Shown piece after piece: positions 1 to 64,000 of a stretch of DNA of 64,000 nt (the stretch's first letter is position 1; each line of letters begins with the position of its first letter). This stretch comes from Rubellicoccus peritrichatus (GTDB lineage Bacteria > Verrucomicrobiota > Verrucomicrobiia > Opitutales > Cerasicoccaceae), in contig NZ_CP136920.1 in assembly GCF_033100135.1 (NCBI RefSeq), positions 5,637,001-5,701,000 of the forward strand. Reading direction: 5' to 3'. The notes beneath the pieces are model-generated. The model saw only the letters and a program-made list of their open reading frames with translations. It did not search any database and had not been told where the DNA came from. Both the position numbers and the translations under genes were made by a program.

Positions 1-34
1 TCACGCCGGGCTGTTTTATTTTATATAGCGTCTC

Positions 35-1270
35 CTACTCCATTGCGTAAGGTTCACCGCCATGCTTTTTGAGCAATGCAATGGCTTCATTCCGGTTTCC
101 GGCGATCGCCTTATCGAGTGGAGTCTTTCCTTTGCCGGGAACCCTATCTCCGCCGTTGGCGTTGTTCACATCAGCTCCGTTTTCAATGAGTAGTTCAATC
201 ACATCAACTCTGCCATGGAATGCGGCCTGTTGTAAACAAGTCCCCCACTCTCCAACCTCGTCCACTTTTTCAGGATTTGCCTCAAGCCATTGCTTCATGG
301 CTTCAAGTTGCCCCCATGCAGCCAACTGCTGGGGAGTTGCTTCGTAGCCACGACTAATGAAAAAAGTAACGGCCTCGTCCTGATGATTATGACCAGCCCA
401 GCCAACAGGATCACCACTATAGATGGAGTCTTTAACATCAAAACGCCCACCACTATCCATCATGACTTCGAGGATCTCAACATTGCCGTTCCAGGCTGCC
501 TGATGCATCGCTGTGGAATGCGCATGAAATGATTCAGGCATGAAAGCATTCGGGTCCGCCCCGGCATCAATCAAGATGATGACATTCTCCGGCTTACCCT
601 TGCTGACAGCGGCAAACAAAGCCTTCTGGAGTGAGATTGAATCGATTCCTTCCAAAGACTTTTTCAAGGCCTTTGGATCATCCTGAATTGCGCAAAGCAT
701 GGGCGATGGCTCCGCGCCAGCTTCAACTAAAGCATCCACTGCATCCCACTCGCTGTGAGCAATGGCGGCACCAAGTGCATAAGATGGATCCGCCCCGCGT
801 CTGGTCAGCATCTTGATCATTGGAATCTGCAGCTCATTTTCCCTCAAAAGTAAACCGGAAGCAACCAGGCCGAGCGTCGTCCCCTGATTACCGGACTCAC
901 CACAAAAGACATCAACTTCGGCCCCAGCATCGAGAATTACCTCCGTGACTTCGACTATATTGGCTGGTGGCTTGATACTGTGAGTCCAATAAGGATTGTA
1001 AGCGGTAAAATGAAGCAATGTCGGACTGGCGAAGTAGCCGGTTTCATAGTCCTTGTCGCCATCAATCCGTTTATTGATGAGTTCGGGATGCTCCTTAAGG
1101 TAAGCGGCAAGCGCTTCTGTATCGCCTGCGTCGATCATTTCGATCGCTTCGGCAAAGATTTCATCTTCAATAATCGGGCGTTTCAGACCATCCGGCATTT
1201 CATGAGCCTCCAAAAGATTGATCAGCAGCAGCAAAACAGCTGAGTAGCATAGAATAAGGCGAGTTTTCAT
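35..1270 (-). CDS. Secreted ankyrin-repeat protein
   Basis: A 411-residue protein with an N-terminal signal peptide (MKTR followed by a hydrophobic run ending near LLEAHE). The rest is a series of ankyrin repeats, recognisable from recurring phrases such as TPLHxAA-like 'AMHQAAWNGNVEILEVMMDSGG', 'LQQAAFHGRVDVIELLIENGADVN' and 'GKTPLDKAIAGNRNEAIALLKKHGG'. About eight to ten repeats fill residues 50-405. Ankyrin arrays are protein-binding scaffolds; the signal peptide points to the periplasm or outside. No catalytic domain is visible and the partner is unknown. It is transcribed away from the CTP synthase gene. The gene is complete, with its stop 34 bases from the window edge. Confidence 0.85.
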   Translation of the reverse strand: MKTRLILCYSAVLLLLINLLEAHEMPDGLKRPIIEDEIFAEAIEMIDAGDTEALAAYLKEHPELINKRIDGDKDYETGYFASPTLLHFTAYNPYWTHSIKPPANIVEVTEVILDAGAEVDVFCGESGNQGTTLGLVASGLLLRENELQIPMIKMLTRRGADPSYALGAAIAHSEWDAVDALVEAGAEPSPMLCAIQDDPKALKKSLEGIDSISLQKALFAAVSKGKPENVIILIDAGADPNAFMPESFHAHSTAMHQAAWNGNVEILEVMMDSGGRFDVKDSIYSGDPVGWAGHNHQDEAVTFFISRGYEATPQQLAAWGQLEAMKQWLEANPEKVDEVGEWGTCLQQAAFHGRVDVIELLIENGADVNNANGGDRVPGKGKTPLDKAIAGNRNEAIALLKKHGGEPYAME

Positions 1271-1385
1271 AGGACACAGTATTTCAACGCTTTATGGTGG
1301 CTGAGAGAACACCAGGCAAATTTATTCTGCCCTCAGGTTGAAAACGTAGTTGCGCTTCTTGCCTCACCCGGCTTTTGATTGCCTC

Positions 1386-1419
1386 CCGGACGAATGAATC
1401 TCGTCCGGTTTTTTATTTT
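1386..1419 (+). terminator. Intrinsic-terminator-like hairpin before pyrG
   Basis: Perfect 8-bp stem CCGGACGA (1386-1393) / TCGTCCGG (1401-1408) with a 7-base loop, followed by TTTTTTATTTT. It lies 17 bases before the preferred pyrG start at 1436, and no plus-strand gene lies upstream for it to terminate. It may be an attenuator in the pyrG leader. Its presence argues against translation starting at the upstream in-frame ATG at 1379. Confidence 0.65.
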
Positions 1420-1435
1420 CAAGACACAACAAGAG

Positions 1436-3082
1436 ATGGCAGACGAGGAAAAGAAGCGCCCAATGAAGTATATTTTTGTGACCGGTGGAGTCGTGAGCTC
1501 CCTGGGCAAAGGGCTGACAGCCGCCGCACTGGGCGCTTTGCTGGAGCAGCGCGGGCTAACTTGCCGTCTGCAGAAATTTGATCCCTATTTGAATGTCGAT
1601 CCCGGCACGATGAATCCTTTCCAGCATGGAGAAGTCTATGTCCTGGATGACGGGGCGGAAACAGATCTGGATCTAGGTCACTATGAACGCTTTACAAGTG
1701 GCAGCCTCTCCCAGTTCAACAATCTCACATCAGGCCAGGTTTACGAATCCATCATTCAAAAGGAGAGAAACGGCGAGTTTCTGGGCAAAACCGTCCAGGT
1801 GATTCCCCACGTTACGGACGAGATCCAGAAACGGATTTTCGAAGCGGGCGAAGGTGTCGATGTCCTCATTACAGAGATTGGCGGAACCGTTGGGGACATC
1901 GAAGGGCTGCCTTTCCTTGAGGCAATGCGTCAGTTTACCCTCAAAGTCGGCCATGAGCATGTGCTTTTTCTACACTGCACGCTGATTCCTTATTTGAAAG
2001 CGGCTGGCGAGCTAAAGACGAAACCATCCCAACAGTCGGTGGCCAAACTACGCGAGATTGGTATCCAGCCCGATATCCTTGTCTGTCGCACGGAACACCC
2101 AATCAGCCAGGAAATTCGCCAAAAACTGAGCCTCTACTGTAATATCCCGGCCAAAGCCGTGATCGAGGAAACAGATGTTGAAACATCCATCTACGAGCTG
2201 CCACTGGCTCTGGCTCAGGAAAACCTTGATGACCTCGTCGTCGAGCACCTGAGGCTCGATGCTCCGGACTCGGACATGCATGTCTGGAAAAGTGTGGTCC
2301 GTCGCCTGAAATTTCCGGCTCACCGGGTCGATATTGGCGTAGTTGGCAAATACATCGAGCTACAAGACGCTTACAAAAGTGTTTACGAAAGCCTGACCCA
2401 CGGCGGCATTGCCAACGACTGCGGTATCAACTGCGTCCGCATTGACAGTGAAGCAATTGAAGAAGACGGAGCTGAAGCTCATTTGAAAGGCCTCCACGGG
2501 ATTCTCGTCCCAGGTGGATTTGGAAGTCGCGGAACCGAGGGAAAAATTGCTGCTGCTGCCTATGCGAGAGAGAAATTAATCCCCTATTTCGGACTCTGCC
2601 TTGGTATGCAGATTCTGGTTATTGAATACGCCAGGCACGTCGCAGGCTTTCCAAATGCCAACAGCACGGAATTTGCAGAGAACTGCGAAACAGCGGTGAT
2701 CGACCTGATGGAAGACCAACGCGGAGTAACCGCCAAAGGAGCAACCATGCGTCTTGGTTCAGAACCTTGCATGCTCCAGCCCGACACGCACTCATGGCGT
2801 GCTTATGCGGAAGCATTGGAGAAAAAGCCAAAGGGCGAGTTTCTCATTCATGAACGTCATCGCCACCGTTTTGAATTCAACAACGAGCATCGTGAAATTC
2901 TGGAACGTTGTGGCCTTCGCGTCGGCGGTGTGAATCCTGAACGAAACCTCGTTGAGATCGCAGAAGTGTTCGACCACCCCTGGATGGTAGGTGTCCAGTA
3001 TCACCCGGAATTCAAAAGCAAGCCCAATGAAGCTCACCCCCTCTTCGCCGCCTTTGTCAAAGCTGCGATGGAAAAACGGTAG
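1436..3082 (+). CDS. pyrG: CTP synthase
   Basis: Converts UTP, ATP and glutamine to CTP, the last step of pyrimidine nucleotide synthesis, in the cytoplasm. The N-terminal synthase domain opens with [17 protein letters not shown] (P-loop) and contains the [20 protein letters not shown] block. The C-terminal class I glutamine amidotransferase domain shows GSRGTEGK, the nucleophile Cys in FGLCLGMQ (codon at 2597) and the His-Glu pair in QYHPEF. From ATG 1436 it has 548 residues, close to the usual 540-550. ATG 1463 (MKYIFVTGG) is an equally possible start with GAGGAA upstream. The longer frame from 1379 would run through the terminator hairpin and is unlikely. The C-N hydrolase gene follows 55 bases later on the same strand. 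Confidence 0.97.
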
Positions 3083-3104
3083 CGTGATTTGTGTTTTTTT
3101 AGCC

Positions 3105-3131
3105 GCGGATTGGCGCGGATGAAACGCGGAT
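3105..3131 (+). repeat. Three spaced GCGGAT units
   Basis: GCGGAT occurs at 3105, 3115 and 3126, a 10-11 base period, in the short space between pyrG and the C-N hydrolase and ending 7 bases before its ATG. It resembles short intergenic 'CGCGGAT' repeats seen dispersed in several bacterial phyla (recollection, not checked). Only one cluster was seen in this window. Confidence 0.45.
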
Positions 3132-3137
3132 AAAGAG

Positions 3138-4055
3138 ATGCCCCTGAAACATGAAGATTCAAGCGACAGGGCAAGGACCACCATTCGTGTGGCCTGTGTT
3201 CAGCACCAACTAAAGGCTGGCAATACCTTTGTCGAGTTTAAGAATCTCATAAGCAAGTACATCGCTGAAGCTGCCAGTAAGGACGCTGACTTCATTGTCT
3301 TCCCGGAATACTGTGCGGCGGATTTGATGTCACAAGCAAACTTCGATGGTCTCACTTCCAGAAAAATGCTGGAACAGCTGGCGACCATGAGTGACGACCT
3401 TATTGCCTGTTATGCAAAACTGGCAAAGGATCACAAAATTCACATCGTTGGAGGCAGTCATCCAATTAGCAGCAAAATGGGTATAGAAAACTGTGGTTTG
3501 TTTTTTTATCCCAATGGAGAACACCAAATCCAGCCCAAGCTTCATATTACACCATGGGAAAAACAAAACTGGAATGTGACTGGTGGTGATACTTTGGATG
3601 TCATTCAAACTCCCAAAGCTAACATCGGGATTCTCGTTTGTTACGATTCGGAGTTCCCTGAAGCGACCCGGGAACTAGTCGACCAAGGAGCCGAGATTCT
3701 TTTTGTCCCCTACTGCACTGAAAATTATGCCGGTTATCAACGCGTGCGCATATGTTGTCAGGCCCGTGCAATCGAAAACCAAATCCATGTGGTGACCACG
3801 GGTCTCACAGGTCAGCTCCCCGCCGTAGCGGGCTTCGAAAGCAATTATGCCAGTCCAGGAGTTTTCACACCGAGCGACACTGGATTCCCTCAAGACGGAG
3901 TCCTCATCAAAGGCGAAAGCAACATCGCATCCCTGACCTTCGTCGATCTTGACATGGCCCAACTTCGTCATTCACGCGCCGAAGGCACAGTGACTCCTCA
4001 CAAAGACCGACGACATGATCTGTTTGTTTTTAGTAAAAGCAGAAGAGAGAAGTAA
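3138..4055 (+). CDS. Carbon-nitrogen hydrolase (nitrilase superfamily)
   Basis: A 305-residue nitrilase-fold amidohydrolase. The Glu-Lys-Cys triad is readable: Glu57 in IVFPEY, Lys134 in QPKLHITPWE, and Cys168 in ILVCYDSEFPE. A second conserved stretch reads RVRICCQARAIENQIHVVTTG. Family members hydrolyse amides or nitriles, such as N-carbamoyl compounds, omega-amides or carbamoylputrescine; the substrate cannot be told from the sequence. No signal peptide, so cytoplasmic. An N-terminal acetyltransferase domain, present in some relatives, is absent. It follows pyrG by 55 bases and may be co-transcribed. Its last codons form one arm of a long inverted repeat shared with the convergent gene. 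Confidence 0.88.
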   Translation: MPLKHEDSSDRARTTIRVACVQHQLKAGNTFVEFKNLISKYIAEAASKDADFIVFPEYCAADLMSQANFDGLTSRKMLEQLATMSDDLIACYAKLAKDHKIHIVGGSHPISSKMGIENCGLFFYPNGEHQIQPKLHITPWEKQNWNVTGGDTLDVIQTPKANIGILVCYDSEFPEATRELVDQGAEILFVPYCTENYAGYQRVRICCQARAIENQIHVVTTGLTGQLPAVAGFESNYASPGVFTPSDTGFPQDGVLIKGESNIASLTFVDLDMAQLRHSRAEGTVTPHKDRRHDLFVFSKSRREK

Positions 4056-4119
4056 GAAGGCAGAAGCATGGTTGAACCATTAAAGCCCTTCCAGCTTCTC
4101 ACTTCTGCTTTTACTAAAA
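4028..4119. terminator. Long inverted repeat, bidirectional terminator
   Basis: An 18-bp perfect inverted repeat: TTTTAGTAAAAGCAGAAG (4028-4045) and its complement (4102-4119). Inside are a second pair GAGAAG/CTTCTC (4047-4052, 4095-4100) and a central hairpin ATGGTT-G-AACCAT (4068-4080). It bridges two convergent genes, and both stop codons lie within it. Terminal T runs in both directions fit a shared terminator. Confidence 0.7.
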
Positions 4120-4779
4120 CTGCACTCGCATCATGACTCCCAACACATTGAAATTCACCCACTGCCCACTGATCTTAAGAGATCGATAGCGATAGTAAAT
4201 CACTGGCCTAATACCGGGCCCAAGATCGTAAGCGAAACCACCAGTCAACCTGTTCTGTCGGTATTCACCACCATTCGAAAGATCAAAGAAAAACTCATTT
4301 GCTCCAAAAACACTCAGCGTCCGATCCGACACATCGAATAAAGGCCTTATTGCCTGAAGCCGAATACGGTAGCGTTCCTGAAATGAATCACCTGAAAATC
4401 TTGAATCAAACTGGTTTCTCATAGAAAGCCGGAACTCTTCAATCTGATGTCTGAAAGTTAAACGGAATTCGACACGATTTTCAGCCTCATTATCGGAGTC
4501 ATCGGTATCTCTGGTTGAATAGAGATAATTAGCGCCGAGACGAAGCCATGGTTCGGCGTTCCAGTAGATTCCCTGGCGAGAGAAGGTCAAATAAGGATCT
4601 GTGAAGTCATCTCGAATACGCTCTTCAACTTCGATCAAGCCGCCCAATTGATCGGTAAACTCAAGATCTCCACGAAATGTCATCCAAAGCTCCCAGTCCG
4701 AAGCCCGCAACATGCCTAAACCAGCAATTGCAAACACAACACTGGGTAAAAGCTTTTGAAGACTGGATCGCAAATTCAT
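4114..4779 (-). CDS. DUF2490-like outer-membrane beta-barrel protein
   Basis: A 221-residue protein with a signal peptide (residues 1 to about 26, ending near MLRASDW). The body is alternating amphipathic beta strands with many Arg, Tyr and Phe, e.g. WLRLGANYLYSTRDTDD, VEFRLTFRHQIEEFRLSMRNQFDSRF and RYRIRLQAIRPLF, ending in the aromatic-terminated strand VLGVMMRVQF. A C-terminal Phe is typical of outer-membrane barrels. The pattern resembles the DUF2490 family, for which no function is established. It is divergent from the MenH-like gene, with 45 bases between start codons. Confidence 0.7.
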   Translation of the reverse strand: MNLRSSLQKLLPSVVFAIAGLGMLRASDWELWMTFRGDLEFTDQLGGLIEVEERIRDDFTDPYLTFSRQGIYWNAEPWLRLGANYLYSTRDTDDSDNEAENRVEFRLTFRHQIEEFRLSMRNQFDSRFSGDSFQERYRIRLQAIRPLFDVSDRTLSVFGANEFFFDLSNGGEYRQNRLTGGFAYDLGPGIRPVIYYRYRSLKISGQWVNFNVLGVMMRVQF

Positions 4780-4824
4780 TTCGACTTATTTCATTCTCAG
4801 TATTCCATTCAAGACTTCAATCAA

Positions 4825-5535
4825 ATGCGCACTCACCTCCTTCATGGCAATATACAAACACCGGCTGTTTGGGGAGCATTCCTCGAACAACTACCAGGCA
4901 AGCTGGCATTGGTTGATTTACGTGACTACTCTGCTGATAACTGCGCCGCCTGGGCCAGGGCCTTCAATGAGAAAGTTACTCAGGAGTTGGAATCCGATGA
5001 AAAACATTTCCTCGTCGGCTATTCACTAGGCGGACGCCTTGCATTGCATGCCTTACTAGAGAATCACAAACTATGGTGTGGAGCAGTTATCATTGGTGCA
5101 CATCCCGGCTCAGACGATCCATCTCAGCGTGAAGTCTGGCTAAAAAATGATCATCGCTGGGCTGAGCGTTTCCTCAAGGAACCGTGGGATGTGCTGCTGA
5201 AAGAATGGGACGCACTTCCTGTCTTTGGAGGCATCCCGAATCCCTGTCCGCGCAACAAGGAAGACTTTGATCGCAATGAAGTCGCACGAACATTCCTAGC
5301 ATTCTCAAAAGGGCAACAAGCGTATCTAACACCTCGCTTGCGTGAACCCAACCTACCACCGGTTCTCTACCTCTCCGGTGAGCAAGATGCAGTCTATTCT
5401 AAACTTGGACGCGACTTGTCTGAACAATGCCCAGCGATTCGCCACGAAGTCATCCCCAGAGCCGCCCATAGGGTTCCATGGGAAAACCCCGATGCATTTA
5501 TTGAGACAGTGAAACAATTCCTGGATCAATCATGA
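4825..5535 (+). CDS. Alpha/beta hydrolase, MenH-like
   Basis: A 236-residue alpha/beta hydrolase. The start is set at the ATG giving MRTHLLHGN, because the motif LLHGN normally begins such proteins and the longer frame (4756) would overlap the divergent gene. Ser67 lies in the nucleophile elbow GYSLGG. The acid is in LSGEQDAVY and the base in RAAHRVPWENPDAF. The order of motifs and phrases such as WDALPVFGG match MenH, which forms 2-succinyl-6-hydroxy-2,4-cyclohexadiene-1-carboxylate in menaquinone synthesis. No other men gene is in the window, so a general esterase role remains possible. Its 3' end overlaps that of the convergent lyase gene by 6 bases. Confidence 0.75.
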   Translation: MRTHLLHGNIQTPAVWGAFLEQLPGKLALVDLRDYSADNCAAWARAFNEKVTQELESDEKHFLVGYSLGGRLALHALLENHKLWCGAVIIGAHPGSDDPSQREVWLKNDHRWAERFLKEPWDVLLKEWDALPVFGGIPNPCPRNKEDFDRNEVARTFLAFSKGQQAYLTPRLREPNLPPVLYLSGEQDAVYSKLGRDLSEQCPAIRHEVIPRAAHRVPWENPDAFIETVKQFLDQS

Positions 5536-8500
5536 GCGATTGAGTAAAACCTCAGCGCTTAAACCATCTCGGCATTCAAACTCGATCACGGTAAATCCAT
5601 TTTCAGCAGCAATCACTTTTGGTTGATGTTCTGCGGTTTCCATCGGTTGTGTTAGCTCCGCAATCTGCCAATCACCTTTTAGAGTGATCCGAACGAGATT
5701 GGGGCGACTCGGCCAGAAAAACCATTCACGTTCATAGATCGATAACTCTGTCCGAGTACCATCCGGCAATAAATCCTCCTGACCATCGTAGATGTTTAGA
5801 TCAGGATCTGCAACTGAGAGCCGTAATTGATTTCCCTCTTCTTTGACAATAAAGGTCGACTGCTTATCGACAGCACTTACCGCCCCCTTATCAAAGCTGG
5901 CACCATGCTCGGAGTATACGGCATATGCAGTGGCATCCTCTTCATTCAGCGCCACTACATGAGCAGTGCTATCATGTTGCAGGATCTCAATCGTTGGCTC
6001 TTCTGCAAAAGCTTTCATCTCAGCCTCGCTGGCATCCGCAATGAGCACATATTCATACTCAGCACCTTTTGGCGCATTACCATGATCAAACCAGGCGGAT
6101 ACAAAGTCTCCGGATACCTCGCCCTGATGCTGAGGATCTGGATTCGTTTGTTCGATCCGGTTTAAATAAACATCTCCATTTGGGACATAATAACCCGTAC
6201 CACGATTATCGATAATCCATTGAGGCTTCTCTGCTTTGAGTAACTGCTCATGTGGGAATTGAACAATCTCTTCTCCATTGACTGTAATGGGATCATCCTT
6301 CGCGGTAAGGCTGCATTGGAAAAGTGTCGTCTCAACAGGATACTCCGCAATATCGCTCCGGATGTCAGATCCAAGGCAGACAACCTTATTCCCGACAAAG
6401 AACCAGCTTTTCTTTCCGGTAAAAGATTCAAGGCCGTACTTGTCGTGTCCCTTGAACTGAAAGACCTGGATACCGCAACCATACGATGTTTCGACACCGC
6501 CCGAAAATGCCTGATCACTAAACAAGTACTCTCCACCCTCGTCACGCACCTGCCCGACTCGAGTCGCTAATTGATCATAAGGAAGCCGTACAGTCGTCGC
6601 GCCCGGCCAGCGACACCAATCAATGCCATCATACCAAATTGCCTTCCCCATGCTTGGACTTAGGCTGTCGAGTGAATCGGGATACGAAACATCAAGATAG
6701 CCGTTAGCGATGAAAAGCGGGAAAGCAAAGAACGACTTTCCCCAACTTTCGAAAGGGTAGACATATTTGCTATGCGCTCTCGCCGTAATCATCCAATCGT
6801 TCTTCTGTCGTTTCAGCCCCACACAAGTATAAGGCAACATGCGAAAGCCATCCAATGGCTCATAGCTTTCGCCCACCATCTCGAGCATGCTCTTAAATGA
6901 ATCCGCACTCTTGTAATTCGAGAAACGAATGGAAGCAAAAGCCTTGGACGTCATTCGCTCTTCGGTAAAGAGGCCATCGTAGTAAGTTTGAGCGACCTTG
7001 GCGATACGCTTACGAGAATCTTCCGACGCTTCGAATTGCGTATCCTTCAAAATATCATACGTCCTTGCTGAACCATAAATGCCTCGCCCACCATATCCAT
7101 AAGCATGTCCGGCATGATGGAAAACGGTTCCGTCCGGCTTGAAGGTTTCATCAAGTGCATTGGCATAAGCTGTCGCCACATCAGAGAAGTATGAGGAAAA
7201 ATGTTTTATATCCCTAGCCTTCTCAGGTGAATCAGGCATCATCATGGCACACAGTAAACGAGACGTCAGCAGGCCCTGCATGTCGTCAGCATCACAAGCT
7301 TTACGCCCTTCCCAACCATAAGCCATATCTGTCCGATAAACCTGATTGAAAGCATGGAACCATTTGCAAACTTCGATTGCTTTGTCGAGTCGTCCATGGC
7401 GCTGCAGTGGATCTCGCATCAAGAACATTGCAGGCGCAACCTCTCGAATCTCATAAGAGTAGTGGTGTATCCATCCCAGCCCGGCACCGTAGTCAAAGCC
7501 CTGATCCACACCATAATCAAACAGGTTGATGAACATTTCTTCGAGACGTGCTTTGATTTGAGCTGAAGTCGTGTAGTGCCATGCGCGGGCAATAGAAAGC
7601 AGCACATCCCCAAAATCATACCTCCAACTCATCAATCCCTCCATTGCTTCCTCTCTAGAAAGCTCAAGCTCGACAAAGTATTCAAACATCACGTTATCCT
7701 TAACGAGCGGACGGCCAAATATTTGATCACCCTCACGAACGATACCAAATTCGGCGTAGCGTTTTTCGATAGCTTCCATCTTAGACTCGCTCCACTTGGC
7801 TTGCTCACTCTCTGACAACCAGTATGGCGCAGCCTGCTCTTCCAGTCGTCGAAAATCAGCAATGGTTTGTGCATCCAATGCTTCAATAGGATAGGTTGGA
7901 GTCAGTTGGCTGGCAGGCAAGAGATTGTGCTCATACTGTGTGACAAGCCGTGCGTGTGGATCAATATGGGGAAGCTGAGGATTCGGACCAATGGTACGGG
8001 CATTCATGGGTATGGATAAACCAAGCACATCAAAAAAGAAAATTCCGCTGCCGGTGTTCGGCGCATTAATCGTCATCCGCGTCATATCCTCACGCGGCAC
8101 CCCCATCATATTACCACGATCATAATTCACTGCGATCGTTCGCCAGCCTTTGAAATCGAGGTTGTAATCAAACCAGCAATCCACCTCGTCTTCGCGGCCG
8201 AATTCAATTCGGATTCGCTGCTGGCGAGGCTGATCGTTATAGATCCATACGAAAAAACCACGAGGTGGCTCATAGACCTTGCCCGTTGCAGAATCAGTGT
8301 GCTCCAGGCCTGTATCTTGTTCTGTGAGTAAACGCTGTTTGCGATAACCAATGCGCGTATCAAAAGTCAGACGATCATTACCCCGCCAGTCCCACCGCAG
8401 CGACTGCTCTCCATGCTTCATTCGCTGGTTGTCCAGCGTAAGCGAACCAGTTGCATCAAGCCCTTCAGGGATCCCGTTTTCAAAGCTTTCCATAATCTTG

Positions 8501-8592
8501 TCAGTCTGACTGATAGCACCAGCAAAGCTTAATAGAGTAAGGGTCACAGCTCCAAGTGCGATCAACAATATTCGATAAATCTGTAAGGGCAT
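5530..8592 (-). CDS. Secreted PL8-family lyase, chondroitin ABC lyase-like
   Basis: A 1020-residue secreted protein with a signal peptide (about residues 1-29). The N-terminal third carries a carbohydrate-binding jelly roll (SLRWDWRGNDRLTFDTR, then FDVLGLSIPMNARTIGPNP) like the lyase N-terminal domain of chondroitinase ABC. The middle is an alpha-toroid with FHHAGHAYGYGGRGIYGS near residues 487-503, which supplies the His and Tyr expected for PL8 catalysis. The C-terminal beta-sandwich has ESFTGKKSWFFVGNKVVCLGSDI, a PL8 hallmark. Length matches chondroitinase ABC (about 1020). Likely reaction: eliminative cleavage of uronic-acid glycosaminoglycan-like polysaccharide outside the cell. Exact specificity is unknown; no sulfatase or unsaturated glucuronyl hydrolase gene is nearby. 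Confidence 0.82.
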   Translation of the reverse strand: MPLQIYRILLIALGAVTLTLLSFAGAISQTDKIMESFENGIPEGLDATGSLTLDNQRMKHGEQSLRWDWRGNDRLTFDTRIGYRKQRLLTEQDTGLEHTDSATGKVYEPPRGFFVWIYNDQPRQQRIRIEFGREDEVDCWFDYNLDFKGWRTIAVNYDRGNMMGVPREDMTRMTINAPNTGSGIFFFDVLGLSIPMNARTIGPNPQLPHIDPHARLVTQYEHNLLPASQLTPTYPIEALDAQTIADFRRLEEQAAPYWLSESEQAKWSESKMEAIEKRYAEFGIVREGDQIFGRPLVKDNVMFEYFVELELSREEAMEGLMSWRYDFGDVLLSIARAWHYTTSAQIKARLEEMFINLFDYGVDQGFDYGAGLGWIHHYSYEIREVAPAMFLMRDPLQRHGRLDKAIEVCKWFHAFNQVYRTDMAYGWEGRKACDADDMQGLLTSRLLCAMMMPDSPEKARDIKHFSSYFSDVATAYANALDETFKPDGTVFHHAGHAYGYGGRGIYGSARTYDILKDTQFEASEDSRKRIAKVAQTYYDGLFTEERMTSKAFASIRFSNYKSADSFKSMLEMVGESYEPLDGFRMLPYTCVGLKRQKNDWMITARAHSKYVYPFESWGKSFFAFPLFIANGYLDVSYPDSLDSLSPSMGKAIWYDGIDWCRWPGATTVRLPYDQLATRVGQVRDEGGEYLFSDQAFSGGVETSYGCGIQVFQFKGHDKYGLESFTGKKSWFFVGNKVVCLGSDIRSDIAEYPVETTLFQCSLTAKDDPITVNGEEIVQFPHEQLLKAEKPQWIIDNRGTGYYVPNGDVYLNRIEQTNPDPQHQGEVSGDFVSAWFDHGNAPKGAEYEYVLIADASEAEMKAFAEEPTIEILQHDSTAHVVALNEEDATAYAVYSEHGASFDKGAVSAVDKQSTFIVKEEGNQLRLSVADPDLNIYDGQEDLLPDGTRTELSIYEREWFFWPSRPNLVRITLKGDWQIAELTQPMETAEHQPKVIAAENGFTVIEFECRDGLSAEVLLNRS

Positions 8593-8704
8593 TTTAGTTT
8601 AGCTCAACAAAAAGATGGTAATTTAACTCAAATCAATCGTGAGACACAACTAAATTCTAACAACTTCGACTTATATCCGCCTCCCCAAAGATGAGGAATA
8701 GGAA

Positions 8705-9241
8705 TCAAAACTCGATCAGCACCTTCGTGCCACAAGGCAAAAGATCAAATAACTGAATCATCTCGGCATTACTTAGCAAAACACATCCGTGGCTGTCAGG
8801 CGTCCCTAAACGCTCTTCATGATTCGTTCCGTGAATGTAGATGTAGCGATCGTGTGTATCAACGCCAGCGCCTGCGTTGATTCCATCTTCCAGTCCGCGT
8901 AACCAACAGATACGACTTGTGATGAGATTGGGCTCGTTTTCCTCGGCTGTGAGCTGATTAAAAGTCTTCCCCTGGGCTACTCGTCCTTTGAAAATCATGC
9001 CAACTGGTGCTCCATCGCCAATTTTCTCATCGATAAAGTGCAGGCCCGTCGGCGTCCCAAGGGAGTTCTCAACACAAGACGGTGGCTTGCGACCAGTCGA
9101 TATGGTATAATCCCGCACAAGATGCCCTGCCTGGTAGTGGCGGAGTTTTTGCTCGCCAATTGAGACATGAACCACATCTTCCGTTGGTTCCGTTGACAGT
9201 TCGCCGCATTTGGCGATAATGTTGGCGTAATAATTGTCCAC
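8705..9241 (-). CDS. L,D-transpeptidase (YkuD domain)
   Basis: A 178-residue protein built almost entirely of a YkuD domain. The catalytic signature is complete: His137 in YIHGTNHE and SHGC at 150-153, with Cys153 as nucleophile. The family makes 3-3 peptidoglycan crosslinks or attaches lipoproteins to the wall, in the periplasm. No signal peptide or membrane segment is visible, which is odd for that location; either export uses another route, the start is misjudged, or the enzyme acts elsewhere. The start codon lies only four bases from the start codon of the divergent asd gene, so its promoter must lie inside asd. Confidence 0.85.
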   Translation of the reverse strand: MDNYYANIIAKCGELSTEPTEDVVHVSIGEQKLRHYQAGHLVRDYTISTGRKPPSCVENSLGTPTGLHFIDEKIGDGAPVGMIFKGRVAQGKTFNQLTAEENEPNLITSRICWLRGLEDGINAGAGVDTHDRYIYIHGTNHEERLGTPDSHGCVLLSNAEMIQLFDLLPCGTKVLIEF

Positions 9242-9245
9242 AAAA

Positions 9246-10268
9246 ATGAGTTATCGAGTCGGAATAGTCGGTGCCACAGGTGCCGTGGGTCAAGAATTGA
9301 TCGATCTACTCTATGCGCGGAATTTCCCCATGGAGTCGTTGACGCTGCTGGCGTCCAGCCGTTCGGCGGGTAAAACTATTACCCGTGGCGACAAATCATG
9401 GACCGTCGAGCTGGCTTGCCCGGAAGCCTTCGATAACCTCGACATTGCTATTTTCAGTGCTGGTGGTTCCACTTCGACCGACCTCTGCCCGGAAGCCGCC
9501 AAGCGCAACTGCGTCGCGGTTGATAACAGCTCTGCTTTCAGGATGGACCCGAACGTCCCACTCGTCGTTCCGGAAATCAACGCTGAGGCTGTTCGTGGAC
9601 ATCAAGGCATCATTGCCAATCCGAATTGCTCAACCGCCGTTGCCCTGATGGGACTCTGGCCGTTGCATGAGCTGTTCGGCCTCAAGCGCTTCTTTGCCTC
9701 AACCTATCAGGCTGCATCCGGGGCCGGAGCCGCCGCCATGGCCGAATTGGAAGACCAGGTCCGCTCATGGGTAAAAGGCGAACCAATGAAAGCTGAACAA
9801 TTCCCGCATCAGCTGGCTTTCAACTTACTACCTCACGTCGATAAGTTCTTTGAAGACGGTTACACCAAGGAGGAGCATAAAATGCTCAACGAAAGCCGCA
9901 AGATCATGAACTTGCCGGAGCTTCGTGCTTCTACCACGTGCGTCCGGGTACCAGTGCTTCGTGCTCACAGTATTGCAATCAATGCCGAGTTCGAACGTCC
10001 AGTCGATGTCGTCAAGGCACGTGAGGCGATTAGTGGATTCGCCGGAGCGGATCTTTGTGACGAGCCAGCGGAAAACCGTTACCCTATGCCGATCGACTTT
10101 TCCGGAAAGGAAAAATGCGGCGTTGGGCGCATCCGTATCGACAGCGCACTGGACAATGGCCTGGCCTTATGGGTCGTCGGTGACCAGCTTTGGAAAGGTG
10201 CCGCTCTCAACGCAGTGCAAATCGCCGAAGCCCTGGTTAAACTAGATGCGGTTGCAGTAAGCGTTTAA
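9246..10268 (+). CDS. asd: Aspartate-semialdehyde dehydrogenase
   Basis: Reduces aspartyl phosphate to aspartate semialdehyde with NADPH, feeding lysine/diaminopimelate, threonine and methionine synthesis. The N-terminal Rossmann motif is VGIVGATGAVG, followed by FSAGGSTS, NSSAFRM and PLVVPEIN. The catalytic Cys128 lies in NPNCSTA. The substrate-binding region RVPVLRAHSIAINAEF and the end DNGLALWVVGDQLWKGAALNAVQIAE are typical. It has 340 residues, the normal length. ATG 9246 is preferred; an in-frame TTG lies at 9234 and would overlap the divergent transpeptidase start. Confidence 0.96.
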   Translation: MSYRVGIVGATGAVGQELIDLLYARNFPMESLTLLASSRSAGKTITRGDKSWTVELACPEAFDNLDIAIFSAGGSTSTDLCPEAAKRNCVAVDNSSAFRMDPNVPLVVPEINAEAVRGHQGIIANPNCSTAVALMGLWPLHELFGLKRFFASTYQAASGAGAAAMAELEDQVRSWVKGEPMKAEQFPHQLAFNLLPHVDKFFEDGYTKEEHKMLNESRKIMNLPELRASTTCVRVPVLRAHSIAINAEFERPVDVVKAREAISGFAGADLCDEPAENRYPMPIDFSGKEKCGVGRIRIDSALDNGLALWVVGDQLWKGAALNAVQIAEALVKLDAVAVSV

Positions 10269-10423
10269 CTCGAAGCAGCCAAGGCACGATAAGTAGGTGC
10301 ACATTATTCAGAATATCAATTTGGACTTTCCACCTTGACTGTAACAAGGTCGAATATAGCATTCTCCGGTTCCTTGATTTGCTTAGGAAACAGCATGGAT
10401 CCATTTTTAAGTTTCACTCATAC

Positions 10424-10499
10424 GGGGGCGTAGCTCAGGGGATAGAGCAGTGGTTTTCTAAACCATTGGTCGCAGGTTCGAATCCTGCCGCCCCTGCCA
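10424..10499 (+). tRNA. tRNA-Arg (anticodon TCT)
   Basis: 76-base cloverleaf. The acceptor stem GGGGGCG (10424-10430) pairs with CGCCCCT (10489-10495) with one G-U pair, followed by discriminator G and an encoded CCA. The D stem is GCTC/GAGC. The anticodon stem GTGGT/ACCAT encloses the loop TTTCTAA, giving anticodon TCT for AGA codons. The T arm is GCAGG-TTCGAAT-CCTGC. Confidence 0.96.
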
Positions 10500-10553
10500 A
10501 GTGTGATATAAATTTCCATTGTCAATAAAGGCTCTTTGGCATAATAAACTGGC

Positions 10554-11255
10554 ATGAATATAAGCACTCATTACTGCAACTTTTTCGCCATACTTTTTCT
10601 TGGATTACTTCAAGCACAAGCCCAAAGCCAATTTGCTGGAACCTACTATGGTGAGCTGGATGAGGCGATTGTAGTACGTGGACAAACAGTTCAACCACGC
10701 GAAAAAGTCAGCAACATTGTCGCCACGGTAACAGACTCCGGAAACTTGACCATTACCGGAATCTCGGAAGTGCGTGGTATGGTTGATGCAGATGGTTTAA
10801 TATCCATAACCGACAACGGCGGCTACGGTTTTGAAACAGGAACGATCACCAACAACACGATCAACATGAATGGTGAGTCAGTGAAGGATAATGGCATCCG
10901 TATAGACGAGTACTGGATAGTAGCCACACGCAACACACCTGTGACGAGTATTTTCCCGGATGCCCAAGCCGAGCGGAACAATTGGAATTACGTGCCCTGG
11001 TTTGGCTACTTCAATGGTGCTGACTTCCCATGGATTTATCACCAATCCCTAAAGTCTGTTTACTGCACGGGAACCGAGAGCGACCTATGGCTCTTCTATC
11101 CGCCCTTGCAATGGGTTTACACCAACAGGGATAGCTATCCATGGTTTTACAGTCCATCCGTTAATAGCTGGATTTTTTATGATACCAGTATCGAGACGCC
11201 AGAGTGGTTCTTCAACCAGCGCACAGGCGCTTGGTTCAGCGAGAGCAATGGCTAA
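10554..11255 (+). CDS. Secreted protein with aromatic-rich C-terminal module
   Basis: A 233-residue protein. The signal peptide covers about residues 1-24 (cleavage after LLQAQA). Residues 25-125 form a beta-rich domain with G-T-I-T-N phrases. From about residue 145 the chain is dominated by W, Y and F in short repeats: WFGYFNGADFPWIYH, LWLFYPPLQWVYTN, YPWFYSPSVNSWIFYD, WFFNQRTGAWFSE. The same module closes the protein at 15278-16375. Its function is not known; a surface-attachment or binding module is a guess. It lies just downstream of the tRNA gene. Confidence 0.75.
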   Translation: MNISTHYCNFFAILFLGLLQAQAQSQFAGTYYGELDEAIVVRGQTVQPREKVSNIVATVTDSGNLTITGISEVRGMVDADGLISITDNGGYGFETGTITNNTINMNGESVKDNGIRIDEYWIVATRNTPVTSIFPDAQAERNNWNYVPWFGYFNGADFPWIYHQSLKSVYCTGTESDLWLFYPPLQWVYTNRDSYPWFYSPSVNSWIFYDTSIETPEWFFNQRTGAWFSESNG

Positions 11256-11330
11256 GCGTTCGTTAGATGATTGAAAGGCAATCTACCTTTCGCGCCTGCA
11301 AGATACACTAAGCGTATTTTCAAACGAGAC

Positions 11331-11549
11331 TTAGGACTGCCCATCAGGAGCGTTGGGTGATCCCTCTTTGTAACTGAATGGTTGCTTTCGAAAGAGTTCT
11401 GGCTCTTCCGCCCATTCGCCATTCTCTAAAAGCCGGTAAGCTTCAAACTGGTAACCCATGGTTTTATCACCGTGGACGCCCGTAGTTTTCACGACCGTGT
11501 TAGTCACATCATTGATTAAAATATTATTTGGCCTGCTATACTTTTCCAT
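11331..11549 (-). CDS. Small hypothetical protein
   Basis: A 72-residue frame: hydrophilic, no signal peptide, with a plausible globular composition (MEKYSRPNNILINDV ... MGYQFEAYRLLENGEWAEEPELF). It starts with ATG, preceded on the minus strand by GTGAGAA, a weak ribosome-binding match. No family was recognised. It could be a real short gene or chance; no second gene overlaps it. Confidence 0.35.
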   Translation of the reverse strand: MEKYSRPNNILINDVTNTVVKTTGVHGDKTMGYQFEAYRLLENGEWAEEPELFRKQPFSYKEGSPNAPDGQS

Positions 11550-11648
11550 TTCTCACGATGCTTATCATATTTGGATAAACAATAGACTGTGAATGCTTTA
11601 AAATCTATCTCCTTGCATAAGCACTAGTACGAAGCAACTGTGCTAAAG

Positions 11649-11681
11649 GCATCAGAGGCTGGAACAACTCTGATGCAGATT
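11649..11681 (+). terminator. Terminator-like hairpin upstream of exbB-like gene
   Basis: A perfect 9-bp stem GCATCAGAG (11649-11657) / CTCTGATGC (11668-11676), a 10-base loop, then AGATTTTT. It sits about 105 bases before the ExbB-like start. It might end a transcript from upstream or act in the leader of the ExbB/ExbD operon. Confidence 0.45.
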
Positions 11682-11786
11682 TTTAATGGAGATACTGAAG
11701 ACTGTTATCAGAATCCTATGTTAGACACAATCATAAGTGTGAAAAAGACCTTGATGCGGCGGCATCGAGCGACAAGCTAGCCCGTC

Positions 11787-12377
11787 ATGGAAAATATTTT
11801 CACAGGGGCCGGAGTATTCCTCTATCCACTGGCATTATGCTCAATCCTCGCGCTATTCATTATCGTAGAGCGGCTGACTGCATTGCGGACAAGGAAGATC
11901 CTGCCAAAGGATCTGGTGGACAAATTCGTGACGGGCGAAGTGCTGGATCTTGATGGCGACCACGACTCAGTCGGCGGACGCATACTCTTTTTCTATCAGT
12001 TGAACCGACCTGATCCGGACGCCCTGAAGGCTTTTGCATCGCTCGAAACCACTCGTCTTGAACGTGGGATGTTCATTCTCGATATCGTGGTTGGTGCCGC
12101 TCCTTTACTTGGACTACTGGGCACGGTTACTGGTCTGATTCAAGTTTTTGCGGGAATTGACGCGGAAAGCGGAATGCCCGACCCGACCCTTTTCATGCAG
12201 GGAATCGCCCTTGCACTGACCACGACCATGCTTGGGCTGGCCATCGCCATTCCTGCACTGGTTGGCAACAGCTACCTGACCCGTCGTGTCGATATGCTCA
12301 CTGCCCAGATCAACGTCGGTGTAGAGCGCATGATAGATCTGGCCAAAACCAGGGCCAAAGCCGATTTGAAGGCGTAA
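11787..12377 (+). CDS. MotA/TolQ/ExbB proton-channel protein
   Basis: A 196-residue inner-membrane protein. An N-terminal helix (FLYPLALCSILALFIIVERL) is followed by a cytoplasmic loop and then two more helices: AAPLLGLLGTVTGLIQVF and GIALALTTTMLGLAIAIPALVGN, which hold the LLGTVTG and T-T-xxGL-AIAIPA signatures of the family. With ExbD/TolR partners these proteins use the proton gradient to energise outer-membrane transport or envelope maintenance. The partner gene follows after 8 bases. No tonB or tolA gene is in the window, so Exb versus Tol assignment is open. Confidence 0.9.
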   Translation: MENIFTGAGVFLYPLALCSILALFIIVERLTALRTRKILPKDLVDKFVTGEVLDLDGDHDSVGGRILFFYQLNRPDPDALKAFASLETTRLERGMFILDIVVGAAPLLGLLGTVTGLIQVFAGIDAESGMPDPTLFMQGIALALTTTMLGLAIAIPALVGNSYLTRRVDMLTAQINVGVERMIDLAKTRAKADLKA

Positions 12378-12385
12378 AAGAAGCG

Positions 12386-12778
12386 ATGAATCTGAAAAAG
12401 CACCGCCGGAAGGCAGAGATCAATATCGTTCCGCTGATCGATGTGCTGATCGTACTCATTTTCTTCTTCATCATGACGATGCAGTTCAGGAACATGAATG
12501 TGCTCAACATAACTCCTCCAACAATGGAGACGGCGGGAAAAAGCACAAACACCGAACAAATTACGGTTGGGATCAGCCCTGAAGGCGAATTTTACGTCAA
12601 TAACGAGATCATGGCTGAGGAGGCGATTCCCGAGTTCTTCGTTGAAGCCGCCAAACAAGATCCCAAACCCTCGATTCTGCTTATGGCCGACGAGGATGTG
12701 CCGCTCAAACATGTTACTTTTATCATGGACCAGTCCCGCAAGGCGAATATGGACAAAGTGCGTCTGCAGACCCGCTAA
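12386..12778 (+). CDS. ExbD/TolR family biopolymer transport protein
   Basis: A 130-residue protein with the family layout: a short cytoplasmic N-terminus, then one helix INIVPLIDVLIVLIFFFIM containing the conserved membrane Asp of the PLIDVxxxL motif. A periplasmic domain follows, ending VTFIMDQSRKANMDKVRLQT, the usual 'xxVxxxMDxxKxAGxxxvxLxT' type of end. It forms the proton-driven motor with the preceding ExbB-like protein (8-base gap, one operon). Confidence 0.9.
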   Translation: MNLKKHRRKAEINIVPLIDVLIVLIFFFIMTMQFRNMNVLNITPPTMETAGKSTNTEQITVGISPEGEFYVNNEIMAEEAIPEFFVEAAKQDPKPSILLMADEDVPLKHVTFIMDQSRKANMDKVRLQTR

Positions 12779-12933
12779 CGGAATCCATGCTTCTACTATA
12801 ATATTCTTGCGCAGATCACTGGCCATTCGGTCAAAAGTGATTCAGATCTTCTACCGGGCTCTCTTTTCGTTTGCCAAACTATGCGCAATCGTAGCAATTA
12901 ATTGATCTACAACTCATAACCCCACAAATATTT

Positions 12934-13971
12934 ATGCCTAGACCAGTTACATTATTCACCGGCCAGTGGGCCGACCTCTCACTCGAAGAACTCGCACCGC
13001 GCGTTGCTGAAATGGGCTATGATGGCCTTGAGCTCGCCTGCTGGGGTGATCACTTCGAAGTCGATAAGGCCACGAACAAAAAGTATTTTAAGGAAAAGTG
13101 GGAGATCCTCGCTGATAACGGACTGACCTGCTATTCGATCTCCAATCACCTTGTAGGCCAGGCGGTCTGTGATAACATTGACGAGCGTCACAAAGCAATC
13201 CTGCCAGCCTATGTTTATGGAGACGGCAAGCCGGAAGGCGTCCGCAAACGCGCTGCCAAAGAAATGATCGCGACAGCCAAGGCTTGCCGTAAATTCATGG
13301 ACGCAAAGCCCGACAGCCTTCCCGGCGGTTTCCCAGCTGTGGTGAACGGCTTCACAGGCTCATCCATCTGGCACCTGCTCTACTCTTTTCCGCCAGCAAG
13401 CCCCAAAATGATTGCCGACGGCTTTGCCGATTTCGGCAAACGCTGGAAGCCAATCCTGGATGCTTTCGACAAGGTTGATGTCAACTTCGCCCTCGAAGTC
13501 CACCCGACCGAAATCGCCTTCGATATCGCCAGTGCTCAAAAGGCTATTGAGGCAGTCAAGGGCCACAAACGCTTTGGCTTCAACTACGACCCAAGTCATC
13601 TCGGCTACCAAGGTGTCGACTATGTGAAGTTTATCCGGGAATTTGCAGACCGTATCTACCACGTGCACATGAAGGACGTATGGTGGGGGCATGGTGACGG
13701 GACCGTTGGCGTATTTGGAGGCCACACTGAATTCGGTGATCACCGCCGTTACTGGGATTTCCGTTCTCTCGGACACGGTGATATTAAGTTCGAAGACATC
13801 ATTGTTGCCCTGAACGACATCGGCTATGCGGGTCCGCTCTCCATTGAATGGGAAGACATCCGTATGGATCGTTTCCATGGAGCAACTGAAGCAGCTGAGT
13901 TTACACGTTCAGTTGATTTTCCCACCAGCAACGTCGCCTTCGACGCAGCTTTTGACAAAGAAAATCAGTAA
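12934..13971 (+). CDS. Sugar phosphate isomerase/epimerase (xylose-isomerase-like TIM barrel)
   Basis: A 345-residue cytoplasmic protein of the AP-endonuclease-2/xylose-isomerase-like TIM barrel superfamily. Visible metal-site phrases are [53 protein letters not shown] and [13 protein letters not shown], supplying the Glu/Asp/His ligands of these enzymes. Members isomerise or epimerise sugars, ketoses or inositol derivatives; the substrate is not determinable. A Gfo/Idh/MocA oxidoreductase follows after 33 bases, a very common partnership in oxidative sugar or polyol breakdown, and the two share a strong terminator. Confidence 0.88.
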
Positions 13972-14004
13972 AAAGTAACCTTTAAACCTTTTATTTAACC
14001 ACAG

Positions 14005-15171
14005 ATGGCACTTAATAGAAAATTACGCATGGGCATGGTCGGTGGTGGCCAGGGAGCATTTATCGGAGCCGTTCACCGCATGGCGGCAAACCTAGACGGC
14101 AAGATCGAGCTCGTAGCAGGTTGCTTCTCCAGCGATCCTAAAAAATCAAAAGCTTCCGGGAAGGAGCTCTTTCTCTCCAGCGACCGCATTTATACCAACT
14201 ATGAGGAAATGGCTAAAACAGAGGCCGCCCTGCCCGCAGACAAACGGATCGACTTCGTGTCCATCGTCACTCCGAACCACATGCACTTCCCGGTTGCGGC
14301 CGCTTTCCTCAAAGCTGGTATCAATGTGGTCTGTGACAAACCAATGACTTTCGACCTGGCCGAGGCCAAGCAGCTGCGCACCATCGCCAAACGCTCCAAG
14401 AAAGTCTTTGCACTGACCCACAACTACACTGGCTATCCAATGGTCAAGGAAGCCCGTGATATCGTCAGCAAAGGCAAGATCGGCAAAATTCTTAAAATTG
14501 TCGCAGAGTATCCGCAAGGCTGGTTGATCGACGCAATTGAGAACGACGATCAGAAACAAGCCGCCTGGCGCACAGACCCAAAACGCGCAGGTGCTTCCTG
14601 CTGCATGGGCGACATCGGCACACATGCCGAGAATCTAGGGCGCTATATCACCGGTCTTGAGATCGACGAAATCTGTGCCGAGTTCACCACCTTTGTCCCA
14701 GGCCGCAAGCTCGAAGACGACGGCAACTGCCTCATCCGCTACAAAGGCGGAGCCAAAGGCATTCTTTTTGCCTCTCAGATTTCTGCTGGCGAAGAGAACA
14801 ATCTCAACATCCGCATTTACGGCACCAAGGGTTCACTCGAATGGTTCCAGGAGCACCCGAATGAATTAGTCATGAAGTTTCAGGACAAGCCACGCCAGAT
14901 CATTCGTCGTGGCAATGGATATGTATCCAAAGCTGCTGCCGGCAGCTCACGCCTGCCAGCCGGCCACCAGGAAGCTTTTCTTGAAGCCTTCGCCAACATT
15001 TACGTCGCCGCCTCAGATGCAATTGCCGACGAAGTTCAGGGCAAATTCCCGCGCAAGTCCGGTTATGATTTTCCAGGCATCGAAGATGGCGTCTACGGCA
15101 TGGCTTTCATAGAAACCGTGGTAAAGTCAGCCGGCACCAAGCAGAAGTGGACGAAGTTTCCAAAGGTGTGA
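14005..15171 (+). CDS. Gfo/Idh/MocA-family oxidoreductase
   Basis: A 388-residue NAD(P)-dependent dehydrogenase. The Rossmann fold starts MGMVGGGQGAFIGAVHR and continues to IDFVSIVTPNHMHFPVAAAFLKAGINVVCDKPMTFDLAEAK, whose DKP motif holds the catalytic Lys-Pro of the family. The C-terminal alpha/beta domain includes GDIGTHAENLGRYITG. No signal peptide, so cytoplasmic. It probably oxidises a sugar or cyclitol together with the upstream isomerase/epimerase. Confidence 0.92.
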   Translation: MALNRKLRMGMVGGGQGAFIGAVHRMAANLDGKIELVAGCFSSDPKKSKASGKELFLSSDRIYTNYEEMAKTEAALPADKRIDFVSIVTPNHMHFPVAAAFLKAGINVVCDKPMTFDLAEAKQLRTIAKRSKKVFALTHNYTGYPMVKEARDIVSKGKIGKILKIVAEYPQGWLIDAIENDDQKQAAWRTDPKRAGASCCMGDIGTHAENLGRYITGLEIDEICAEFTTFVPGRKLEDDGNCLIRYKGGAKGILFASQISAGEENNLNIRIYGTKGSLEWFQEHPNELVMKFQDKPRQIIRRGNGYVSKAAAGSSRLPAGHQEAFLEAFANIYVAASDAIADEVQGKFPRKSGYDFPGIEDGVYGMAFIETVVKSAGTKQKWTKFPKV

Positions 15172-15211
15172 GCTAAATCACGATAAGAGATAATTTACTC
15201 AATACAGAATA

Positions 15212-15250
15212 ACAAAACAGCCCGGTGTAAAAGCCGGGCTGTTGTTTTGT
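15212..15250. terminator. Strong bidirectional terminator
   Basis: A 9-bp perfect stem ACAGCCCGG (15217-15225) / CCGGGCTGT (15234-15242), flanked by AACAAA before and TGTTTTGT after. It stands between the end of the oxidoreductase gene and the end of the convergent secreted-protein gene (15278), so it can serve both. Confidence 0.85.
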
Positions 15251-15277
15251 GTAGAAAAGGTATTTTCTCAAGCTACC

Positions 15278-16375
15278 TCAAGGAGCTGTGAAAAAAGTAT
15301 TCGTATTGAAGTCAAAAAAGATACGTGGACCTGCGGAGTCCACATCGAAGAAGGTCCATGCGCCGCGATCATTGTTGTAGATCGATGGATAGACATCGCT
15401 GTTGGTGAAGACCCATCCCAACTCGAGATCAAAGATCCAAACGACAGTCGATTCATCAGTTGATGCGGTATAGAAAAAGCCGTGTGCTTCGTGATAATAC
15501 CAAGGTGGAGTCCCGACGAAGATCAGGCCAATCCAGTTTGAGAAAAAGAAGTTGTTACCAAGATCCGAACCACTCACGAAGAGACTTGTTGGTGTAGGAG
15601 CAGCCGTCACTGAAACGGTAACTGTATCCGTATCGACGCTCTTGCCAGCACTGTTCGTGATACGTGCCCAATACTTGGCCTCTTCGGTCAAAGCAGGTGT
15701 GGTAAAAGTGTAGTCATCGGCTTCCTTGATGCCGTTACTGGTGTCACCGCTCTCGCCCTGATACCATTGAAAGGAAATCAAACTACCGGTTGCCTCGACT
15801 TCGATCGTCGCAGTGGAACCACTGGTGACCGACATGCTGGTCGGACTATTCACAACGACAGGAGACTCTTCAACCAAGGTTGCGTTACTTGAGCCCTCAG
15901 CGGGATCGCCGATCGTAAAGTTAACGATGAAGGTGGCATCAAGATTTTCAAAATCAAAGGTTGCTTCTGTGGTTGATGGAGCAATCCCGGTTGATTCCGC
16001 ATCAGGCGTTGAAGTTGCAGTGATCGTAGCTGGTGACTTCGTAAAATCAATCGTAGCGGAAACCCCACCATAGGTTTCGAAGTTACTTCCGAGATCTGTA
16101 ACTAAGTCTTCATCAATGGTGCCAGAAAAAGTCAGTGGGACAGAAATACCGAATCCATAGACATTCCCGTTAATCGTGGTCGTAAGGGTAAAATCCCGGC
16201 CATCGATTTCCAGAGTTCCTGTGTAGGTATCTGAAGATCCAAAGGTCTTATTGTTCCAGGTACCTTCGTATTGTAGAGTTTGTTTTGAGGCGAAGTCGCC
16301 AAAGATCGAGGATGCATGCGCCGAAGCAGCAGCGAATAGGAGAGTTGCGCCTAGCGCAAAGAACTTCATTTTCAT
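15278..16375 (-). CDS. Secreted Ig-like protein with aromatic-rich C-terminal module
   Basis: A 365-residue protein. The signal peptide is at residues 1-21 (ends AAASAHA). Residues 22-155 are a beta-rich domain. Residues 165-255 form an immunoglobulin-like domain (SVTSGSTATIEVEATGSLISFQWYQGESG ... YWARITNSAGKSVDTDTVTVSV). From about residue 270 comes the aromatic module WIGLIFVGTPPWYYHEAHGFFY, VVWIFDLELGWVFTN, WTFFD, RIFFDFNTNTFF, matching the end of the protein at 10554-11255. No enzyme signature. It is likely exported or surface-attached; its role is unknown. Confidence 0.78.
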   Translation of the reverse strand: MKMKFFALGATLLFAAASAHASSIFGDFASKQTLQYEGTWNNKTFGSSDTYTGTLEIDGRDFTLTTTINGNVYGFGISVPLTFSGTIDEDLVTDLGSNFETYGGVSATIDFTKSPATITATSTPDAESTGIAPSTTEATFDFENLDATFIVNFTIGDPAEGSSNATLVEESPVVVNSPTSMSVTSGSTATIEVEATGSLISFQWYQGESGDTSNGIKEADDYTFTTPALTEEAKYWARITNSAGKSVDTDTVTVSVTAAPTPTSLFVSGSDLGNNFFFSNWIGLIFVGTPPWYYHEAHGFFYTASTDESTVVWIFDLELGWVFTNSDVYPSIYNNDRGAWTFFDVDSAGPRIFFDFNTNTFFTAP

Positions 16376-16519
16376 GAGCAGTTGTTTTACTTGTTGATCG
16401 AGTGAGCGCTACAAGAGCGTAGTATATCGTTTATGCTCGAAAAAACAGGAAAAGTCAATAAAAGCGTAGGCATTCGCTCACACTAAGAAGTTTTGTAAAT
16501 AATTAGTAAACAAGATCCT

Positions 16520-17242
16520 ATGAAAACTGCTGAAGCATTGACCTACCCCGAAAATCTCCTCGGCCAAGCCGCGACAGACACATCGGGTCTCAATGCCTGG
16601 CTCAGCATACAATTGCACCGTTGGGTCGCGCGGCTTGTCCACCTGACCATGACAGCAGGCGAACTGGTATTCTTATTAAGCCCCCTCAAAATCGGCAATA
16701 GAAACACGACAGCAGCTCTCAAACTACCATCAAATGCCAAAGCGGGAGATCTTGTTTTTGCTGTATCTAACTCTTTACGAGCCCGTTGCCTGAGGCGTGC
16801 TTTTCCTGACACCGGTTACACCCATGTTGGAGTTTTAGTAGGCAGTAAGGACTGTTGGAAAATCGTCCATGCCCGACCGGGGACACTCATCCACCGGTTT
16901 CGTGACGGTGGCGTGTGTGAAGACACATGGGAACATTTTGTTCAGGAATCCGATATTAGCGACCTGACCATCTTCCGGGCAAAAGGCTCCAACACCGAAG
17001 CCATTTCAAAGCTGGCCAAGCAAACGGCCGAGTCGGGCCAACGCTTTGACATCTGCTATGAACTGAGTCGCCAGGATGCCGTTTACTGCACCGAATTCAT
17101 CTGGCGCCTGGGCCTGGCCTTTGGTCAGGACTGGGTTGAAGACCGTTTTATGCGCTTCCGCTTCCTTTGGCTTTCAACCAAGGCCATTCGGCCAGAAGCC
17201 ATCACATCAAGTCAGTATCTCGACCCCATCAGGGCGCATTAA
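16520..17242 (+). CDS. YiiX-like permuted papain-fold hydrolase
   Basis: A 240-residue protein. After about 70 N-terminal residues with a hydrophobic stretch (VHLTMTAGELVFLLSPL) comes a domain like YiiX/YebB (permuted NlpC/P60). It contains AGDLVFAVSN, the catalytic His in YTHVGVLVGS, a middle strand WKIVHARPGTL, and the Cys in AVYCTEFIWR. The family hydrolyses amide bonds in cell-wall or lipid-linked substrates; the target here is unknown. No classical signal peptide is evident. It stands alone between a divergent secreted-protein gene and an MFS transporter gene. Confidence 0.75.
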   Translation: MKTAEALTYPENLLGQAATDTSGLNAWLSIQLHRWVARLVHLTMTAGELVFLLSPLKIGNRNTTAALKLPSNAKAGDLVFAVSNSLRARCLRRAFPDTGYTHVGVLVGSKDCWKIVHARPGTLIHRFRDGGVCEDTWEHFVQESDISDLTIFRAKGSNTEAISKLAKQTAESGQRFDICYELSRQDAVYCTEFIWRLGLAFGQDWVEDRFMRFRFLWLSTKAIRPEAITSSQYLDPIRAH

Positions 17243-17329
17243 AAACTTCATCCTCTACATAGCATAGTGTCTAGATGTCAAAACGAGCATTTGCCATCCT
17301 CCTAAAAATGTGACTCGTATTTCCGCTGC

Positions 17330-18607
17330 ATGAGTAAAAGTCATTCGCGTAAAGTGATTCTGGCGGGGTCCGTCGGCAACGTCATGGAGTGGTTCGATTT
17401 CGCCATCTATGGATTCTTTGCACCTGTCATTGGACGACAATTTTTCCCCTCGGATGATCCGGTCGCATCGCTGCTAGCGGCTTATGGCGTCTTTGCTTCC
17501 GGCTTTCTGGCCCGTCCGATTGGTGCTGCTTTCTTCGGGCATCTGGGCGACCGGCATGGCCGAAAGCTGGTCCTTCGTCTCTCGGTCATTCTGATGGGCG
17601 TCTCAACCGGGCTGGTCGGCATACTGCCAAACCATGCAATGATCGGCAACACTGCTCCAATCCTGCTCGTATTGATGCGCATCATTCAGGGATTTTCCGT
17701 TGGTGGAGAATACACCGGCTCCGTCGTTTATCTGGTGGAACGCGCACCACAGAATAAGCGAGGCATCGTTGGAGGCTGGACCAGCTTTGGGGCCATCGCA
17801 GGCTTTCTCCTCGGCTCCGGTGTTGGTGCATTGATCTCCACCCTCGCCTCGCCAGAGGCATTGAGTAGCTGGGGCTGGCGTATTCCCTTTATCGCTGGTG
17901 TGGCAATTGCCGGACTGGCCACGTTTTTCCGTCGCAGCCTCGACGAGACCCCAAGGCGCGAGTCATTCGACAAGCGTCTGCCCATTGTCCAGGCAGTCCG
18001 CACTGAATGGCAGTCGATGTTACGCATCGCAGGGCTCATCATGATGGCTAACGTCGGGTTTTATATGATGTTTGTTTATGTGACAACCTACTTGTCCGAA
18101 CAAGTCGGCGTTCCCATGGCAACGGCACTGGACATCGACACCGCCACCATGGCCACCCTTTTGATCTTCACACCAATCGCAGCCTGGATAAGCGACCGCA
18201 TCGGACGCAAGCCGGTTCTGCTGACGGCATCCATTGGTTGTCTGGTATGTGCCGTGCCGCTCTTTTGGGCCATCCAGCACGATGATGTCGTCTGGATTGT
18301 TTTTGGGCAGCTTGGCTTCGCCCTCATCATTGGATTGGCCTTCGGAGCCAATGCCGCAACCATCGTCGAAGTCACTCGCGCTCCTTACCGCTGCACTGTC
18401 GTATCTGTTGCCTATAACATAACTCTGGCCATCCTCGGCGGCACAACTCCACTGGTGGCGACCTGGCTCATTCATGAAACCGGCGATATCATGACACCCG
18501 CATATTACCTGATGGGCATGTCAGTCATCACCATCATTACCATCACCCTAACCAAAGAAACCGCCCATACCCCAATCGAACAACCTGAAAAGGTGCTGGA
18601 GCTTTAG
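17330..18607 (+). CDS. MFS transporter, metabolite:H+ symporter (MHS) family
   Basis: A 425-residue inner-membrane protein with about 12 helices. It has the MHS signatures NVMEWFDFAIYGFFAPVIG near the start, RPIGAAFFGHLGDRHGRKLVL (loop 2-3 MFS motif) and QGFSVGGEYTGSVVYLVERAP in helix 4. Relatives (ProP, KgtP, CitA, ShiA) import compatible solutes or organic acids with protons. Substrate is not determinable. It begins 87 bases after the YiiX-like gene. Confidence 0.93.
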   Translation: MSKSHSRKVILAGSVGNVMEWFDFAIYGFFAPVIGRQFFPSDDPVASLLAAYGVFASGFLARPIGAAFFGHLGDRHGRKLVLRLSVILMGVSTGLVGILPNHAMIGNTAPILLVLMRIIQGFSVGGEYTGSVVYLVERAPQNKRGIVGGWTSFGAIAGFLLGSGVGALISTLASPEALSSWGWRIPFIAGVAIAGLATFFRRSLDETPRRESFDKRLPIVQAVRTEWQSMLRIAGLIMMANVGFYMMFVYVTTYLSEQVGVPMATALDIDTATMATLLIFTPIAAWISDRIGRKPVLLTASIGCLVCAVPLFWAIQHDDVVWIVFGQLGFALIIGLAFGANAATIVEVTRAPYRCTVVSVAYNITLAILGGTTPLVATWLIHETGDIMTPAYYLMGMSVITIITITLTKETAHTPIEQPEKVLEL

Positions 18608-18642
18608 GAGCCTCTGAAAGATTAATATTTTCTGATAAGATG

Positions 18643-18673
18643 ACTCGCCCTTACCATTGAGCAAAGGCGAATC
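18643..18673. terminator. Imperfect hairpin between convergent genes
   Basis: ACTCGCCCTT (18643-18652) pairs imperfectly with AAGGCGAATC (18664-18673), in the gap between the end of the MFS gene and the end of the large minus-strand gene. There is no long T run; a weak shared terminator is possible. Confidence 0.35.
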
Positions 18674-18690
18674 TGTCCTGGAAAAACGAC

Positions 18691-21600
18691 TTACAGCCCG
18701 GAACCGCCAAAGTCGCCCATTGAGAGATCACCCTGCGGCTGAATGGTCACAATCCCTGAAATATCAACATTCCCAACCAGGCGAGTATGGCCATTCACAA
18801 CAAGCGCTTCACCAGCGGAAGACTCATCCTGTGCAGTTGCACCATCCGGATCGGCAGGCACAGCCGTCAAGTCTGCTCCCGAATCAATAACACCATCACT
18901 GTCGACATCAACAGAAGCAAACCAGTGTTTGTTCTGTAAAGTAGTCTGACCATTCTTCAGGACAGTAACTGCATTGGCACGAGCTGAGTTGCCAGTACCA
19001 TTACCAATTTCGAAAAGAGGATCGTAATCAATCCATGTGGTATTGCCATTGTTTGCAGCATCAAAGCCACCTACATTGTAATGCCCCAAAGCAGTGGATA
19101 CATAGGACTCTGCGCGACTATGGAAACCCCAGACTGTTGAATAACTACCAGTGGCTTGAGCAAAGATTCCCCAGGCTGTTGAATAATCGCCAATGGCCTT
19201 TGTGAGAGCCCCCCAAGCAGTTGAACTGTGACCAATGGCTTCATTCGCTGCAAATGCAGAATCGCCCCAGACAGTGGAGTAATCTCCACTGGCTATGTTA
19301 CCTCGTCCCCAAGCAGTTGAATTAGCTCCTGAAGCGATGTTCTCGCCCCCCCAGACAGTAGAGTAATCTCCACGAGCAAAATTATCTGAGCCCCATACAC
19401 TTGTAGAATCTCCTTCCGCATTGTTTTGGTTACCCCAAGCAGTCGAATTATTACCCAATGCAACATTGCCATTTCCCCATGCAATGGAACTGTCACCTTC
19501 AGCAATTACATGGTCTCCTAAAGCGATGGAATGTTCGCCAATTGCTTTGCTTCTATAAACATTCAAAGTGTTTTGAACTGGTGATACAGGTGCATATGTA
19601 TTGAGCCAATCAGGTGCAAAAGTATAAAGTGCATCTGCAAATGCGATCTGACTCCCAAAGGTGGTAGCACTACTAACTCTTAATGACAAAGTTAGACTAC
19701 CATCTGGAGCAGCGGAAAAACCATGAACGGAATCGTTGCTACTTGAACCAAATGACTTAGCCCAGAGCGGTGTTCCATTAGTTGTAGAAAAAGCAGCGAC
19801 AAAGATATCAGTGCTACCCATGGAATTCAGAATCTCTCCACTGATAAGCTCCATACTATCACCAAAAGTCCCCGCAGTTATAAAGGAACCATGTCCATCC
19901 AATGCAATTTTACCAACTCCATCACCGGAACTTCCACCATAAGAACCTGCCCAAAGGGAATTACCAGTAGCATCATCAAATGCGGCTATGAAAAAATCAT
20001 TACCACCATTACTGTTAAGCGTATTCCCGCTGACAATCTCTATGGAGTCACGAAAAGAACCCGTTACGATCAGTGAGCCGTTGGCACTATCTACGGCGAT
20101 CTCCCCACCACTATCACCACCGTTACTATTATTCCCATATGCATTAGCCCATAGAGGAGCGCCTGTCACACCATTAAAACCAGCAACTAAAACATCACCA
20201 TAACCAGCACTAGTCAACGTATTCCCACTGACAACTTCGATTGAGTTCCAGAATGAACCCGTTACATAAACTGAACTACTACTATTAGCAGTAATCCCAT
20301 TAATTATATCATTGCCACTTCCTCCATATGAATTGGCCCAAAGTGGAGTGCCAGTGCTACCACTGAAACCAGCAATCCAAAAATCAGCGCTTCCATTACT
20401 AGTTAGGGTTTCGCCACTAACAATCTGCAAGGGGTCAATGAATCGCCCAGTAACAAAAACAGAGCCATTACCATCAACAGCAATCTGACCTCCAGAATCA
20501 CTTCCAACTCCACCGTATGTATTAGCCCAAAGGGGATTACCAGTGTTACTATCGAAACCAGCAACATAGGTGTCTGCACTTCCAGCAGAAGTATGCACTT
20601 CTCCACTAACAATCTCTAGAGTATCATAAAAAGAACCTGTGACGTAAACTGAACCACTACTATTATCAACAACGACTCCAGTGCTACTGCCATCATTGAC
20701 AATAGATCGAGTCCAGAGCAAATCACCTGATGAATCAAATTTCATCAAAAACACTTCGTAATCAGTTGAACTTGCACTTTGGAAATCAATGTCGTTACCG
20801 ATAGAAAATCCTCCGCGATAATAGCCGGTTACATACCGATTACCGTAATCATCAATATCTAAAACATACACAACAATGCTGTCATCTGTGTAGAAATTTT
20901 TAATCCAATCCTGGGCCGTAGCATCAGGAGAAGGGAGTAATTCACTCAGATCAATTAGACTAGTCGCTGTAGCCTCATCTATCGCCTCAGAAGCACCGAC
21001 CTGCAATGCATCTGTAGTCAAGCCACCAGTTGAAACCACGGCACCATCGAAAGTCACGGTGGAATTGGCGTCAAATGTCAGGTCACCATTTCCGTCAATG
21101 GAAACGACCGTATTGCCCTGACTGTCTACCAGCTGCGTGGCAGAAGTTACCGTCCCAGGATCTGTCAGCGACTTCCAATCTGTGCCGTCATAGCCGATGA
21201 AGTCGTTTTCTGTTGCATTATAACGGATGGCACCAGCGGTTGGGGTCGCAGGGACTGTTCCGCCTGCGTAGTCACCGAGTAGAACCGGACCCTGGATCTG
21301 GACGGTTTCTTCCTGAGTTTGCAAAGCTGCGATAGAAGAGTGTGTACCAAGCGCCATACGGCCATCCTTCAGTACAGTCAGAGCGTTGGAATAGTTAATT
21401 CCAGAAGTACCACCATTACCAATCTCAAATAGTGGATCGCTATCTCTCCATGAATTTTCGACTACTCCCAAAATATTATTAACCCCAAATGCTGTCGAAG
21501 AACGATACCAGCTACGGGCACTATTCCCTATTGCAATCGAGTTCCATGCTCCAGCAACAGTACTAACCCCCAAGCTAATTGAGTGATCTCCGTTAGCCTG

Positions 21601-22257
21601 TGCGTAATTTCCAATCGCAATGCTGTGGTTCCCATTAGCCTGACCACCAGCTCCCATCGCAATGGAATGATTACCTTGAGCAGTACTAAACAAAGGGCTG
21701 TTGGGTTCACTACCAAAAGCAAATGAATAATCACCGCTAGCATTCCCTCCACTTGCTGCAAATGAATAGTCACCAGTTGCTTCACTACTATAGAAGGCTG
21801 AGCCTAAGGAAGGACTCAAGGTGACACCACCAAAAGCAAATGAATAGATGCCTGAGGCTTTTCCACTTCCAAAGGCAACAGAATGATCACCAATATTCGC
21901 CTCATCCCAAATAGTATTAGTAGCTTCGCCAGCACGTAAGGCATTCTTGCTTGGAACCCAAATCATACGTGATCCAGTCCCGGTCGGGATAAGATTAGTA
22001 TCATCAAAACCGGCCCCCTCACCGGCCCAGATGACGCCGTTGCTCTCGACTTTGAAGTCAGTTTTGACTGCGGGGGAGGTGACGGTGGTGTCTTCGCCAA
22101 CGGTCAGTTCATTTTCGACGGTCAGATCGCCTTCGGCGGTGCCGGCTGCGGTGACCTCGAGGTCACCCTCGACGGTGAGGGTTTCCGCATAAGAGGCTGG
22201 CGTAATAAAGGCCGCAGTGATGAGCGAGAAGGCGATATATTTTCGGTAGGTATTCAT
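18691..22257 (-). CDS. Large secreted protein: YadA-type head repeats around a seven-bladed SBBP-type propeller
   Basis: 1188 residues from the preferred ATG at 22257 (MNTYRKYIAF, then a hydrophobic signal ending PASYAE); an in-frame start 54 bases upstream would put 18 charged residues before the signal. In order: a short beta-solenoid (LTVEGDLEVTAAGT...); YadA/trimeric-autotransporter head repeats (GNHSIAMGAGG, GNHSIAIGNYAQ, GDHSISLG); a tail-fibre-like linker (AIRYNATENDFIGYDGTDW). Then about seven SBBP-like repeats with VTGSFxDxxEIVSG and GxPLWAxxYGG, likely one seven-bladed propeller. A second head-repeat block follows (GEHSIALG, GNNSTAWG, GDYSTVWG). There is no YadA membrane anchor at the end. 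Probably a surface or filamentous structural protein; it lies 86 bases behind another secreted-protein gene. Confidence 0.8.
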   Translation of the reverse strand: MNTYRKYIAFSLITAAFITPASYAETLTVEGDLEVTAAGTAEGDLTVENELTVGEDTTVTSPAVKTDFKVESNGVIWAGEGAGFDDTNLIPTGTGSRMIWVPSKNALRAGEATNTIWDEANIGDHSVAFGSGKASGIYSFAFGGVTLSPSLGSAFYSSEATGDYSFAASGGNASGDYSFAFGSEPNSPLFSTAQGNHSIAMGAGGQANGNHSIAIGNYAQANGDHSISLGVSTVAGAWNSIAIGNSARSWYRSSTAFGVNNILGVVENSWRDSDPLFEIGNGGTSGINYSNALTVLKDGRMALGTHSSIAALQTQEETVQIQGPVLLGDYAGGTVPATPTAGAIRYNATENDFIGYDGTDWKSLTDPGTVTSATQLVDSQGNTVVSIDGNGDLTFDANSTVTFDGAVVSTGGLTTDALQVGASEAIDEATATSLIDLSELLPSPDATAQDWIKNFYTDDSIVVYVLDIDDYGNRYVTGYYRGGFSIGNDIDFQSASSTDYEVFLMKFDSSGDLLWTRSIVNDGSSTGVVVDNSSGSVYVTGSFYDTLEIVSGEVHTSAGSADTYVAGFDSNTGNPLWANTYGGVGSDSGGQIAVDGNGSVFVTGRFIDPLQIVSGETLTSNGSADFWIAGFSGSTGTPLWANSYGGSGNDIINGITANSSSSVYVTGSFWNSIEVVSGNTLTSAGYGDVLVAGFNGVTGAPLWANAYGNNSNGGDSGGEIAVDSANGSLIVTGSFRDSIEIVSGNTLNSNGGNDFFIAAFDDATGNSLWAGSYGGSSGDGVGKIALDGHGSFITAGTFGDSMELISGEILNSMGSTDIFVAAFSTTNGTPLWAKSFGSSSNDSVHGFSAAPDGSLTLSLRVSSATTFGSQIAFADALYTFAPDWLNTYAPVSPVQNTLNVYRSKAIGEHSIALGDHVIAEGDSSIAWGNGNVALGNNSTAWGNQNNAEGDSTSVWGSDNFARGDYSTVWGGENIASGANSTAWGRGNIASGDYSTVWGDSAFAANEAIGHSSTAWGALTKAIGDYSTAWGIFAQATGSYSTVWGFHSRAESYVSTALGHYNVGGFDAANNGNTTWIDYDPLFEIGNGTGNSARANAVTVLKNGQTTLQNKHWFASVDVDSDGVIDSGADLTAVPADPDGATAQDESSAGEALVVNGHTRLVGNVDISGIVTIQPQGDLSMGDFGGSGL

Positions 22258-22343
22258 GGCTAAATCAGCTTTTGTGTTCTTTATCTTCTGTTTTAAATCT
22301 TGGTTATGCATTGGAATAATTCAGTTGAGTCTAAAATTTATCC

Positions 22344-25208
22344 TTATTGGGCGCGTAGGGTGACGTCTCCATTCATGCGAAAAGTGAGGTCTTTGCCAAC
22401 AAGGTTGATTGTTGCTTCGGAATACGGGTCATATCCTGAGCGAACGAGAATAGAGGAACCAGTCGTCGCAGCTGAAATGGCTTCAGTAACGGTGGGCTTG
22501 GGCCCATCATTAGCCAGGGGAACATTCGGGTCGGCTGAAAGGCCATTATAGCTGCTGCTGCCTCGAAGGTTATCTACATAGTAAAGTCCGGTAACATTAT
22601 CGGCAATCAATGGCATTTTGCCTTGAGCAAACTCATCCGCCAGGGACAAGCCGTCACCATCAGGATCACTTGTGCCTGAGATATCAGCAAGACTGGTAAT
22701 AGCGTCGTTGGGATCAGCATCAATCACAGCTTCCCGCTCCCACCAGTCCAACAGGCCGTCATTGTCGGTATCGACCTCCTCTTCCAGAATAATATCGTCA
22801 AACAGTATCTCGTGATCAGCAGTCTGCCCAAAATTGGCGAGCAGAATGATCGCCACCCTTCCCACTCCAAACCAGAAAGTACCGTTATCAGGATCAAATG
22901 CTTCACCGGTGATCCCCCTTCGCTCGTAAAGGCGCCAGTTATACGGCACCAGGGCATTGGAGGCACCACTGTACATCAAACCTCCGGATCCGTGGTTCAT
23001 GACCTTGGTCTGCCCAAGGACAATTTGACTTTCAATTTCAGGACGAAAATCCCAAGTCATTGAGATGGTGTTACCCGTTGCAGTCGAATAAGCAGCTGTT
23101 CCAGCAAAAGAATGAAAAGGAAACGTTCTGACCACCGAACCATTAATCATGTAATCCGGGTATTTGTTCGTATCGCCATCCAGGTAAATACCAAGGCGAC
23201 GGTGGGCTCCATTGGTGCTGGTATGCCAGCCTGTAAGTGTCTCTGAAACTGTGATTTCTGTGCCGCTAATCGCAGTAATCGTCCCTGCATTTCCACGGCG
23301 CCGCACGGTATGCACATAGATAGAATCATCGTTTTCAGTATAATTAGTAAATCCAAAATACAGCCTCGATTCAGCTATACCCGCTGACTTGAACATGCCA
23401 CTGAGACGATAGCTCTTTGACGGATCTATTGGCAGGGTCTGACTAATTCTTGTGGATGATCCAGCATAACCCGCCTCACGGTAATCATGATCACCTGCGA
23501 TATCTCCATTCACAATTTCATCAGCACCATAAGTCCCATCAAAGTCGCCATACCACTTCGCCCCTTCCGCATCGTAGTGGGCAAAAAGTGGTGCATAGGC
23601 CGAAAATGTCTCAGTCACTGACTGCGCCCCCGCAGTTGCGGTGGCATCAACGGACAAATAGCCAAAAGCTTCCGGCAATTTGCCATATACCTCAACTTCT
23701 CCCAGAGCATCAGTCCTCAAATCCAGGCTAGCTGCCGGACTAACAACTCCATCAGGCGAAAGTGTCGTATTCGCATCCTGGTCGGCAAATGAGATTGGAG
23801 CCTGGTTCAAAGCCTGCCCGCCTGACTCGACCCCGAGCACAAAGGGCGCTGCCAGCCATTCACCTGGTGTTCCAAATTGGGCGTCTCCACTGAGTTTGGT
23901 TAGCGTTGGCAGGACGTCATTGTAGTAATCGCCTGGAGCCGTTCCACCCACATACTCCTCCATATTGGTCAAGGTATCCAGGTCCAAGTCCAACCCACGG
24001 TCATTAAGCGCAGGGTTAAGCCCATGGGTGGTTTCCCATGTATCGAGCATGCCATCATTATCCGCATCAGTAAATATCGGGCTTGTGCTGGCGAGCTGAA
24101 GGAGGTCGAAGTAGACAGGCGAAGCCGTATCTCCGTAGATCGTAATGCTGGTCGGCTCGGTCGGAGTGCCATCAAAACCAAGATTGGCTGCCACCGGAAC
24201 GCTTTGCCCATCGACATATAAATCCCAAATTCCATTGGTGTAGTCCTGACGTAATGTCAGCCGCATCCACGCGTCGGCCTCACTGCCGGTTACAGCAAAA
24301 TATTCTGGCAAGGCAATGCGTGAACTACCGTCAGCAATTACGATTTCACCGGAGTCTCCAGCTGGCAAGGCCCCCTCATGCAAATGGACATTGCGGAAAG
24401 TGACATCAGCGCTACCATCGACATCATCGTCAGCAACTAGAGCCAGATAAGAGATCGAACCAGACACATACTGCCCCACCGGAATCGTAATGGTTTCGTA
24501 ACCAGGACCAGTATAGGCGTGAGTCGCTGCATTTTGGCTCCAGTTAGTATCAGTCCCACCAAGTTGAAAGGCCCGGAGATCACCACCGGAATTGACCAGA
24601 TTTGTTTCCAGGACAATACCAATGATTTCACCCTCATCAGCAACGGTGACTTCGAAAGTTAAAACAGTGTCTGCTGTAAGAGTATAATCGTATGGTATGG
24701 CTTTCCAGGAATTACCTTCCAAGCGAATAGTGGAACCTGCATCGCTTACTGTGGCTGTCGTAGACAATCCATGCTGCCCATCTTGTCCGACACCATAGCT
24801 CACCAGATCAAGTGCATCAAAGATTACTTGGGTGGAACGGAACTCAATTTTGGCAAAATCTGCATCAATGCTGTAGTTGGCATCAGTCTCGCTATGTGCG
24901 ACCGGCAGCACCCAGAAATCCCACCAGGCAACGCCAGTGGTAATCGCTTCACCTGCCTGAACCGTCCGAGTCGCCTCGCTGATCGTCGAACCGGCAGTCA
25001 TAAGAATGGACTGTCCCGAAGGCTGTTCCTGTGATTCTGCGTCTGAAACTGTCGCTGTCCCCGCACCAACACTCCATCCGGTGTAGATTCCAATACTGTC
25101 ACTGAGTGTGTAACCCGTTGACTCGTAATCCTCTACCGCAATCTGCCCATGAAGCTGTGCCATGAGAAGGAATGGGACCGCAAGAAGGCTTAATAATGAT
25201 ACTTTCAT
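22344..25208 (-). CDS. Large secreted multidomain protein with calcium-type DxDxDG repeats
   Basis: 954 residues from ATG 25208 (MKVSLLSLLAVPFLLMAQLHG signal); 22 codons of upstream open frame are unlikely to be translated. The N-terminal half looks like beta-sandwich lectin/CBM-type domains (YESTGYTLSDSIGIYTGWSVG ... ITIPVGQYVSGSISYLALVADDD). Thrombospondin-type-3/dockerin-like motifs occur twice: TDADNDGMLDTWETTHGLNP and DTDNDGLLDWWEREAV with DPDGDGLSLADEF. The C-terminal 70 residues (YYVDNLRGSSSYNGLSADPNVPLANDGPKPTVTEAISAA) look like the opening of a right-handed parallel beta-helix that stops after about one turn. No catalytic residues could be assigned. Probably in one operon with the next gene. 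Confidence 0.72.
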   Translation of the reverse strand: MKVSLLSLLAVPFLLMAQLHGQIAVEDYESTGYTLSDSIGIYTGWSVGAGTATVSDAESQEQPSGQSILMTAGSTISEATRTVQAGEAITTGVAWWDFWVLPVAHSETDANYSIDADFAKIEFRSTQVIFDALDLVSYGVGQDGQHGLSTTATVSDAGSTIRLEGNSWKAIPYDYTLTADTVLTFEVTVADEGEIIGIVLETNLVNSGGDLRAFQLGGTDTNWSQNAATHAYTGPGYETITIPVGQYVSGSISYLALVADDDVDGSADVTFRNVHLHEGALPAGDSGEIVIADGSSRIALPEYFAVTGSEADAWMRLTLRQDYTNGIWDLYVDGQSVPVAANLGFDGTPTEPTSITIYGDTASPVYFDLLQLASTSPIFTDADNDGMLDTWETTHGLNPALNDRGLDLDLDTLTNMEEYVGGTAPGDYYNDVLPTLTKLSGDAQFGTPGEWLAAPFVLGVESGGQALNQAPISFADQDANTTLSPDGVVSPAASLDLRTDALGEVEVYGKLPEAFGYLSVDATATAGAQSVTETFSAYAPLFAHYDAEGAKWYGDFDGTYGADEIVNGDIAGDHDYREAGYAGSSTRISQTLPIDPSKSYRLSGMFKSAGIAESRLYFGFTNYTENDDSIYVHTVRRRGNAGTITAISGTEITVSETLTGWHTSTNGAHRRLGIYLDGDTNKYPDYMINGSVVRTFPFHSFAGTAAYSTATGNTISMTWDFRPEIESQIVLGQTKVMNHGSGGLMYSGASNALVPYNWRLYERRGITGEAFDPDNGTFWFGVGRVAIILLANFGQTADHEILFDDIILEEEVDTDNDGLLDWWEREAVIDADPNDAITSLADISGTSDPDGDGLSLADEFAQGKMPLIADNVTGLYYVDNLRGSSSYNGLSADPNVPLANDGPKPTVTEAISAATTGSSILVRSGYDPYSEATINLVGKDLTFRMNGDVTLRAQ

Positions 25209-25441
25209 ACAGAAAATGGCTTTAAAAGTTAGTAATTGTCGCAATTTCAATTGCAGACACCGTGATAGCACCAAATAGACAATTTATTGGCAAGCCTATT
25301 CATGATTTCAGGCCATTTTTTTATAGAATCCTGTATCTATCGGTCAGGATGCAGCTAGAAATTCTCAGAATATTACCCAATACACTCCTCACCTTTACCT
25401 GACCCATTTGAGGAGCCTGAAAAGGCGCCCTACCTTAATAA

Positions 25442-28177
25442 TCATTCACCCTTTTCATGAACCTTCTTCACTGATGCCACTTCTTTGGCTGGATATGGCA
25501 AAAGACAGGTCAGGGTGAACTGCTCAAGGGTCTGCAAAGTTACATCCTTAAAAGGGAACAGCACCTTGCGAAAATTAATCTGTGAGAGGAAGTCCGAATG
25601 AAAAATGCCAATGATGGAATCAGCTTCACTACCAGTCGGTTTGTTTAATTGCTTCTTCCAGGCACGAATGTAATCCACATCCCGTTCCAATCGGAACTCC
25701 AACCAAAAGAGCATCATCAATAGCTTCATTTCGCCTTCGGGGTAATGCAAGGCCTCTGCATCGGAATCGCCTGGCGTACGTGTTTTTGGATAAAGCGATT
25801 TCAGTAAACGATAGGTATTACGCAAGCGATGTAGTTGACGCGGATTGTTAAATCCAAAAAGCGCATTCAGCTTCGAAAAGGCGGCAACTTCTTCGTCCGT
25901 GTCCTTCATGTGCTCAAGTTCTTTTTCAGTCTTTTGCTCTTCGAGCTGTTTTTCCTCCTCACGTTGTTGCGCGTCTTCAACCTTTGTTGTATTTCCTGTT
26001 GAAGTTGGATCTAAAACCCCATCATTTTCCACTACGATGTCTTTTTCATCATCATCGTTAAAAGGTATCTCGAGATCCACTGGCGACTGGGGATAGTTAA
26101 CCTCAGTGAAGCCACTCATGAGAGACTCTGGGGAATCCTGTCCCGGTTTAGGATCAGGCGATATTCTCGAAGCAGTCGCCCGATCTTTCTTTGGAAAAAG
26201 TTTGTCCTCCACATAGCTCTTCAAGCCGATTGCACTTGGTGTCTCCAGGCGAACAGGAACTTGTATGATTTTGCCAAGGTAATCCCGGGCCACATCCTCC
26301 AGGCTTCGCCCCTTTTCCTGATCGGCATAATCTTTGTAAGCCTGCCCCATGGCCTTAAAGGCGATGCGCTCATCGATCCCGACGACGACAATCACATTAT
26401 TAATGTTGGCGATTAAACGAATCGCATCAAAGGCCTTGGCAATCGTATCCACACGGCACCGGTCGAGGTCATCCACAAACACAACCAGACGCTTGGGCTT
26501 TCCATCTGACTGCAGACGGATATTACACAGCCCTTCGAGCTGCTCTCGAATAACCGGAATCTGCCCCAGCTCTTTGCGGTAAGAAGGCAACTTGAAAAAC
26601 GTCGCCAGCTCTGTCGCCAATGGATGGTCCCACAGTTGCTTTCCCTGTTTAACGAATTCGATTAAGAAATACGCCCCAAGCCCAACAATACCTGCGCCCA
26701 AAAGCTCGGAGAAGAAGGAGCCAATCAATCCGGAAAGAATCACAACAAGCGCACCAACTGCTTTATACAACCAAAGTTGAAACTCGTCCTTATGCTCCTG
26801 CCGCAGATGACGCCATTGAAGCGTTCGCTTATGTGTTTTATCGATCTGTCCGGTTAAGGTTCTGGATGTTTCGTCATATTCGCCACTACTGAGTAACCCG
26901 TTGACAACCTCCTGGGCAAGACCTGCGCGAATGTTATCCGTGTGTTCGTATTCCCAGGCATTGAACCAACTGAAGAGAAACTCAAAACCAGGTTTATTTT
27001 TCGAATGCTCCCGCCGGTATTTATGACGCGTTTCCTTCGATGAGAGTTCCTTCTGCAACAGGCTCATGATGGTGCTCTTCCCCGAGCCCCAATGCCCAAA
27101 GAGCCCAAGCGTCAAAGGCGTACCCTGCTCTTCCATCGAAAGCATATTGGCAAGGCTCTCAACCAGCTTCTGCCGATCCAGACTATCGACCAAAGCTGGT
27201 TTTTCCGCCGAACAGGTTGCCGCACCAGGCGCATTGATCGGCGGCAGTTCGGCAGCTTGCTCTTCAACCTCTTCGGGCGGCGCTTCTTCGGCTGGCGCTT
27301 CATCCACCGCCTCCTCCGATTCCTCCGGCAGGGCTTCGTCTTCGGTCGCTTCTTCCGCGCTTTGCTCTTCGGAAGGGACTGAGGTCACAGCTGCTTCTTC
27401 TGCCGCATCATCTTCAGATGCTTGCTCTGCATCTGGAACACCAAGCGCATCATTTGAATCCATCTCCCCGATCGGCTGACTCTTTGGCCTAGGCTGAGTT
27501 GTCTGTTGGAATTCACGATACTCCGATTCCCAGTTTAACAACCACCTGGCTATCTCTTCACGCGAAGGCGGCTTTCCATAGAAAAAGCTCTCCCACAACC
27601 TCAAGCTCTCCCCAGCACCTAGCTCTTCAAACTTTTTGCCATCTACCCATTGATCAATCTCGATTTCTGCTCCATCAAAAAGAGGACGCTGGAAATACGA
27701 CCAATCCACATGGCCATTATTAACAGGAAAATCACCACGCTTCAATAGATTGAAGTCATTTCGTATACTGATACGCTCTGGTGCATAGCTTACTATAAAA
27801 GAAGAAACACCGAAAGCCTCAACAAAATCGCCCGATGCACACAAAGAGGCAGAAGAAGCAATAAAGCTTGGAGTTTCAACTCTGGCAGCATCTGACAACC
27901 TGGTAGCTGCCTGACTTGCAATTTTGGCAAGGTCAGGACTGACTTCTGCTACCTGAACCAAACACGCCGCCAAAACAGAACTGAATTGGAGCGAGGCATC
28001 ATCTTCGAGCAGCTCAAACAGTTCTTTGCTCCGCCCGATCAATGAATACTGGCGTAAGACACAACGCACAGCAAAGGCTGATTGAGCCTCGCGTGGCAGG
28101 GAAGCAACTTCCTCTTTGCTTGGCATCTTTATATCCGATGACTCTACGGCGTCTGATGGTGTTTCGTTGGCTGACAT
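25442..28177 (-). CDS. KAP-family P-loop NTPase with acidic linker
   Basis: 911 residues from ATG 28177 (MSANETPS), preceded by GGAAAG at a suitable distance; in-frame alternatives are ATG 28210 and TTG 28258. Numbering here is from 28258. A helical N-terminal domain (about 45-260) has no recognised family. An Asp/Glu/Ala-rich linker (about 270-345) follows. The KAP domain has Walker A GHWGSGKST (388-396), SWFNAWEYEH, two membrane helices (about 498-536) between Walker A and B as is usual for KAP, and Walker B LVVFVDDLDRC (591-601). Family members are membrane-associated NTPases, some linked to phage exclusion (PifA) or other conflict systems. It lies downstream of the STAND-like gene on the same strand. 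Confidence 0.88.
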   Translation of the reverse strand: MSANETPSDAVESSDIKMPSKEEVASLPREAQSAFAVRCVLRQYSLIGRSKELFELLEDDASLQFSSVLAACLVQVAEVSPDLAKIASQAATRLSDAARVETPSFIASSASLCASGDFVEAFGVSSFIVSYAPERISIRNDFNLLKRGDFPVNNGHVDWSYFQRPLFDGAEIEIDQWVDGKKFEELGAGESLRLWESFFYGKPPSREEIARWLLNWESEYREFQQTTQPRPKSQPIGEMDSNDALGVPDAEQASEDDAAEEAAVTSVPSEEQSAEEATEDEALPEESEEAVDEAPAEEAPPEEVEEQAAELPPINAPGAATCSAEKPALVDSLDRQKLVESLANMLSMEEQGTPLTLGLFGHWGSGKSTIMSLLQKELSSKETRHKYRREHSKNKPGFEFLFSWFNAWEYEHTDNIRAGLAQEVVNGLLSSGEYDETSRTLTGQIDKTHKRTLQWRHLRQEHKDEFQLWLYKAVGALVVILSGLIGSFFSELLGAGIVGLGAYFLIEFVKQGKQLWDHPLATELATFFKLPSYRKELGQIPVIREQLEGLCNIRLQSDGKPKRLVVFVDDLDRCRVDTIAKAFDAIRLIANINNVIVVVGIDERIAFKAMGQAYKDYADQEKGRSLEDVARDYLGKIIQVPVRLETPSAIGLKSYVEDKLFPKKDRATASRISPDPKPGQDSPESLMSGFTEVNYPQSPVDLEIPFNDDDEKDIVVENDGVLDPTSTGNTTKVEDAQQREEEKQLEEQKTEKELEHMKDTDEEVAAFSKLNALFGFNNPRQLHRLRNTYRLLKSLYPKTRTPGDSDAEALHYPEGEMKLLMMLFWLEFRLERDVDYIRAWKKQLNKPTGSEADSIIGIFHSDFLSQINFRKVLFPFKDVTLQTLEQFTLTCLLPYPAKEVASVKKVHEKGE

Positions 28178-28324
28178 GATTGCTTTCCGGGGGGACATCT
28201 TGAATGCCATGAGAAAAAGTTCAACCCTGGAAAAATTAGGAACTAATAGGAAAACCAATACAATAAATAGTTAATCCCAGGGCCAACGGACATTCAATTT
28301 AATCATTTTGGTACACAGTTCTTA

Positions 28325-31300
28325 TCAGGAATATCGGGGCGTCATGGCATGTTCGATGTTAGCTCCTTCGGAGCTTAAAATTTGAATGCTCATTGGGCCT
28401 GGGGCAGACCTTAATCGTCGAAACAAACCAAACCTTTGATTTAGGAATATCTTTGGAAGTGCAGCCCTTTCAGCATGGTTATAATCAAAAAACACCTGAG
28501 CAATCAATGAGTCATTATACTTATTGCTGATTTCGATAAGATAGTTTCCCCAATGGCCAACCTTGCGGAAACTTGTATCTTTGGCATGGCTTCTAATCGC
28601 AATTACAGCAGCGCTCACAAGCAACAAAGAAAAGATAAGGTTTTCGCTATGATTTCCAATGGTGTCCAGCAAACACTCCCCCCACTCCTCCATGCCCTGA
28701 ATCGATCCAATACATCCATGGTAGCTCATAGCAAGCACTGCACACTCGCAAAAAATCAAATCAATCAGTTCGTCACCCATAACGTTATCTATCCCGGAAA
28801 CACGCATCAGCCGTCCTACACATAACTTGAAGTAGTCCCAAGCTTCCAAACTGGCTGCACAATAGGAACCAATTGCTAAAATACTCATAAGCTGCTTGCA
28901 TTGGCCTGCGGTTAACTTCCCCTCATCCAACCAAACCAATTGATTCAATACCAGAGCATTGGGGTCAGAAGCATACGCAGAGCTAATGTAAATGATCTGC
29001 TTGTATACTAACAGAATTTCGTCAGGATCATCTGGAAGTATTGATTTTAGCTTATCAGCGATCCAATTGAAATCAGTGTTTTGAACTCTAAAAATTAAAG
29101 TTGATGATATAAACCCCAAGCCTGCAGGGGCAACATTGGCCAGATTTTCATCATACTCTGCCCAGGCGGAAACGAGCCATTGTCCGAAGGCCGGGTCGGT
29201 TGGAAAATCACGCAAGAGTCGACTAAAAGTCTCAATCACAGCGGCTTCCTTCCAGGCGAGGGCTGTAGCAATGATTTTGGATGGATCCAGGATGGCGGAT
29301 ACCTTTTTACCTAAAGCGGTGGTCTTTGTGCTCCTTCCTTTGAGTAACGCATTACATTGATCCGACTTGACCAATTGCATCAATAACCGTTCACCCAAGA
29401 GATCTGGCTCCAGCATGGTGAGCTCAGTATTCGTGTGGAAAATACCGTTGATGGACTCATTAACGGCTTCAATAAATACGTCGCTTCGTTCTCCACTCAG
29501 AGCAACACCGCAAGACTCTTCCCAATAAAGTTTCTCTGTCTCGTTGGTTGGCGGCGACAGTGGCAAGCTATGACAGAGCGTCGCTATACCAATATAGCGG
29601 AGAACACAGGCCAGTATTTCGTGCCCCTGGCCTTTCAGGCCATGCTCTTGACAATTGCCTTCGATCACGCGCAACCAGCGGCGCTGGATCTCCATGTCCA
29701 GAATGCGATCCAGTAGATCGACTTGATCTTCTTTCTGCAAAAGAGAGATACTGCCATCTTCAATAATGATACGGGCTATCAGTTGCAGATAAAGCAGGCG
29801 GCCATGGGCAGTCAGGCGGTCAACGGTTTTCCAGAAAGCTTCGTCGTCTGCCTGCTGGATATCAACAGGCGTATCCGGCTTCAAACGTTCCATCACGTCG
29901 AGAAGAATTTCTCTTTGCTCCTCCGCTGTGGACGGTGGTTCAAGCCAAAGACTTTCTTCGTCTTTCAGCCAAACGCCTTCAGCTCCCAAGCCCACTTCAC
30001 CTAATGTTTTACCCACCTCAGTATCGTCCTCTTCCTCGCGTCGCTGATAGAGCCATTTACGCACCTGTTGGACTTCGGCTCTACTTTCATCACGCTTGGT
30101 TCGAAAGGCAAAAGTATTGGGTCTCTCCAGTAAGAGAACGCGCACCCTACCCTGGCTAGTATCCAAAGTGGCTTTATTTTGGCAGTCAGCCAGATTGGCC
30201 ATTAACCTCCAGAGGTCTTCATGGCGCAAGGCTGCATAGTCCACAACAATCAGTGTATCTTTGCTGGGTAAAAACGGCCTTGCACAATTTGCTTCCAGCC
30301 AGTGGCGTTGGATAAAACCAGCCGACCAGCCTTCCGCGATAAAGTCACGACAGAGTTGCAGAGCCAATCGGCTCTTGCCGACACCACCTTCACCAATGAC
30401 GCCCCACCATAAAAAGCCACGCGGATCATCCATGAAACGGGTAAGCTCGTCGCGGGCTTTTTCCGCTTTAGAGTGCTCCTGCCATGGCAGCCATTGCCGC
30501 TGATACTCCAGAGCTCTCAAGGTTAATTCATTGGACTCGGTCTCTGGCTCTTCAATTGGTATGAGGGCCGGCTCATGGCGCCATTGAGCCAGCTCGCGAA
30601 ACTTCTCTAAAAATGTATCATGCTGGCTTTTTGACTGCTGGATCAATTCATCAAGCGGACGGTTCAACTCTTCCAGCTTAGCCAAAAGCTCTTGTTGCTT
30701 CTGATCTGCGTTCTTGCCAAGCTGGCGAATCTCCTGCAGTGCGATCTGGTTACTCCAAAGTTGAAAAGTACGCCACGCTTTATTGGCAAGAGGGTTATCT
30801 GTCTTGAGCCATTCCACGAATACTTTGGCAATGCGCTCGGGTAATTTTTCCTCAAGGAACTGAAGCAGCTCTTCCAGCACCTCGGGTGCATCAGTCAAAG
30901 CCGCCTGAATGCTCATGAGCATTTGGCCCGCCCAGGCACTGGCTTCGGAAGACACACTTTCGGATTGATTCTGATTCCCTGAATCAATGCAACCCAGCAA
31001 CTCGATCTCATCCAACCCCAATTTATCCAAGGCTTTTCGAGACTTCTGGGCCTCCTTCTCTAGCTTGTCATGATCCTTTCGCAATCGCTTTCGTAATTTA
31101 TCCAGAGCTTTTATCTTGCTGGCATACTCATCCTGAAAGCGGTTCGCACGATCAGGATATTTCTGTAGCTGGTAGTCCGCAACGCAGCTAACTGTCGCAT
31201 CACGCAAAGCCCGAACAAAGAGGAGACGAACGTGATCGCCAACAGGAACACCGGCATAATTCAGACGATATTCCTCCCATTTTCGCCCGGACCGAAGGAA

Positions 31301-31435
31301 CATATCAACAGCAAGACTGCCAGAAGCACCACCTGCAGCCGTTCCCAAAGCGCCTCCTAAAAAACCTCCCAAGGCGGAGCCCGCCAGGCCGAAGCCCACA
31401 ACCAAGGAACGACGCAGTATCTCTTCAGTCTCCAT
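28325..31435 (-). CDS. STAND-like P-loop NTPase with glycine-zipper N-terminus
   Basis: 1036 residues from ATG 31435. An in-frame TTG at 31477 with AGGAA seven bases upstream is a serious alternative, and numbering here is from it. Residues 24-58 form a Gly/Ala-rich zipper-like hydrophobic segment (VVGFGLAGSALGGFLGGALG). Residues 105-155 and 255-300 are coiled coils rich in Lys, Asp, Leu and Gln. The NTPase has Walker A GEGGVGKSR (362-370) and Walker B TLIVVDYAA (408-416). The C-terminal 450 residues are helical without a recognised repeat. The layout (effector-like membrane segment, NTPase switch, helical sensor) fits STAND/NLR-type signalling proteins. No exact family was recognised. Confidence 0.72.
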   Translation of the reverse strand: METEEILRRSLVVGFGLAGSALGGFLGGALGTAAGGASGSLAVDMFLRSGRKWEEYRLNYAGVPVGDHVRLLFVRALRDATVSCVADYQLQKYPDRANRFQDEYASKIKALDKLRKRLRKDHDKLEKEAQKSRKALDKLGLDEIELLGCIDSGNQNQSESVSSEASAWAGQMLMSIQAALTDAPEVLEELLQFLEEKLPERIAKVFVEWLKTDNPLANKAWRTFQLWSNQIALQEIRQLGKNADQKQQELLAKLEELNRPLDELIQQSKSQHDTFLEKFRELAQWRHEPALIPIEEPETESNELTLRALEYQRQWLPWQEHSKAEKARDELTRFMDDPRGFLWWGVIGEGGVGKSRLALQLCRDFIAEGWSAGFIQRHWLEANCARPFLPSKDTLIVVDYAALRHEDLWRLMANLADCQNKATLDTSQGRVRVLLLERPNTFAFRTKRDESRAEVQQVRKWLYQRREEEDDTEVGKTLGEVGLGAEGVWLKDEESLWLEPPSTAEEQREILLDVMERLKPDTPVDIQQADDEAFWKTVDRLTAHGRLLYLQLIARIIIEDGSISLLQKEDQVDLLDRILDMEIQRRWLRVIEGNCQEHGLKGQGHEILACVLRYIGIATLCHSLPLSPPTNETEKLYWEESCGVALSGERSDVFIEAVNESINGIFHTNTELTMLEPDLLGERLLMQLVKSDQCNALLKGRSTKTTALGKKVSAILDPSKIIATALAWKEAAVIETFSRLLRDFPTDPAFGQWLVSAWAEYDENLANVAPAGLGFISSTLIFRVQNTDFNWIADKLKSILPDDPDEILLVYKQIIYISSAYASDPNALVLNQLVWLDEGKLTAGQCKQLMSILAIGSYCAASLEAWDYFKLCVGRLMRVSGIDNVMGDELIDLIFCECAVLAMSYHGCIGSIQGMEEWGECLLDTIGNHSENLIFSLLLVSAAVIAIRSHAKDTSFRKVGHWGNYLIEISNKYNDSLIAQVFFDYNHAERAALPKIFLNQRFGLFRRLRSAPGPMSIQILSSEGANIEHAMTPRYS

Positions 31436-31570
31436 AACAGTGTTGAGAAAAATTGGCACATCGCTCTTGATTCGCAAGAGGAATTCCTATCAGTAAAGAT
31501 ATATAACTAATCACATATATGAATCTTCAAATACCTCCAAGGCTTCTATAGAATAGCCTCGTAACAGACA

Positions 31571-31611
31571 CAAAAAAAGCCACGGCTCGTGATGAACCGT
31601 GGCTTTGAATT
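31571..31611 (-). terminator. Terminator of the HU-like gene
   Basis: A perfect 10-bp stem AAAGCCACGG (31576-31585) / CCGTGGCTTT (31597-31606) with an 11-base loop. Read on the minus strand it is followed by a run of seven T. It lies about 145 bases past the stop of the HU/DUF4469 gene and about 140 bases before the STAND-like start, separating the two transcription units. Confidence 0.8.
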
Positions 31612-31625
31612 GTGACTTTTTTGGA

Positions 31626-31760
31626 GTCTGGGGCTTGGTCTGGCTCTGCAAGCATGCTTACAGAGGTGGAGTAAGCGGCTTACTGTGTCAGAGTAAGCCT
31701 GCTTGCAACGTCAGACCAAGGGGCTTATCGCGTCAGGGTAAGCGGCTGGGTCAGGCTGGA
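31626..31760 (+). repeat. Degenerate ~22-bp tandem repeat
   Basis: Units beginning GTCAG/GTGGAG-(R)GTAAGC occur near 31665, 31687, 31710, 31732 and 31750, with weaker GTCTGG units at 31626 and 31638. Several contain small palindromes (TAAGC-GGCTTA, CAAGCATGCTTA type). The array begins just past the terminator and reaches the last codons of the HU-like gene. Confidence 0.55.
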
Positions 31761-32464
31761 GTGCTCAAAGTAACCTCCAGGCTATCGCTGCGAAGCGTTT
31801 GTCCACCTGCTACTCGTGTCCGGACTTCCACGTCGTAAGTGGTGGCCGCTGTTAGTGTATCCGGGATGAGGAAGACGAGATCCTTGGCGACGTTCTTTTG
31901 CATGATCGTGACTTTAGTCTCGGCTTGGGTTGCCGCATCGATGAAGAAGACACCTTCGTCAGCCTGGTTTTCATTAAAACCAAGACGGGCGCCGATGAGT
32001 TGTCCAATCCCTCCAATGGTCAGCGTGTCGTTCGTTTCGCCTGTGTTGACGTTTTTGAACTGGAGTACCTTGGGACTCGGCACACCGGTCTCATTCTTCT
32101 CCAGGACGGCCTCCTGACGAACTGAGTCGATCAAGCTGCGATCCACCTTAGCGTGCAAGGTAAGATCATGGCGTTCTTCGTCATAGCTGTCAGTCTGATC
32201 ATTGAATTTGCCAGTGACACCAGGCCAAATCTGAACCAGGCCTCCGAAGTTAACCCGCTGGCCGTCGACCAGCAGGTTTTGAATGGCGCGGATGGCTTCG
32301 TGCAGAACCGCGCGGACGTCCGCCTCGGTGATGGTTGATCCCTGGATCATCATCTGCCGGACGACTCCGTCGAAGTCCTTGCTCGCGTTGGTTTTGGTCA
32401 CCGCGTAGAAGTCCGATGTATCTTCGGTCAGCGGGTTATTGTAGATGGCGTATTTGATGGCCAT
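31751..32464 (-). CDS. HU/IHF-like DNA-binding protein with DUF4469-type C-terminus
   Basis: A 237-residue protein. Residues 1-125 have the HU-like fold of the DUF4469-associated group (MAIKYAIYNNPLTEDTSDFYAVTKTN, ITEADVRAVLHEAIRAIQNLLVDGQRVNFGGLVQIWPGVTGKF). Residues 130-237 are a beta-rich domain with GIGQLIGARLGFNENQADEGVFFIDA and VEVRTRVAGGQTLRSDSLEVTL. Such proteins are best known from Bacteroidetes-type genomes. A DNA-binding or nucleoid role is inferred from the fold only. A good ribosome-binding site (AAAGGA, nine bases before ATG) supports the start. Confidence 0.78.
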   Translation of the reverse strand: MAIKYAIYNNPLTEDTSDFYAVTKTNASKDFDGVVRQMMIQGSTITEADVRAVLHEAIRAIQNLLVDGQRVNFGGLVQIWPGVTGKFNDQTDSYDEERHDLTLHAKVDRSLIDSVRQEAVLEKNETGVPSPKVLQFKNVNTGETNDTLTIGGIGQLIGARLGFNENQADEGVFFIDAATQAETKVTIMQKNVAKDLVFLIPDTLTAATTYDVEVRTRVAGGQTLRSDSLEVTLSTPA

Positions 32465-32512
32465 GATTTATTGTCCTTTCTCTTATTTAGTTATTTATGG
32501 TTTAGTTTGCAC

Positions 32513-32529
32513 CGGGCGGTTATCGCCCG
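32513..32529 (-). other. Leader hairpin of the HU-like gene
   Basis: A GC-rich stem CGGGCG (32513-32518) / CGCCCG (32524-32529) with loop GTTAT, in the 5' leader of the HU-like gene and about 50 bases upstream of its ATG. No T run follows on the minus strand. It may stabilise or regulate the mRNA, or be chance. Confidence 0.3.
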
Positions 32530-32717
32530 ATTCGACACCTATTATAACAAACCAGGGCAAGCATTTCGCTTGATATATTGGATCTGTTTGATCCATTTGA
32601 TCATTTGTATATACGGAATGCGTTTTAACATATTTTTTACAAATTGCAGCCTAAGTCAGACTGAAATCGATGGCCTTTAGACTGTATTTTAAGCGAAGCG
32701 AGTGTAAGTAACATAGG

Positions 32718-33950
32718 ATGGCCATTCAAAATCCCAACAGTCTTCCTCCGGTTTTACCGTCTCAGCCTGACAATTCGCGGTTGTGCAAAATGGGGATCGG
32801 TAGCTTGGTGCTCAGTGTGCTGGGGATAATGTCATTTGGGGTGACCGCCATCTTTGGGATCATCTTTGGGCATGTGGCACACAGTCGGATCAAGAAATCG
32901 AACGGAATGCTGCGCGGTAAATTCTATGCGGTAACAGCCCTGATCCTCGGCTACGGATTCGTTGCGATGAATGCCTTCGTGCTCTACAACATTGTGAATC
33001 ATGTAAAGAAAAGCCCCAATGAGAAGTTCACACTGAGTACGAGCCATCCTCCCGTTTTCAGGAATTATCAAACGGCTGGACAATCGACGACGATTGACGG
33101 CATTACTGTGTATCAGTTCCAAACAGCGGGCTCAAAGCCAGGCGAGCGTATGCAACTGCGTGTTTATCTGCCAGCAGGCAGTGATACGGCAAAACCACAT
33201 TCACTACCGTGTGTGCTGGTTGCGCCAGCGGGAACAAACCTGCTCTCGGGCGCCAGCCTCGGGCCGTTGGATGACACAGCTTATCATGATGAAGCCTTGC
33301 CCTACGCAAAGTCTGGCCTGGTGACTGTGCTGTATTCGATTGATGGCGCAGAGGAAGATTTCGAAGTCGAATTGGAAGGGAGAGATGCAGACTCCCGGGA
33401 AATGGCCTTAATGGAACGACAGTATGATGCTTTTAAAGACGCAAAGGCTGGACTACTCAATAGCCGCAATGCTCTGGAGTTCGTATTATCCCAACTACCG
33501 ATGGTTGATGATACGGAGATATATGCAGCGGGGCACAGCTCGGCCGGAACGCTCGCTTTGTTATTTGCCATGCATGAACCCAGGCTGGCGGGCTGCCTCG
33601 CCTATGCGCCCTGTGTCGATGTCACCGCATTTCATGAAGAGATAATCAACGAGCCATTCGTGAGTATCATCCTGCCCGGGGTGAAAACCTTTCTCCAGAG
33701 AAGCTCTCCGATCACCCATGTCGATCAACTTGGGTGCCCATTATTTTTCTTCCATGCGGCCGATGACGGCATCGTTACCCGCGAATCGATTCAGCCTTTC
33801 ATCACAAAAGCGCAATCCTTACCCAATGGCCCAGAGGTCACGGTGGAGCTACCGGATAGCGGAGACCACTATTATTCAATGATTGATCAAGGCATACCGT
33901 CGGGCATCGAATGGATTCAAAGCCGCGTGAAGACTGAAGAGAGAAAGTAA
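32718..33950 (+). CDS. Membrane-anchored alpha/beta hydrolase with DUF4190-like N-terminus
   Basis: A 410-residue protein. Residues 28-95 contain two helices (MGIGSLVLSVLGIMSFGVTAIFGIIFGHVAHSRI and YAVTALILGYGFVAMNAFVLYNIV) in the DUF4190 pattern. The remainder is an alpha/beta hydrolase of the dipeptidyl-peptidase/acetyl-xylan-esterase type: nucleophile Ser in AAGHSSAG, acid in FFHAADDGIVT, and His in LPDSGDHYYSM. The enzyme domain is therefore tethered to the membrane. Substrate unknown. It is divergent from the HU-like gene, with no obvious operon partner. Confidence 0.82.
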   Translation: MAIQNPNSLPPVLPSQPDNSRLCKMGIGSLVLSVLGIMSFGVTAIFGIIFGHVAHSRIKKSNGMLRGKFYAVTALILGYGFVAMNAFVLYNIVNHVKKSPNEKFTLSTSHPPVFRNYQTAGQSTTIDGITVYQFQTAGSKPGERMQLRVYLPAGSDTAKPHSLPCVLVAPAGTNLLSGASLGPLDDTAYHDEALPYAKSGLVTVLYSIDGAEEDFEVELEGRDADSREMALMERQYDAFKDAKAGLLNSRNALEFVLSQLPMVDDTEIYAAGHSSAGTLALLFAMHEPRLAGCLAYAPCVDVTAFHEEIINEPFVSIILPGVKTFLQRSSPITHVDQLGCPLFFFHAADDGIVTRESIQPFITKAQSLPNGPEVTVELPDSGDHYYSMIDQGIPSGIEWIQSRVKTEERK

Positions 33951-34076
33951 GCTGACTAGCTTCCTACTGAATAAATAACACCCGCCTCGCTTAAGCCTCA
34001 AGAAGGCAGTGGCCTGAGAATTTCCGTTAGGACTACGCTGAAATTGGTGAGAGGCAGACTGATCATTAAGTGATCC

Positions 34077-37000
34077 TTACTTACCTATCGCAGTAAAGTT
34101 AAATGCAGTGTTTTGAGGGTTCCCATTTGGACTGCGAATTTTTATAATCGTATTCGATACATTTTTACTGGTAATCATGACAATACGGACATCATTTTGA
34201 CCTGTAATCGGCGTTACTGTCACGCTGTAGGAATTCGAGGTTGTAAACGATTCCGACCACTGAATGTTGTATTCTCCAGTAGTATTTGTTGTTTTGATGA
34301 TGGTATAACCCGTGCCATTGGTCGTTCCATTGGTGCCGTTCGTTTGTCCATATAGGACTCTGGTTCCTGCGGCGCCACTCTCAGTTGACACATAATCATC
34401 TGCGAGCTTCTCTGCGGTGACCGCACTGTCCTCAATTTGATCTGTTTTGATGGCATCCTCTGCGATATCTTCCGTTATAATCGTCCCATTGAAAATTTTA
34501 TCAGTCGTTACGGCATTATTGCCGAGCCTGTTATTACTGACAGCAGAAAGAGCAATGTTAGAAGTAGCGACAGCCCAAATCCCGAGGTCGTTGGAATTAA
34601 TCGTCCCATCTTGAATGTTCGTTGAATGAACTGCATTGTTGGCCAGCTTCTGATCAGTCACTGCATCATTCTGTAACTGCAGAGTGTCTACACTGTTATT
34701 GGCAAGATCATCTGTAGTAATGGAATTATTGGCAATTCTTGCTGAGTTGATCGCATTGCTGGCGATTTGATTTCCAGTGATTGTTCCATCTGCAATCTTG
34801 TCCGCAGTTACGGCCTTGGGGGCCAGGAGAGCTGTGAAAATATGACCTTGGACAATCTTTGAGGCACTAATGGAGCGATCGGCAATCTTGGCAGTGAGGA
34901 TGCTGCCGTCGGCAATGGTCGAACCATCCATGCTCCCCGCTGGCAGCGTGGCCGTCCCTGTGACGTTAAGATTCAGGATATCGACGGTTTTGTCCTCCTG
35001 AGCTACGAACACGTCCGTTCCGTCGGAGCTTCGCATGCGGAGTATCCCTCTAACGCTTAACTCACCCGGGATGGACACCCATGATTCCTGGTTCACAGCA
35101 TCACCGCGCTTCCCCCATCTGAGCGCCAGGAAGGGCTCCGCTGAACCCGACGGGAAAATCCCCAAACCACCGCCCAGTGGATGAGAAAGGACAGGCCCGG
35201 TAACAGTATCACTACCGAATTGTCGCCTACCATTCTCATAAATTGCCAGTCGTCCCTGGTGGTTATCAGAATGCAGGAAGAGAGTAGATTCGATATTCCA
35301 AAGGCTTAAGTTGTTCAAGACAGAGACATTTCCGGCAGAATTCCAGAACAAAGCAGGCGTTTCATTGCCTCCGGAGACAGTGCCAAGGATTCCTCCACCG
35401 TGACCAGTCAGCAGTACTTGGTTAACGGCATTAAAATTGGCGAGTGCAGGATTATCGTCGGTATTATTTTTGATATTCGGAAGGTTACCGAAGGTCAGGC
35501 CAGAAGGTGTCGTTCCATCACTGAGAAACTGATTCAATGAGGTGAGACCGTTATTACCATCCCAAGGTTGCAGGTTAAGTTTCTGGCCACGCTGCAAGCT
35601 GATATCGCCATTGTCGGCAAAGGTTCCCGCACCGATATTGGCAGCAGATAATGTTACCCCGGTTCCATTGCTGATGCTCAAGGTGGTGCCCGAAAGGCTT
35701 AGGTTCTGCAGCTCGTTGGTTGAGCTAGCGTCCTGATCGCTAACATCAAGAGTCGTCCATGCAGTTCCGCTTCCAGAGGACACCAATACCTGCCCACTGG
35801 TTCCTGCTTGTTGACTGGAATCAAGCAAACTACCGGTCACATAAGCATCACCATCGACATGGAGCTCGGCAGAGGGTTGCGACGTGCCGATGCCAATACG
35901 GTTTTGAGCGATCAGATCGACAGGGATCGTGTTAAATGCTTTTTCAATGATCGTCACGCCTTGGTCGTTTGGTGAAGCTGATGCTACATAGATGTAATCG
36001 CCGACCACGTTGACACCGAAAAGTTCATCGAGTCGATTAAAGCCGTTCAAACCATCAATCGCTTCACCCAGTAAAACTGGGTTCGCCTTATCACTAACAT
36101 CAATGATGGTTAAAGCGTTATCATGTGCGGAAACAACATAAGCGAAGTCATTGACAACCTGAACGTTCCGAATGCCCTGTAGGTTGTTAAACCCGCCAAC
36201 ATCATCTCGTATGACTGAAACGAGTTGAGGTGATGCTGGCGTTGAAACATCGATAATACTGAGCGCATTGTCCGCTTGCGCAGAGACAAAGGCATAATCA
36301 CCAGCAATCTCTACATCGAAAGCCCCCATTAGATAATTAAATCCCCCAACCCCATCCACGAGGCTGCTAACGTGTTGTGGTGAGTTTGGATTTGATATAT
36401 CAATTATACTTAATGCATGATCAGAAATAGCCGTTGTGTAAAGTAGATTACCCGCGACCTCGACATCTGTCACAAGCCTGAGGTGATCGAATCCATTCAC
36501 CCCATCTCGGATGACGCCGATGAGTTGCGGAGTTGCCGGGTTTGAAACATCTATGATTGAAATAGCGTTATCAAAAAATGCTGTCACATACAGTAGGCCA
36601 CCAGCGAATTGAGCCTTGTAGCATCCTCCAAGGAAGTCAAAGCCTCCAACGCCGTCTTGAAGCTTTGAGACAAAGGTAGGATTGGTCGGATCACTGACAT
36701 CAACTATAGTCAAGGCATTATCAGAGCGAGAACTGATGTAAGCGTAATTTCCCTCCAGTTCGATACCGCGGGCTGAGGCCAGACTATTAAAATTGGCGCT
36801 GTCGCCATCTTCAATCCGAGCCACTTCGATGGGACCGACTCCACCAAGGTCACTGACATCAAATACCATAAAGCCAATGTCCGTTACGACATAGGCGTAA
36901 TCACCACGGACTTCAATAACTCTTGCTAGGCCCAACGGAGCCGAGGCAAAAGAACCATCAAATATCTCAGCGCGATTACTTAGCCCCTGAAACACATCGT

Positions 37001-39173
37001 ATCCAGTGTTGCCATTGATCTGTAAAGCAGCGTTCGGAGAATTCCCCGACAAACCAATTCCCAAGCCCGCGCTGCTATCCAGAATCGAACTCACCGCACT
37101 CGAGAGATCCACACTTGAAAAACCAGTATTTGAATGACCGTCATCGATTGATAGGTCACTTCCATTCAGAGTAAGCATTTGCAGCTCATTAGTCGGGTCA
37201 GAGTCGTTGTCATTGACGTCCAGCGTCGTCCACTCAGTGCCAGTGCCAGTAGTCGTCAAGATTTGACCATTGGTTCCCGCTTGTTGGCTGGAATCAAGCA
37301 AGCTTCCCGTTACGAAAGCATCGCCGTCGACATGGAGTTCGGCAGAGGGTTGGGACGTGCCGATGCCAATACGATTTTGCGTGATCAGATCTACAGTGAT
37401 AGCGTCGATCGTCTGTTCAATAATCGTTACCGTATCATCGCCCACGGATGTCACGTAGATAAAGTCTCCTGAGACTTCGACTGCATAGGGCACTGAAAGC
37501 CTATTATAACCATTGTTCCCATCGAACACAGTCGCAATTAATTCTGGGTTCTGTTTATCACTGATATCAATCAAAGTTAACGCATTGTCCTGCTGAGCGG
37601 TAACATAAATAATATCATCCACGATTTTCATTTCGCTAGCCAAAGAGAGTCGATTAAATCCGTTAACGCCATCTCGAATTGCAGTCACCAGTGTCGGTGA
37701 CGTTGGAATTGAGACGTCTATTATGTTAATGGCGCTATCATCTCGCCCCGTGACAAACGCATAGTCACCGACCACTTCAACATCAAATGCGGCATCTAAA
37801 TAATCGAAGCCATCAACGCCATCCACCAATTCCGCTAACTTGACTGGAACACTTGGCGTACTGACATCAATGATCGTCAAGGCATCGTCATCGAATGCCG
37901 TCACATATAGCAAGTCATTGGCTATACTAACATCGCGTGCTCCAGCGAGTTGATCAAACCCTCCGACACCATCTTCAATAACAGTAACTAACTGAGGGTT
38001 GAACGGATCGCTAATGTTGACAACAGATACAGCGTTTTCACTGAGCGATGAAACAAAGGCATAGTCCCCAGACACCGCTATCTTGAATACCCCTGATAAA
38101 TGATTAAAACCATTAACATTATCCTCTAATTTGGATACAAAACTAGGATTCGCAGGGTCAGAAACATCGATAATGGTAACCGCGTCATCACCGGATGATC
38201 CGACATACGCATAGTTACCTACGATATCGATATCCCGTATTAAAGACAGTTTATCAAAATCACTGGTGCTTCCATCGTTAATCCTAACTAACTCAGACGG
38301 CCCCGCTCCGTTTAAAGCACTGATATCAAAAATCAATAGACTACTGGAGCCTGCGATGTAGGCATTATTTCCATCGACTTCAACCGCAAACGAGCTCCCC
38401 AAAGAGCCAGTCATAAAAGAGCCATTACGTATTTCAGCGATATTACTTAACCCCTGAAACACCTTGTACCCAGTATTGCCATTGATCTGTAAAGCAGCAT
38501 CCGGAACATTTCCATTTAAGCCAATTCCCAAACCGGAACTGCCATCGAGAATCGAACTCACCGCACTCGAGAGATCCACACTTGAAAAACCAGTATTTGA
38601 ATTACCGTCATCGATTGATAGGCCACTTCCATTCAGAGTAAGCATTTGCAGTTCATTATTCGGATCCGCATCTGCGTCGTCGATACTGACGCCAACGGCC
38701 AAGCTATTGGCTGTTGTCGCAACAGTGGCTACAGCAGCACTATCGGCAATGGTTGCCCTGTGCGCATGAGCCACAGGCAGGATGCGAATGCTCTCGATAA
38801 GATCGAACGGGCCACTGGCTCCACCTTCACTGTACCAGACACGTAGATAGAGAATGTCATTGTTCCATATATCACTGGGGAGTGCGATATTGCTAACCCC
38901 ACCCTCGCCTAACTCCAAGGCAAAGAGGCCCTTCGTAACCTGTAGTTCGTGACCGATGGAAGGTTCTGAACCGGATGTTGAAGTGCCATCATTTGACCAG
39001 TAAGAAACCGTCGGGCTCGTCGCATCATCAACAATGGCGAACTTAAAATGGCGTGGTCCTGTGGGCAACAAATTATCTTCAGAAACGCGGCCCTGGTAGG
39101 GTAAGGTATTAGTAATGGCAGCTGGTAGTAGTTGGCAAAATAACAGTAGAAACGGAATGATTAGTTTATTCAT
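34077..39173 (-). CDS. Giant secreted protein with two seven-repeat LVIVD propellers and a fibre-like tail
   Basis: 1698 residues with a signal peptide (residues 1-18). The N-terminal domain (about 20-140) is a common Verrucomicrobial opening (TNTLPYQGRVSEDNLLPTGPRHFKFAIVDD). Two homologous blocks of about 490 residues follow. Each begins NELQMLTLNGS-LSIDDG, has seven LVIVD-type repeats (YAFVxxxxDNALTIIDVSDPxxPxLV) and ends IGIGTSQPSAELHVDGDA. Seven repeats per block suggest two seven-bladed propellers. After a further beta-rich section come about 15 ten-residue repeats (ITxxxIAxNA type), then a Gly/Asn/Thr-rich tip resembling phage tail-fibre ends. No enzyme motif. Probably a surface fibre or adhesin. 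Confidence 0.8.
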   Translation of the reverse strand: MNKLIIPFLLLFCQLLPAAITNTLPYQGRVSEDNLLPTGPRHFKFAIVDDATSPTVSYWSNDGTSTSGSEPSIGHELQVTKGLFALELGEGGVSNIALPSDIWNNDILYLRVWYSEGGASGPFDLIESIRILPVAHAHRATIADSAAVATVATTANSLAVGVSIDDADADPNNELQMLTLNGSGLSIDDGNSNTGFSSVDLSSAVSSILDGSSGLGIGLNGNVPDAALQINGNTGYKVFQGLSNIAEIRNGSFMTGSLGSSFAVEVDGNNAYIAGSSSLLIFDISALNGAGPSELVRINDGSTSDFDKLSLIRDIDIVGNYAYVGSSGDDAVTIIDVSDPANPSFVSKLEDNVNGFNHLSGVFKIAVSGDYAFVSSLSENAVSVVNISDPFNPQLVTVIEDGVGGFDQLAGARDVSIANDLLYVTAFDDDALTIIDVSTPSVPVKLAELVDGVDGFDYLDAAFDVEVVGDYAFVTGRDDSAINIIDVSIPTSPTLVTAIRDGVNGFNRLSLASEMKIVDDIIYVTAQQDNALTLIDISDKQNPELIATVFDGNNGYNRLSVPYAVEVSGDFIYVTSVGDDTVTIIEQTIDAITVDLITQNRIGIGTSQPSAELHVDGDAFVTGSLLDSSQQAGTNGQILTTTGTGTEWTTLDVNDNDSDPTNELQMLTLNGSDLSIDDGHSNTGFSSVDLSSAVSSILDSSAGLGIGLSGNSPNAALQINGNTGYDVFQGLSNRAEIFDGSFASAPLGLARVIEVRGDYAYVVTDIGFMVFDVSDLGGVGPIEVARIEDGDSANFNSLASARGIELEGNYAYISSRSDNALTIVDVSDPTNPTFVSKLQDGVGGFDFLGGCYKAQFAGGLLYVTAFFDNAISIIDVSNPATPQLIGVIRDGVNGFDHLRLVTDVEVAGNLLYTTAISDHALSIIDISNPNSPQHVSSLVDGVGGFNYLMGAFDVEIAGDYAFVSAQADNALSIIDVSTPASPQLVSVIRDDVGGFNNLQGIRNVQVVNDFAYVVSAHDNALTIIDVSDKANPVLLGEAIDGLNGFNRLDELFGVNVVGDYIYVASASPNDQGVTIIEKAFNTIPVDLIAQNRIGIGTSQPSAELHVDGDAYVTGSLLDSSQQAGTSGQVLVSSGSGTAWTTLDVSDQDASSTNELQNLSLSGTTLSISNGTGVTLSAANIGAGTFADNGDISLQRGQKLNLQPWDGNNGLTSLNQFLSDGTTPSGLTFGNLPNIKNNTDDNPALANFNAVNQVLLTGHGGGILGTVSGGNETPALFWNSAGNVSVLNNLSLWNIESTLFLHSDNHQGRLAIYENGRRQFGSDTVTGPVLSHPLGGGLGIFPSGSAEPFLALRWGKRGDAVNQESWVSIPGELSVRGILRMRSSDGTDVFVAQEDKTVDILNLNVTGTATLPAGSMDGSTIADGSILTAKIADRSISASKIVQGHIFTALLAPKAVTADKIADGTITGNQIASNAINSARIANNSITTDDLANNSVDTLQLQNDAVTDQKLANNAVHSTNIQDGTINSNDLGIWAVATSNIALSAVSNNRLGNNAVTTDKIFNGTIITEDIAEDAIKTDQIEDSAVTAEKLADDYVSTESGAAGTRVLYGQTNGTNGTTNGTGYTIIKTTNTTGEYNIQWSESFTTSNSYSVTVTPITGQNDVRIVMITSKNVSNTIIKIRSPNGNPQNTAFNFTAIGK
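35785..38665. repeat. Internal ~1.47-kb duplication in the LVIVD gene
   Basis: DNA at 37009-37190 and 38476-38657 is nearly identical over long stretches, as are 35811-35925 and 37284-37398. The offset is about 1467-1473 bases (489-491 codons). This is a duplication of a whole propeller block, with the flanking segments better conserved than the blades. Confidence 0.75.
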
Positions 39174-39635
39174 AGTAGTGCTCCGTTACAAAATTATGTT
39201 AAATCATTTCTCGGGTAGCGTGATGTTCAAAAAGGCGATATGCCTTCGTTCAAAAATAATCGGCATACATTACCAATCAGGCAGCCCTTCATGGCGGCAG
39301 ATAAATGACTGAAGCGACACACGCGGATTTCAATAATACAAGAAAAGCGCAGCTTCTTCCAACAAGATCCGTGAAGCTTGATGCAAACGGATAAGCTACC
39401 CCTTCAAATAAATTTAACAAAGCCGATGTCTCGTATTCACCATAGGCTAAACCATATCCAGCATTGTGCGGATTCATAGGGAGTAAGCTTTGAGTAGATT
39501 GTATGGAAGTTGGTAGTGGAGCTAAAAGACCATAGTCATATGCTAGGATTGCCGCAATCGACGATCATAACTGAGACAAACAGTCTTGAAGAGAAATAGG
39601 GTAAATAAGGTGTGTTTTCACATATTATCGACTAT

Positions 39636-39668
39636 TTTTCATTAAAGTTAATATAATATTAATGAAAA
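39636..39668. promoter_or_regulatory. AT-rich inverted repeat
   Basis: TTTTCATTAA (39636-39645) and TTAATGAAAA (39659-39668) form a perfect 10-bp inverted repeat with a 13-base AT-rich spacer, about 465 bases upstream of the LVIVD gene start. Possible protein-binding site; no direct evidence. Confidence 0.35.
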
Positions 39669-39749
39669 TTCCCCTCAATGCAGGAAAAAGCAATGCCATT
39701 TGATGATTTAGCAGGAATCAATCAAACCAACCCATTTCGCGTGCAGTCT

Positions 39750-39768
39750 AAATAAGCTAAGCTTATTT
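39750..39768. promoter_or_regulatory. 19-bp perfect palindrome
   Basis: AAATAAGCTAAGCTTATTT: 9-bp arms around a single central A. It lies 300 bases past the end of the amylase operon and about 580 bases upstream of the LVIVD gene. No T run follows on either strand, so an operator-type site is more likely than a terminator. Confidence 0.4.
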
Positions 39769-40069
39769 ACAAATAATAGCTACAAATGATAACACACAAT
39801 CACTAACTTTATTTAACTGCCATGAAAGACTCAGTATACTGGCTCAAGGTCAGAACAAACTCCAATGCCCTAACAACAGCAGACGAGAACTCACCGATGC
39901 CCCCGCTATTAAGAAGACGCAAACCAAACAATAGAATCAGACCTCGGCTTTTTTGTGCGACAGAACGAAAACGTGTGACCGAACAAGCGCAAGACCCCAG
40001 AGAGTTACTGTTAAGTGTAACCCACTCTCAATAAAGGAGGATATGCTTAATACCGAGCTCCAGGTATCT

Positions 40070-41950
40070 CTACTCGCTGATGACAGCGACTTCTTCCATA
40101 CTTTGTTCGACCGGATCACCAATGATGACTGCCGACACAGCTGGGAGAGTTAACTGATAATCTGAGGCAAGGCCGGAAAGCGATGCACCAGCATCAGTAC
40201 CAGCAAGGATGGCCGGGCTGTTCAAATTCTCCCCATCAATAGTGATCGTTGCCTCTTTGGAACTGCGGTTAAAGTAAGCCACAATGCGTTCGTCTCCCAG
40301 TGTGCGTTCGAAGCCGAAAACCTTGCTTTTATCATCAACTTCGAGCTGTTTATAGGCACCAGTTTTAAGGGCATCACTTTGAGCTCGCACGCCAAAGGCA
40401 TTTGAAAACTGACCATATAAATCCGGATTGAATTCGACAATCTGCGGCTCGTCGAACTTGCCCTTTCGCGGATGATTGACCATGGGGTCATACTCAAGGT
40501 CCTCCCAAATCATCGGCATGCGATCATCCGGGTCATCACCACCCCACATACCCGCTTCTGTTCCATAGTAAACCATGGGCGAACCTGGGTAGGCGGCCTG
40601 CATCAGGGCAATCATACGCAGGATGCGGAGATCCGATTCGTCGGGGGCACCGGAATCATAGTCATCATAGCCACGCGAGCTGACGCGGTTCTGATTGTCA
40701 TAATCGTAACCCCCGGGATCCTGATACTTCTCGCCCGGTTCCAGCCGATTGATAATTGCCGAGGTAACGCGCTGTGTATCGTGCGAATCCATCAAGTTCT
40801 GCAAAGCCAAAGCCTGCGCGTAAGGATAGGATTCGAGACGATCTTTCAGCATTTTAGCAAATTCTGTAGTCGGGATGGCATCATCAATCATCCATGCCTT
40901 CACCGGGCTGGCAAAACCGTAGTAATTCATCGAGGCTGAGAAGCCTGCTTCTTCAAGAAAATGACGAGCATTACCCCAGACCTCGGCAGAAGTGTAGGCC
41001 TCGGGGTTGATTTCGCGGACATATGCATTCCAGTCACGCCAGAAACCTGCTGGAACTTCCTCAGCAACATCCAAACGCCAACCGTCGATACCGTCGCTCG
41101 GATCACCGTCATCATTCGGATCCATCCAGCGCTTGGTGGCGGCAAAGATATAAGCCTTGGGTTCGGCATGCTGGTCATTGCCATCTGCAGTATCTGCAAA
41201 GATTGGAAGGCTTTTAAACCCCCACCAGGATTCGTAGTCGAATTCATTTCTCGCCGTCTCAGGGTCGTCAAACGTGCGAACAATATACCAGTCAACGTAA
41301 GGGGAATCCTCCTGGTTATCCATCAGGTCGCGAAATGCAAAAAAGTCACGTCCTGTATGATTCCAGACCCCATCAATGATAACACGAATCCCGCGATCAT
41401 GTGCCTGTTTCACCATTTCTAGGAAAAGCTTGTCCGCAGCTGTCCAATGCCAGGTTTCCGGATCAGATGTCTCCGTCATCATAAGCTCAAAGTCGCCTGC
41501 TGGATCCGGGCCAAAGAAAGGATCGATATGGTGAAAACTATTTCCGTCGTATTTGTGCAGAGAACGGGCAAAGAAAACCGGGTTGAAGTAGATCGCTGTA
41601 ATGCCAAGTTCTTTAATGTAATCGAGCTTGTCGATCACGCCCTGCATATCGCCACCAAAACGACGGTCGAGTACCGATCCGTAAAAGTCATCACTCAGCT
41701 CCTCCTCCCAGGGCAGACGAGAATACCAGTCGGCAGTCCAACTGGAAACCTCCCAGTTCGATCCCGCATTGATCGGCCACTCGAGTGAGTCGCGAGTTGG
41801 GTCATTAGACGGGTCGCCATTGCGAAAGCGTTCGGGAAAAATCTGATACCAGACCACGCCCTCGGACCAGGCTGGAACGTTTTCAACAGATTCAGGTTGG
41901 TCGGCGACAGCGGTCATCACCGAAAACAGGGCAAGCGTAGTAATCGTCAT
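40070..41950 (-). CDS. Secreted GH13 alpha-amylase-type glycoside hydrolase
   Basis: A 626-residue protein with a short signal peptide (residues 1-17, ending AVADQ). The catalytic barrel has all four GH13 regions: DGVWNH (193-198), GWRLDVA with nucleophile Asp294, acid/base Glu323 in TSAEVWG, and His390-Asp391 in LMDSHDTQR. VVWYQIFPERFRNGD near the start and WWGFKSLPIF are typical of neopullulanase/cyclomaltodextrinase-like and Bacteroidetes starch-utilisation GH13 enzymes. The C-terminal beta domain ends about residue 610. Likely hydrolyses alpha-1,4-glucans in the periplasm or outside. Last gene of a three-gene operon, 20 bases behind the previous gene. Confidence 0.93.
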   Translation of the reverse strand: MTITTLALFSVMTAVADQPESVENVPAWSEGVVWYQIFPERFRNGDPSNDPTRDSLEWPINAGSNWEVSSWTADWYSRLPWEEELSDDFYGSVLDRRFGGDMQGVIDKLDYIKELGITAIYFNPVFFARSLHKYDGNSFHHIDPFFGPDPAGDFELMMTETSDPETWHWTAADKLFLEMVKQAHDRGIRVIIDGVWNHTGRDFFAFRDLMDNQEDSPYVDWYIVRTFDDPETARNEFDYESWWGFKSLPIFADTADGNDQHAEPKAYIFAATKRWMDPNDDGDPSDGIDGWRLDVAEEVPAGFWRDWNAYVREINPEAYTSAEVWGNARHFLEEAGFSASMNYYGFASPVKAWMIDDAIPTTEFAKMLKDRLESYPYAQALALQNLMDSHDTQRVTSAIINRLEPGEKYQDPGGYDYDNQNRVSSRGYDDYDSGAPDESDLRILRMIALMQAAYPGSPMVYYGTEAGMWGGDDPDDRMPMIWEDLEYDPMVNHPRKGKFDEPQIVEFNPDLYGQFSNAFGVRAQSDALKTGAYKQLEVDDKSKVFGFERTLGDERIVAYFNRSSKEATITIDGENLNSPAILAGTDAGASLSGLASDYQLTLPAVSAVIIGDPVEQSMEEVAVISE

Positions 41951-41970
41951 AATTTAAGTATTCTTGGTTA

Positions 41971-44900
41971 TCAAGGTTCAGCTGATGCTATGATCACGCG
42001 ATAAAATTTAACATTCAGGGCAGCACGAGTCAGATCGGCGTCTTCCCAGTTCTGAGTGCCATCCGCACCAGCAACAGTGGCTACCGTCGCCCAGTCGCCG
42101 GTAACGAGATGTTCACGAAATTGAATCGTATAAGTAACTCCAGAAACGCCGGGCCATTCCAGAATCATGCCTCCACCGGAAGCCGTATCACTCTGCCCCA
42201 TACGCAGAACAGAATTCGCATCAAGTGGATCCGTTCCTGCCATGGCTTCGTCATTGTTATTCTGGCCATCAAAGTCTTCGTCTCCGCTTGAAGAGAGTGT
42301 TTGGACGGCTGCGCTCATTGTGCTGGGTGATCCCAAAATACCTGCAGCACTGACTGGGACAATCGAAGCATAGAGAGACTGGCCTTCGCTTGCGGTGGCA
42401 GTGTAGTATTGATTGCCGCCTGTTGAAACACTGTCGGCGATGTCATTTCCGCCCGGTGTGGTTCCAACTGTGATCCGATAATCGGTTACAACATCATCCT
42501 CGGTCAAAGTGCCGTCATCCCAGTTGAAAGTAACGGAATCACCAACGACCCAGGCCTGCATGTTTTCAGAAAAAGGCTGATCAGTCGCCGGCGGAGGAGT
42601 TACATCATAGAGCTTTAGATATTGTGCCTCGAATGGTTCCGCGATCCAGGTAGAGTTTGCAAGCGGCACCTTATAAAGATTCACAAAGAAACCAGATGCT
42701 TTTAGGTCCGCGCCAGTAATACCGCTACCCCATTGAAAAACATCGCGACGGTTTGATTGTTGAGCCGTGTAAGCTGCAATGTTTCTAACGTTATAGGTGC
42801 GACCGTCTTTGATGCCAACCAGCGATGCCAGTGTGCTTGGGATTTTGTAATTGTCACTTTGATTGTTATCACGATCCAAATTGACAAAAGCGAAAACGAC
42901 ATCACTCGATGCAGGCGATGCACCGGCTTCTTCGTACTTCGCTACGGAGAAAATCTGTCCATTGAAACCATCGCCATCCATGAAAAAGCGACTCTGGCTA
43001 CGAAGTGCCGGACTGAACAAGCGTGCCTGATTCATCCCACCATACACATGATAGAGTTGGTCGTTGCCAAAGTTTGTATCGTTCCAAATCGGGTCCATCG
43101 AATTCCAACGCTTAAAGTGCGGGATAAGCTTTCCAAAATTCGTCTCATAATGATTGTAACCTGTAGTTCGACTAATGCCCAGCTCCTGACCTGGGAAAAT
43201 CAACGGTACACCATCGATCGATGCACCAACGCTGTAACGGATCAAAGCCTCCCAGGGGTCATCATAATTTTCCTCATCATGTGATGTATTGTTCGAAAGC
43301 ACCAAGCCAAGGCCGTAGGCGTTACGGCGATCTTCATAAATGTTGCGATAGTCCTGCGCGTTGCTGGCCACCTTCAACGGGAATACAATGTTTTCGTTGA
43401 GAATATCAAAGTGACGATTACTGCGATAAGTGACTGCGCCGCCGTCGAGCGACTCACTCATCATGACAAAATTCCACTTACGCTCACGGGCAACATTGAT
43501 GATGTATTCCCAGGCTTGGGGAGGAAGCCCTTGCCCAAAGTCACAACGCAAACCATCAATACCCAAGTGGCGGTTCGCTTCAGTAATCGGAGTGCCTTCA
43601 GCATAACCTGTTTTCTCAAGCCAGTGAACAGCATAGAGGCTAAAGTACTTCCAAACCAAACGTGTGATATTGCGGTTCTCTCCGCCTTGAACAAAGTCTG
43701 CATTAGTCCAGCTAGGGTCACTGGAATCAAACCAGTCACCTTCGTTGAGATAGTTGCTGTTGTCGCCAGGATTGGTTTCCACCAGTGAAGCATAACGCCC
43801 GAAGAAAATATCTTTTACATCATTCCACTTACCAAAGTCACCGCGATCGGGAGCAGCAGCGATATCGCCTGCACTTGATGCCCGTTCGCCATAGTTTCCG
43901 TTCTTGGAAAAGAAACGTGCATCGCGGTTACGAATCTCATCCAGTGGACTCCAGGTTTGCCCATCGGGTTGAAAAAGGTCGACACCCTGTTGAGCCAGCT
44001 CGACATCAAACGATGAGTGATTGAAAGGGGCATCCAACATGATACCGACTTCCTTGGCATCCGCAGCGGCAGCAAAGTTCTGAAACGCAGTCATAGCACG
44101 AGCACGATTGACTTCCACACTGTCACTGCCGTTGTAGTCTTTCGTCATCAACTGATTGACCTCAAAGAAGTTCTTCACCGCGTAAGGACTCCCTGGATCA
44201 TAGGGCGCAGTTGCGGTCCCCCACCCTCCACTGGGTTCACGGCCATCAATACCATTAGGGTGAATCGGTTGAAACCAAAGCCAGTTACTGCCAAGTCCAT
44301 CCTTCAGATAATCAAGATTCCAGCGACTACTGGTATCTCCATGTGGAGCACCGGGTGCATCATGCAGATCTTCAAACGTACTACGCGTTGCAAACGTGTC
44401 TCCCGTCGCCTCGATGTTGAAGACGTTGATCTCGTAAAGATTAATGTTCAAAGCATCAATTGGACTTACGGTAATAGCGTGATCACGGCGACCATCGCTG
44501 GAATACCAAATCCAGTTGTTAGGATCATTACCGTTTTCTGTAATCGCATCCGACACCTTAAAACGCGCGGTTAAACGATAGGCACCTGTTTTGTCCGCGT
44601 TCATCGTCAAAGTATAAGTCCCTGCTCCCGCGCTGGCCATGGTGTAGGCTTTGTAGTAGTGGCTGTCATCACCGGCAACGATGCTGTTTCCATCTACACC
44701 AACAATGCCGTCGTCATAACCATCATTATTAGCATCTTCGTTGGCACGGTCGCGGCGATTAAGATTCGTATAAACTTCTGCAGCGATGACGTTGGGCTTA
44801 CCCGGCTCGAAAACGATACTCAAAGACTCTGACTCGGCAGCAATCTCATCAATGAACAATTTGCTCGTAGTGTAGTTGGCATTGAGCCCGTTAATGGTTA

Positions 44901-45828
44901 ACACCGGATCGCCAATCGTTCCATTGGAGTAGGAAAAAGTCTGCTCTGAACCAGCATTTTGATCAGCAAACTTTTCCTCGCTGGTCTCACTGTGCCAAAA
45001 ACCAATCCGGTATTTCACAGTAGAGCCAAGTGGAAGACCGGCCAGTAAATCGGTCACCGAGGCTTTCCACCACATTGCCTGCCCTCCTGTGATGCTTGGG
45101 TTTTGTTCTTCGTTCTGTTCGGGATGATCGTAAACAAAGCTTGCGACTGAAGTCGTACCGCTTGGTGTCCCCAGAGATCCTGAAGGTTCCGAACCATCCG
45201 TCGTATAATAGACCCGCCCCTGATCGGCATAGCGCGTAGCCAGATCCGTGCTGTCACTAATGTAGCCCAGTTTGATCCAGAAATCTATGTTATCTCCAAT
45301 GACAACACGATTGTCCGCGTGAAAGAGCCAACCCGGGCGATTACGTACTGAATATGGACTAGCCTGAGCAACAGATTCCGTGCCCGTGTTAGCCGTGTTA
45401 CCATCAAGATCGCCTCCGTATGCATAAGTGGTGTCGCGATCTGAAAAGGTCGCTTCCACATAATACTCGATCACGTCATCTTCACCGAAAGCAGAAACAT
45501 CGACATCTGCCTTCCAAAATTGATTACTGCCTTCATCAGCATGAAAACCAAGTGCAACGCTTTGCCATGCACCTGCAGTTCCACCGCGCGGCACATTGCG
45601 GTAATAAACTGATCCGCCATTTTGATTTCCGCCAGCACCACCATTTTTGAAGAACCCCTGATAAACAGTAAACGCCCCGGACGGATCTATCTCAATAAAG
45701 GGGTCGCGCATGGTATTGGGAATACCCGCCTGAGTATTAAGTGGAATATGCCAGATGTTTCCTGTCTGCCCGAGAAGACAACTAAGCGGAATTAGAACAG
45801 CGAGTAAAATTGTGGAAATGCGTTTCAT
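41971..45828 (-). CDS. Large secreted GH13 alpha-amylase with accessory domains
   Basis: A 1285-residue protein with a signal peptide (residues 1-20, ending LLGQ). The N-terminal 450 residues are beta-sandwich modules of starch-binding/CBM type, twice with a 'YYTTDGSEPSG' or 'VKYRIGFWHSE' pattern. The GH13 barrel starts near residue 470 (YEINVFNIEATG). Catalytic residues are readable: Asp in GIDGLRCDFGQG (about 762), Glu in MMSESLDGG (about 791) and Asp in NNTSHDEEN (about 851). A fibronectin-III-like domain (TFNWDDGTLTEDDVVTDYRITVG) and a C-terminal beta module of the 'YTIQFREHL-GDWATV' type follow. It lies 27 bases behind the giant enzyme gene. Confidence 0.9.
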   Translation of the reverse strand: MKRISTILLAVLIPLSCLLGQTGNIWHIPLNTQAGIPNTMRDPFIEIDPSGAFTVYQGFFKNGGAGGNQNGGSVYYRNVPRGGTAGAWQSVALGFHADEGSNQFWKADVDVSAFGEDDVIEYYVEATFSDRDTTYAYGGDLDGNTANTGTESVAQASPYSVRNRPGWLFHADNRVVIGDNIDFWIKLGYISDSTDLATRYADQGRVYYTTDGSEPSGSLGTPSGTTSVASFVYDHPEQNEEQNPSITGGQAMWWKASVTDLLAGLPLGSTVKYRIGFWHSETSEEKFADQNAGSEQTFSYSNGTIGDPVLTINGLNANYTTSKLFIDEIAAESESLSIVFEPGKPNVIAAEVYTNLNRRDRANEDANNDGYDDGIVGVDGNSIVAGDDSHYYKAYTMASAGAGTYTLTMNADKTGAYRLTARFKVSDAITENGNDPNNWIWYSSDGRRDHAITVSPIDALNINLYEINVFNIEATGDTFATRSTFEDLHDAPGAPHGDTSSRWNLDYLKDGLGSNWLWFQPIHPNGIDGREPSGGWGTATAPYDPGSPYAVKNFFEVNQLMTKDYNGSDSVEVNRARAMTAFQNFAAAADAKEVGIMLDAPFNHSSFDVELAQQGVDLFQPDGQTWSPLDEIRNRDARFFSKNGNYGERASSAGDIAAAPDRGDFGKWNDVKDIFFGRYASLVETNPGDNSNYLNEGDWFDSSDPSWTNADFVQGGENRNITRLVWKYFSLYAVHWLEKTGYAEGTPITEANRHLGIDGLRCDFGQGLPPQAWEYIINVARERKWNFVMMSESLDGGAVTYRSNRHFDILNENIVFPLKVASNAQDYRNIYEDRRNAYGLGLVLSNNTSHDEENYDDPWEALIRYSVGASIDGVPLIFPGQELGISRTTGYNHYETNFGKLIPHFKRWNSMDPIWNDTNFGNDQLYHVYGGMNQARLFSPALRSQSRFFMDGDGFNGQIFSVAKYEEAGASPASSDVVFAFVNLDRDNNQSDNYKIPSTLASLVGIKDGRTYNVRNIAAYTAQQSNRRDVFQWGSGITGADLKASGFFVNLYKVPLANSTWIAEPFEAQYLKLYDVTPPPATDQPFSENMQAWVVGDSVTFNWDDGTLTEDDVVTDYRITVGTTPGGNDIADSVSTGGNQYYTATASEGQSLYASIVPVSAAGILGSPSTMSAAVQTLSSSGDEDFDGQNNNDEAMAGTDPLDANSVLRMGQSDTASGGGMILEWPGVSGVTYTIQFREHLVTGDWATVATVAGADGTQNWEDADLTRAALNVKFYRVIIASAEP

Positions 45829-45855
45829 CTGAAGAGTAAGTTGGGCGTTTAAAGT

Positions 45856-48800
45856 TTATGGTAAATTGACACGAACGTGATAGAATCGACGGCCTCCGGG
45901 CTGACTCAAAGGAGATCCCCCGGTAGTCGAACCATCATCAGTCCAAACTTCGGAAGAACCTGTGCCTTGAATCGTGTTGCTGGCGGGATTCCAGTTCACA
46001 AGATCATGGCTGTAGTAAACCTGATAAACGCGGTCGCGCCGTGTAGGAAATGTAATGGAATAACCAGTCGCCGGTTGCTCACTGACTGTGCTGCTGAATA
46101 CGTCGGGGAGCGTTGGATTGGTTCCAAGGATATATTCATCTTCGTTATTCAATGAGTCGTTGTCGGGATTATCTGATGGCGAGGATTGCCCAAGGGCATC
46201 CAATCCAAAAGCTTCTACCCAGGCGTCTGGCAAACCATCAGCATTGCGGTCGAAACTAAGCGCGATTCCAGTTTCAAAACCTAACTCAAAACTGAAATCA
46301 TCACTCGTTGCTACGAGCTCGACCTGCTGAGTCTGCGCCTGATTGCGAAGATTCAACGTATCAAATTCACCAAGATCATCATCAGTCGCTGCGCCATTTA
46401 GAGCAACATCACCAGTCAAAGGATTGATAAAAGCACGCACCGTTGCACCTGAAGCTTCGTTATGGATATTGATCTCGCCAGTGACTTCTTCCAGCACCGT
46501 CAGGTTATCCTGCCCGTTGACCAGGAGATCCCCAAGATTAGGCGAAAGCCCAAAGCGCAGGAAGATGCGATCCACCACTGCAGGATTCAAACTGTAGGTT
46601 GCAATGAGCGCATTGCCGCGTGGTTCCAGTGTGATCTTCTTTGTAAAGTGCGTTGAGCTATCCTGGAAGCTCCAACCGGTTTCACCACCCGCAACAGTGA
46701 AGACGGCATAAAGATTATTGATCTGCGCCGAAGAGTCTTCCACCGGATCAGCCTTCTCAACAAACCAGTCCTTAAAACCTGAGGTGCGATAAACGGAATC
46801 TTCCTCCTCTGTGTCGGAACCAGAAAAGCTGAGGAAGTTACCAACTACCTGAAAGATCTCTCCTGTATCAATATCACGCAACCATGCACCTGTCATACGT
46901 CCGCCAATACGCTCAAACAGAACAAAGAGGCGATCGTTGAAAATGAGATATTCAACTTCACCGTCTAGGTCGATATCCTCGCTGGTCGCAACTGCTGTGT
47001 CAAAGTAAGTATCACTGGCGGCAGCATTAGCCCATGTATCCACTCGAGCATAAACTGCGGCAAAGCGTGCCTGCGACTGTGAATCTCTCGCGAAAGCAGC
47101 CAAGTCTTCACTGCCCGTGACCGGATTGATGAAGTCACCCGTACTGAACTGAGAAAGGTCATTGTTGCTGCTATTATGAAATGCCGTCTGGAACACTGCG
47201 GCGTGAAGCGTACCATATGCGATATCCTGCAAACTCGTATTGGTCAGGCTGACACCCTGCAAGGCATTCCAGGTATCGTTGATCAAGCCTGATTGCCCAA
47301 TCTGACCATAGTTATCTCCAAGCGACACACCCGGGCGAATTTCAAGAGTCGTTGACTCCAAACCTTGGAATGCAGGGCTACCTGCCTTGCCAAAGAACCA
47401 ATTGTCGTAATTTTCTGCTGTCGCATGGTCGACAAAAAGTTGTGCTGTTTTCTCAAGCGTTAAACCAGTGCCACGATCAACGACTCCCCAGATATCACCA
47501 GCACCATCCGAAGGCTGAGAGAGATCAATCTCACCATCAAGAATCTGTTGGTGAGTAACCAACTGTATCCAGGGACGACTGGCAAGCCAGGCGATATTCG
47601 AATCATAAGCATCGGCACTGGCACTTTCTCCAAAGCTTTCCCAATTTGCAAACCAGGTAACGACCTGATCCTGTGTTCCACTACGCGCCTTCCGGCCAAG
47701 CAGCTTACGGAAGGCATGCGATGGCCCTTTTTGATCACCATCGCCAATGGAGAATAAATCCGCACGGTTATTGATTGCGAAAATATTCAGGCCGTTGATT
47801 TGATTAATGCGATAACCATCATCACTCAAAGCACTAGACCGCCCGAACCACTTCCAAAGGTGGCGGAATTGATCCACATAGGTGGCATCGAAACCTACCC
47901 GAACGATCTGCTCCAGTGTCGAACCATCGAGCACGCGCTCGGCCGGCCAGAGGATATCCGTGGATGGATTTGCACCATAGATACCCCCTAGCAAGGCCGA
48001 AGCGCGGCTGATGTTATCGGAGTGGTAGGAATCCGGAAAGTAAGGTAAAACGTGATCTGAGTAAGTGGAACCAACCAGGTCGATAACCCCGTCCGTGGCA
48101 AGCGTGCCGATGCTGTTGTTAAATTCTGGACCATCGCGCCATGGTTTGTTTGCAGCGGGATCGACCTTTGCCCATTGAATTGCAGAAGCTAAAGTAGCCG
48201 TGGTATGAAGACTCAACGGTGCAAGAACGTCACCTCCAGCTGAAGTTTCATTATATGCTGAATGCACATCCAGAGGCCGATGATAGCCTGCTCCTTCACC
48301 ATCGTTGATCAGCTCCTGAATCTCATTACCAGGTTTGATCGACTGGTTACCATGTATTACAGCGGCAACCTTGGTCCGTTTCCCACGGTCATTACTTCCA
48401 CCTCTGGAAAACCATCCGCGTAGCACGCTGTTTGAGCCAGCAATCTCTGGTTGAGCTCGAAAATGATTCTCCGCAAGGAAGTCATCAAAGATCGTGTCCC
48501 GAATATCACTGCGACCACCAATATCACCCGCGCCAACCGGCGAATTTTGAGTACCATCGCGGGTCGTAAAAACCTGAAAATTGAGCGAATCAGGATTGAG
48601 GCCATTCCAACCAGCATCAATCAAGGCCTGACGTGAGATCGAAAATTCAACGGCATCGAAGTCGCTGCTAAAGTAAGCCTGACCAAAACCATTGGCTGCG
48701 GTCTGATCGCGGCGCTCGACACCGAAACCAGAAAGATCCTGTCCAATAGCTGTAGTGTTACTACCGACATTAGTATCGACCAGAACAGCCCCGACGTTAC

Positions 48801-51800
48801 CGGAGTAGACGGCAACAATCGCCTCCCAACGCATCTCTGTGCCAGTATCAATCTCATCGGGCAAAGCATACTCGCCGACAGATGTGTTGCCGGTATCGAT
48901 AACAACATAAATATCGAGATTCGCCTGTTCGGCGAAAGGCATTAGGTCAAAGAAATCAAGACGGAAGTTCAGCGTGCCATCGCCACTCTGAGTCGGATCA
49001 CCTCCATCTCGGAAGTAGAATGCAACAATATCACGGGATGTATCGAAACCATCAAATGCAAGATAAGTATCGCCGCCTTGGTTATTGGTACCGTCGCCTT
49101 CGTTTTCGTCGAGGACAAGCAGGTCATCGATCTTCCAATCAGTGAATGCTCTGTCATTGGTGACTCCACCAACTGTGATCTGATCCGCATCAGGGAATGG
49201 ACCAATAAAAATACGGTCAGCTGGAGGAGGAGCTCCGGTGTCGGGAACCAAAGGGTGTGTGCCGTTGGCAAGCTCAGTGCCATTATCAAAGGTATCATTA
49301 TCCGGATCGGCGTTGATACCGTTGCGAGGAACACCACTTCCATTATCAGCAGTGCGGAGGCTATTAGTTCCATCGTCAAGCGGATCAAGGCCGTTACCTG
49401 CTTCCCATCCATCTGGCAATCCATCACCGTCCGTATCAGGATTCAACGGATCCGTTTCAGTCCATGCTTCACCAACCTGCCAGATGCGGTCCTGGTTAGT
49501 ATCACCTGTCACATAGCTGTCTGCATCTTTGTCTTCACCATTTCCGTCGGAAAGACCATCACCGTCAGAGTCCGCATTGTTAGGATCCGTTTCAGTCCAT
49601 GTCTCGCCAGGGTTCATGATACCATCCGGCCAGTCACGAGCGAGAGTCGGACCATTCGCAGGGTCCAGGGAAGCACCATCACCATCGACCCAACCATTGC
49701 GGTTCCGGTCTTCAATACCATCATCCAATCCGTCACCGTCCGTATCAGGATTTGTCGGGTCAGTATATGAGCCAAAAACCAACCGAGTGCGATCACCACC
49801 ACGTGATGCACTGTCGATGTCGAGAACGCTTCCTTCATTGTCAAGGGTGTTAAAGAAAGGTGGGTCCAGGTCGGGAAGAAAGTTAGGAAAGCCGTCACCG
49901 TTGGTGTCCGTAGTTGTATCGGTGTCAGCGGAGATCGCAGTGCGCCAGCCCACCTCAAGACCATCCGGCAAAAGGTCGCCATCGGAGTCAGGCTGTGTTG
50001 GCAAACTAAAGCCATAGGCGACAGTCGCAATATGGACTTCACCATTGGTCCAGCTTTCGACATTACCTTCAGGCAAAGGCGTATCGGTTGTCTCATTGGC
50101 ATCGAGCAAACCATCGTCATCGCTGTCATCATCGATTCCGTTGTCCACCAACTCACGATAGATCACCGGAACCGTGCGCGTGGTAAAATTGTCTGGAGTA
50201 CCGTCGTTGTCGATATGAGCCTCAGCACGAAGCCCATAAACGCCAGGCACCTTGACACCCAGAGGAAAAGTCCAGGTAAAGTCCCAAAAGCGTTGATTAC
50301 CCTCTTCGGCGTAGTAAGCAGGAGCCAAGACGGCGTCGTAACTTTCATTGCCATTCAGATCAACAAACGGCTCACCTTCATCGTAAGCGTCATTGTCATT
50401 TTCATCAGTGAAACTCTCACCGTCGGGATTCGTTCGAATCGGCGTAAAGGTCGTTGCAGCCGATGGCCCAAAATCGAGTGATACATCAACCTCGTTTACA
50501 CGATTATCGGTGCGAACCTGAACGTTATATACACGATCAGCGATATCGGCGGGCAATGGTACATCGGGAAAAACGATCTCAAAAGTGCGTCCTTGCTCCG
50601 TCTGAATCGGAGGCGAGATAAATATGACGGTTGGTTTGGAACTCGGTAATGCCTTGACTATGCGTGAAGTGATCAACTCAGGAAGCCCTTCGACATTATG
50701 CAGGATGGTGATATCATGCAAAAACTCCGGATCACCGTTGAAGAGATTAGGCAGCGTCCAGGCGAACTCATGAAAGTCAGACGTTACATTGTAATTTATC
50801 GTCGCGTTCGATGTATCCTGAACAATTCCTGCATCGCTATCTTCAGTGCTTCCAATTCTGACCGTAAATTGCGACTCGAGCTCCTCTTGAGTAAAGCCAT
50901 CGGCCATCTCTTTGGTGAAATAAACCTTCATCACATAGTTGTCGTCAACCGGATCCATATCGCGCTCAGGGAAGCGGACAAACATACGGCGATCCGGGCC
51001 GTCAACGGTGTGCGTCGAAGTCAACAATGTGTAGTGGCCAGTTATTGCATCAGCAGGATCGAGGCTGAAGTCAGCAAATCCGGCAGAAGAAAACTCACGT
51101 ATAATTACATAAATAGTAGCATTTCCACTTGCCGGGATATTGATGTAATCAAAACGAAATTCACGTGGCTGATCACTATCCACGAAAAGATTGGGTGTTA
51201 CCTCGGTCGCCTGAACCCAATTGACAGCCAGATTACCGTCCCAAATGCCATTTTCATTCAAGTCTTCGAACGCTTCACCGTTATCCCATGTTTCGTTGGC
51301 GTTTGCATCAGTGAAAGGTTCAAAGCCTGCGCCATTACCAACCAGGACACGCGTGTTGACATCGTCATTGGAAGCATCTCCATCGGCAATATGATACCAG
51401 ACCTCACGCACGGTTCGATCTGTCCGAATGACCGCACCGTATTGAGAGCCACCGAGGACATCACTTGGTTGCGGAAAAGCGATTTCAGCCTGGGGACGCT
51501 GTGCATCATAATAGAAAGTCTGCTTGATTGTGTTGTAGATAGGCGAGAAGCTACCGCGCTGGAGGAAGGCGCGGGCTTGGATCATATGCATACCTTCGGT
51601 CAAACCGGTCTGCTTTTTACCATAGTCGTTATGTGGGTACCACTCGATCGTCTCCGCGTTGAAATCATCGATCTCAAATACTGTCATCATGGATAACTTC
51701 GTATCAACCTCACTGGAACCACTCGGAAAAACACTGCCAATCGGATTAACACCATCGCTGTCCTTGTAGACACCAATCTTATAAGTCAAAGTCGCACCCG

Positions 51801-54525
51801 CTGTTGGTTTTGGAATATCAGCGACGCCCCACCAATCCGTAGTACCACCATCATCGTTGTGGCTGAAGGAAAGATTTGTGGTCTGAGTGGAACCAGTCCC
51901 TTCTCCACCGGCACCTTCCGGGAAAGTACCATCAGTCGTATAATAGACGACCATATTGAAACCAGCACCAACGCTGTTGCTTTTAGCCCAAATAGAAATT
52001 GTGTCAGCATTTTCTACATACTGCTGAGTGGCACCACCCGGAGGTGAGCCGCCGACTGCTGTATCAGGCTCATGATACAAAAACGAAGCAACCGTCCCAC
52101 TCTTGTTATCAAAGTCATTATCATCGTGATCCGAACTGACACTGTAATTAAAGGACCCACTGCCAATGGTCGTTGAATAGGTTCCTGCGCCTTGACTACC
52201 GAATTTATTACGTAAGGTATCAACGGCAGCAAACTTCTCAGCATACTGGCGATGAATGAAACCACCTTGCTCAAAGCCGAGGAAAGTGTCCAGGCTGACA
52301 GCAGGAGGGTTATCGCGAAGCTCACCCGTAGTCGCACCAATGCCCATTTGCGAATTCAAATCTGCGCCACCAAGTTTAAAGAGAACGTTTTCGGCAGAAC
52401 CATCAAAGCGCGCAACGAAACGCAAGTCGTCGCCATCGGTGACACGTGGGATATCAATGTGGTAAGTATAATCAGTCGGATCATCATCCGGTAGACCCAG
52501 TGGATTGTATCCTGGATCGCCGTCAGGACCATCACGACGCGGGATGCTCACAGTGCTCACAGCCTGGTCGTTCTGATAAATTTGCAGACCATTGCCCGGC
52601 CAGAGTGGAGCTGGGTCAGGGTTTTTCCAGGAGAAGATAAAATAACCGCCCGGCGGAACGACAACAGAGTTCAGGTTCGAAGCGTAGGTGTAGAAGCCGA
52701 CCTGACTTGGGCCACCACGCGCATACTGATAAAGATATGCATCAGCACCACCGCCAGTCGCTGGAAAACTGGTGCCGAACGATCTTGCCTGGCCAGAAGC
52801 AAAGTTATCGTTCATCATAAAAAGCAAGGAAACTGCCTCACCGTCATTGCCAGCCCCCTGACTGTAATCAAGGCGTTCGTATGCAATAAAGTCTGCATCA
52901 GCCCAGACGCCCTTCTGTGAACCACGGGCAAAATGCTCATGAATATAAGTTAGGTTTGGCACTCGGCCATCGGCAAACTGTCCGAGAAAATTTGTATTGG
53001 CATGACGCGGGAAAGCACCGCCGGAGTCACCAAGAGTCTCAGCCTGATAATTACCATCCGTATAAATCAAGCCGATACCAGCACGTGTCGCATACATCGC
53101 ATGCTGCAACTCACGACGAGCGGCAAAATCATTGTCATGGCTCTGTGCGTGCATGACTGCAACGCTTGGAGCGAATCCACCACTACCAGGCTGGTCCAAT
53201 CCTTGTAATCCAGCAAAGGGACTGCCGAGTGTGCCATTGAGTTTACTGCGAAGATCGTTATCAACGAGACGCATCCCAGCATCCACGTATTCACCAAAAC
53301 CGGGAGGCTGCCCCAAGTGCTCACCGAACATCATGGCATCATCACGCCCCTGTTCAGTATTAAAGACAGAATCACGGTGATTGTTCCAGTCACTAAAACC
53401 GCGTGTTATATTGAACTGTTCCTGGCTTTGCCCCAGGTAACCGGCTGAGGATGCATCTTTGTCTCCTCCATTCTGCTGACCAAAGAAATAACTCGGCACA
53501 TGCTTAACCGCATCCAGACGATAGCCATCTGCATTGGTTCTATCGAGCTGCCAGCGGGCGGCACGAATGAGCAAACTGTTCACATCCTCCACCACAGGAT
53601 TGCCCATGTTGTAAATACCATCACCAGCACCTTCGGTGCGGTCAGGGTTGTCGGGAAAGAGCCCTAGGTCGTCAAACGATTCACTCGCTTCACCGGCATC
53701 GTGCTGACCATTCGCATTGGTATCATCCCAGGAGAACTTACCATCACCGGCACCTGTGTTCGAAGGGCCCCAACCTGTATCGGTGAAAGGCTCCTTATTC
53801 GCAAAAGTGAATACGTTAAACGCAATACCAGTCGATGGATTCGTCACTGAGATCGGTAAATCGGTGTCCAAATAATATTCAGGACTATCGGGCTGACGAA
53901 CAAAAGAAAACTTGGGATGATCGTCTCCCTCGCTGGGACCGAAGTTGGTATTCGGATTTTCGTGAGCGATATCAATCAAGTCCGCCAGTCCAAGATTCTG
54001 CACCTGCCACGTACTGTTCCAGTCACGTGTGTTGTCCCATTTGCGATAAAAGCCTTCATCTGTCAGTCGAAGGTGAAAATCCTCCGGGACAAAACCTTCA
54101 TAGACATCCAAAGGGGTATTCTCATTGAACCCTGGAATATCAAAGGCATTGTGATTCATGATATTATCGAAGTAGATACGAATACCAAAGCGATGTGCTG
54201 TCGCGATCAGCCTTAGAAGCTCCTCTTCCGTACCGTATCGAGTCCGAACTGAGCCCCGGTTGTTTTTACTGCCCAAATCAAATCGATCCCACAGGTCATA
54301 CCCGACAGAAAGCCCGCCAGAACCCTTGGTCGGAGGAGGCAACCAGATCGAGCCATAACCCGCCTCGGCCAGCTCCGGGATTTTGTCCGTTAGCTCAGCA
54401 TAATTCGTATTAAAATACTGAACCATGAATTCTGCCCGAGCAGGCATCGCCAAAATGAACAATGCGACACAAAACAGAAAAAAGATCTGTCTGAAAAAAT
54501 CCTTATTGGGCTGGTAGGATAACAT
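45856..54525 (-). CDS. Giant secreted GH13-GH57-like fusion enzyme with TSP3 calcium repeats
   Basis: 2889 residues. The signal peptide ends at about residue 31 (AMPARAE). GH13 domain (33-600): DNIMNH (120-125), GYRLDAV with nucleophile Asp338, Glu402 in MMFGEHLG, His463-Asp464 in QSHDND. Beta-sandwich modules follow, with DxNxNxxxDxGE calcium-type loops near 268, 1080 and 1390. Thrombospondin-type-3 repeats occupy about 1460-1765 (DTDGDGLDDG, DSDGDGLSDG, DTDGDGLPDG). A GH57-like domain spans about 2040-2440: AAVIHGNQS, LVGSTYSDHVLPYFP, nucleophile-type Glu in WPAERV, and FANWESFGE, where the usual Asp reads Asn. The end is a Verrucomicrobial C-terminal module (YQVYYSHDLVNW). First gene of the operon. 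GH57 call is by motif only. Confidence 0.83.
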   Translation of the reverse strand: MLSYQPNKDFFRQIFFLFCVALFILAMPARAEFMVQYFNTNYAELTDKIPELAEAGYGSIWLPPPTKGSGGLSVGYDLWDRFDLGSKNNRGSVRTRYGTEEELLRLIATAHRFGIRIYFDNIMNHNAFDIPGFNENTPLDVYEGFVPEDFHLRLTDEGFYRKWDNTRDWNSTWQVQNLGLADLIDIAHENPNTNFGPSEGDDHPKFSFVRQPDSPEYYLDTDLPISVTNPSTGIAFNVFTFANKEPFTDTGWGPSNTGAGDGKFSWDDTNANGQHDAGEASESFDDLGLFPDNPDRTEGAGDGIYNMGNPVVEDVNSLLIRAARWQLDRTNADGYRLDAVKHVPSYFFGQQNGGDKDASSAGYLGQSQEQFNITRGFSDWNNHRDSVFNTEQGRDDAMMFGEHLGQPPGFGEYVDAGMRLVDNDLRSKLNGTLGSPFAGLQGLDQPGSGGFAPSVAVMHAQSHDNDFAARRELQHAMYATRAGIGLIYTDGNYQAETLGDSGGAFPRHANTNFLGQFADGRVPNLTYIHEHFARGSQKGVWADADFIAYERLDYSQGAGNDGEAVSLLFMMNDNFASGQARSFGTSFPATGGGADAYLYQYARGGPSQVGFYTYASNLNSVVVPPGGYFIFSWKNPDPAPLWPGNGLQIYQNDQAVSTVSIPRRDGPDGDPGYNPLGLPDDDPTDYTYHIDIPRVTDGDDLRFVARFDGSAENVLFKLGGADLNSQMGIGATTGELRDNPPAVSLDTFLGFEQGGFIHRQYAEKFAAVDTLRNKFGSQGAGTYSTTIGSGSFNYSVSSDHDDNDFDNKSGTVASFLYHEPDTAVGGSPPGGATQQYVENADTISIWAKSNSVGAGFNMVVYYTTDGTFPEGAGGEGTGSTQTTNLSFSHNDDGGTTDWWGVADIPKPTAGATLTYKIGVYKDSDGVNPIGSVFPSGSSEVDTKLSMMTVFEIDDFNAETIEWYPHNDYGKKQTGLTEGMHMIQARAFLQRGSFSPIYNTIKQTFYYDAQRPQAEIAFPQPSDVLGGSQYGAVIRTDRTVREVWYHIADGDASNDDVNTRVLVGNGAGFEPFTDANANETWDNGEAFEDLNENGIWDGNLAVNWVQATEVTPNLFVDSDQPREFRFDYINIPASGNATIYVIIREFSSAGFADFSLDPADAITGHYTLLTSTHTVDGPDRRMFVRFPERDMDPVDDNYVMKVYFTKEMADGFTQEELESQFTVRIGSTEDSDAGIVQDTSNATINYNVTSDFHEFAWTLPNLFNGDPEFLHDITILHNVEGLPELITSRIVKALPSSKPTVIFISPPIQTEQGRTFEIVFPDVPLPADIADRVYNVQVRTDNRVNEVDVSLDFGPSAATTFTPIRTNPDGESFTDENDNDAYDEGEPFVDLNGNESYDAVLAPAYYAEEGNQRFWDFTWTFPLGVKVPGVYGLRAEAHIDNDGTPDNFTTRTVPVIYRELVDNGIDDDSDDDGLLDANETTDTPLPEGNVESWTNGEVHIATVAYGFSLPTQPDSDGDLLPDGLEVGWRTAISADTDTTTDTNGDGFPNFLPDLDPPFFNTLDNEGSVLDIDSASRGGDRTRLVFGSYTDPTNPDTDGDGLDDGIEDRNRNGWVDGDGASLDPANGPTLARDWPDGIMNPGETWTETDPNNADSDGDGLSDGNGEDKDADSYVTGDTNQDRIWQVGEAWTETDPLNPDTDGDGLPDGWEAGNGLDPLDDGTNSLRTADNGSGVPRNGINADPDNDTFDNGTELANGTHPLVPDTGAPPPADRIFIGPFPDADQITVGGVTNDRAFTDWKIDDLLVLDENEGDGTNNQGGDTYLAFDGFDTSRDIVAFYFRDGGDPTQSGDGTLNFRLDFFDLMPFAEQANLDIYVVIDTGNTSVGEYALPDEIDTGTEMRWEAIVAVYSGNVGAVLVDTNVGSNTTAIGQDLSGFGVERRDQTAANGFGQAYFSSDFDAVEFSISRQALIDAGWNGLNPDSLNFQVFTTRDGTQNSPVGAGDIGGRSDIRDTIFDDFLAENHFRAQPEIAGSNSVLRGWFSRGGSNDRGKRTKVAAVIHGNQSIKPGNEIQELINDGEGAGYHRPLDVHSAYNETSAGGDVLAPLSLHTTATLASAIQWAKVDPAANKPWRDGPEFNNSIGTLATDGVIDLVGSTYSDHVLPYFPDSYHSDNISRASALLGGIYGANPSTDILWPAERVLDGSTLEQIVRVGFDATYVDQFRHLWKWFGRSSALSDDGYRINQINGLNIFAINNRADLFSIGDGDQKGPSHAFRKLLGRKARSGTQDQVVTWFANWESFGESASADAYDSNIAWLASRPWIQLVTHQQILDGEIDLSQPSDGAGDIWGVVDRGTGLTLEKTAQLFVDHATAENYDNWFFGKAGSPAFQGLESTTLEIRPGVSLGDNYGQIGQSGLINDTWNALQGVSLTNTSLQDIAYGTLHAAVFQTAFHNSSNNDLSQFSTGDFINPVTGSEDLAAFARDSQSQARFAAVYARVDTWANAAASDTYFDTAVATSEDIDLDGEVEYLIFNDRLFVLFERIGGRMTGAWLRDIDTGEIFQVVGNFLSFSGSDTEEEDSVYRTSGFKDWFVEKADPVEDSSAQINNLYAVFTVAGGETGWSFQDSSTHFTKKITLEPRGNALIATYSLNPAVVDRIFLRFGLSPNLGDLLVNGQDNLTVLEEVTGEINIHNEASGATVRAFINPLTGDVALNGAATDDDLGEFDTLNLRNQAQTQQVELVATSDDFSFELGFETGIALSFDRNADGLPDAWVEAFGLDALGQSSPSDNPDNDSLNNEDEYILGTNPTLPDVFSSTVSEQPATGYSITFPTRRDRVYQVYYSHDLVNWNPASNTIQGTGSSEVWTDDGSTTGGSPLSQPGGRRFYHVRVNLP

Positions 54526-54777
54526 TTACTGTAAGGGTATTGCTTCTTATATTATATAGGAGGGATAAAGGCCGAAGCAAGTGAATGAGAGAATCAACTG
54601 ATTGGATATATGCTTTCCAATATGACGCATTAAGATGCCACAATATTCACTTTTTTAAACTGATGTACTGTTTGACAGTTGAACCAAAATGAAACAACAC
54701 TTATTCAACGGTAAAATACGATTAAGTTTGAGCTAACACCATTTTTAGTCATTGTCTTAGGTATTCTACCCAGCCCT
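54526..54777. promoter_or_regulatory. Divergent promoter region, amylase operon and PEP-CTERM genes
   Basis: 252 AT-rich bases between two divergent starts. On the plus strand TTGAAC (54679-54684), 17 bases, TATTCA (54702-54707) is a possible sigma-70-type promoter for the first PEP-CTERM gene; TTGACA at 54672 has no good -10 partner. No clear MalR/LacI-type operator was recognised for the amylase operon. Confidence 0.3.
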
Positions 54778-55392
54778 ATGAAAAAAGTTATTGTTCTATT
54801 ATCGTTATTTGCAGTATCTCAGGCACATGCGGCCAGTGGCATTTTTGGAGCCTATTTGAGTTTTGATGTGGATTCCGTGATATCCACTTATGGGGAGAAT
54901 CAGCCAGGCCCCAACACCACAACCGGCTACAACGGATCCGATCTTGGAACCGTCAATACAGGTGAAAGCGTAACACTATCTTTCGCCGAAGTTTTAACCT
55001 TTAAAAACGGCGGAAGTGATGTGACTGGAGCCAGCATAAACTTCCGTGTCTACGAAACCGGTTCGCCAAGTGGAGTTTTTACAGAAACAGGAATCAATTT
55101 TGGATCAAATGCCCCATTCACAGACATTGCTGGTAACAACTTCACCAATGCCGGCGACCAAAGCTGGAACAATATTACCACCAGCACGGATGTTGCCAAT
55201 GGACTTTCCGCAGGGAATTACACGGTAGAAGTATTCTGGAAAGCGACCAGCACAGATGGTGATCACTTCGTGAACAATGGTGGTTCCAACTATACAGCCA
55301 CTTTTGAAGTTGTCCCCGAACCTTCGACTTATGCTGCTTTGTTTGGGCTGGCCGTTCTTGGGCTTGCTGCCTGGAGGCGTCGCCGTTCATAA
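54778..55392 (+). CDS. PEP-CTERM sorting-domain protein
   Basis: A 204-residue exported protein with a signal peptide (residues 1-19, ending QAHAA). The middle is a beta-rich domain (SFAEVLTFKNGGSDVTGASINFRVYETG). It ends with VPEPSTYAALFGLAVLGLAAWRRRRS, the full PEP-CTERM tag: PEP motif, one helix, Arg cluster. In other bacteria this tag is recognised by an exosortase (EpsH) and such proteins end up in the extracellular matrix or surface. No exosortase gene is in the window. It is followed after 33 bases by a second PEP-CTERM gene. Confidence 0.9.
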   Translation: MKKVIVLLSLFAVSQAHAASGIFGAYLSFDVDSVISTYGENQPGPNTTTGYNGSDLGTVNTGESVTLSFAEVLTFKNGGSDVTGASINFRVYETGSPSGVFTETGINFGSNAPFTDIAGNNFTNAGDQSWNNITTSTDVANGLSAGNYTVEVFWKATSTDGDHFVNNGGSNYTATFEVVPEPSTYAALFGLAVLGLAAWRRRRS

Positions 55393-55425
55393 CACGCTGT
55401 TATAGATTTTAAAACGATCCCTACC

Positions 55426-56202
55426 ATGAAAACTATTGTATTGCTTGCTGCGACGCAGCTAGCTGTTGGTGCAGTCTTTGCGCTCACAGCCTCAGATAAC
55501 GCATCCAACTACGGCGGTGGTTGGACGAATGGTTCCAATCAGGGAACTGGTTTTGGCACATGGAGTCTCAATAGTGATGGCGGCACAAGTGGCTTCGCAG
55601 GAAATTTTTTAGGAGATTCAACAGCAGGTGCTGGAGATATCAATACAGCTGGTAACTCCTTCGGTCTCTTTGCAAATCAAGATGCTGGTGCCTTTTCCAC
55701 TGCCACTCGCTCTTTCTCTTCTGCCCTGACAACGAATGATCAATTTACGGCTCAAATAGCCCTGAACTTCGACAACGGAAACAAAGGTTTCAACCTTCGA
55801 ACTGGTACCGATAATATTCTAGGTTTCAATGTGGGAAGTGGTGGTAGCATCAACACCGCTTTCACTGACAATCCGATCACAGCTCAGTATGACTATGGTG
55901 GTAATGATGCAGTCATTGACATTAGCATTCTCGTCACATCAGCAAGCTCCGTCCAATATACTGTTTCGCGAACTTCTTCAGCAGGCCTTCAAGGCATACT
56001 ATTCAATGGATCCATCACAGGTATTGCCGGATCCATTGACAACTTCGAGTTCTATAACAGTGGCACGGATAATGGTGACCCTCAAAACAATCTCTACTTC
56101 AACAGCATTGCAGTAAACCCAGTACCGGAACCAAGCTTCTATGCTGCCCTTGGCGGTATTGTTGCCTTGGGCATTGCTTTACTTCGCCGCCAACGCAGTT
56201 AA
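55426..56202 (+). CDS. PEP-CTERM sorting-domain protein
   Basis: A 258-residue exported protein: signal peptide (residues 1-21, ending VFALT), then a Gly/Asn/Thr/Ser-rich beta domain (GNKGFNLRTGTDNILGFNVGSGG ... YTVSRTSSAGLQGILFNG), then VPEPSFYAALGGIVALGIALLRRQRS, a complete PEP-CTERM tag. Same strand as, and 33 bases after, another PEP-CTERM gene; a strong terminator follows. Function unknown beyond surface or matrix location. Confidence 0.9.
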   Translation: MKTIVLLAATQLAVGAVFALTASDNASNYGGGWTNGSNQGTGFGTWSLNSDGGTSGFAGNFLGDSTAGAGDINTAGNSFGLFANQDAGAFSTATRSFSSALTTNDQFTAQIALNFDNGNKGFNLRTGTDNILGFNVGSGGSINTAFTDNPITAQYDYGGNDAVIDISILVTSASSVQYTVSRTSSAGLQGILFNGSITGIAGSIDNFEFYNSGTDNGDPQNNLYFNSIAVNPVPEPSFYAALGGIVALGIALLRRQRS

Positions 56203-56224
56203 ATACAAAGCACCTCTTTTAGAC

Positions 56225-56254
56225 AAAGCCGCAGATTGTTCTCTGCGGCTTTTT
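56225..56254 (+). terminator. Intrinsic terminator after the PEP-CTERM pair
   Basis: A perfect 11-bp stem AAAGCCGCAGA (56225-56235) / TCTGCGGCTTT (56242-56252) with a 6-base loop and a TTTTT tail, 22 bases past the second PEP-CTERM stop. Confidence 0.9.
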
Positions 56255-56280
56255 CATGACCCGTCGGTCGACGAACGATT

Positions 56281-56312
56281 GCAAGTTGAATTTGCCATCA
56301 AAGACATCTAGA
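56281..56312 (+). repeat. Left copy of a diverged direct repeat
   Basis: GCAAGTTGAATTTGCCATCA and onward matches 63373-63404 at 25 of 32 positions; all seven differences are transitions. This copy lies between the PEP-CTERM terminator and the 3' end of the regulator gene, with no open frame behind it. The other copy lies just before the prepilin gene. Confidence 0.6.
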
Positions 56313-56342
56313 CATTTTTAAACAAATCTCGATGCAAGTAGA

Positions 56343-57545
56343 CTACCCTGTTGTGGTATTACCGCCGAACTTGCGGCGAAAAGCATGTGGCGTCATCCCT
56401 CGAGTTTTTTGAAACAAGCGAGCAATATTTGTATCCGTATCATAGCCCATTGCATATGCAATCTCAGCAATGGTGAGATTCGTCTCAAGGAGTAGTCTCG
56501 CAAAATGCTCCACCCTACGCTCACGAATGTAAGCAGATATCGTCTGTCCTGTAACGCTTTTGAAATGGTCATACAAAGCACGGCGCGATAAACTCACTGC
56601 ATTGACCACATCATTCACCTCGATGGGATAATTGATCCGTTCATTGATAAATGCAATTGCGGTAGAAACATCGGGATCGAAAGTCAGCGTCGCATCTGTA
56701 GAACGACGCGCAACGACACGCAACGGCTCAACGACTACGTTCACTGGCTTGGTTTGTTTATGCGATCGCCTCGTTCCTCGACTTAGCTGACGTGCGAGTT
56801 GCTCGGCCGCATCGTAGCCTGCACGCTCTGTATTCAACGAAACACTGCTCATTGGTGTCGTTGTCAAATCACAAACGGCCTCATCATTGCCGACACCAAT
56901 CAACGCAATCTCCTCAGGGATCGAACGCCCTACAGCCAAGCATGCCTCCTGCACCAAAAGCGAGAAGTCATCCGTACAAACCATCAGCCCGGTCTGCGAC
57001 GGCAAATCCCGTAGCCATTGCTGCAAGGTTTCAAACTCATCATTACGATTTAAAAACTCATCTCCTTGAGAACTCTCAAAGATGGACACCTCATGCCCAT
57101 ACTCAGACAAAGTCTCACAAAAACCCTCGCAGCGCAGGCGTGACCAGAAGAACAAAGCGTTCATGCCACAAAATGCAAAATGCCGCAGACCACTTTCGTA
57201 CAAATGCTGGGCAGCCATTCGCCCTACCGCATAATCATTGACCACGATGTTCGACAGCCCAGATCGGGGCTCAGTCGTCGGCACATACATAACAGGCATC
57301 GGCAAGTCCAATAGTTCGTCGTAATGCTCAGATTCGCGAATGATCAGACCATCAGGCTGCCAAGTACGAACTAATTCGACCGGCGACACATGTTGATCGG
57401 GCAAATACGGAACATGCCGATAAAACTGCCAAGGCCCATGTAAATTCGTGTACTTTGCAATGCCTCGCAGCAAACCACGCTCATAATTGCGCGTGCCTTC
57501 CATAAGCAACGCAATACGCGGGGCAGATGGCAGCACTGACTTCAT
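56343..57545 (-). CDS. XylR-type transcriptional regulator (LacI-like sensor + AraC HTH)
   Basis: A 400-residue regulator. Residues 8-275 resemble a LacI/periplasmic-binding-protein ligand domain (RIALLMEGTRNYERGLLRGIAKY, GLSNIVVNDYAVGRMAAQHLYESGLRHFAFCG, EIALIGVGNDEAVCDLTTTPMSSVSLN). The C-terminal 110 residues are an AraC double helix-turn-helix (SLSRRALYDHFKSVTGQTISAYIRERRVEHFARLLLETNLTIAEIAYAMGYDTDTNIARLFQKTRGMTPHAFRR). This is the architecture of E. coli XylR. It probably senses a sugar and controls the divergent transporter-catabolic operon that starts 168 bases away. Confidence 0.93.
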   Translation of the reverse strand: MKSVLPSAPRIALLMEGTRNYERGLLRGIAKYTNLHGPWQFYRHVPYLPDQHVSPVELVRTWQPDGLIIRESEHYDELLDLPMPVMYVPTTEPRSGLSNIVVNDYAVGRMAAQHLYESGLRHFAFCGMNALFFWSRLRCEGFCETLSEYGHEVSIFESSQGDEFLNRNDEFETLQQWLRDLPSQTGLMVCTDDFSLLVQEACLAVGRSIPEEIALIGVGNDEAVCDLTTTPMSSVSLNTERAGYDAAEQLARQLSRGTRRSHKQTKPVNVVVEPLRVVARRSTDATLTFDPDVSTAIAFINERINYPIEVNDVVNAVSLSRRALYDHFKSVTGQTISAYIRERRVEHFARLLLETNLTIAEIAYAMGYDTDTNIARLFQKTRGMTPHAFRRKFGGNTTTG

Positions 57546-57663
57546 AACAAATCAGTCAATACTTTAGACAGAAAACAGACTCAAGGCCAAAGCTGCACAT
57601 ATTGAGGATTATTATGCACGCAGAGACATTGTGCAATCTGAAGTAATCTGCTAACATGTTCTA

Positions 57664-57675
57664 TATCGCACGATA
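57664..57675. promoter_or_regulatory. Candidate operator in the regulator-transporter intergenic space
   Basis: TATCGCACGATA: 5-bp arms TATCG/CGATA around CA, 38 bases before the transporter ATG. Its place between divergent regulator and operon is where a XylR-type protein would bind. The match is short. Confidence 0.35.
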
Positions 57676-57713
57676 GTCGTTACAACGAATCCAAGCCCTG
57701 AACTAGAACTCCG

Positions 57714-59411
57714 ATGAGCACACCACAACTCGAGCACGACCGCAGCATACTGCGGGCAGGCGAAGCCAAAGGTGGTCTCGCGCGTATCGGAGCCTACGTT
57801 CGACTGTCAGGTCCGGGTTGGTTGCAATCAGCGATTACACTGGGCGGTGGATCACTCAGCACGAGTCTCTTTCTAGGTGTATTGGGGGGCGTGTCGCTCC
57901 TCTGGATACAGCCACTGGCCATGGCGCTCGGCATCATCATGCTATGCGCGATTTCCTATGTCACACTCTCGACTGGCCAAAAACCATTTCAGCTCGTCAA
58001 GGCTCACTTCAATCCCGTCATTGCCTGGGCCTGGATCATCGCGACACTCCTCGCCAATGTAATATGGGCACTGCCAACCTTCAGCCTCGGTGCGAGCGCA
58101 GTCTCGCAAAATTTACTATCGGGAACTTCAGAGGGTATGATCGCCATTGGGATGCTCTTACTTGCTGTGGCCATCATCTGGTTTTATGACACCGGGAATC
58201 GCGGCATCAAAATCTTCGAAAACCTACTCAAGCTCATCGTAGCATTGATTGTCCTCTCCTTTGTCGGTGTGGTTTTTAAAATGAGCAGTACTGAGGGCGG
58301 GCTCGATTGGGCAGCGATCATTCGAGGCTTCATCCCCAACGTCAGTCAACTCACCACTCCTGCCGAAGCCTTTCAGCGACACCTCGCAGAGCTTAGCGGA
58401 AACGCACGCACTTTTTGGGAGGCCGAAATCGTGACGCAGCAACGCGGCGTCATCTTTTCTGGAGTTACATACGCGGTAGGCATTAACATGACCTTTCTCC
58501 TTCCCTGCTCTCAGCTTGCCAAAGGTTGGGACAAAGACTTCCGCAAACTCGCTGTCTTTGATTTATCTACCAGTTTATTGATTCCATTTACGATAGCAAC
58601 CAGCTGCATTGTCATCGCTGCTTCGAATCAATTTCATGCGATCCAGGAAAAAGGTCTGATCACCGCAATCGACCCAAGCAACGGCTCAATCGTTTTGACC
58701 GATGCAGATACACCAAACACTGCACTATCCAGTGCCTACCAACGACTGCTTAACAGTCGTCTAAGCAATCAGGGAATAACATTGGCAGACTTCAGTCCCA
58801 ATGAACTCGCAACGATGCAAGCAGAGATGCCTTTGCCCGAAAAGCAAATGGCTGCGATGCTGGTCAAACGTGGTGCGCTCAGCCTGTCACGTTCCCTTGA
58901 ACCATTGATGGGACGTGCTTTTGCCAATTATATTTTCGGATTCGGAGTCTTTGCCATGACACTCTCGACGATCATCGTGTTAATGCTGATCAACGGATTC
59001 GTCGCATGTGAAATGCTCGGGCTCCCCAGCACTGGACCATGGCATCGCTTAGGCTGTATGCTTCCCGGTCTGGGAGTGCTCGGCCCCTTCATCTGGCAAA
59101 AAGCAAGCTTCTGGGTCGTAATCCCGACTGCAACAATTGGACTGGTGGCACTGCCGCTTGCATACCTGAGCTTCTTTGCACTATTCAATAATAGAAAGCT
59201 ACTCGGCGAATCTTTCATTACTGGCGGTAAGCGCATCGCTTGCAATACCCTCATGCTCTGTGCAATCGCGTTTGTCACCTTCGGTTGCGTTTGGGCGACT
59301 TATGCTAAAACGGGAATACTTGGCCTCCTGGGAATTCTAATCTTTCTAATACTCGCGGGGATTGCACATATCCGTCGTCGCCCCTCAAACACATTACATA
59401 CCAATGGCTGA
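57714..59411 (+). CDS. Nramp-family-like transporter lacking the DPGN motif
   Basis: A 565-residue inner-membrane protein with about 11-12 helices and the Nramp (LeuT-type) start: LSGPGWLQSAITLGGGSLSTSLFLGVLGGVSLLWIQPLAM. True Nramp metal transporters have GPG-(x)-DPGN here, with Asp and Asn binding the metal; this protein reads TLGGGS instead. A roughly 80-residue hydrophilic insertion lies near residues 320-400. Being first in a sugar-catabolic operon under a XylR-type regulator, it more likely imports the organic substrate than a metal ion (inference). Its stop overlaps the cupin start by 8 bases, suggesting translational coupling. Confidence 0.78.
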   Translation: MSTPQLEHDRSILRAGEAKGGLARIGAYVRLSGPGWLQSAITLGGGSLSTSLFLGVLGGVSLLWIQPLAMALGIIMLCAISYVTLSTGQKPFQLVKAHFNPVIAWAWIIATLLANVIWALPTFSLGASAVSQNLLSGTSEGMIAIGMLLLAVAIIWFYDTGNRGIKIFENLLKLIVALIVLSFVGVVFKMSSTEGGLDWAAIIRGFIPNVSQLTTPAEAFQRHLAELSGNARTFWEAEIVTQQRGVIFSGVTYAVGINMTFLLPCSQLAKGWDKDFRKLAVFDLSTSLLIPFTIATSCIVIAASNQFHAIQEKGLITAIDPSNGSIVLTDADTPNTALSSAYQRLLNSRLSNQGITLADFSPNELATMQAEMPLPEKQMAAMLVKRGALSLSRSLEPLMGRAFANYIFGFGVFAMTLSTIIVLMLINGFVACEMLGLPSTGPWHRLGCMLPGLGVLGPFIWQKASFWVVIPTATIGLVALPLAYLSFFALFNNRKLLGESFITGGKRIACNTLMLCAIAFVTFGCVWATYAKTGILGLLGILIFLILAGIAHIRRRPSNTLHTNG

Positions 59412-60153
59412 CCTACAATTATCACATGCAAGTACCTCCTTGATTGGTGGACTCGGCATGACGCGCGTGACTGTCTACGACCAACGCGTTGCCCCCGATG
59501 GTAAACACTCAGGTTGTCCACACCTGCATGCCATCTGTGCCGAAGCCTACTACGTGCTGAGTGGCAAAGGCTACGTTGAACTTCACAATCTCGAAGATGG
59601 ATGGCATGAAGTGAAGCTGCAAAAGGGCACTTACTTTCAATTCCCTCCCAATACACTGCACCGTTTAGTCAACGAAGACCAACTCGTCATCCTTGGCATG
59701 ATGAGCAACGCGGGGCTTGCGGAAAATGGTGACGCCCGCATCTATTTTGGGCCAGAAGTCGATTCCGATCCATTTGCATATGAGGACTCAGTTGCACTCG
59801 TATCAAAAGGCCTGGAAGGTGCACTCGAACGCCGTGATCGCGCAGTTGAAGGTTATCAGCACTTAATCGAATTGTGGGACTCTGATCGCGACACCTACTT
59901 CGATGAACTGAAACGCTTTATCAACCGGCACCGGGAATTCGTGAGCATGCAACATGACAAGTTTGCGAGCTATATTGCGAATGGCCCACGTGCCTGGGCA
60001 GATCGAGCTGAAACACTTTTATCAGATTGCGGTCATACTGATACAGGCAGCAAAACGATTCAGCACACACCCACCGAATCTGCACGTTTTGGCATGTGCG
60101 GCACCCTACACCCAGTACAAGCCAATGGAGAGTCTACAGATATAGGATACTAA
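59404..60153 (+). CDS. Cupin-domain protein
   Basis: 249 residues from ATG 59404, which overlaps the transporter stop; the longer frame from 59362 would overlap more. The cupin barrel (about 15-110) shows metal ligands His40 and His42 in CPHLHA, Glu47 in AEAYYVLSG, and His86 in PPNTLHRL. The C-terminal half is helical (FDELKRFINRHREFVSMQHDKF). Cupins of this type are sugar-binding, isomerase or dioxygenase-like; the activity is unknown. No signal peptide. It sits second in the catabolic operon. Confidence 0.82.
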   Translation: MADLQLSHASTSLIGGLGMTRVTVYDQRVAPDGKHSGCPHLHAICAEAYYVLSGKGYVELHNLEDGWHEVKLQKGTYFQFPPNTLHRLVNEDQLVILGMMSNAGLAENGDARIYFGPEVDSDPFAYEDSVALVSKGLEGALERRDRAVEGYQHLIELWDSDRDTYFDELKRFINRHREFVSMQHDKFASYIANGPRAWADRAETLLSDCGHTDTGSKTIQHTPTESARFGMCGTLHPVQANGESTDIGY

Positions 60154-60154
60154 A

Positions 60155-61069
60155 ATGCATCTAAAATACACAGTTCTTTTCCTCTTACTTCCATGTGTGA
60201 TCCTAACCAATCACGCACATGCACAATGCCCTCCTTTCGAAGTCACTCCCGAATGGCTCGCGCAAATCGAAGCTATCGCTCCCGCCAAACCACTGGTAGC
60301 CCCCAAAGAACCACGCAAAGTTTTGATCTGTTCGCTAATGACGGGATTCAAACACTGGTGCACACCGCACACCGCCGCTATGCTCAAAATCCTGGGCGAT
60401 AAGAGTGGCGCTTACGAAGTCGTTTTCAGTAATGACCTGGCAAACTTTGAAGCCGACACGATTAAACAATACGATGTCATCGTGCTTAATAACACCTGTT
60501 CTAAAAACCCCGATCGCCACTTGTTCTATGATGTACTGCAAGACATGGAAAAAGCGATCGAACTTGAGAACAACTTAATCAATCACATCGCCAATGGCCA
60601 TGGACTCGCAGCCTTTCACGGCGGCATCGTGGCTTTCAACAAATCCAAACCGTTCAGCGAGATGATGGGCGGGTCATTCCATTATCATCCGAAACAGCAG
60701 ACTGTCACCGGACTAATCGTAGATGAATCTCATCCGATCACAAGCGCCTTCCATGGTGAGCCGCTCGTTCACTTCGATGAGCCCTACTACTTTAACAACG
60801 CTTACTTCGACTACAATTTCAGACCGCTACTTAAGATGCAACTCGATCCCGATGGCCCTGTAGATAAACGCCAGAAACCGTCGGATGCTTCCATCAAACG
60901 CTACATCTCATGGATTAAGCCGCACGGCAATGGCCGCGTATTCTACTGCAGCCCATCACACAACGCGCAAAGTTTTGAACAACCCAAACTACTTCAATTC
61001 ATCCTCAATGGCATGCAGTATGCCGCTGGTGATTTAGACTGCAACGACACCCCACTCACAGAGAATTAA
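60155..61069 (+). CDS. ThuA-like domain protein, secreted
   Basis: A 304-residue protein with a signal peptide (residues 1-24, ending NHAHAQ). The ThuA/trehalose-utilisation class I glutamine-amidotransferase-like fold shows KVLICSLMTGFKHWCTPHTAAMLKIL, YDVIVLNNTC, GHGLAAFHGGIVAF and MGGSFHYHP. ThuA-like proteins are frequent partners of Gfo/Idh/MocA oxidoreductases in Verrucomicrobia and Planctomycetes sugar operons; the reaction is not established, and here it would act in the periplasm. The start is one base after the cupin stop (TAAAATG). Confidence 0.88.
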   Translation: MHLKYTVLFLLLPCVILTNHAHAQCPPFEVTPEWLAQIEAIAPAKPLVAPKEPRKVLICSLMTGFKHWCTPHTAAMLKILGDKSGAYEVVFSNDLANFEADTIKQYDVIVLNNTCSKNPDRHLFYDVLQDMEKAIELENNLINHIANGHGLAAFHGGIVAFNKSKPFSEMMGGSFHYHPKQQTVTGLIVDESHPITSAFHGEPLVHFDEPYYFNNAYFDYNFRPLLKMQLDPDGPVDKRQKPSDASIKRYISWIKPHGNGRVFYCSPSHNAQSFEQPKLLQFILNGMQYAAGDLDCNDTPLTEN

Positions 61070-61072
61070 CAC

Positions 61073-62380
61073 ATGAAACGTAGAAAATTCCTCAAACAAT
61101 CATTTGTTGCCGGCAGTGCATCACTAATCCTGCCTTCTCTTTCATTTGGTGCCTCACCGAAAAATGATACCATGCGTCTCGCCCAAATCGGCACTGGACG
61201 CATGGGGCTTGGTGACATGAAAAATGCAATGGCGGTTGGCACCAAACCAAGCGTCAACGCACGTGTCGTCGCCGTCTGCGATGTCGACTCAAATCGCGTC
61301 GAAGTCGGGAAGCAAAATGTCGAAAAATTCTATCGAGAACGCGGCGAATCTCAGGTCGAAGTTAAAAGCTACAGCGACTACCGAGACTTACTTGCTCGTG
61401 ACGATATTGATGGCGTGATTATCTCCACCCCCGAACGCTGGCATGCATTGATAGGTATCGCTGCGGCAAATGCAGGCAAACACATTTACCTGCAGAAACC
61501 GCTCACCTACTCCATCGCGGAAGGGCAAGCGCTCATCAATGCAGTACGTGCCAACAACATCGTGCTTCAAACCGGGTCGCAGCAGCGCTCAAGCGTCTAC
61601 TTCTATCAAGTCTGCACCATCATTCGCAACAACTGGCTCGGTAAGCTAGAAAAGATCGAGGTAGAAGTGCCAACGGATAAAGGTAAGATGTTTGCAGAAC
61701 CTTCCGACGCACCAGCAAATCTCGATTATGACATGTGGCTGGGGCCCGCAGAGAGCACACCGTATATTGAAGCAGGTGTGCATCCAGACCAAGATTTCAC
61801 CCGCCCGGGTTGGCTACAACGTGAAGAATTTTGCCTCGGTATGATTACTGGCTGGGGTTCGCATATGTATGACATTGCTCAGTGGGCAATGGGCACAGAT
61901 CACGATTCAGGCCCGGTTGAAATCTCAGCGAAAGGTGATTTCCCGGACCGTGGTATATTTGATGTACATGTCGGTTACGAAGGTGAAGCACTTTATGCCA
62001 ATGGCGTTCGAATGACTTCAAGGAATGGCAGTGCAGGCGTACGCTTTTTAACCGAAAACGGCTGGGCATACTGCTCGCGTGGCGCCTTCAAATGCAGTGA
62101 TATGGAGTTGCTTCGCCGTAGGCCAACCGCCGACGAGGTGTCACTCTACAAGAGCAATAACCACATGGCAGACTTCATCACATCGGCGCGAGAAGGCAGC
62201 GACCCAATATGTCCGGTTGAAGTCGGCCACCGCTCCAACTCAATCTGTGTCCTCCATCATGCTTCGATGAAGCTGGGAGGCCGCAATCTGAAATGGGACC
62301 CGCAACAGGAAGTGGTCGTGGGCGACCAGGAAGCAACTGACGTCATCAATGTACCAATGCGCTCTCCCTGGATCATTTAA
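61073..62380 (+). CDS. Tat-exported Gfo/Idh/MocA-family oxidoreductase
   Basis: A 435-residue protein with a twin-arginine signal (MKRRKFLKQSF, hydrophobic run, SFGAS), like periplasmic glucose-fructose oxidoreductase, which is exported folded with bound NADP. The Rossmann domain has RLAQIGTGRMGLGD, VVAVCDVDS and DGVIISTPERWHALIGIAAANAGKHIYLQKPLTYSIAEGQ with the family QKP motif. The C-terminal domain includes GWGSHMYDIAQWAMG. It probably oxidises or isomerises a sugar in the periplasm. Spaced 3 bases after the ThuA gene. Confidence 0.93.
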   Translation: MKRRKFLKQSFVAGSASLILPSLSFGASPKNDTMRLAQIGTGRMGLGDMKNAMAVGTKPSVNARVVAVCDVDSNRVEVGKQNVEKFYRERGESQVEVKSYSDYRDLLARDDIDGVIISTPERWHALIGIAAANAGKHIYLQKPLTYSIAEGQALINAVRANNIVLQTGSQQRSSVYFYQVCTIIRNNWLGKLEKIEVEVPTDKGKMFAEPSDAPANLDYDMWLGPAESTPYIEAGVHPDQDFTRPGWLQREEFCLGMITGWGSHMYDIAQWAMGTDHDSGPVEISAKGDFPDRGIFDVHVGYEGEALYANGVRMTSRNGSAGVRFLTENGWAYCSRGAFKCSDMELLRRRPTADEVSLYKSNNHMADFITSAREGSDPICPVEVGHRSNSICVLHHASMKLGGRNLKWDPQQEVVVGDQEATDVINVPMRSPWII

Positions 62381-62381
62381 A

Positions 62382-63317
62382 ATGCGACCACCGATGCACA
62401 GCATCTGGAAAGGTTTCGCCGCAGTATTGCTGCTCAGCAGCCTGTCTTCACCTGCACAGCAGACCTTGCCAATTCTCGTTGATGGTGAACCATTGATTGA
62501 GTATCAGGCAGAACCGATTGCAAACCCCAAAGGTGGTGATGCCTTTAAGGGCAGCCATTTCATACATCCCTTAAAAACACCATCAGGTTTTGTCATCACA
62601 CAAATCCAGCCGAATGACCATAAGCATCACTTTGGGCTTTGGTGGCCATGGAAGTACATCGAAACCAACGGGCGTAAAGTACTTTGCTGGGAGCTGCAAA
62701 GAGGTGACGGCATCATACAAGCCGCAGAGAGCAAGCAGCTCGACAACGGATTGATCACAAGCAGTCATTACATAGACCGTAAAGCGAAAGGTGGACCAGT
62801 AGTGTTGCTACATGAGACGACGACGCTCACTGCATCAGCAATAACAGAAGTGCCACTGACAGGCTATAATCTGGATTTATCCATTGCTCAAAAAAGCGCA
62901 ACAGATCAGCCAATAACCGTTTCAACCCACCACTATAGCGGCTTTTCAATCCGAGCGACTGCGGATTGGAATAAAACAAACAGCACAGTGTTGACCAGTG
63001 AAGGCAAGGATCGACATACGGCCAATGGATCACAGGCACGTTGGGTACGCATTGAAGGTGAAACGCCCAATGTGAAGACTGCGGGCCTGCTTATGATGAG
63101 TCACCCAAGTAACCAAGCCCACCCGGAGAAGCTTCGCACCTGGAATCAACAACACGATGGTGCCATCTTTATCAACTTCAACCCAGTGGCAGATACTGAT
63201 TGGGTCTATCAACCGGACAAGACATACACTCGAAACTATCGTTTATTCATCTATGATGGTGCGCTTTCTGAAGACAATGCAGATGCTCTCTGGAATTCCT
63301 ATGCTACAGGGAGTTAA
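62382..63317 (+). CDS. PmoA-like (DUF6807) family protein, secreted
   Basis: 311 residues from ATG 62382, one base after the oxidoreductase stop in the same TAAAATG arrangement as the ThuA gene. Signal peptide: IWKGFAAVLLLSSLSSPAQQ. The body has the family phrases SHFIHPLKTPSGFVIT, DHKHHFGLWWPW and the closing YQPDKTYTRNYRLFIYDG. The family is often named PmoA after a methane-monooxygenase annotation, but the domain (PF14100) is common in sugar-catabolic operons, and a mutarotase-like or glycoside-related role is more likely. Last gene of the operon; no clear terminator follows. Confidence 0.85.
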   Translation: MRPPMHSIWKGFAAVLLLSSLSSPAQQTLPILVDGEPLIEYQAEPIANPKGGDAFKGSHFIHPLKTPSGFVITQIQPNDHKHHFGLWWPWKYIETNGRKVLCWELQRGDGIIQAAESKQLDNGLITSSHYIDRKAKGGPVVLLHETTTLTASAITEVPLTGYNLDLSIAQKSATDQPITVSTHHYSGFSIRATADWNKTNSTVLTSEGKDRHTANGSQARWVRIEGETPNVKTAGLLMMSHPSNQAHPEKLRTWNQQHDGAIFINFNPVADTDWVYQPDKTYTRNYRLFIYDGALSEDNADALWNSYATGS

Positions 63318-63372
63318 AAGAAGTCAATAACTACGCTCTGAGGCTTTTTACACCCCTATTCAACTGTCAACT

Positions 63373-63404
63373 GCAAGTCGAGCTTGTTATCAAAGGCATC
63401 TGGA
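63373..63404 (+). repeat. Right copy of a diverged direct repeat
   Basis: Matches 56281-56312 at 25 of 32 positions, differences all transitions. It ends 14 bases before the prepilin ATG and overlaps the promoter proposed there. The two copies flank the 7-kb regulator-transporter-catabolic cassette. Confidence 0.6.
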
Positions 63405-63412
63405 AGTATCTT
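63384..63412 (+). promoter_or_regulatory. Candidate promoter of the prepilin-like gene
   Basis: TTGTTA (63384-63389), a 17-base spacer and TATCTT (63407-63412). The ATG lies 6 bases past the -10, so the transcript would be leaderless or nearly so. The left repeat copy has TTGCCA-17-TTTTTA at the matching place. Confidence 0.4.
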
Positions 63413-63418
63413 ATTAGC

Positions 63419-64000
63419 ATGCCCCTGGGAAAAAAAACTCACGCATTTACGCTTGTTGAACTACTGGTCTCCATCGCCATTATTGGAATCCTTGCTGCTA
63501 TTCTCATCGCTGTGGTGGGAAAAACAAAAGACAAAACCTATGTCGTAGAGGCAGCATCCGATACCAAGGCAATCAGCTTGGCCTGGAAGATGTACTTCAA
63601 CGAATACCAAAAATGGCCACTAACGAATGGAAAGGTCTTTGGCACCAATGACCCAGATGCTGAAGACTTTGGTAAAGATCCTGAAGCATCGGACGGAGAA
63701 AACATGTGGCAATACCCAACCGATATTCTTCGTGGCATTGAAAATTTAGGTCCCGACCAACGTAATTGGAATCCTCGCCTGACGGAATATCTTCAGCTTC
63801 CTCCAGATCGCTTGGCTTCCCATCCTTACACAGACCGGGATGGCAATGAGTTCATGACAAGCGATGGGACATTCGTCGATCCATGGGGCAATCAATATAA
63901 ATTTAAGTTGGACGTAAACAATGACTACCAACTCGGTCGTTTCAACTACGCTGACTATGGCAGTGCTACTTCACCTAAAGAGGGACAGGTAGTGATCGGT
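63419..64000 (+). CDS. Type IV prepilin-like (pseudopilin) protein, 3' truncated by window edge
   Basis: 194 codons are visible and the frame is still open at the edge. The start MPLGKKTHAFTLVELL is followed by VSIAIIGILAAILIAVVGK: the prepilin N-methylation motif with a hydrophobic helix and Glu at +5. The residue before the cleaved Phe is Ala where most have Gly. The rest has pseudopilin features, including KAISLAWKMYFNEYQKWP and VDPWGNQYKFKLD. Verrucomicrobia encode many such type II secretion-like pseudopilins of unknown role. It has its own candidate promoter. Confidence 0.9.
   Translation, partial: MPLGKKTHAFTLVELLVSIAIIGILAAILIAVVGKTKDKTYVVEAASDTKAISLAWKMYFNEYQKWPLTNGKVFGTNDPDAEDFGKDPEASDGENMWQYPTDILRGIENLGPDQRNWNPRLTEYLQLPPDRLASHPYTDRDGNEFMTSDGTFVDPWGNQYKFKLDVNNDYQLGRFNYADYGSATSPKEGQVVIG

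Follow-up and report, generated by a model that had tools for sequence, protein, structure and literature searches.

A GH13 and GH57-like fusion protein of 2889 residues from Rubellicoccus peritrichatus with Asn at the GH57 acid/base position

The window analysed here is a stretch of 64,000 nucleotides from Rubellicoccus peritrichatus. An open reading frame on its minus strand, starting with ATG, encodes a protein of 2889 residues (315 kDa, pI 4.2) that carries a GH13 alpha-amylase module and, about 1,500 residues further along the same chain, a GH57-like domain (Table 1). From its sequence the protein is predicted to be secreted and to bind calcium. Residues 661-1010 are possibly carbohydrate-binding or Ig-like modules. 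Thrombospondin-type-3 (TSP3) calcium repeats had been predicted to follow the GH13 domain, and five TSP3-like repeats were seen, spanning residues 1467-1712. The beta-rich module of residues 1778-2045 leads into the GH57-like barrel, as it does in standalone GH57-like proteins.

Table 1. Coordinates of the fusion gene, its modules and key residues, and the adjacent GH13-type genes in the window.
Feature	Residues	Position	Strand	Evidence
GH13 and GH57-like fusion protein, 2889 aa	1-2889	45856..54525	-	ORF, composition
Putative signal peptide (...FILAMPARA)	1-31	54433..54525	-	read from sequence
GH13 alpha-amylase module	31-660	52546..54435	-	PF00128, PDB profile, Foldseek
GH13 nucleophile	Asp338	53512..53514	-	motif position, family alignment
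GH13 acid/base	Glu402	53320..53322	-	motif position, family alignment
GH13 transition-state stabiliser	Asp464	53134..53136	-	motif position, family alignment
Beta-rich region	661-1010	51496..52545	-	weak match (E 7e-4) to N-terminal domain of alpha-amylase 8jnx
Linker modules of unknown type	1011-1460	50146..51495	-	EF-hand-like loops at 1073, 1088, 1374 and 1389
TSP3-like calcium repeats	1461-1777	49195..50145	-	five clear repeats
Beta-rich module before GH57-like barrel	1778-2045	48391..49194	-	model, standalone-protein comparison
GH57-like barrel and helical part	2046-2505	47011..48390	-	PF03065, homologue matches, model, Foldseek
GH57 nucleophile position	Glu2196	47938..47940	-	invariant, 82/82
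GH57 acid/base Asp position	Asn2294	47644..47646	-	codon AAT; Asp in 36/82 of family
C-terminal beta-rich domain	2506-2745	46291..47010	-	as in GH57 4-alpha-glucanotransferase
C-terminal tail, Asp/Asn-rich TSP3-like stretch	2746-2889	45856..46290	-	read from sequence
Divergent GH13-like protein, 1285 aa		41971..45828	-	27 bp downstream of fusion; invariant Asp763, Glu792, Asp851
GH13 cyclomaltodextrinase/maltogenic-type enzyme, 626 aa		40070..41950	-	adjacent gene

Two GH13-type genes follow the fusion on the same strand within 30 bp, and the three genes form an amylolytic cluster. The 1285-aa GH13-like gene stands immediately after the fusion in 30 of the 61 loci with enough sequence. The copy in the window showed no PF00128 match, 15 of 17 relatives did, and the protein possibly represents a new GH13 subgroup. 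Just downstream of the cluster, a 1698-aa protein has LVIVD beta-propeller repeats (34077-39173, minus strand). Two small proteins with PEP-CTERM-like tails are encoded divergently from the fusion gene (54778-56202, plus strand), and several relatives have proteins resembling these upstream of the fusion gene. A regulator with LacI-type sugar-binding and AraC-type DNA-binding domains (56343-57545, minus strand) possibly controls the cluster. The large ORFs at 22344-31477 (minus strand), with a KAP-family P-loop NTPase at 25442-28258 and a weak STAND NTPase match at 28325-31477, are possibly a defence locus. The same genome encodes a second secreted GH57-like protein (L047:4099-7596, minus strand), which is 1165 aa long and bears the motifs HNHQP and FFPTEMAF.

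The GH13 head was recognised by PF00128 above the curated cut-off (E 2.6e-12), and comparison with PDB profiles gave 3bc9/1mwo and the Termamyl-like and Pyrococcus alpha-amylases with E values down to about 1e-36. The structure model of this head was of only moderate confidence (pLDDT 68); with it, Foldseek indicated a (beta/alpha)8 barrel, with E values of about 1e-14 to many GH13 amylases and 5.6e-15 to the Bacillus licheniformis alpha-amylase. The full catalytic triad was found at the residues given by the original prediction. Across the family, Glu402 and Asp464 were present in all 65 aligned rows, and Asp338 in all 63 rows that reach its position. Family, fold and invariant triad together strongly indicate that the GH13 head is a working liquefying-type alpha-amylase.

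The identity of the C-terminal domain was assessed by profile and by structure. PF03065 matched residues 2138-2301 of the fusion with E 1.6e-5, a narrow pass at 24.8 bits against the curated cut-off of 21.2, and it also matched 21 of 23 homologues. An AlphaFold model of residues 1778-2745 (pLDDT 82, pTM 0.85) gave a GH57 4-alpha-glucanotransferase as its best Foldseek match (E 1.8e-18), with GH57 branching enzymes, amylopullulanases and the related GH38 mannosidases also among the leading matches. With GH57 enzymes as the top matches, a GH57-type (beta/alpha)7 barrel with a helical part is supported, and both the profile and the structure prediction thus bear out the proposed GH57 relationship. 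A profile of the 23 homologues had a single, weak match among solved structures, the Thermococcus litoralis 4-alpha-glucanotransferase (E 0.14); in that weak alignment PERV pairs with TERV, the nucleophile motif, and DQ falls opposite the VDD motif. All four predicted GH57-like motifs were located, HGNQS starting at residue 2058, GSTYSDHVLPYFP at 2152, WPAERV at 2193 and FANWESFGE at 2292. GH57 conserved regions CSR1-4 are discernible but altered (HGNQ, GSTYSDH, WPAERV, FANWESFGE), while the assignment of CSR5 is tentative.

Residue 2294 is Asn where GH57 enzymes have the catalytic acid/base Asp. The codon had been predicted near 47648-47650, and the actual AAT lies at 47644-47646. The placement of CSR4 comes from one verrucomicrobial GH57 pair of the alpha-amylase type (L152/L153, E 3.5e-8), in whose profile alignment FANWESFGE pairs with LFMDYETFGEH with no shift, and Asn2294 therefore sits on the catalytic Asp, as had been claimed. 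A GH57 branching enzyme and two further GH57 groups did not place CSR4, their profile alignments with the family being too weak or covering too little. No catalytic Asp shifted elsewhere was seen in the alignment. The possibility that it had moved to a neighbouring site was rejected, as position 2297, which is D or E in 76 of 82 family members, is Ser in the window copy and Ala in three others, and is Ala in the standalone GH57-like proteins. Lacking the acid/base Asp, a residue that helps to define GH57 enzymes, the domain is best named GH57-like.

We then considered the spread of the family. Homologues of the GH57-like part occurred in 38 of 388 sampled genomes of the phylum, mainly in ORFs of about 2,600-3,300 aa, and one further class had them in 21 of its 57 sampled genomes. 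When 84,980 species genomes were scanned, 143 relatives emerged, the best 80 of which are labelled Verrucomicrobiota, Kiritimatiellota or Lentisphaerota, save for a few unplaced bacterial bins; Cerasicoccus arenae, in the same family as the window's organism, carries one. A single chain joined the GH13 and GH57-like parts in 54 of the 58 GH57-like ORFs that were complete. The original prediction that the two families are rarely joined in one chain is thus misleading, the architecture being widespread and conserved in Verrucomicrobiota and their relatives. Among the four exceptions, at least two (L128 and L147) have the GH13 part in a separate ORF that lies upstream and adjoins or overlaps the GH57-like one, the pattern expected from a frameshift. 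The C-terminal third resembles an entire GH57 protein, apparently fused to a GH13 amylase early in the lineage.

The letter at position 2294 varied widely among 82 family members: Asp in 36, Asn in 17, His and Met in 7 each, Ala, Gly and Ser in 4 each, Trp in 2 and Pro in 1, so that 46 of the 82 lack Asp. The two copies with Trp are L110 and L142, and an aromatic residue would suit sugar stacking. In the same 82 members Glu2196, Gln2219, His2222 and His2450 were invariant and Asp2218 nearly so. A tree from which the motif columns had been left out requires at least nine switches between Asp and non-Asp. The nearest relative of the window copy (74% identical over the GH57-like part) likewise has Asn. 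This pair was saturated for dN/dS, and the estimates therefore came from more closely related pairs in other parts of the family; those without Asp (H, G, N/H, M or N) gave values of 0.10-0.24 in the GH57-like domain, which is therefore maintained and not decaying. The GH57-like head evolves faster than the GH13 head, the mean majority fraction being 0.61 against 0.74, and its identity to relatives was about 48% against 62%. All the outgroup standalone GH57-like proteins have the acid/base Asp. With a long outgroup branch, and with Asn or other letters on the deepest branches of the fusion, the sequences would fit either an Asp kept along the backbone with many losses, or an early loss followed by regain.

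Taking these results together, the protein is probably a secreted amylase whose GH57-like head, in this copy, binds alpha-glucan rather than cutting it. A binding role for this copy is plausible and is the reading we favour; the Asp is still present in roughly half the family. A calcium-stabilised, secreted two-headed protein would degrade alpha-glucan, its GH13 head cutting as a liquefying-type alpha-amylase and a complete GH57 protein (beta module, barrel, helical part and beta-sandwich) being appended via the TSP3 linker. With its acid/base lost by Asp to Asn, the GH57-like head is most likely unable to hydrolyse normal alpha-glucosidic bonds. Its former active-site cleft probably grips the alpha-glucan chain and would keep the substrate near the GH13 head, and the two neighbouring GH13 enzymes would process the resulting products. 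In Asp-bearing copies the second head may cut, and the 36 members with Asp may mean that part of the family is fully active.

The binding reading does not fully explain why Glu2196 is strictly retained even in copies whose acid/base position holds Trp, Met or Pro, since a module that only binds would have no need of such strict retention, and this speaks for the alternative that the head remains an enzyme. Glu2196 would then act as nucleophile, with another residue, water or an activated substrate replacing the acid/base; plant myrosinase of family GH1 has Gln at that position. The invariant cleft residues with near-invariant Asp2218, the purifying selection and the Asp kept in 36 relatives all agree with altered catalysis. 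On the other hand, Met, Ala, Gly, Trp or Pro can occupy the site in family members with no conserved local substitute, and the acidic residue common at 2297 is replaced in the window copy and three others. Ordinary alpha-glucans, moreover, need acid assistance for the leaving group by the established mechanism. We regard this alternative as unlikely.

The fusion could also be ancestral with two active heads, the GH57 head now drifting, in this lineage among others, towards a role that is redundant or purely structural. The lower conservation and identity of the GH57-like part and the recurrent loss of Asp fit such drift, but it is hard to square with the low dN/dS of copies without Asp and the four invariant cleft residues; nor was any decayed or truncated head found among the complete ORFs. 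These observations make drift a rather improbable account. Distinctly improbable, in our view, is a GH57-like family of retaining glycosidases in which the nucleophile is under strict selection and the acid/base is free to vary while the head still catalyses a reaction coupled to the GH13 head, for example transglycosylation or one on an unusual activated substrate. An assembly artefact, to which very long repeat-containing ORFs are prone, or a sequencing error giving Asn, was rejected as scarcely credible, since the same architecture is common to independent genomes (54 of 58 complete ORFs) and the nearest homologue also has Asn.

If the favoured binding reading is true, the family would be a phylum-scale case of two unrelated amylase folds in one secreted chain, one head toggling its acid/base. 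Closely related copies with Asp and with Asn, His or Met would be natural test pairs for the change from glycosidase to binding module. The fusion points to a starch-degradation strategy of Verrucomicrobiota, and no description of a GH13 and GH57-like fusion was found in the open-access literature (subscription papers and CAZy lay outside the search).

Compared with known systems, the GH13 head shares signature motifs, triad and fold with the liquefying alpha-amylases of Bacillus licheniformis (1bli), Pyrococcus woesei (1mxd) and Halothermothrix (AmyB, 3bc9), but the fusion has a large insertion with an EF-hand-like loop before the catalytic Asp and about 2,200 additional residues. The top structural match of the GH57-like head, the T. 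litoralis 4-alpha-glucanotransferase (1k1w/1k1x/1k1y), shares the barrel and the C-terminal beta-domain, and its TERV nucleophile motif aligns with Glu2196. However, the GH57-like head is 11% identical to it, lacks the acid/base Asp, has an extra N-terminal beta module and is joined to GH13.

The standalone secreted GH57-like proteins of Verrucomicrobiota (L039-L046, 1,100-1,260 aa) share their layout with the fusion's C-terminal portion (profile E about 1e-128), but they carry no GH13 and all have the acid/base Asp (VFDDWEA). PF03065 misses them, though profile-profile comparison ties them to the fusion and both Glu and Asp are kept. Against solved structures their profile gave EF-hand matches only.

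GH57 homologues without one or both catalytic residues are already known, and such "like" proteins are judged very unlikely to work as typical GH57 enzymes (PMC6037648). One Opitutaceae sequence of GH57 was left unclassified there, on its own branch (PMC6037648), and could be a member of the fusion family. The pattern of those "like" proteins, with catalytic residues lost in some members and the full set kept in others (PMC6037648), is also seen here. In contrast to them, the present protein has its GH57-like unit in one predicted secreted chain of about 2,900 aa with a GH13 amylase that looks active, and its family loses the acid/base only, never the nucleophile.
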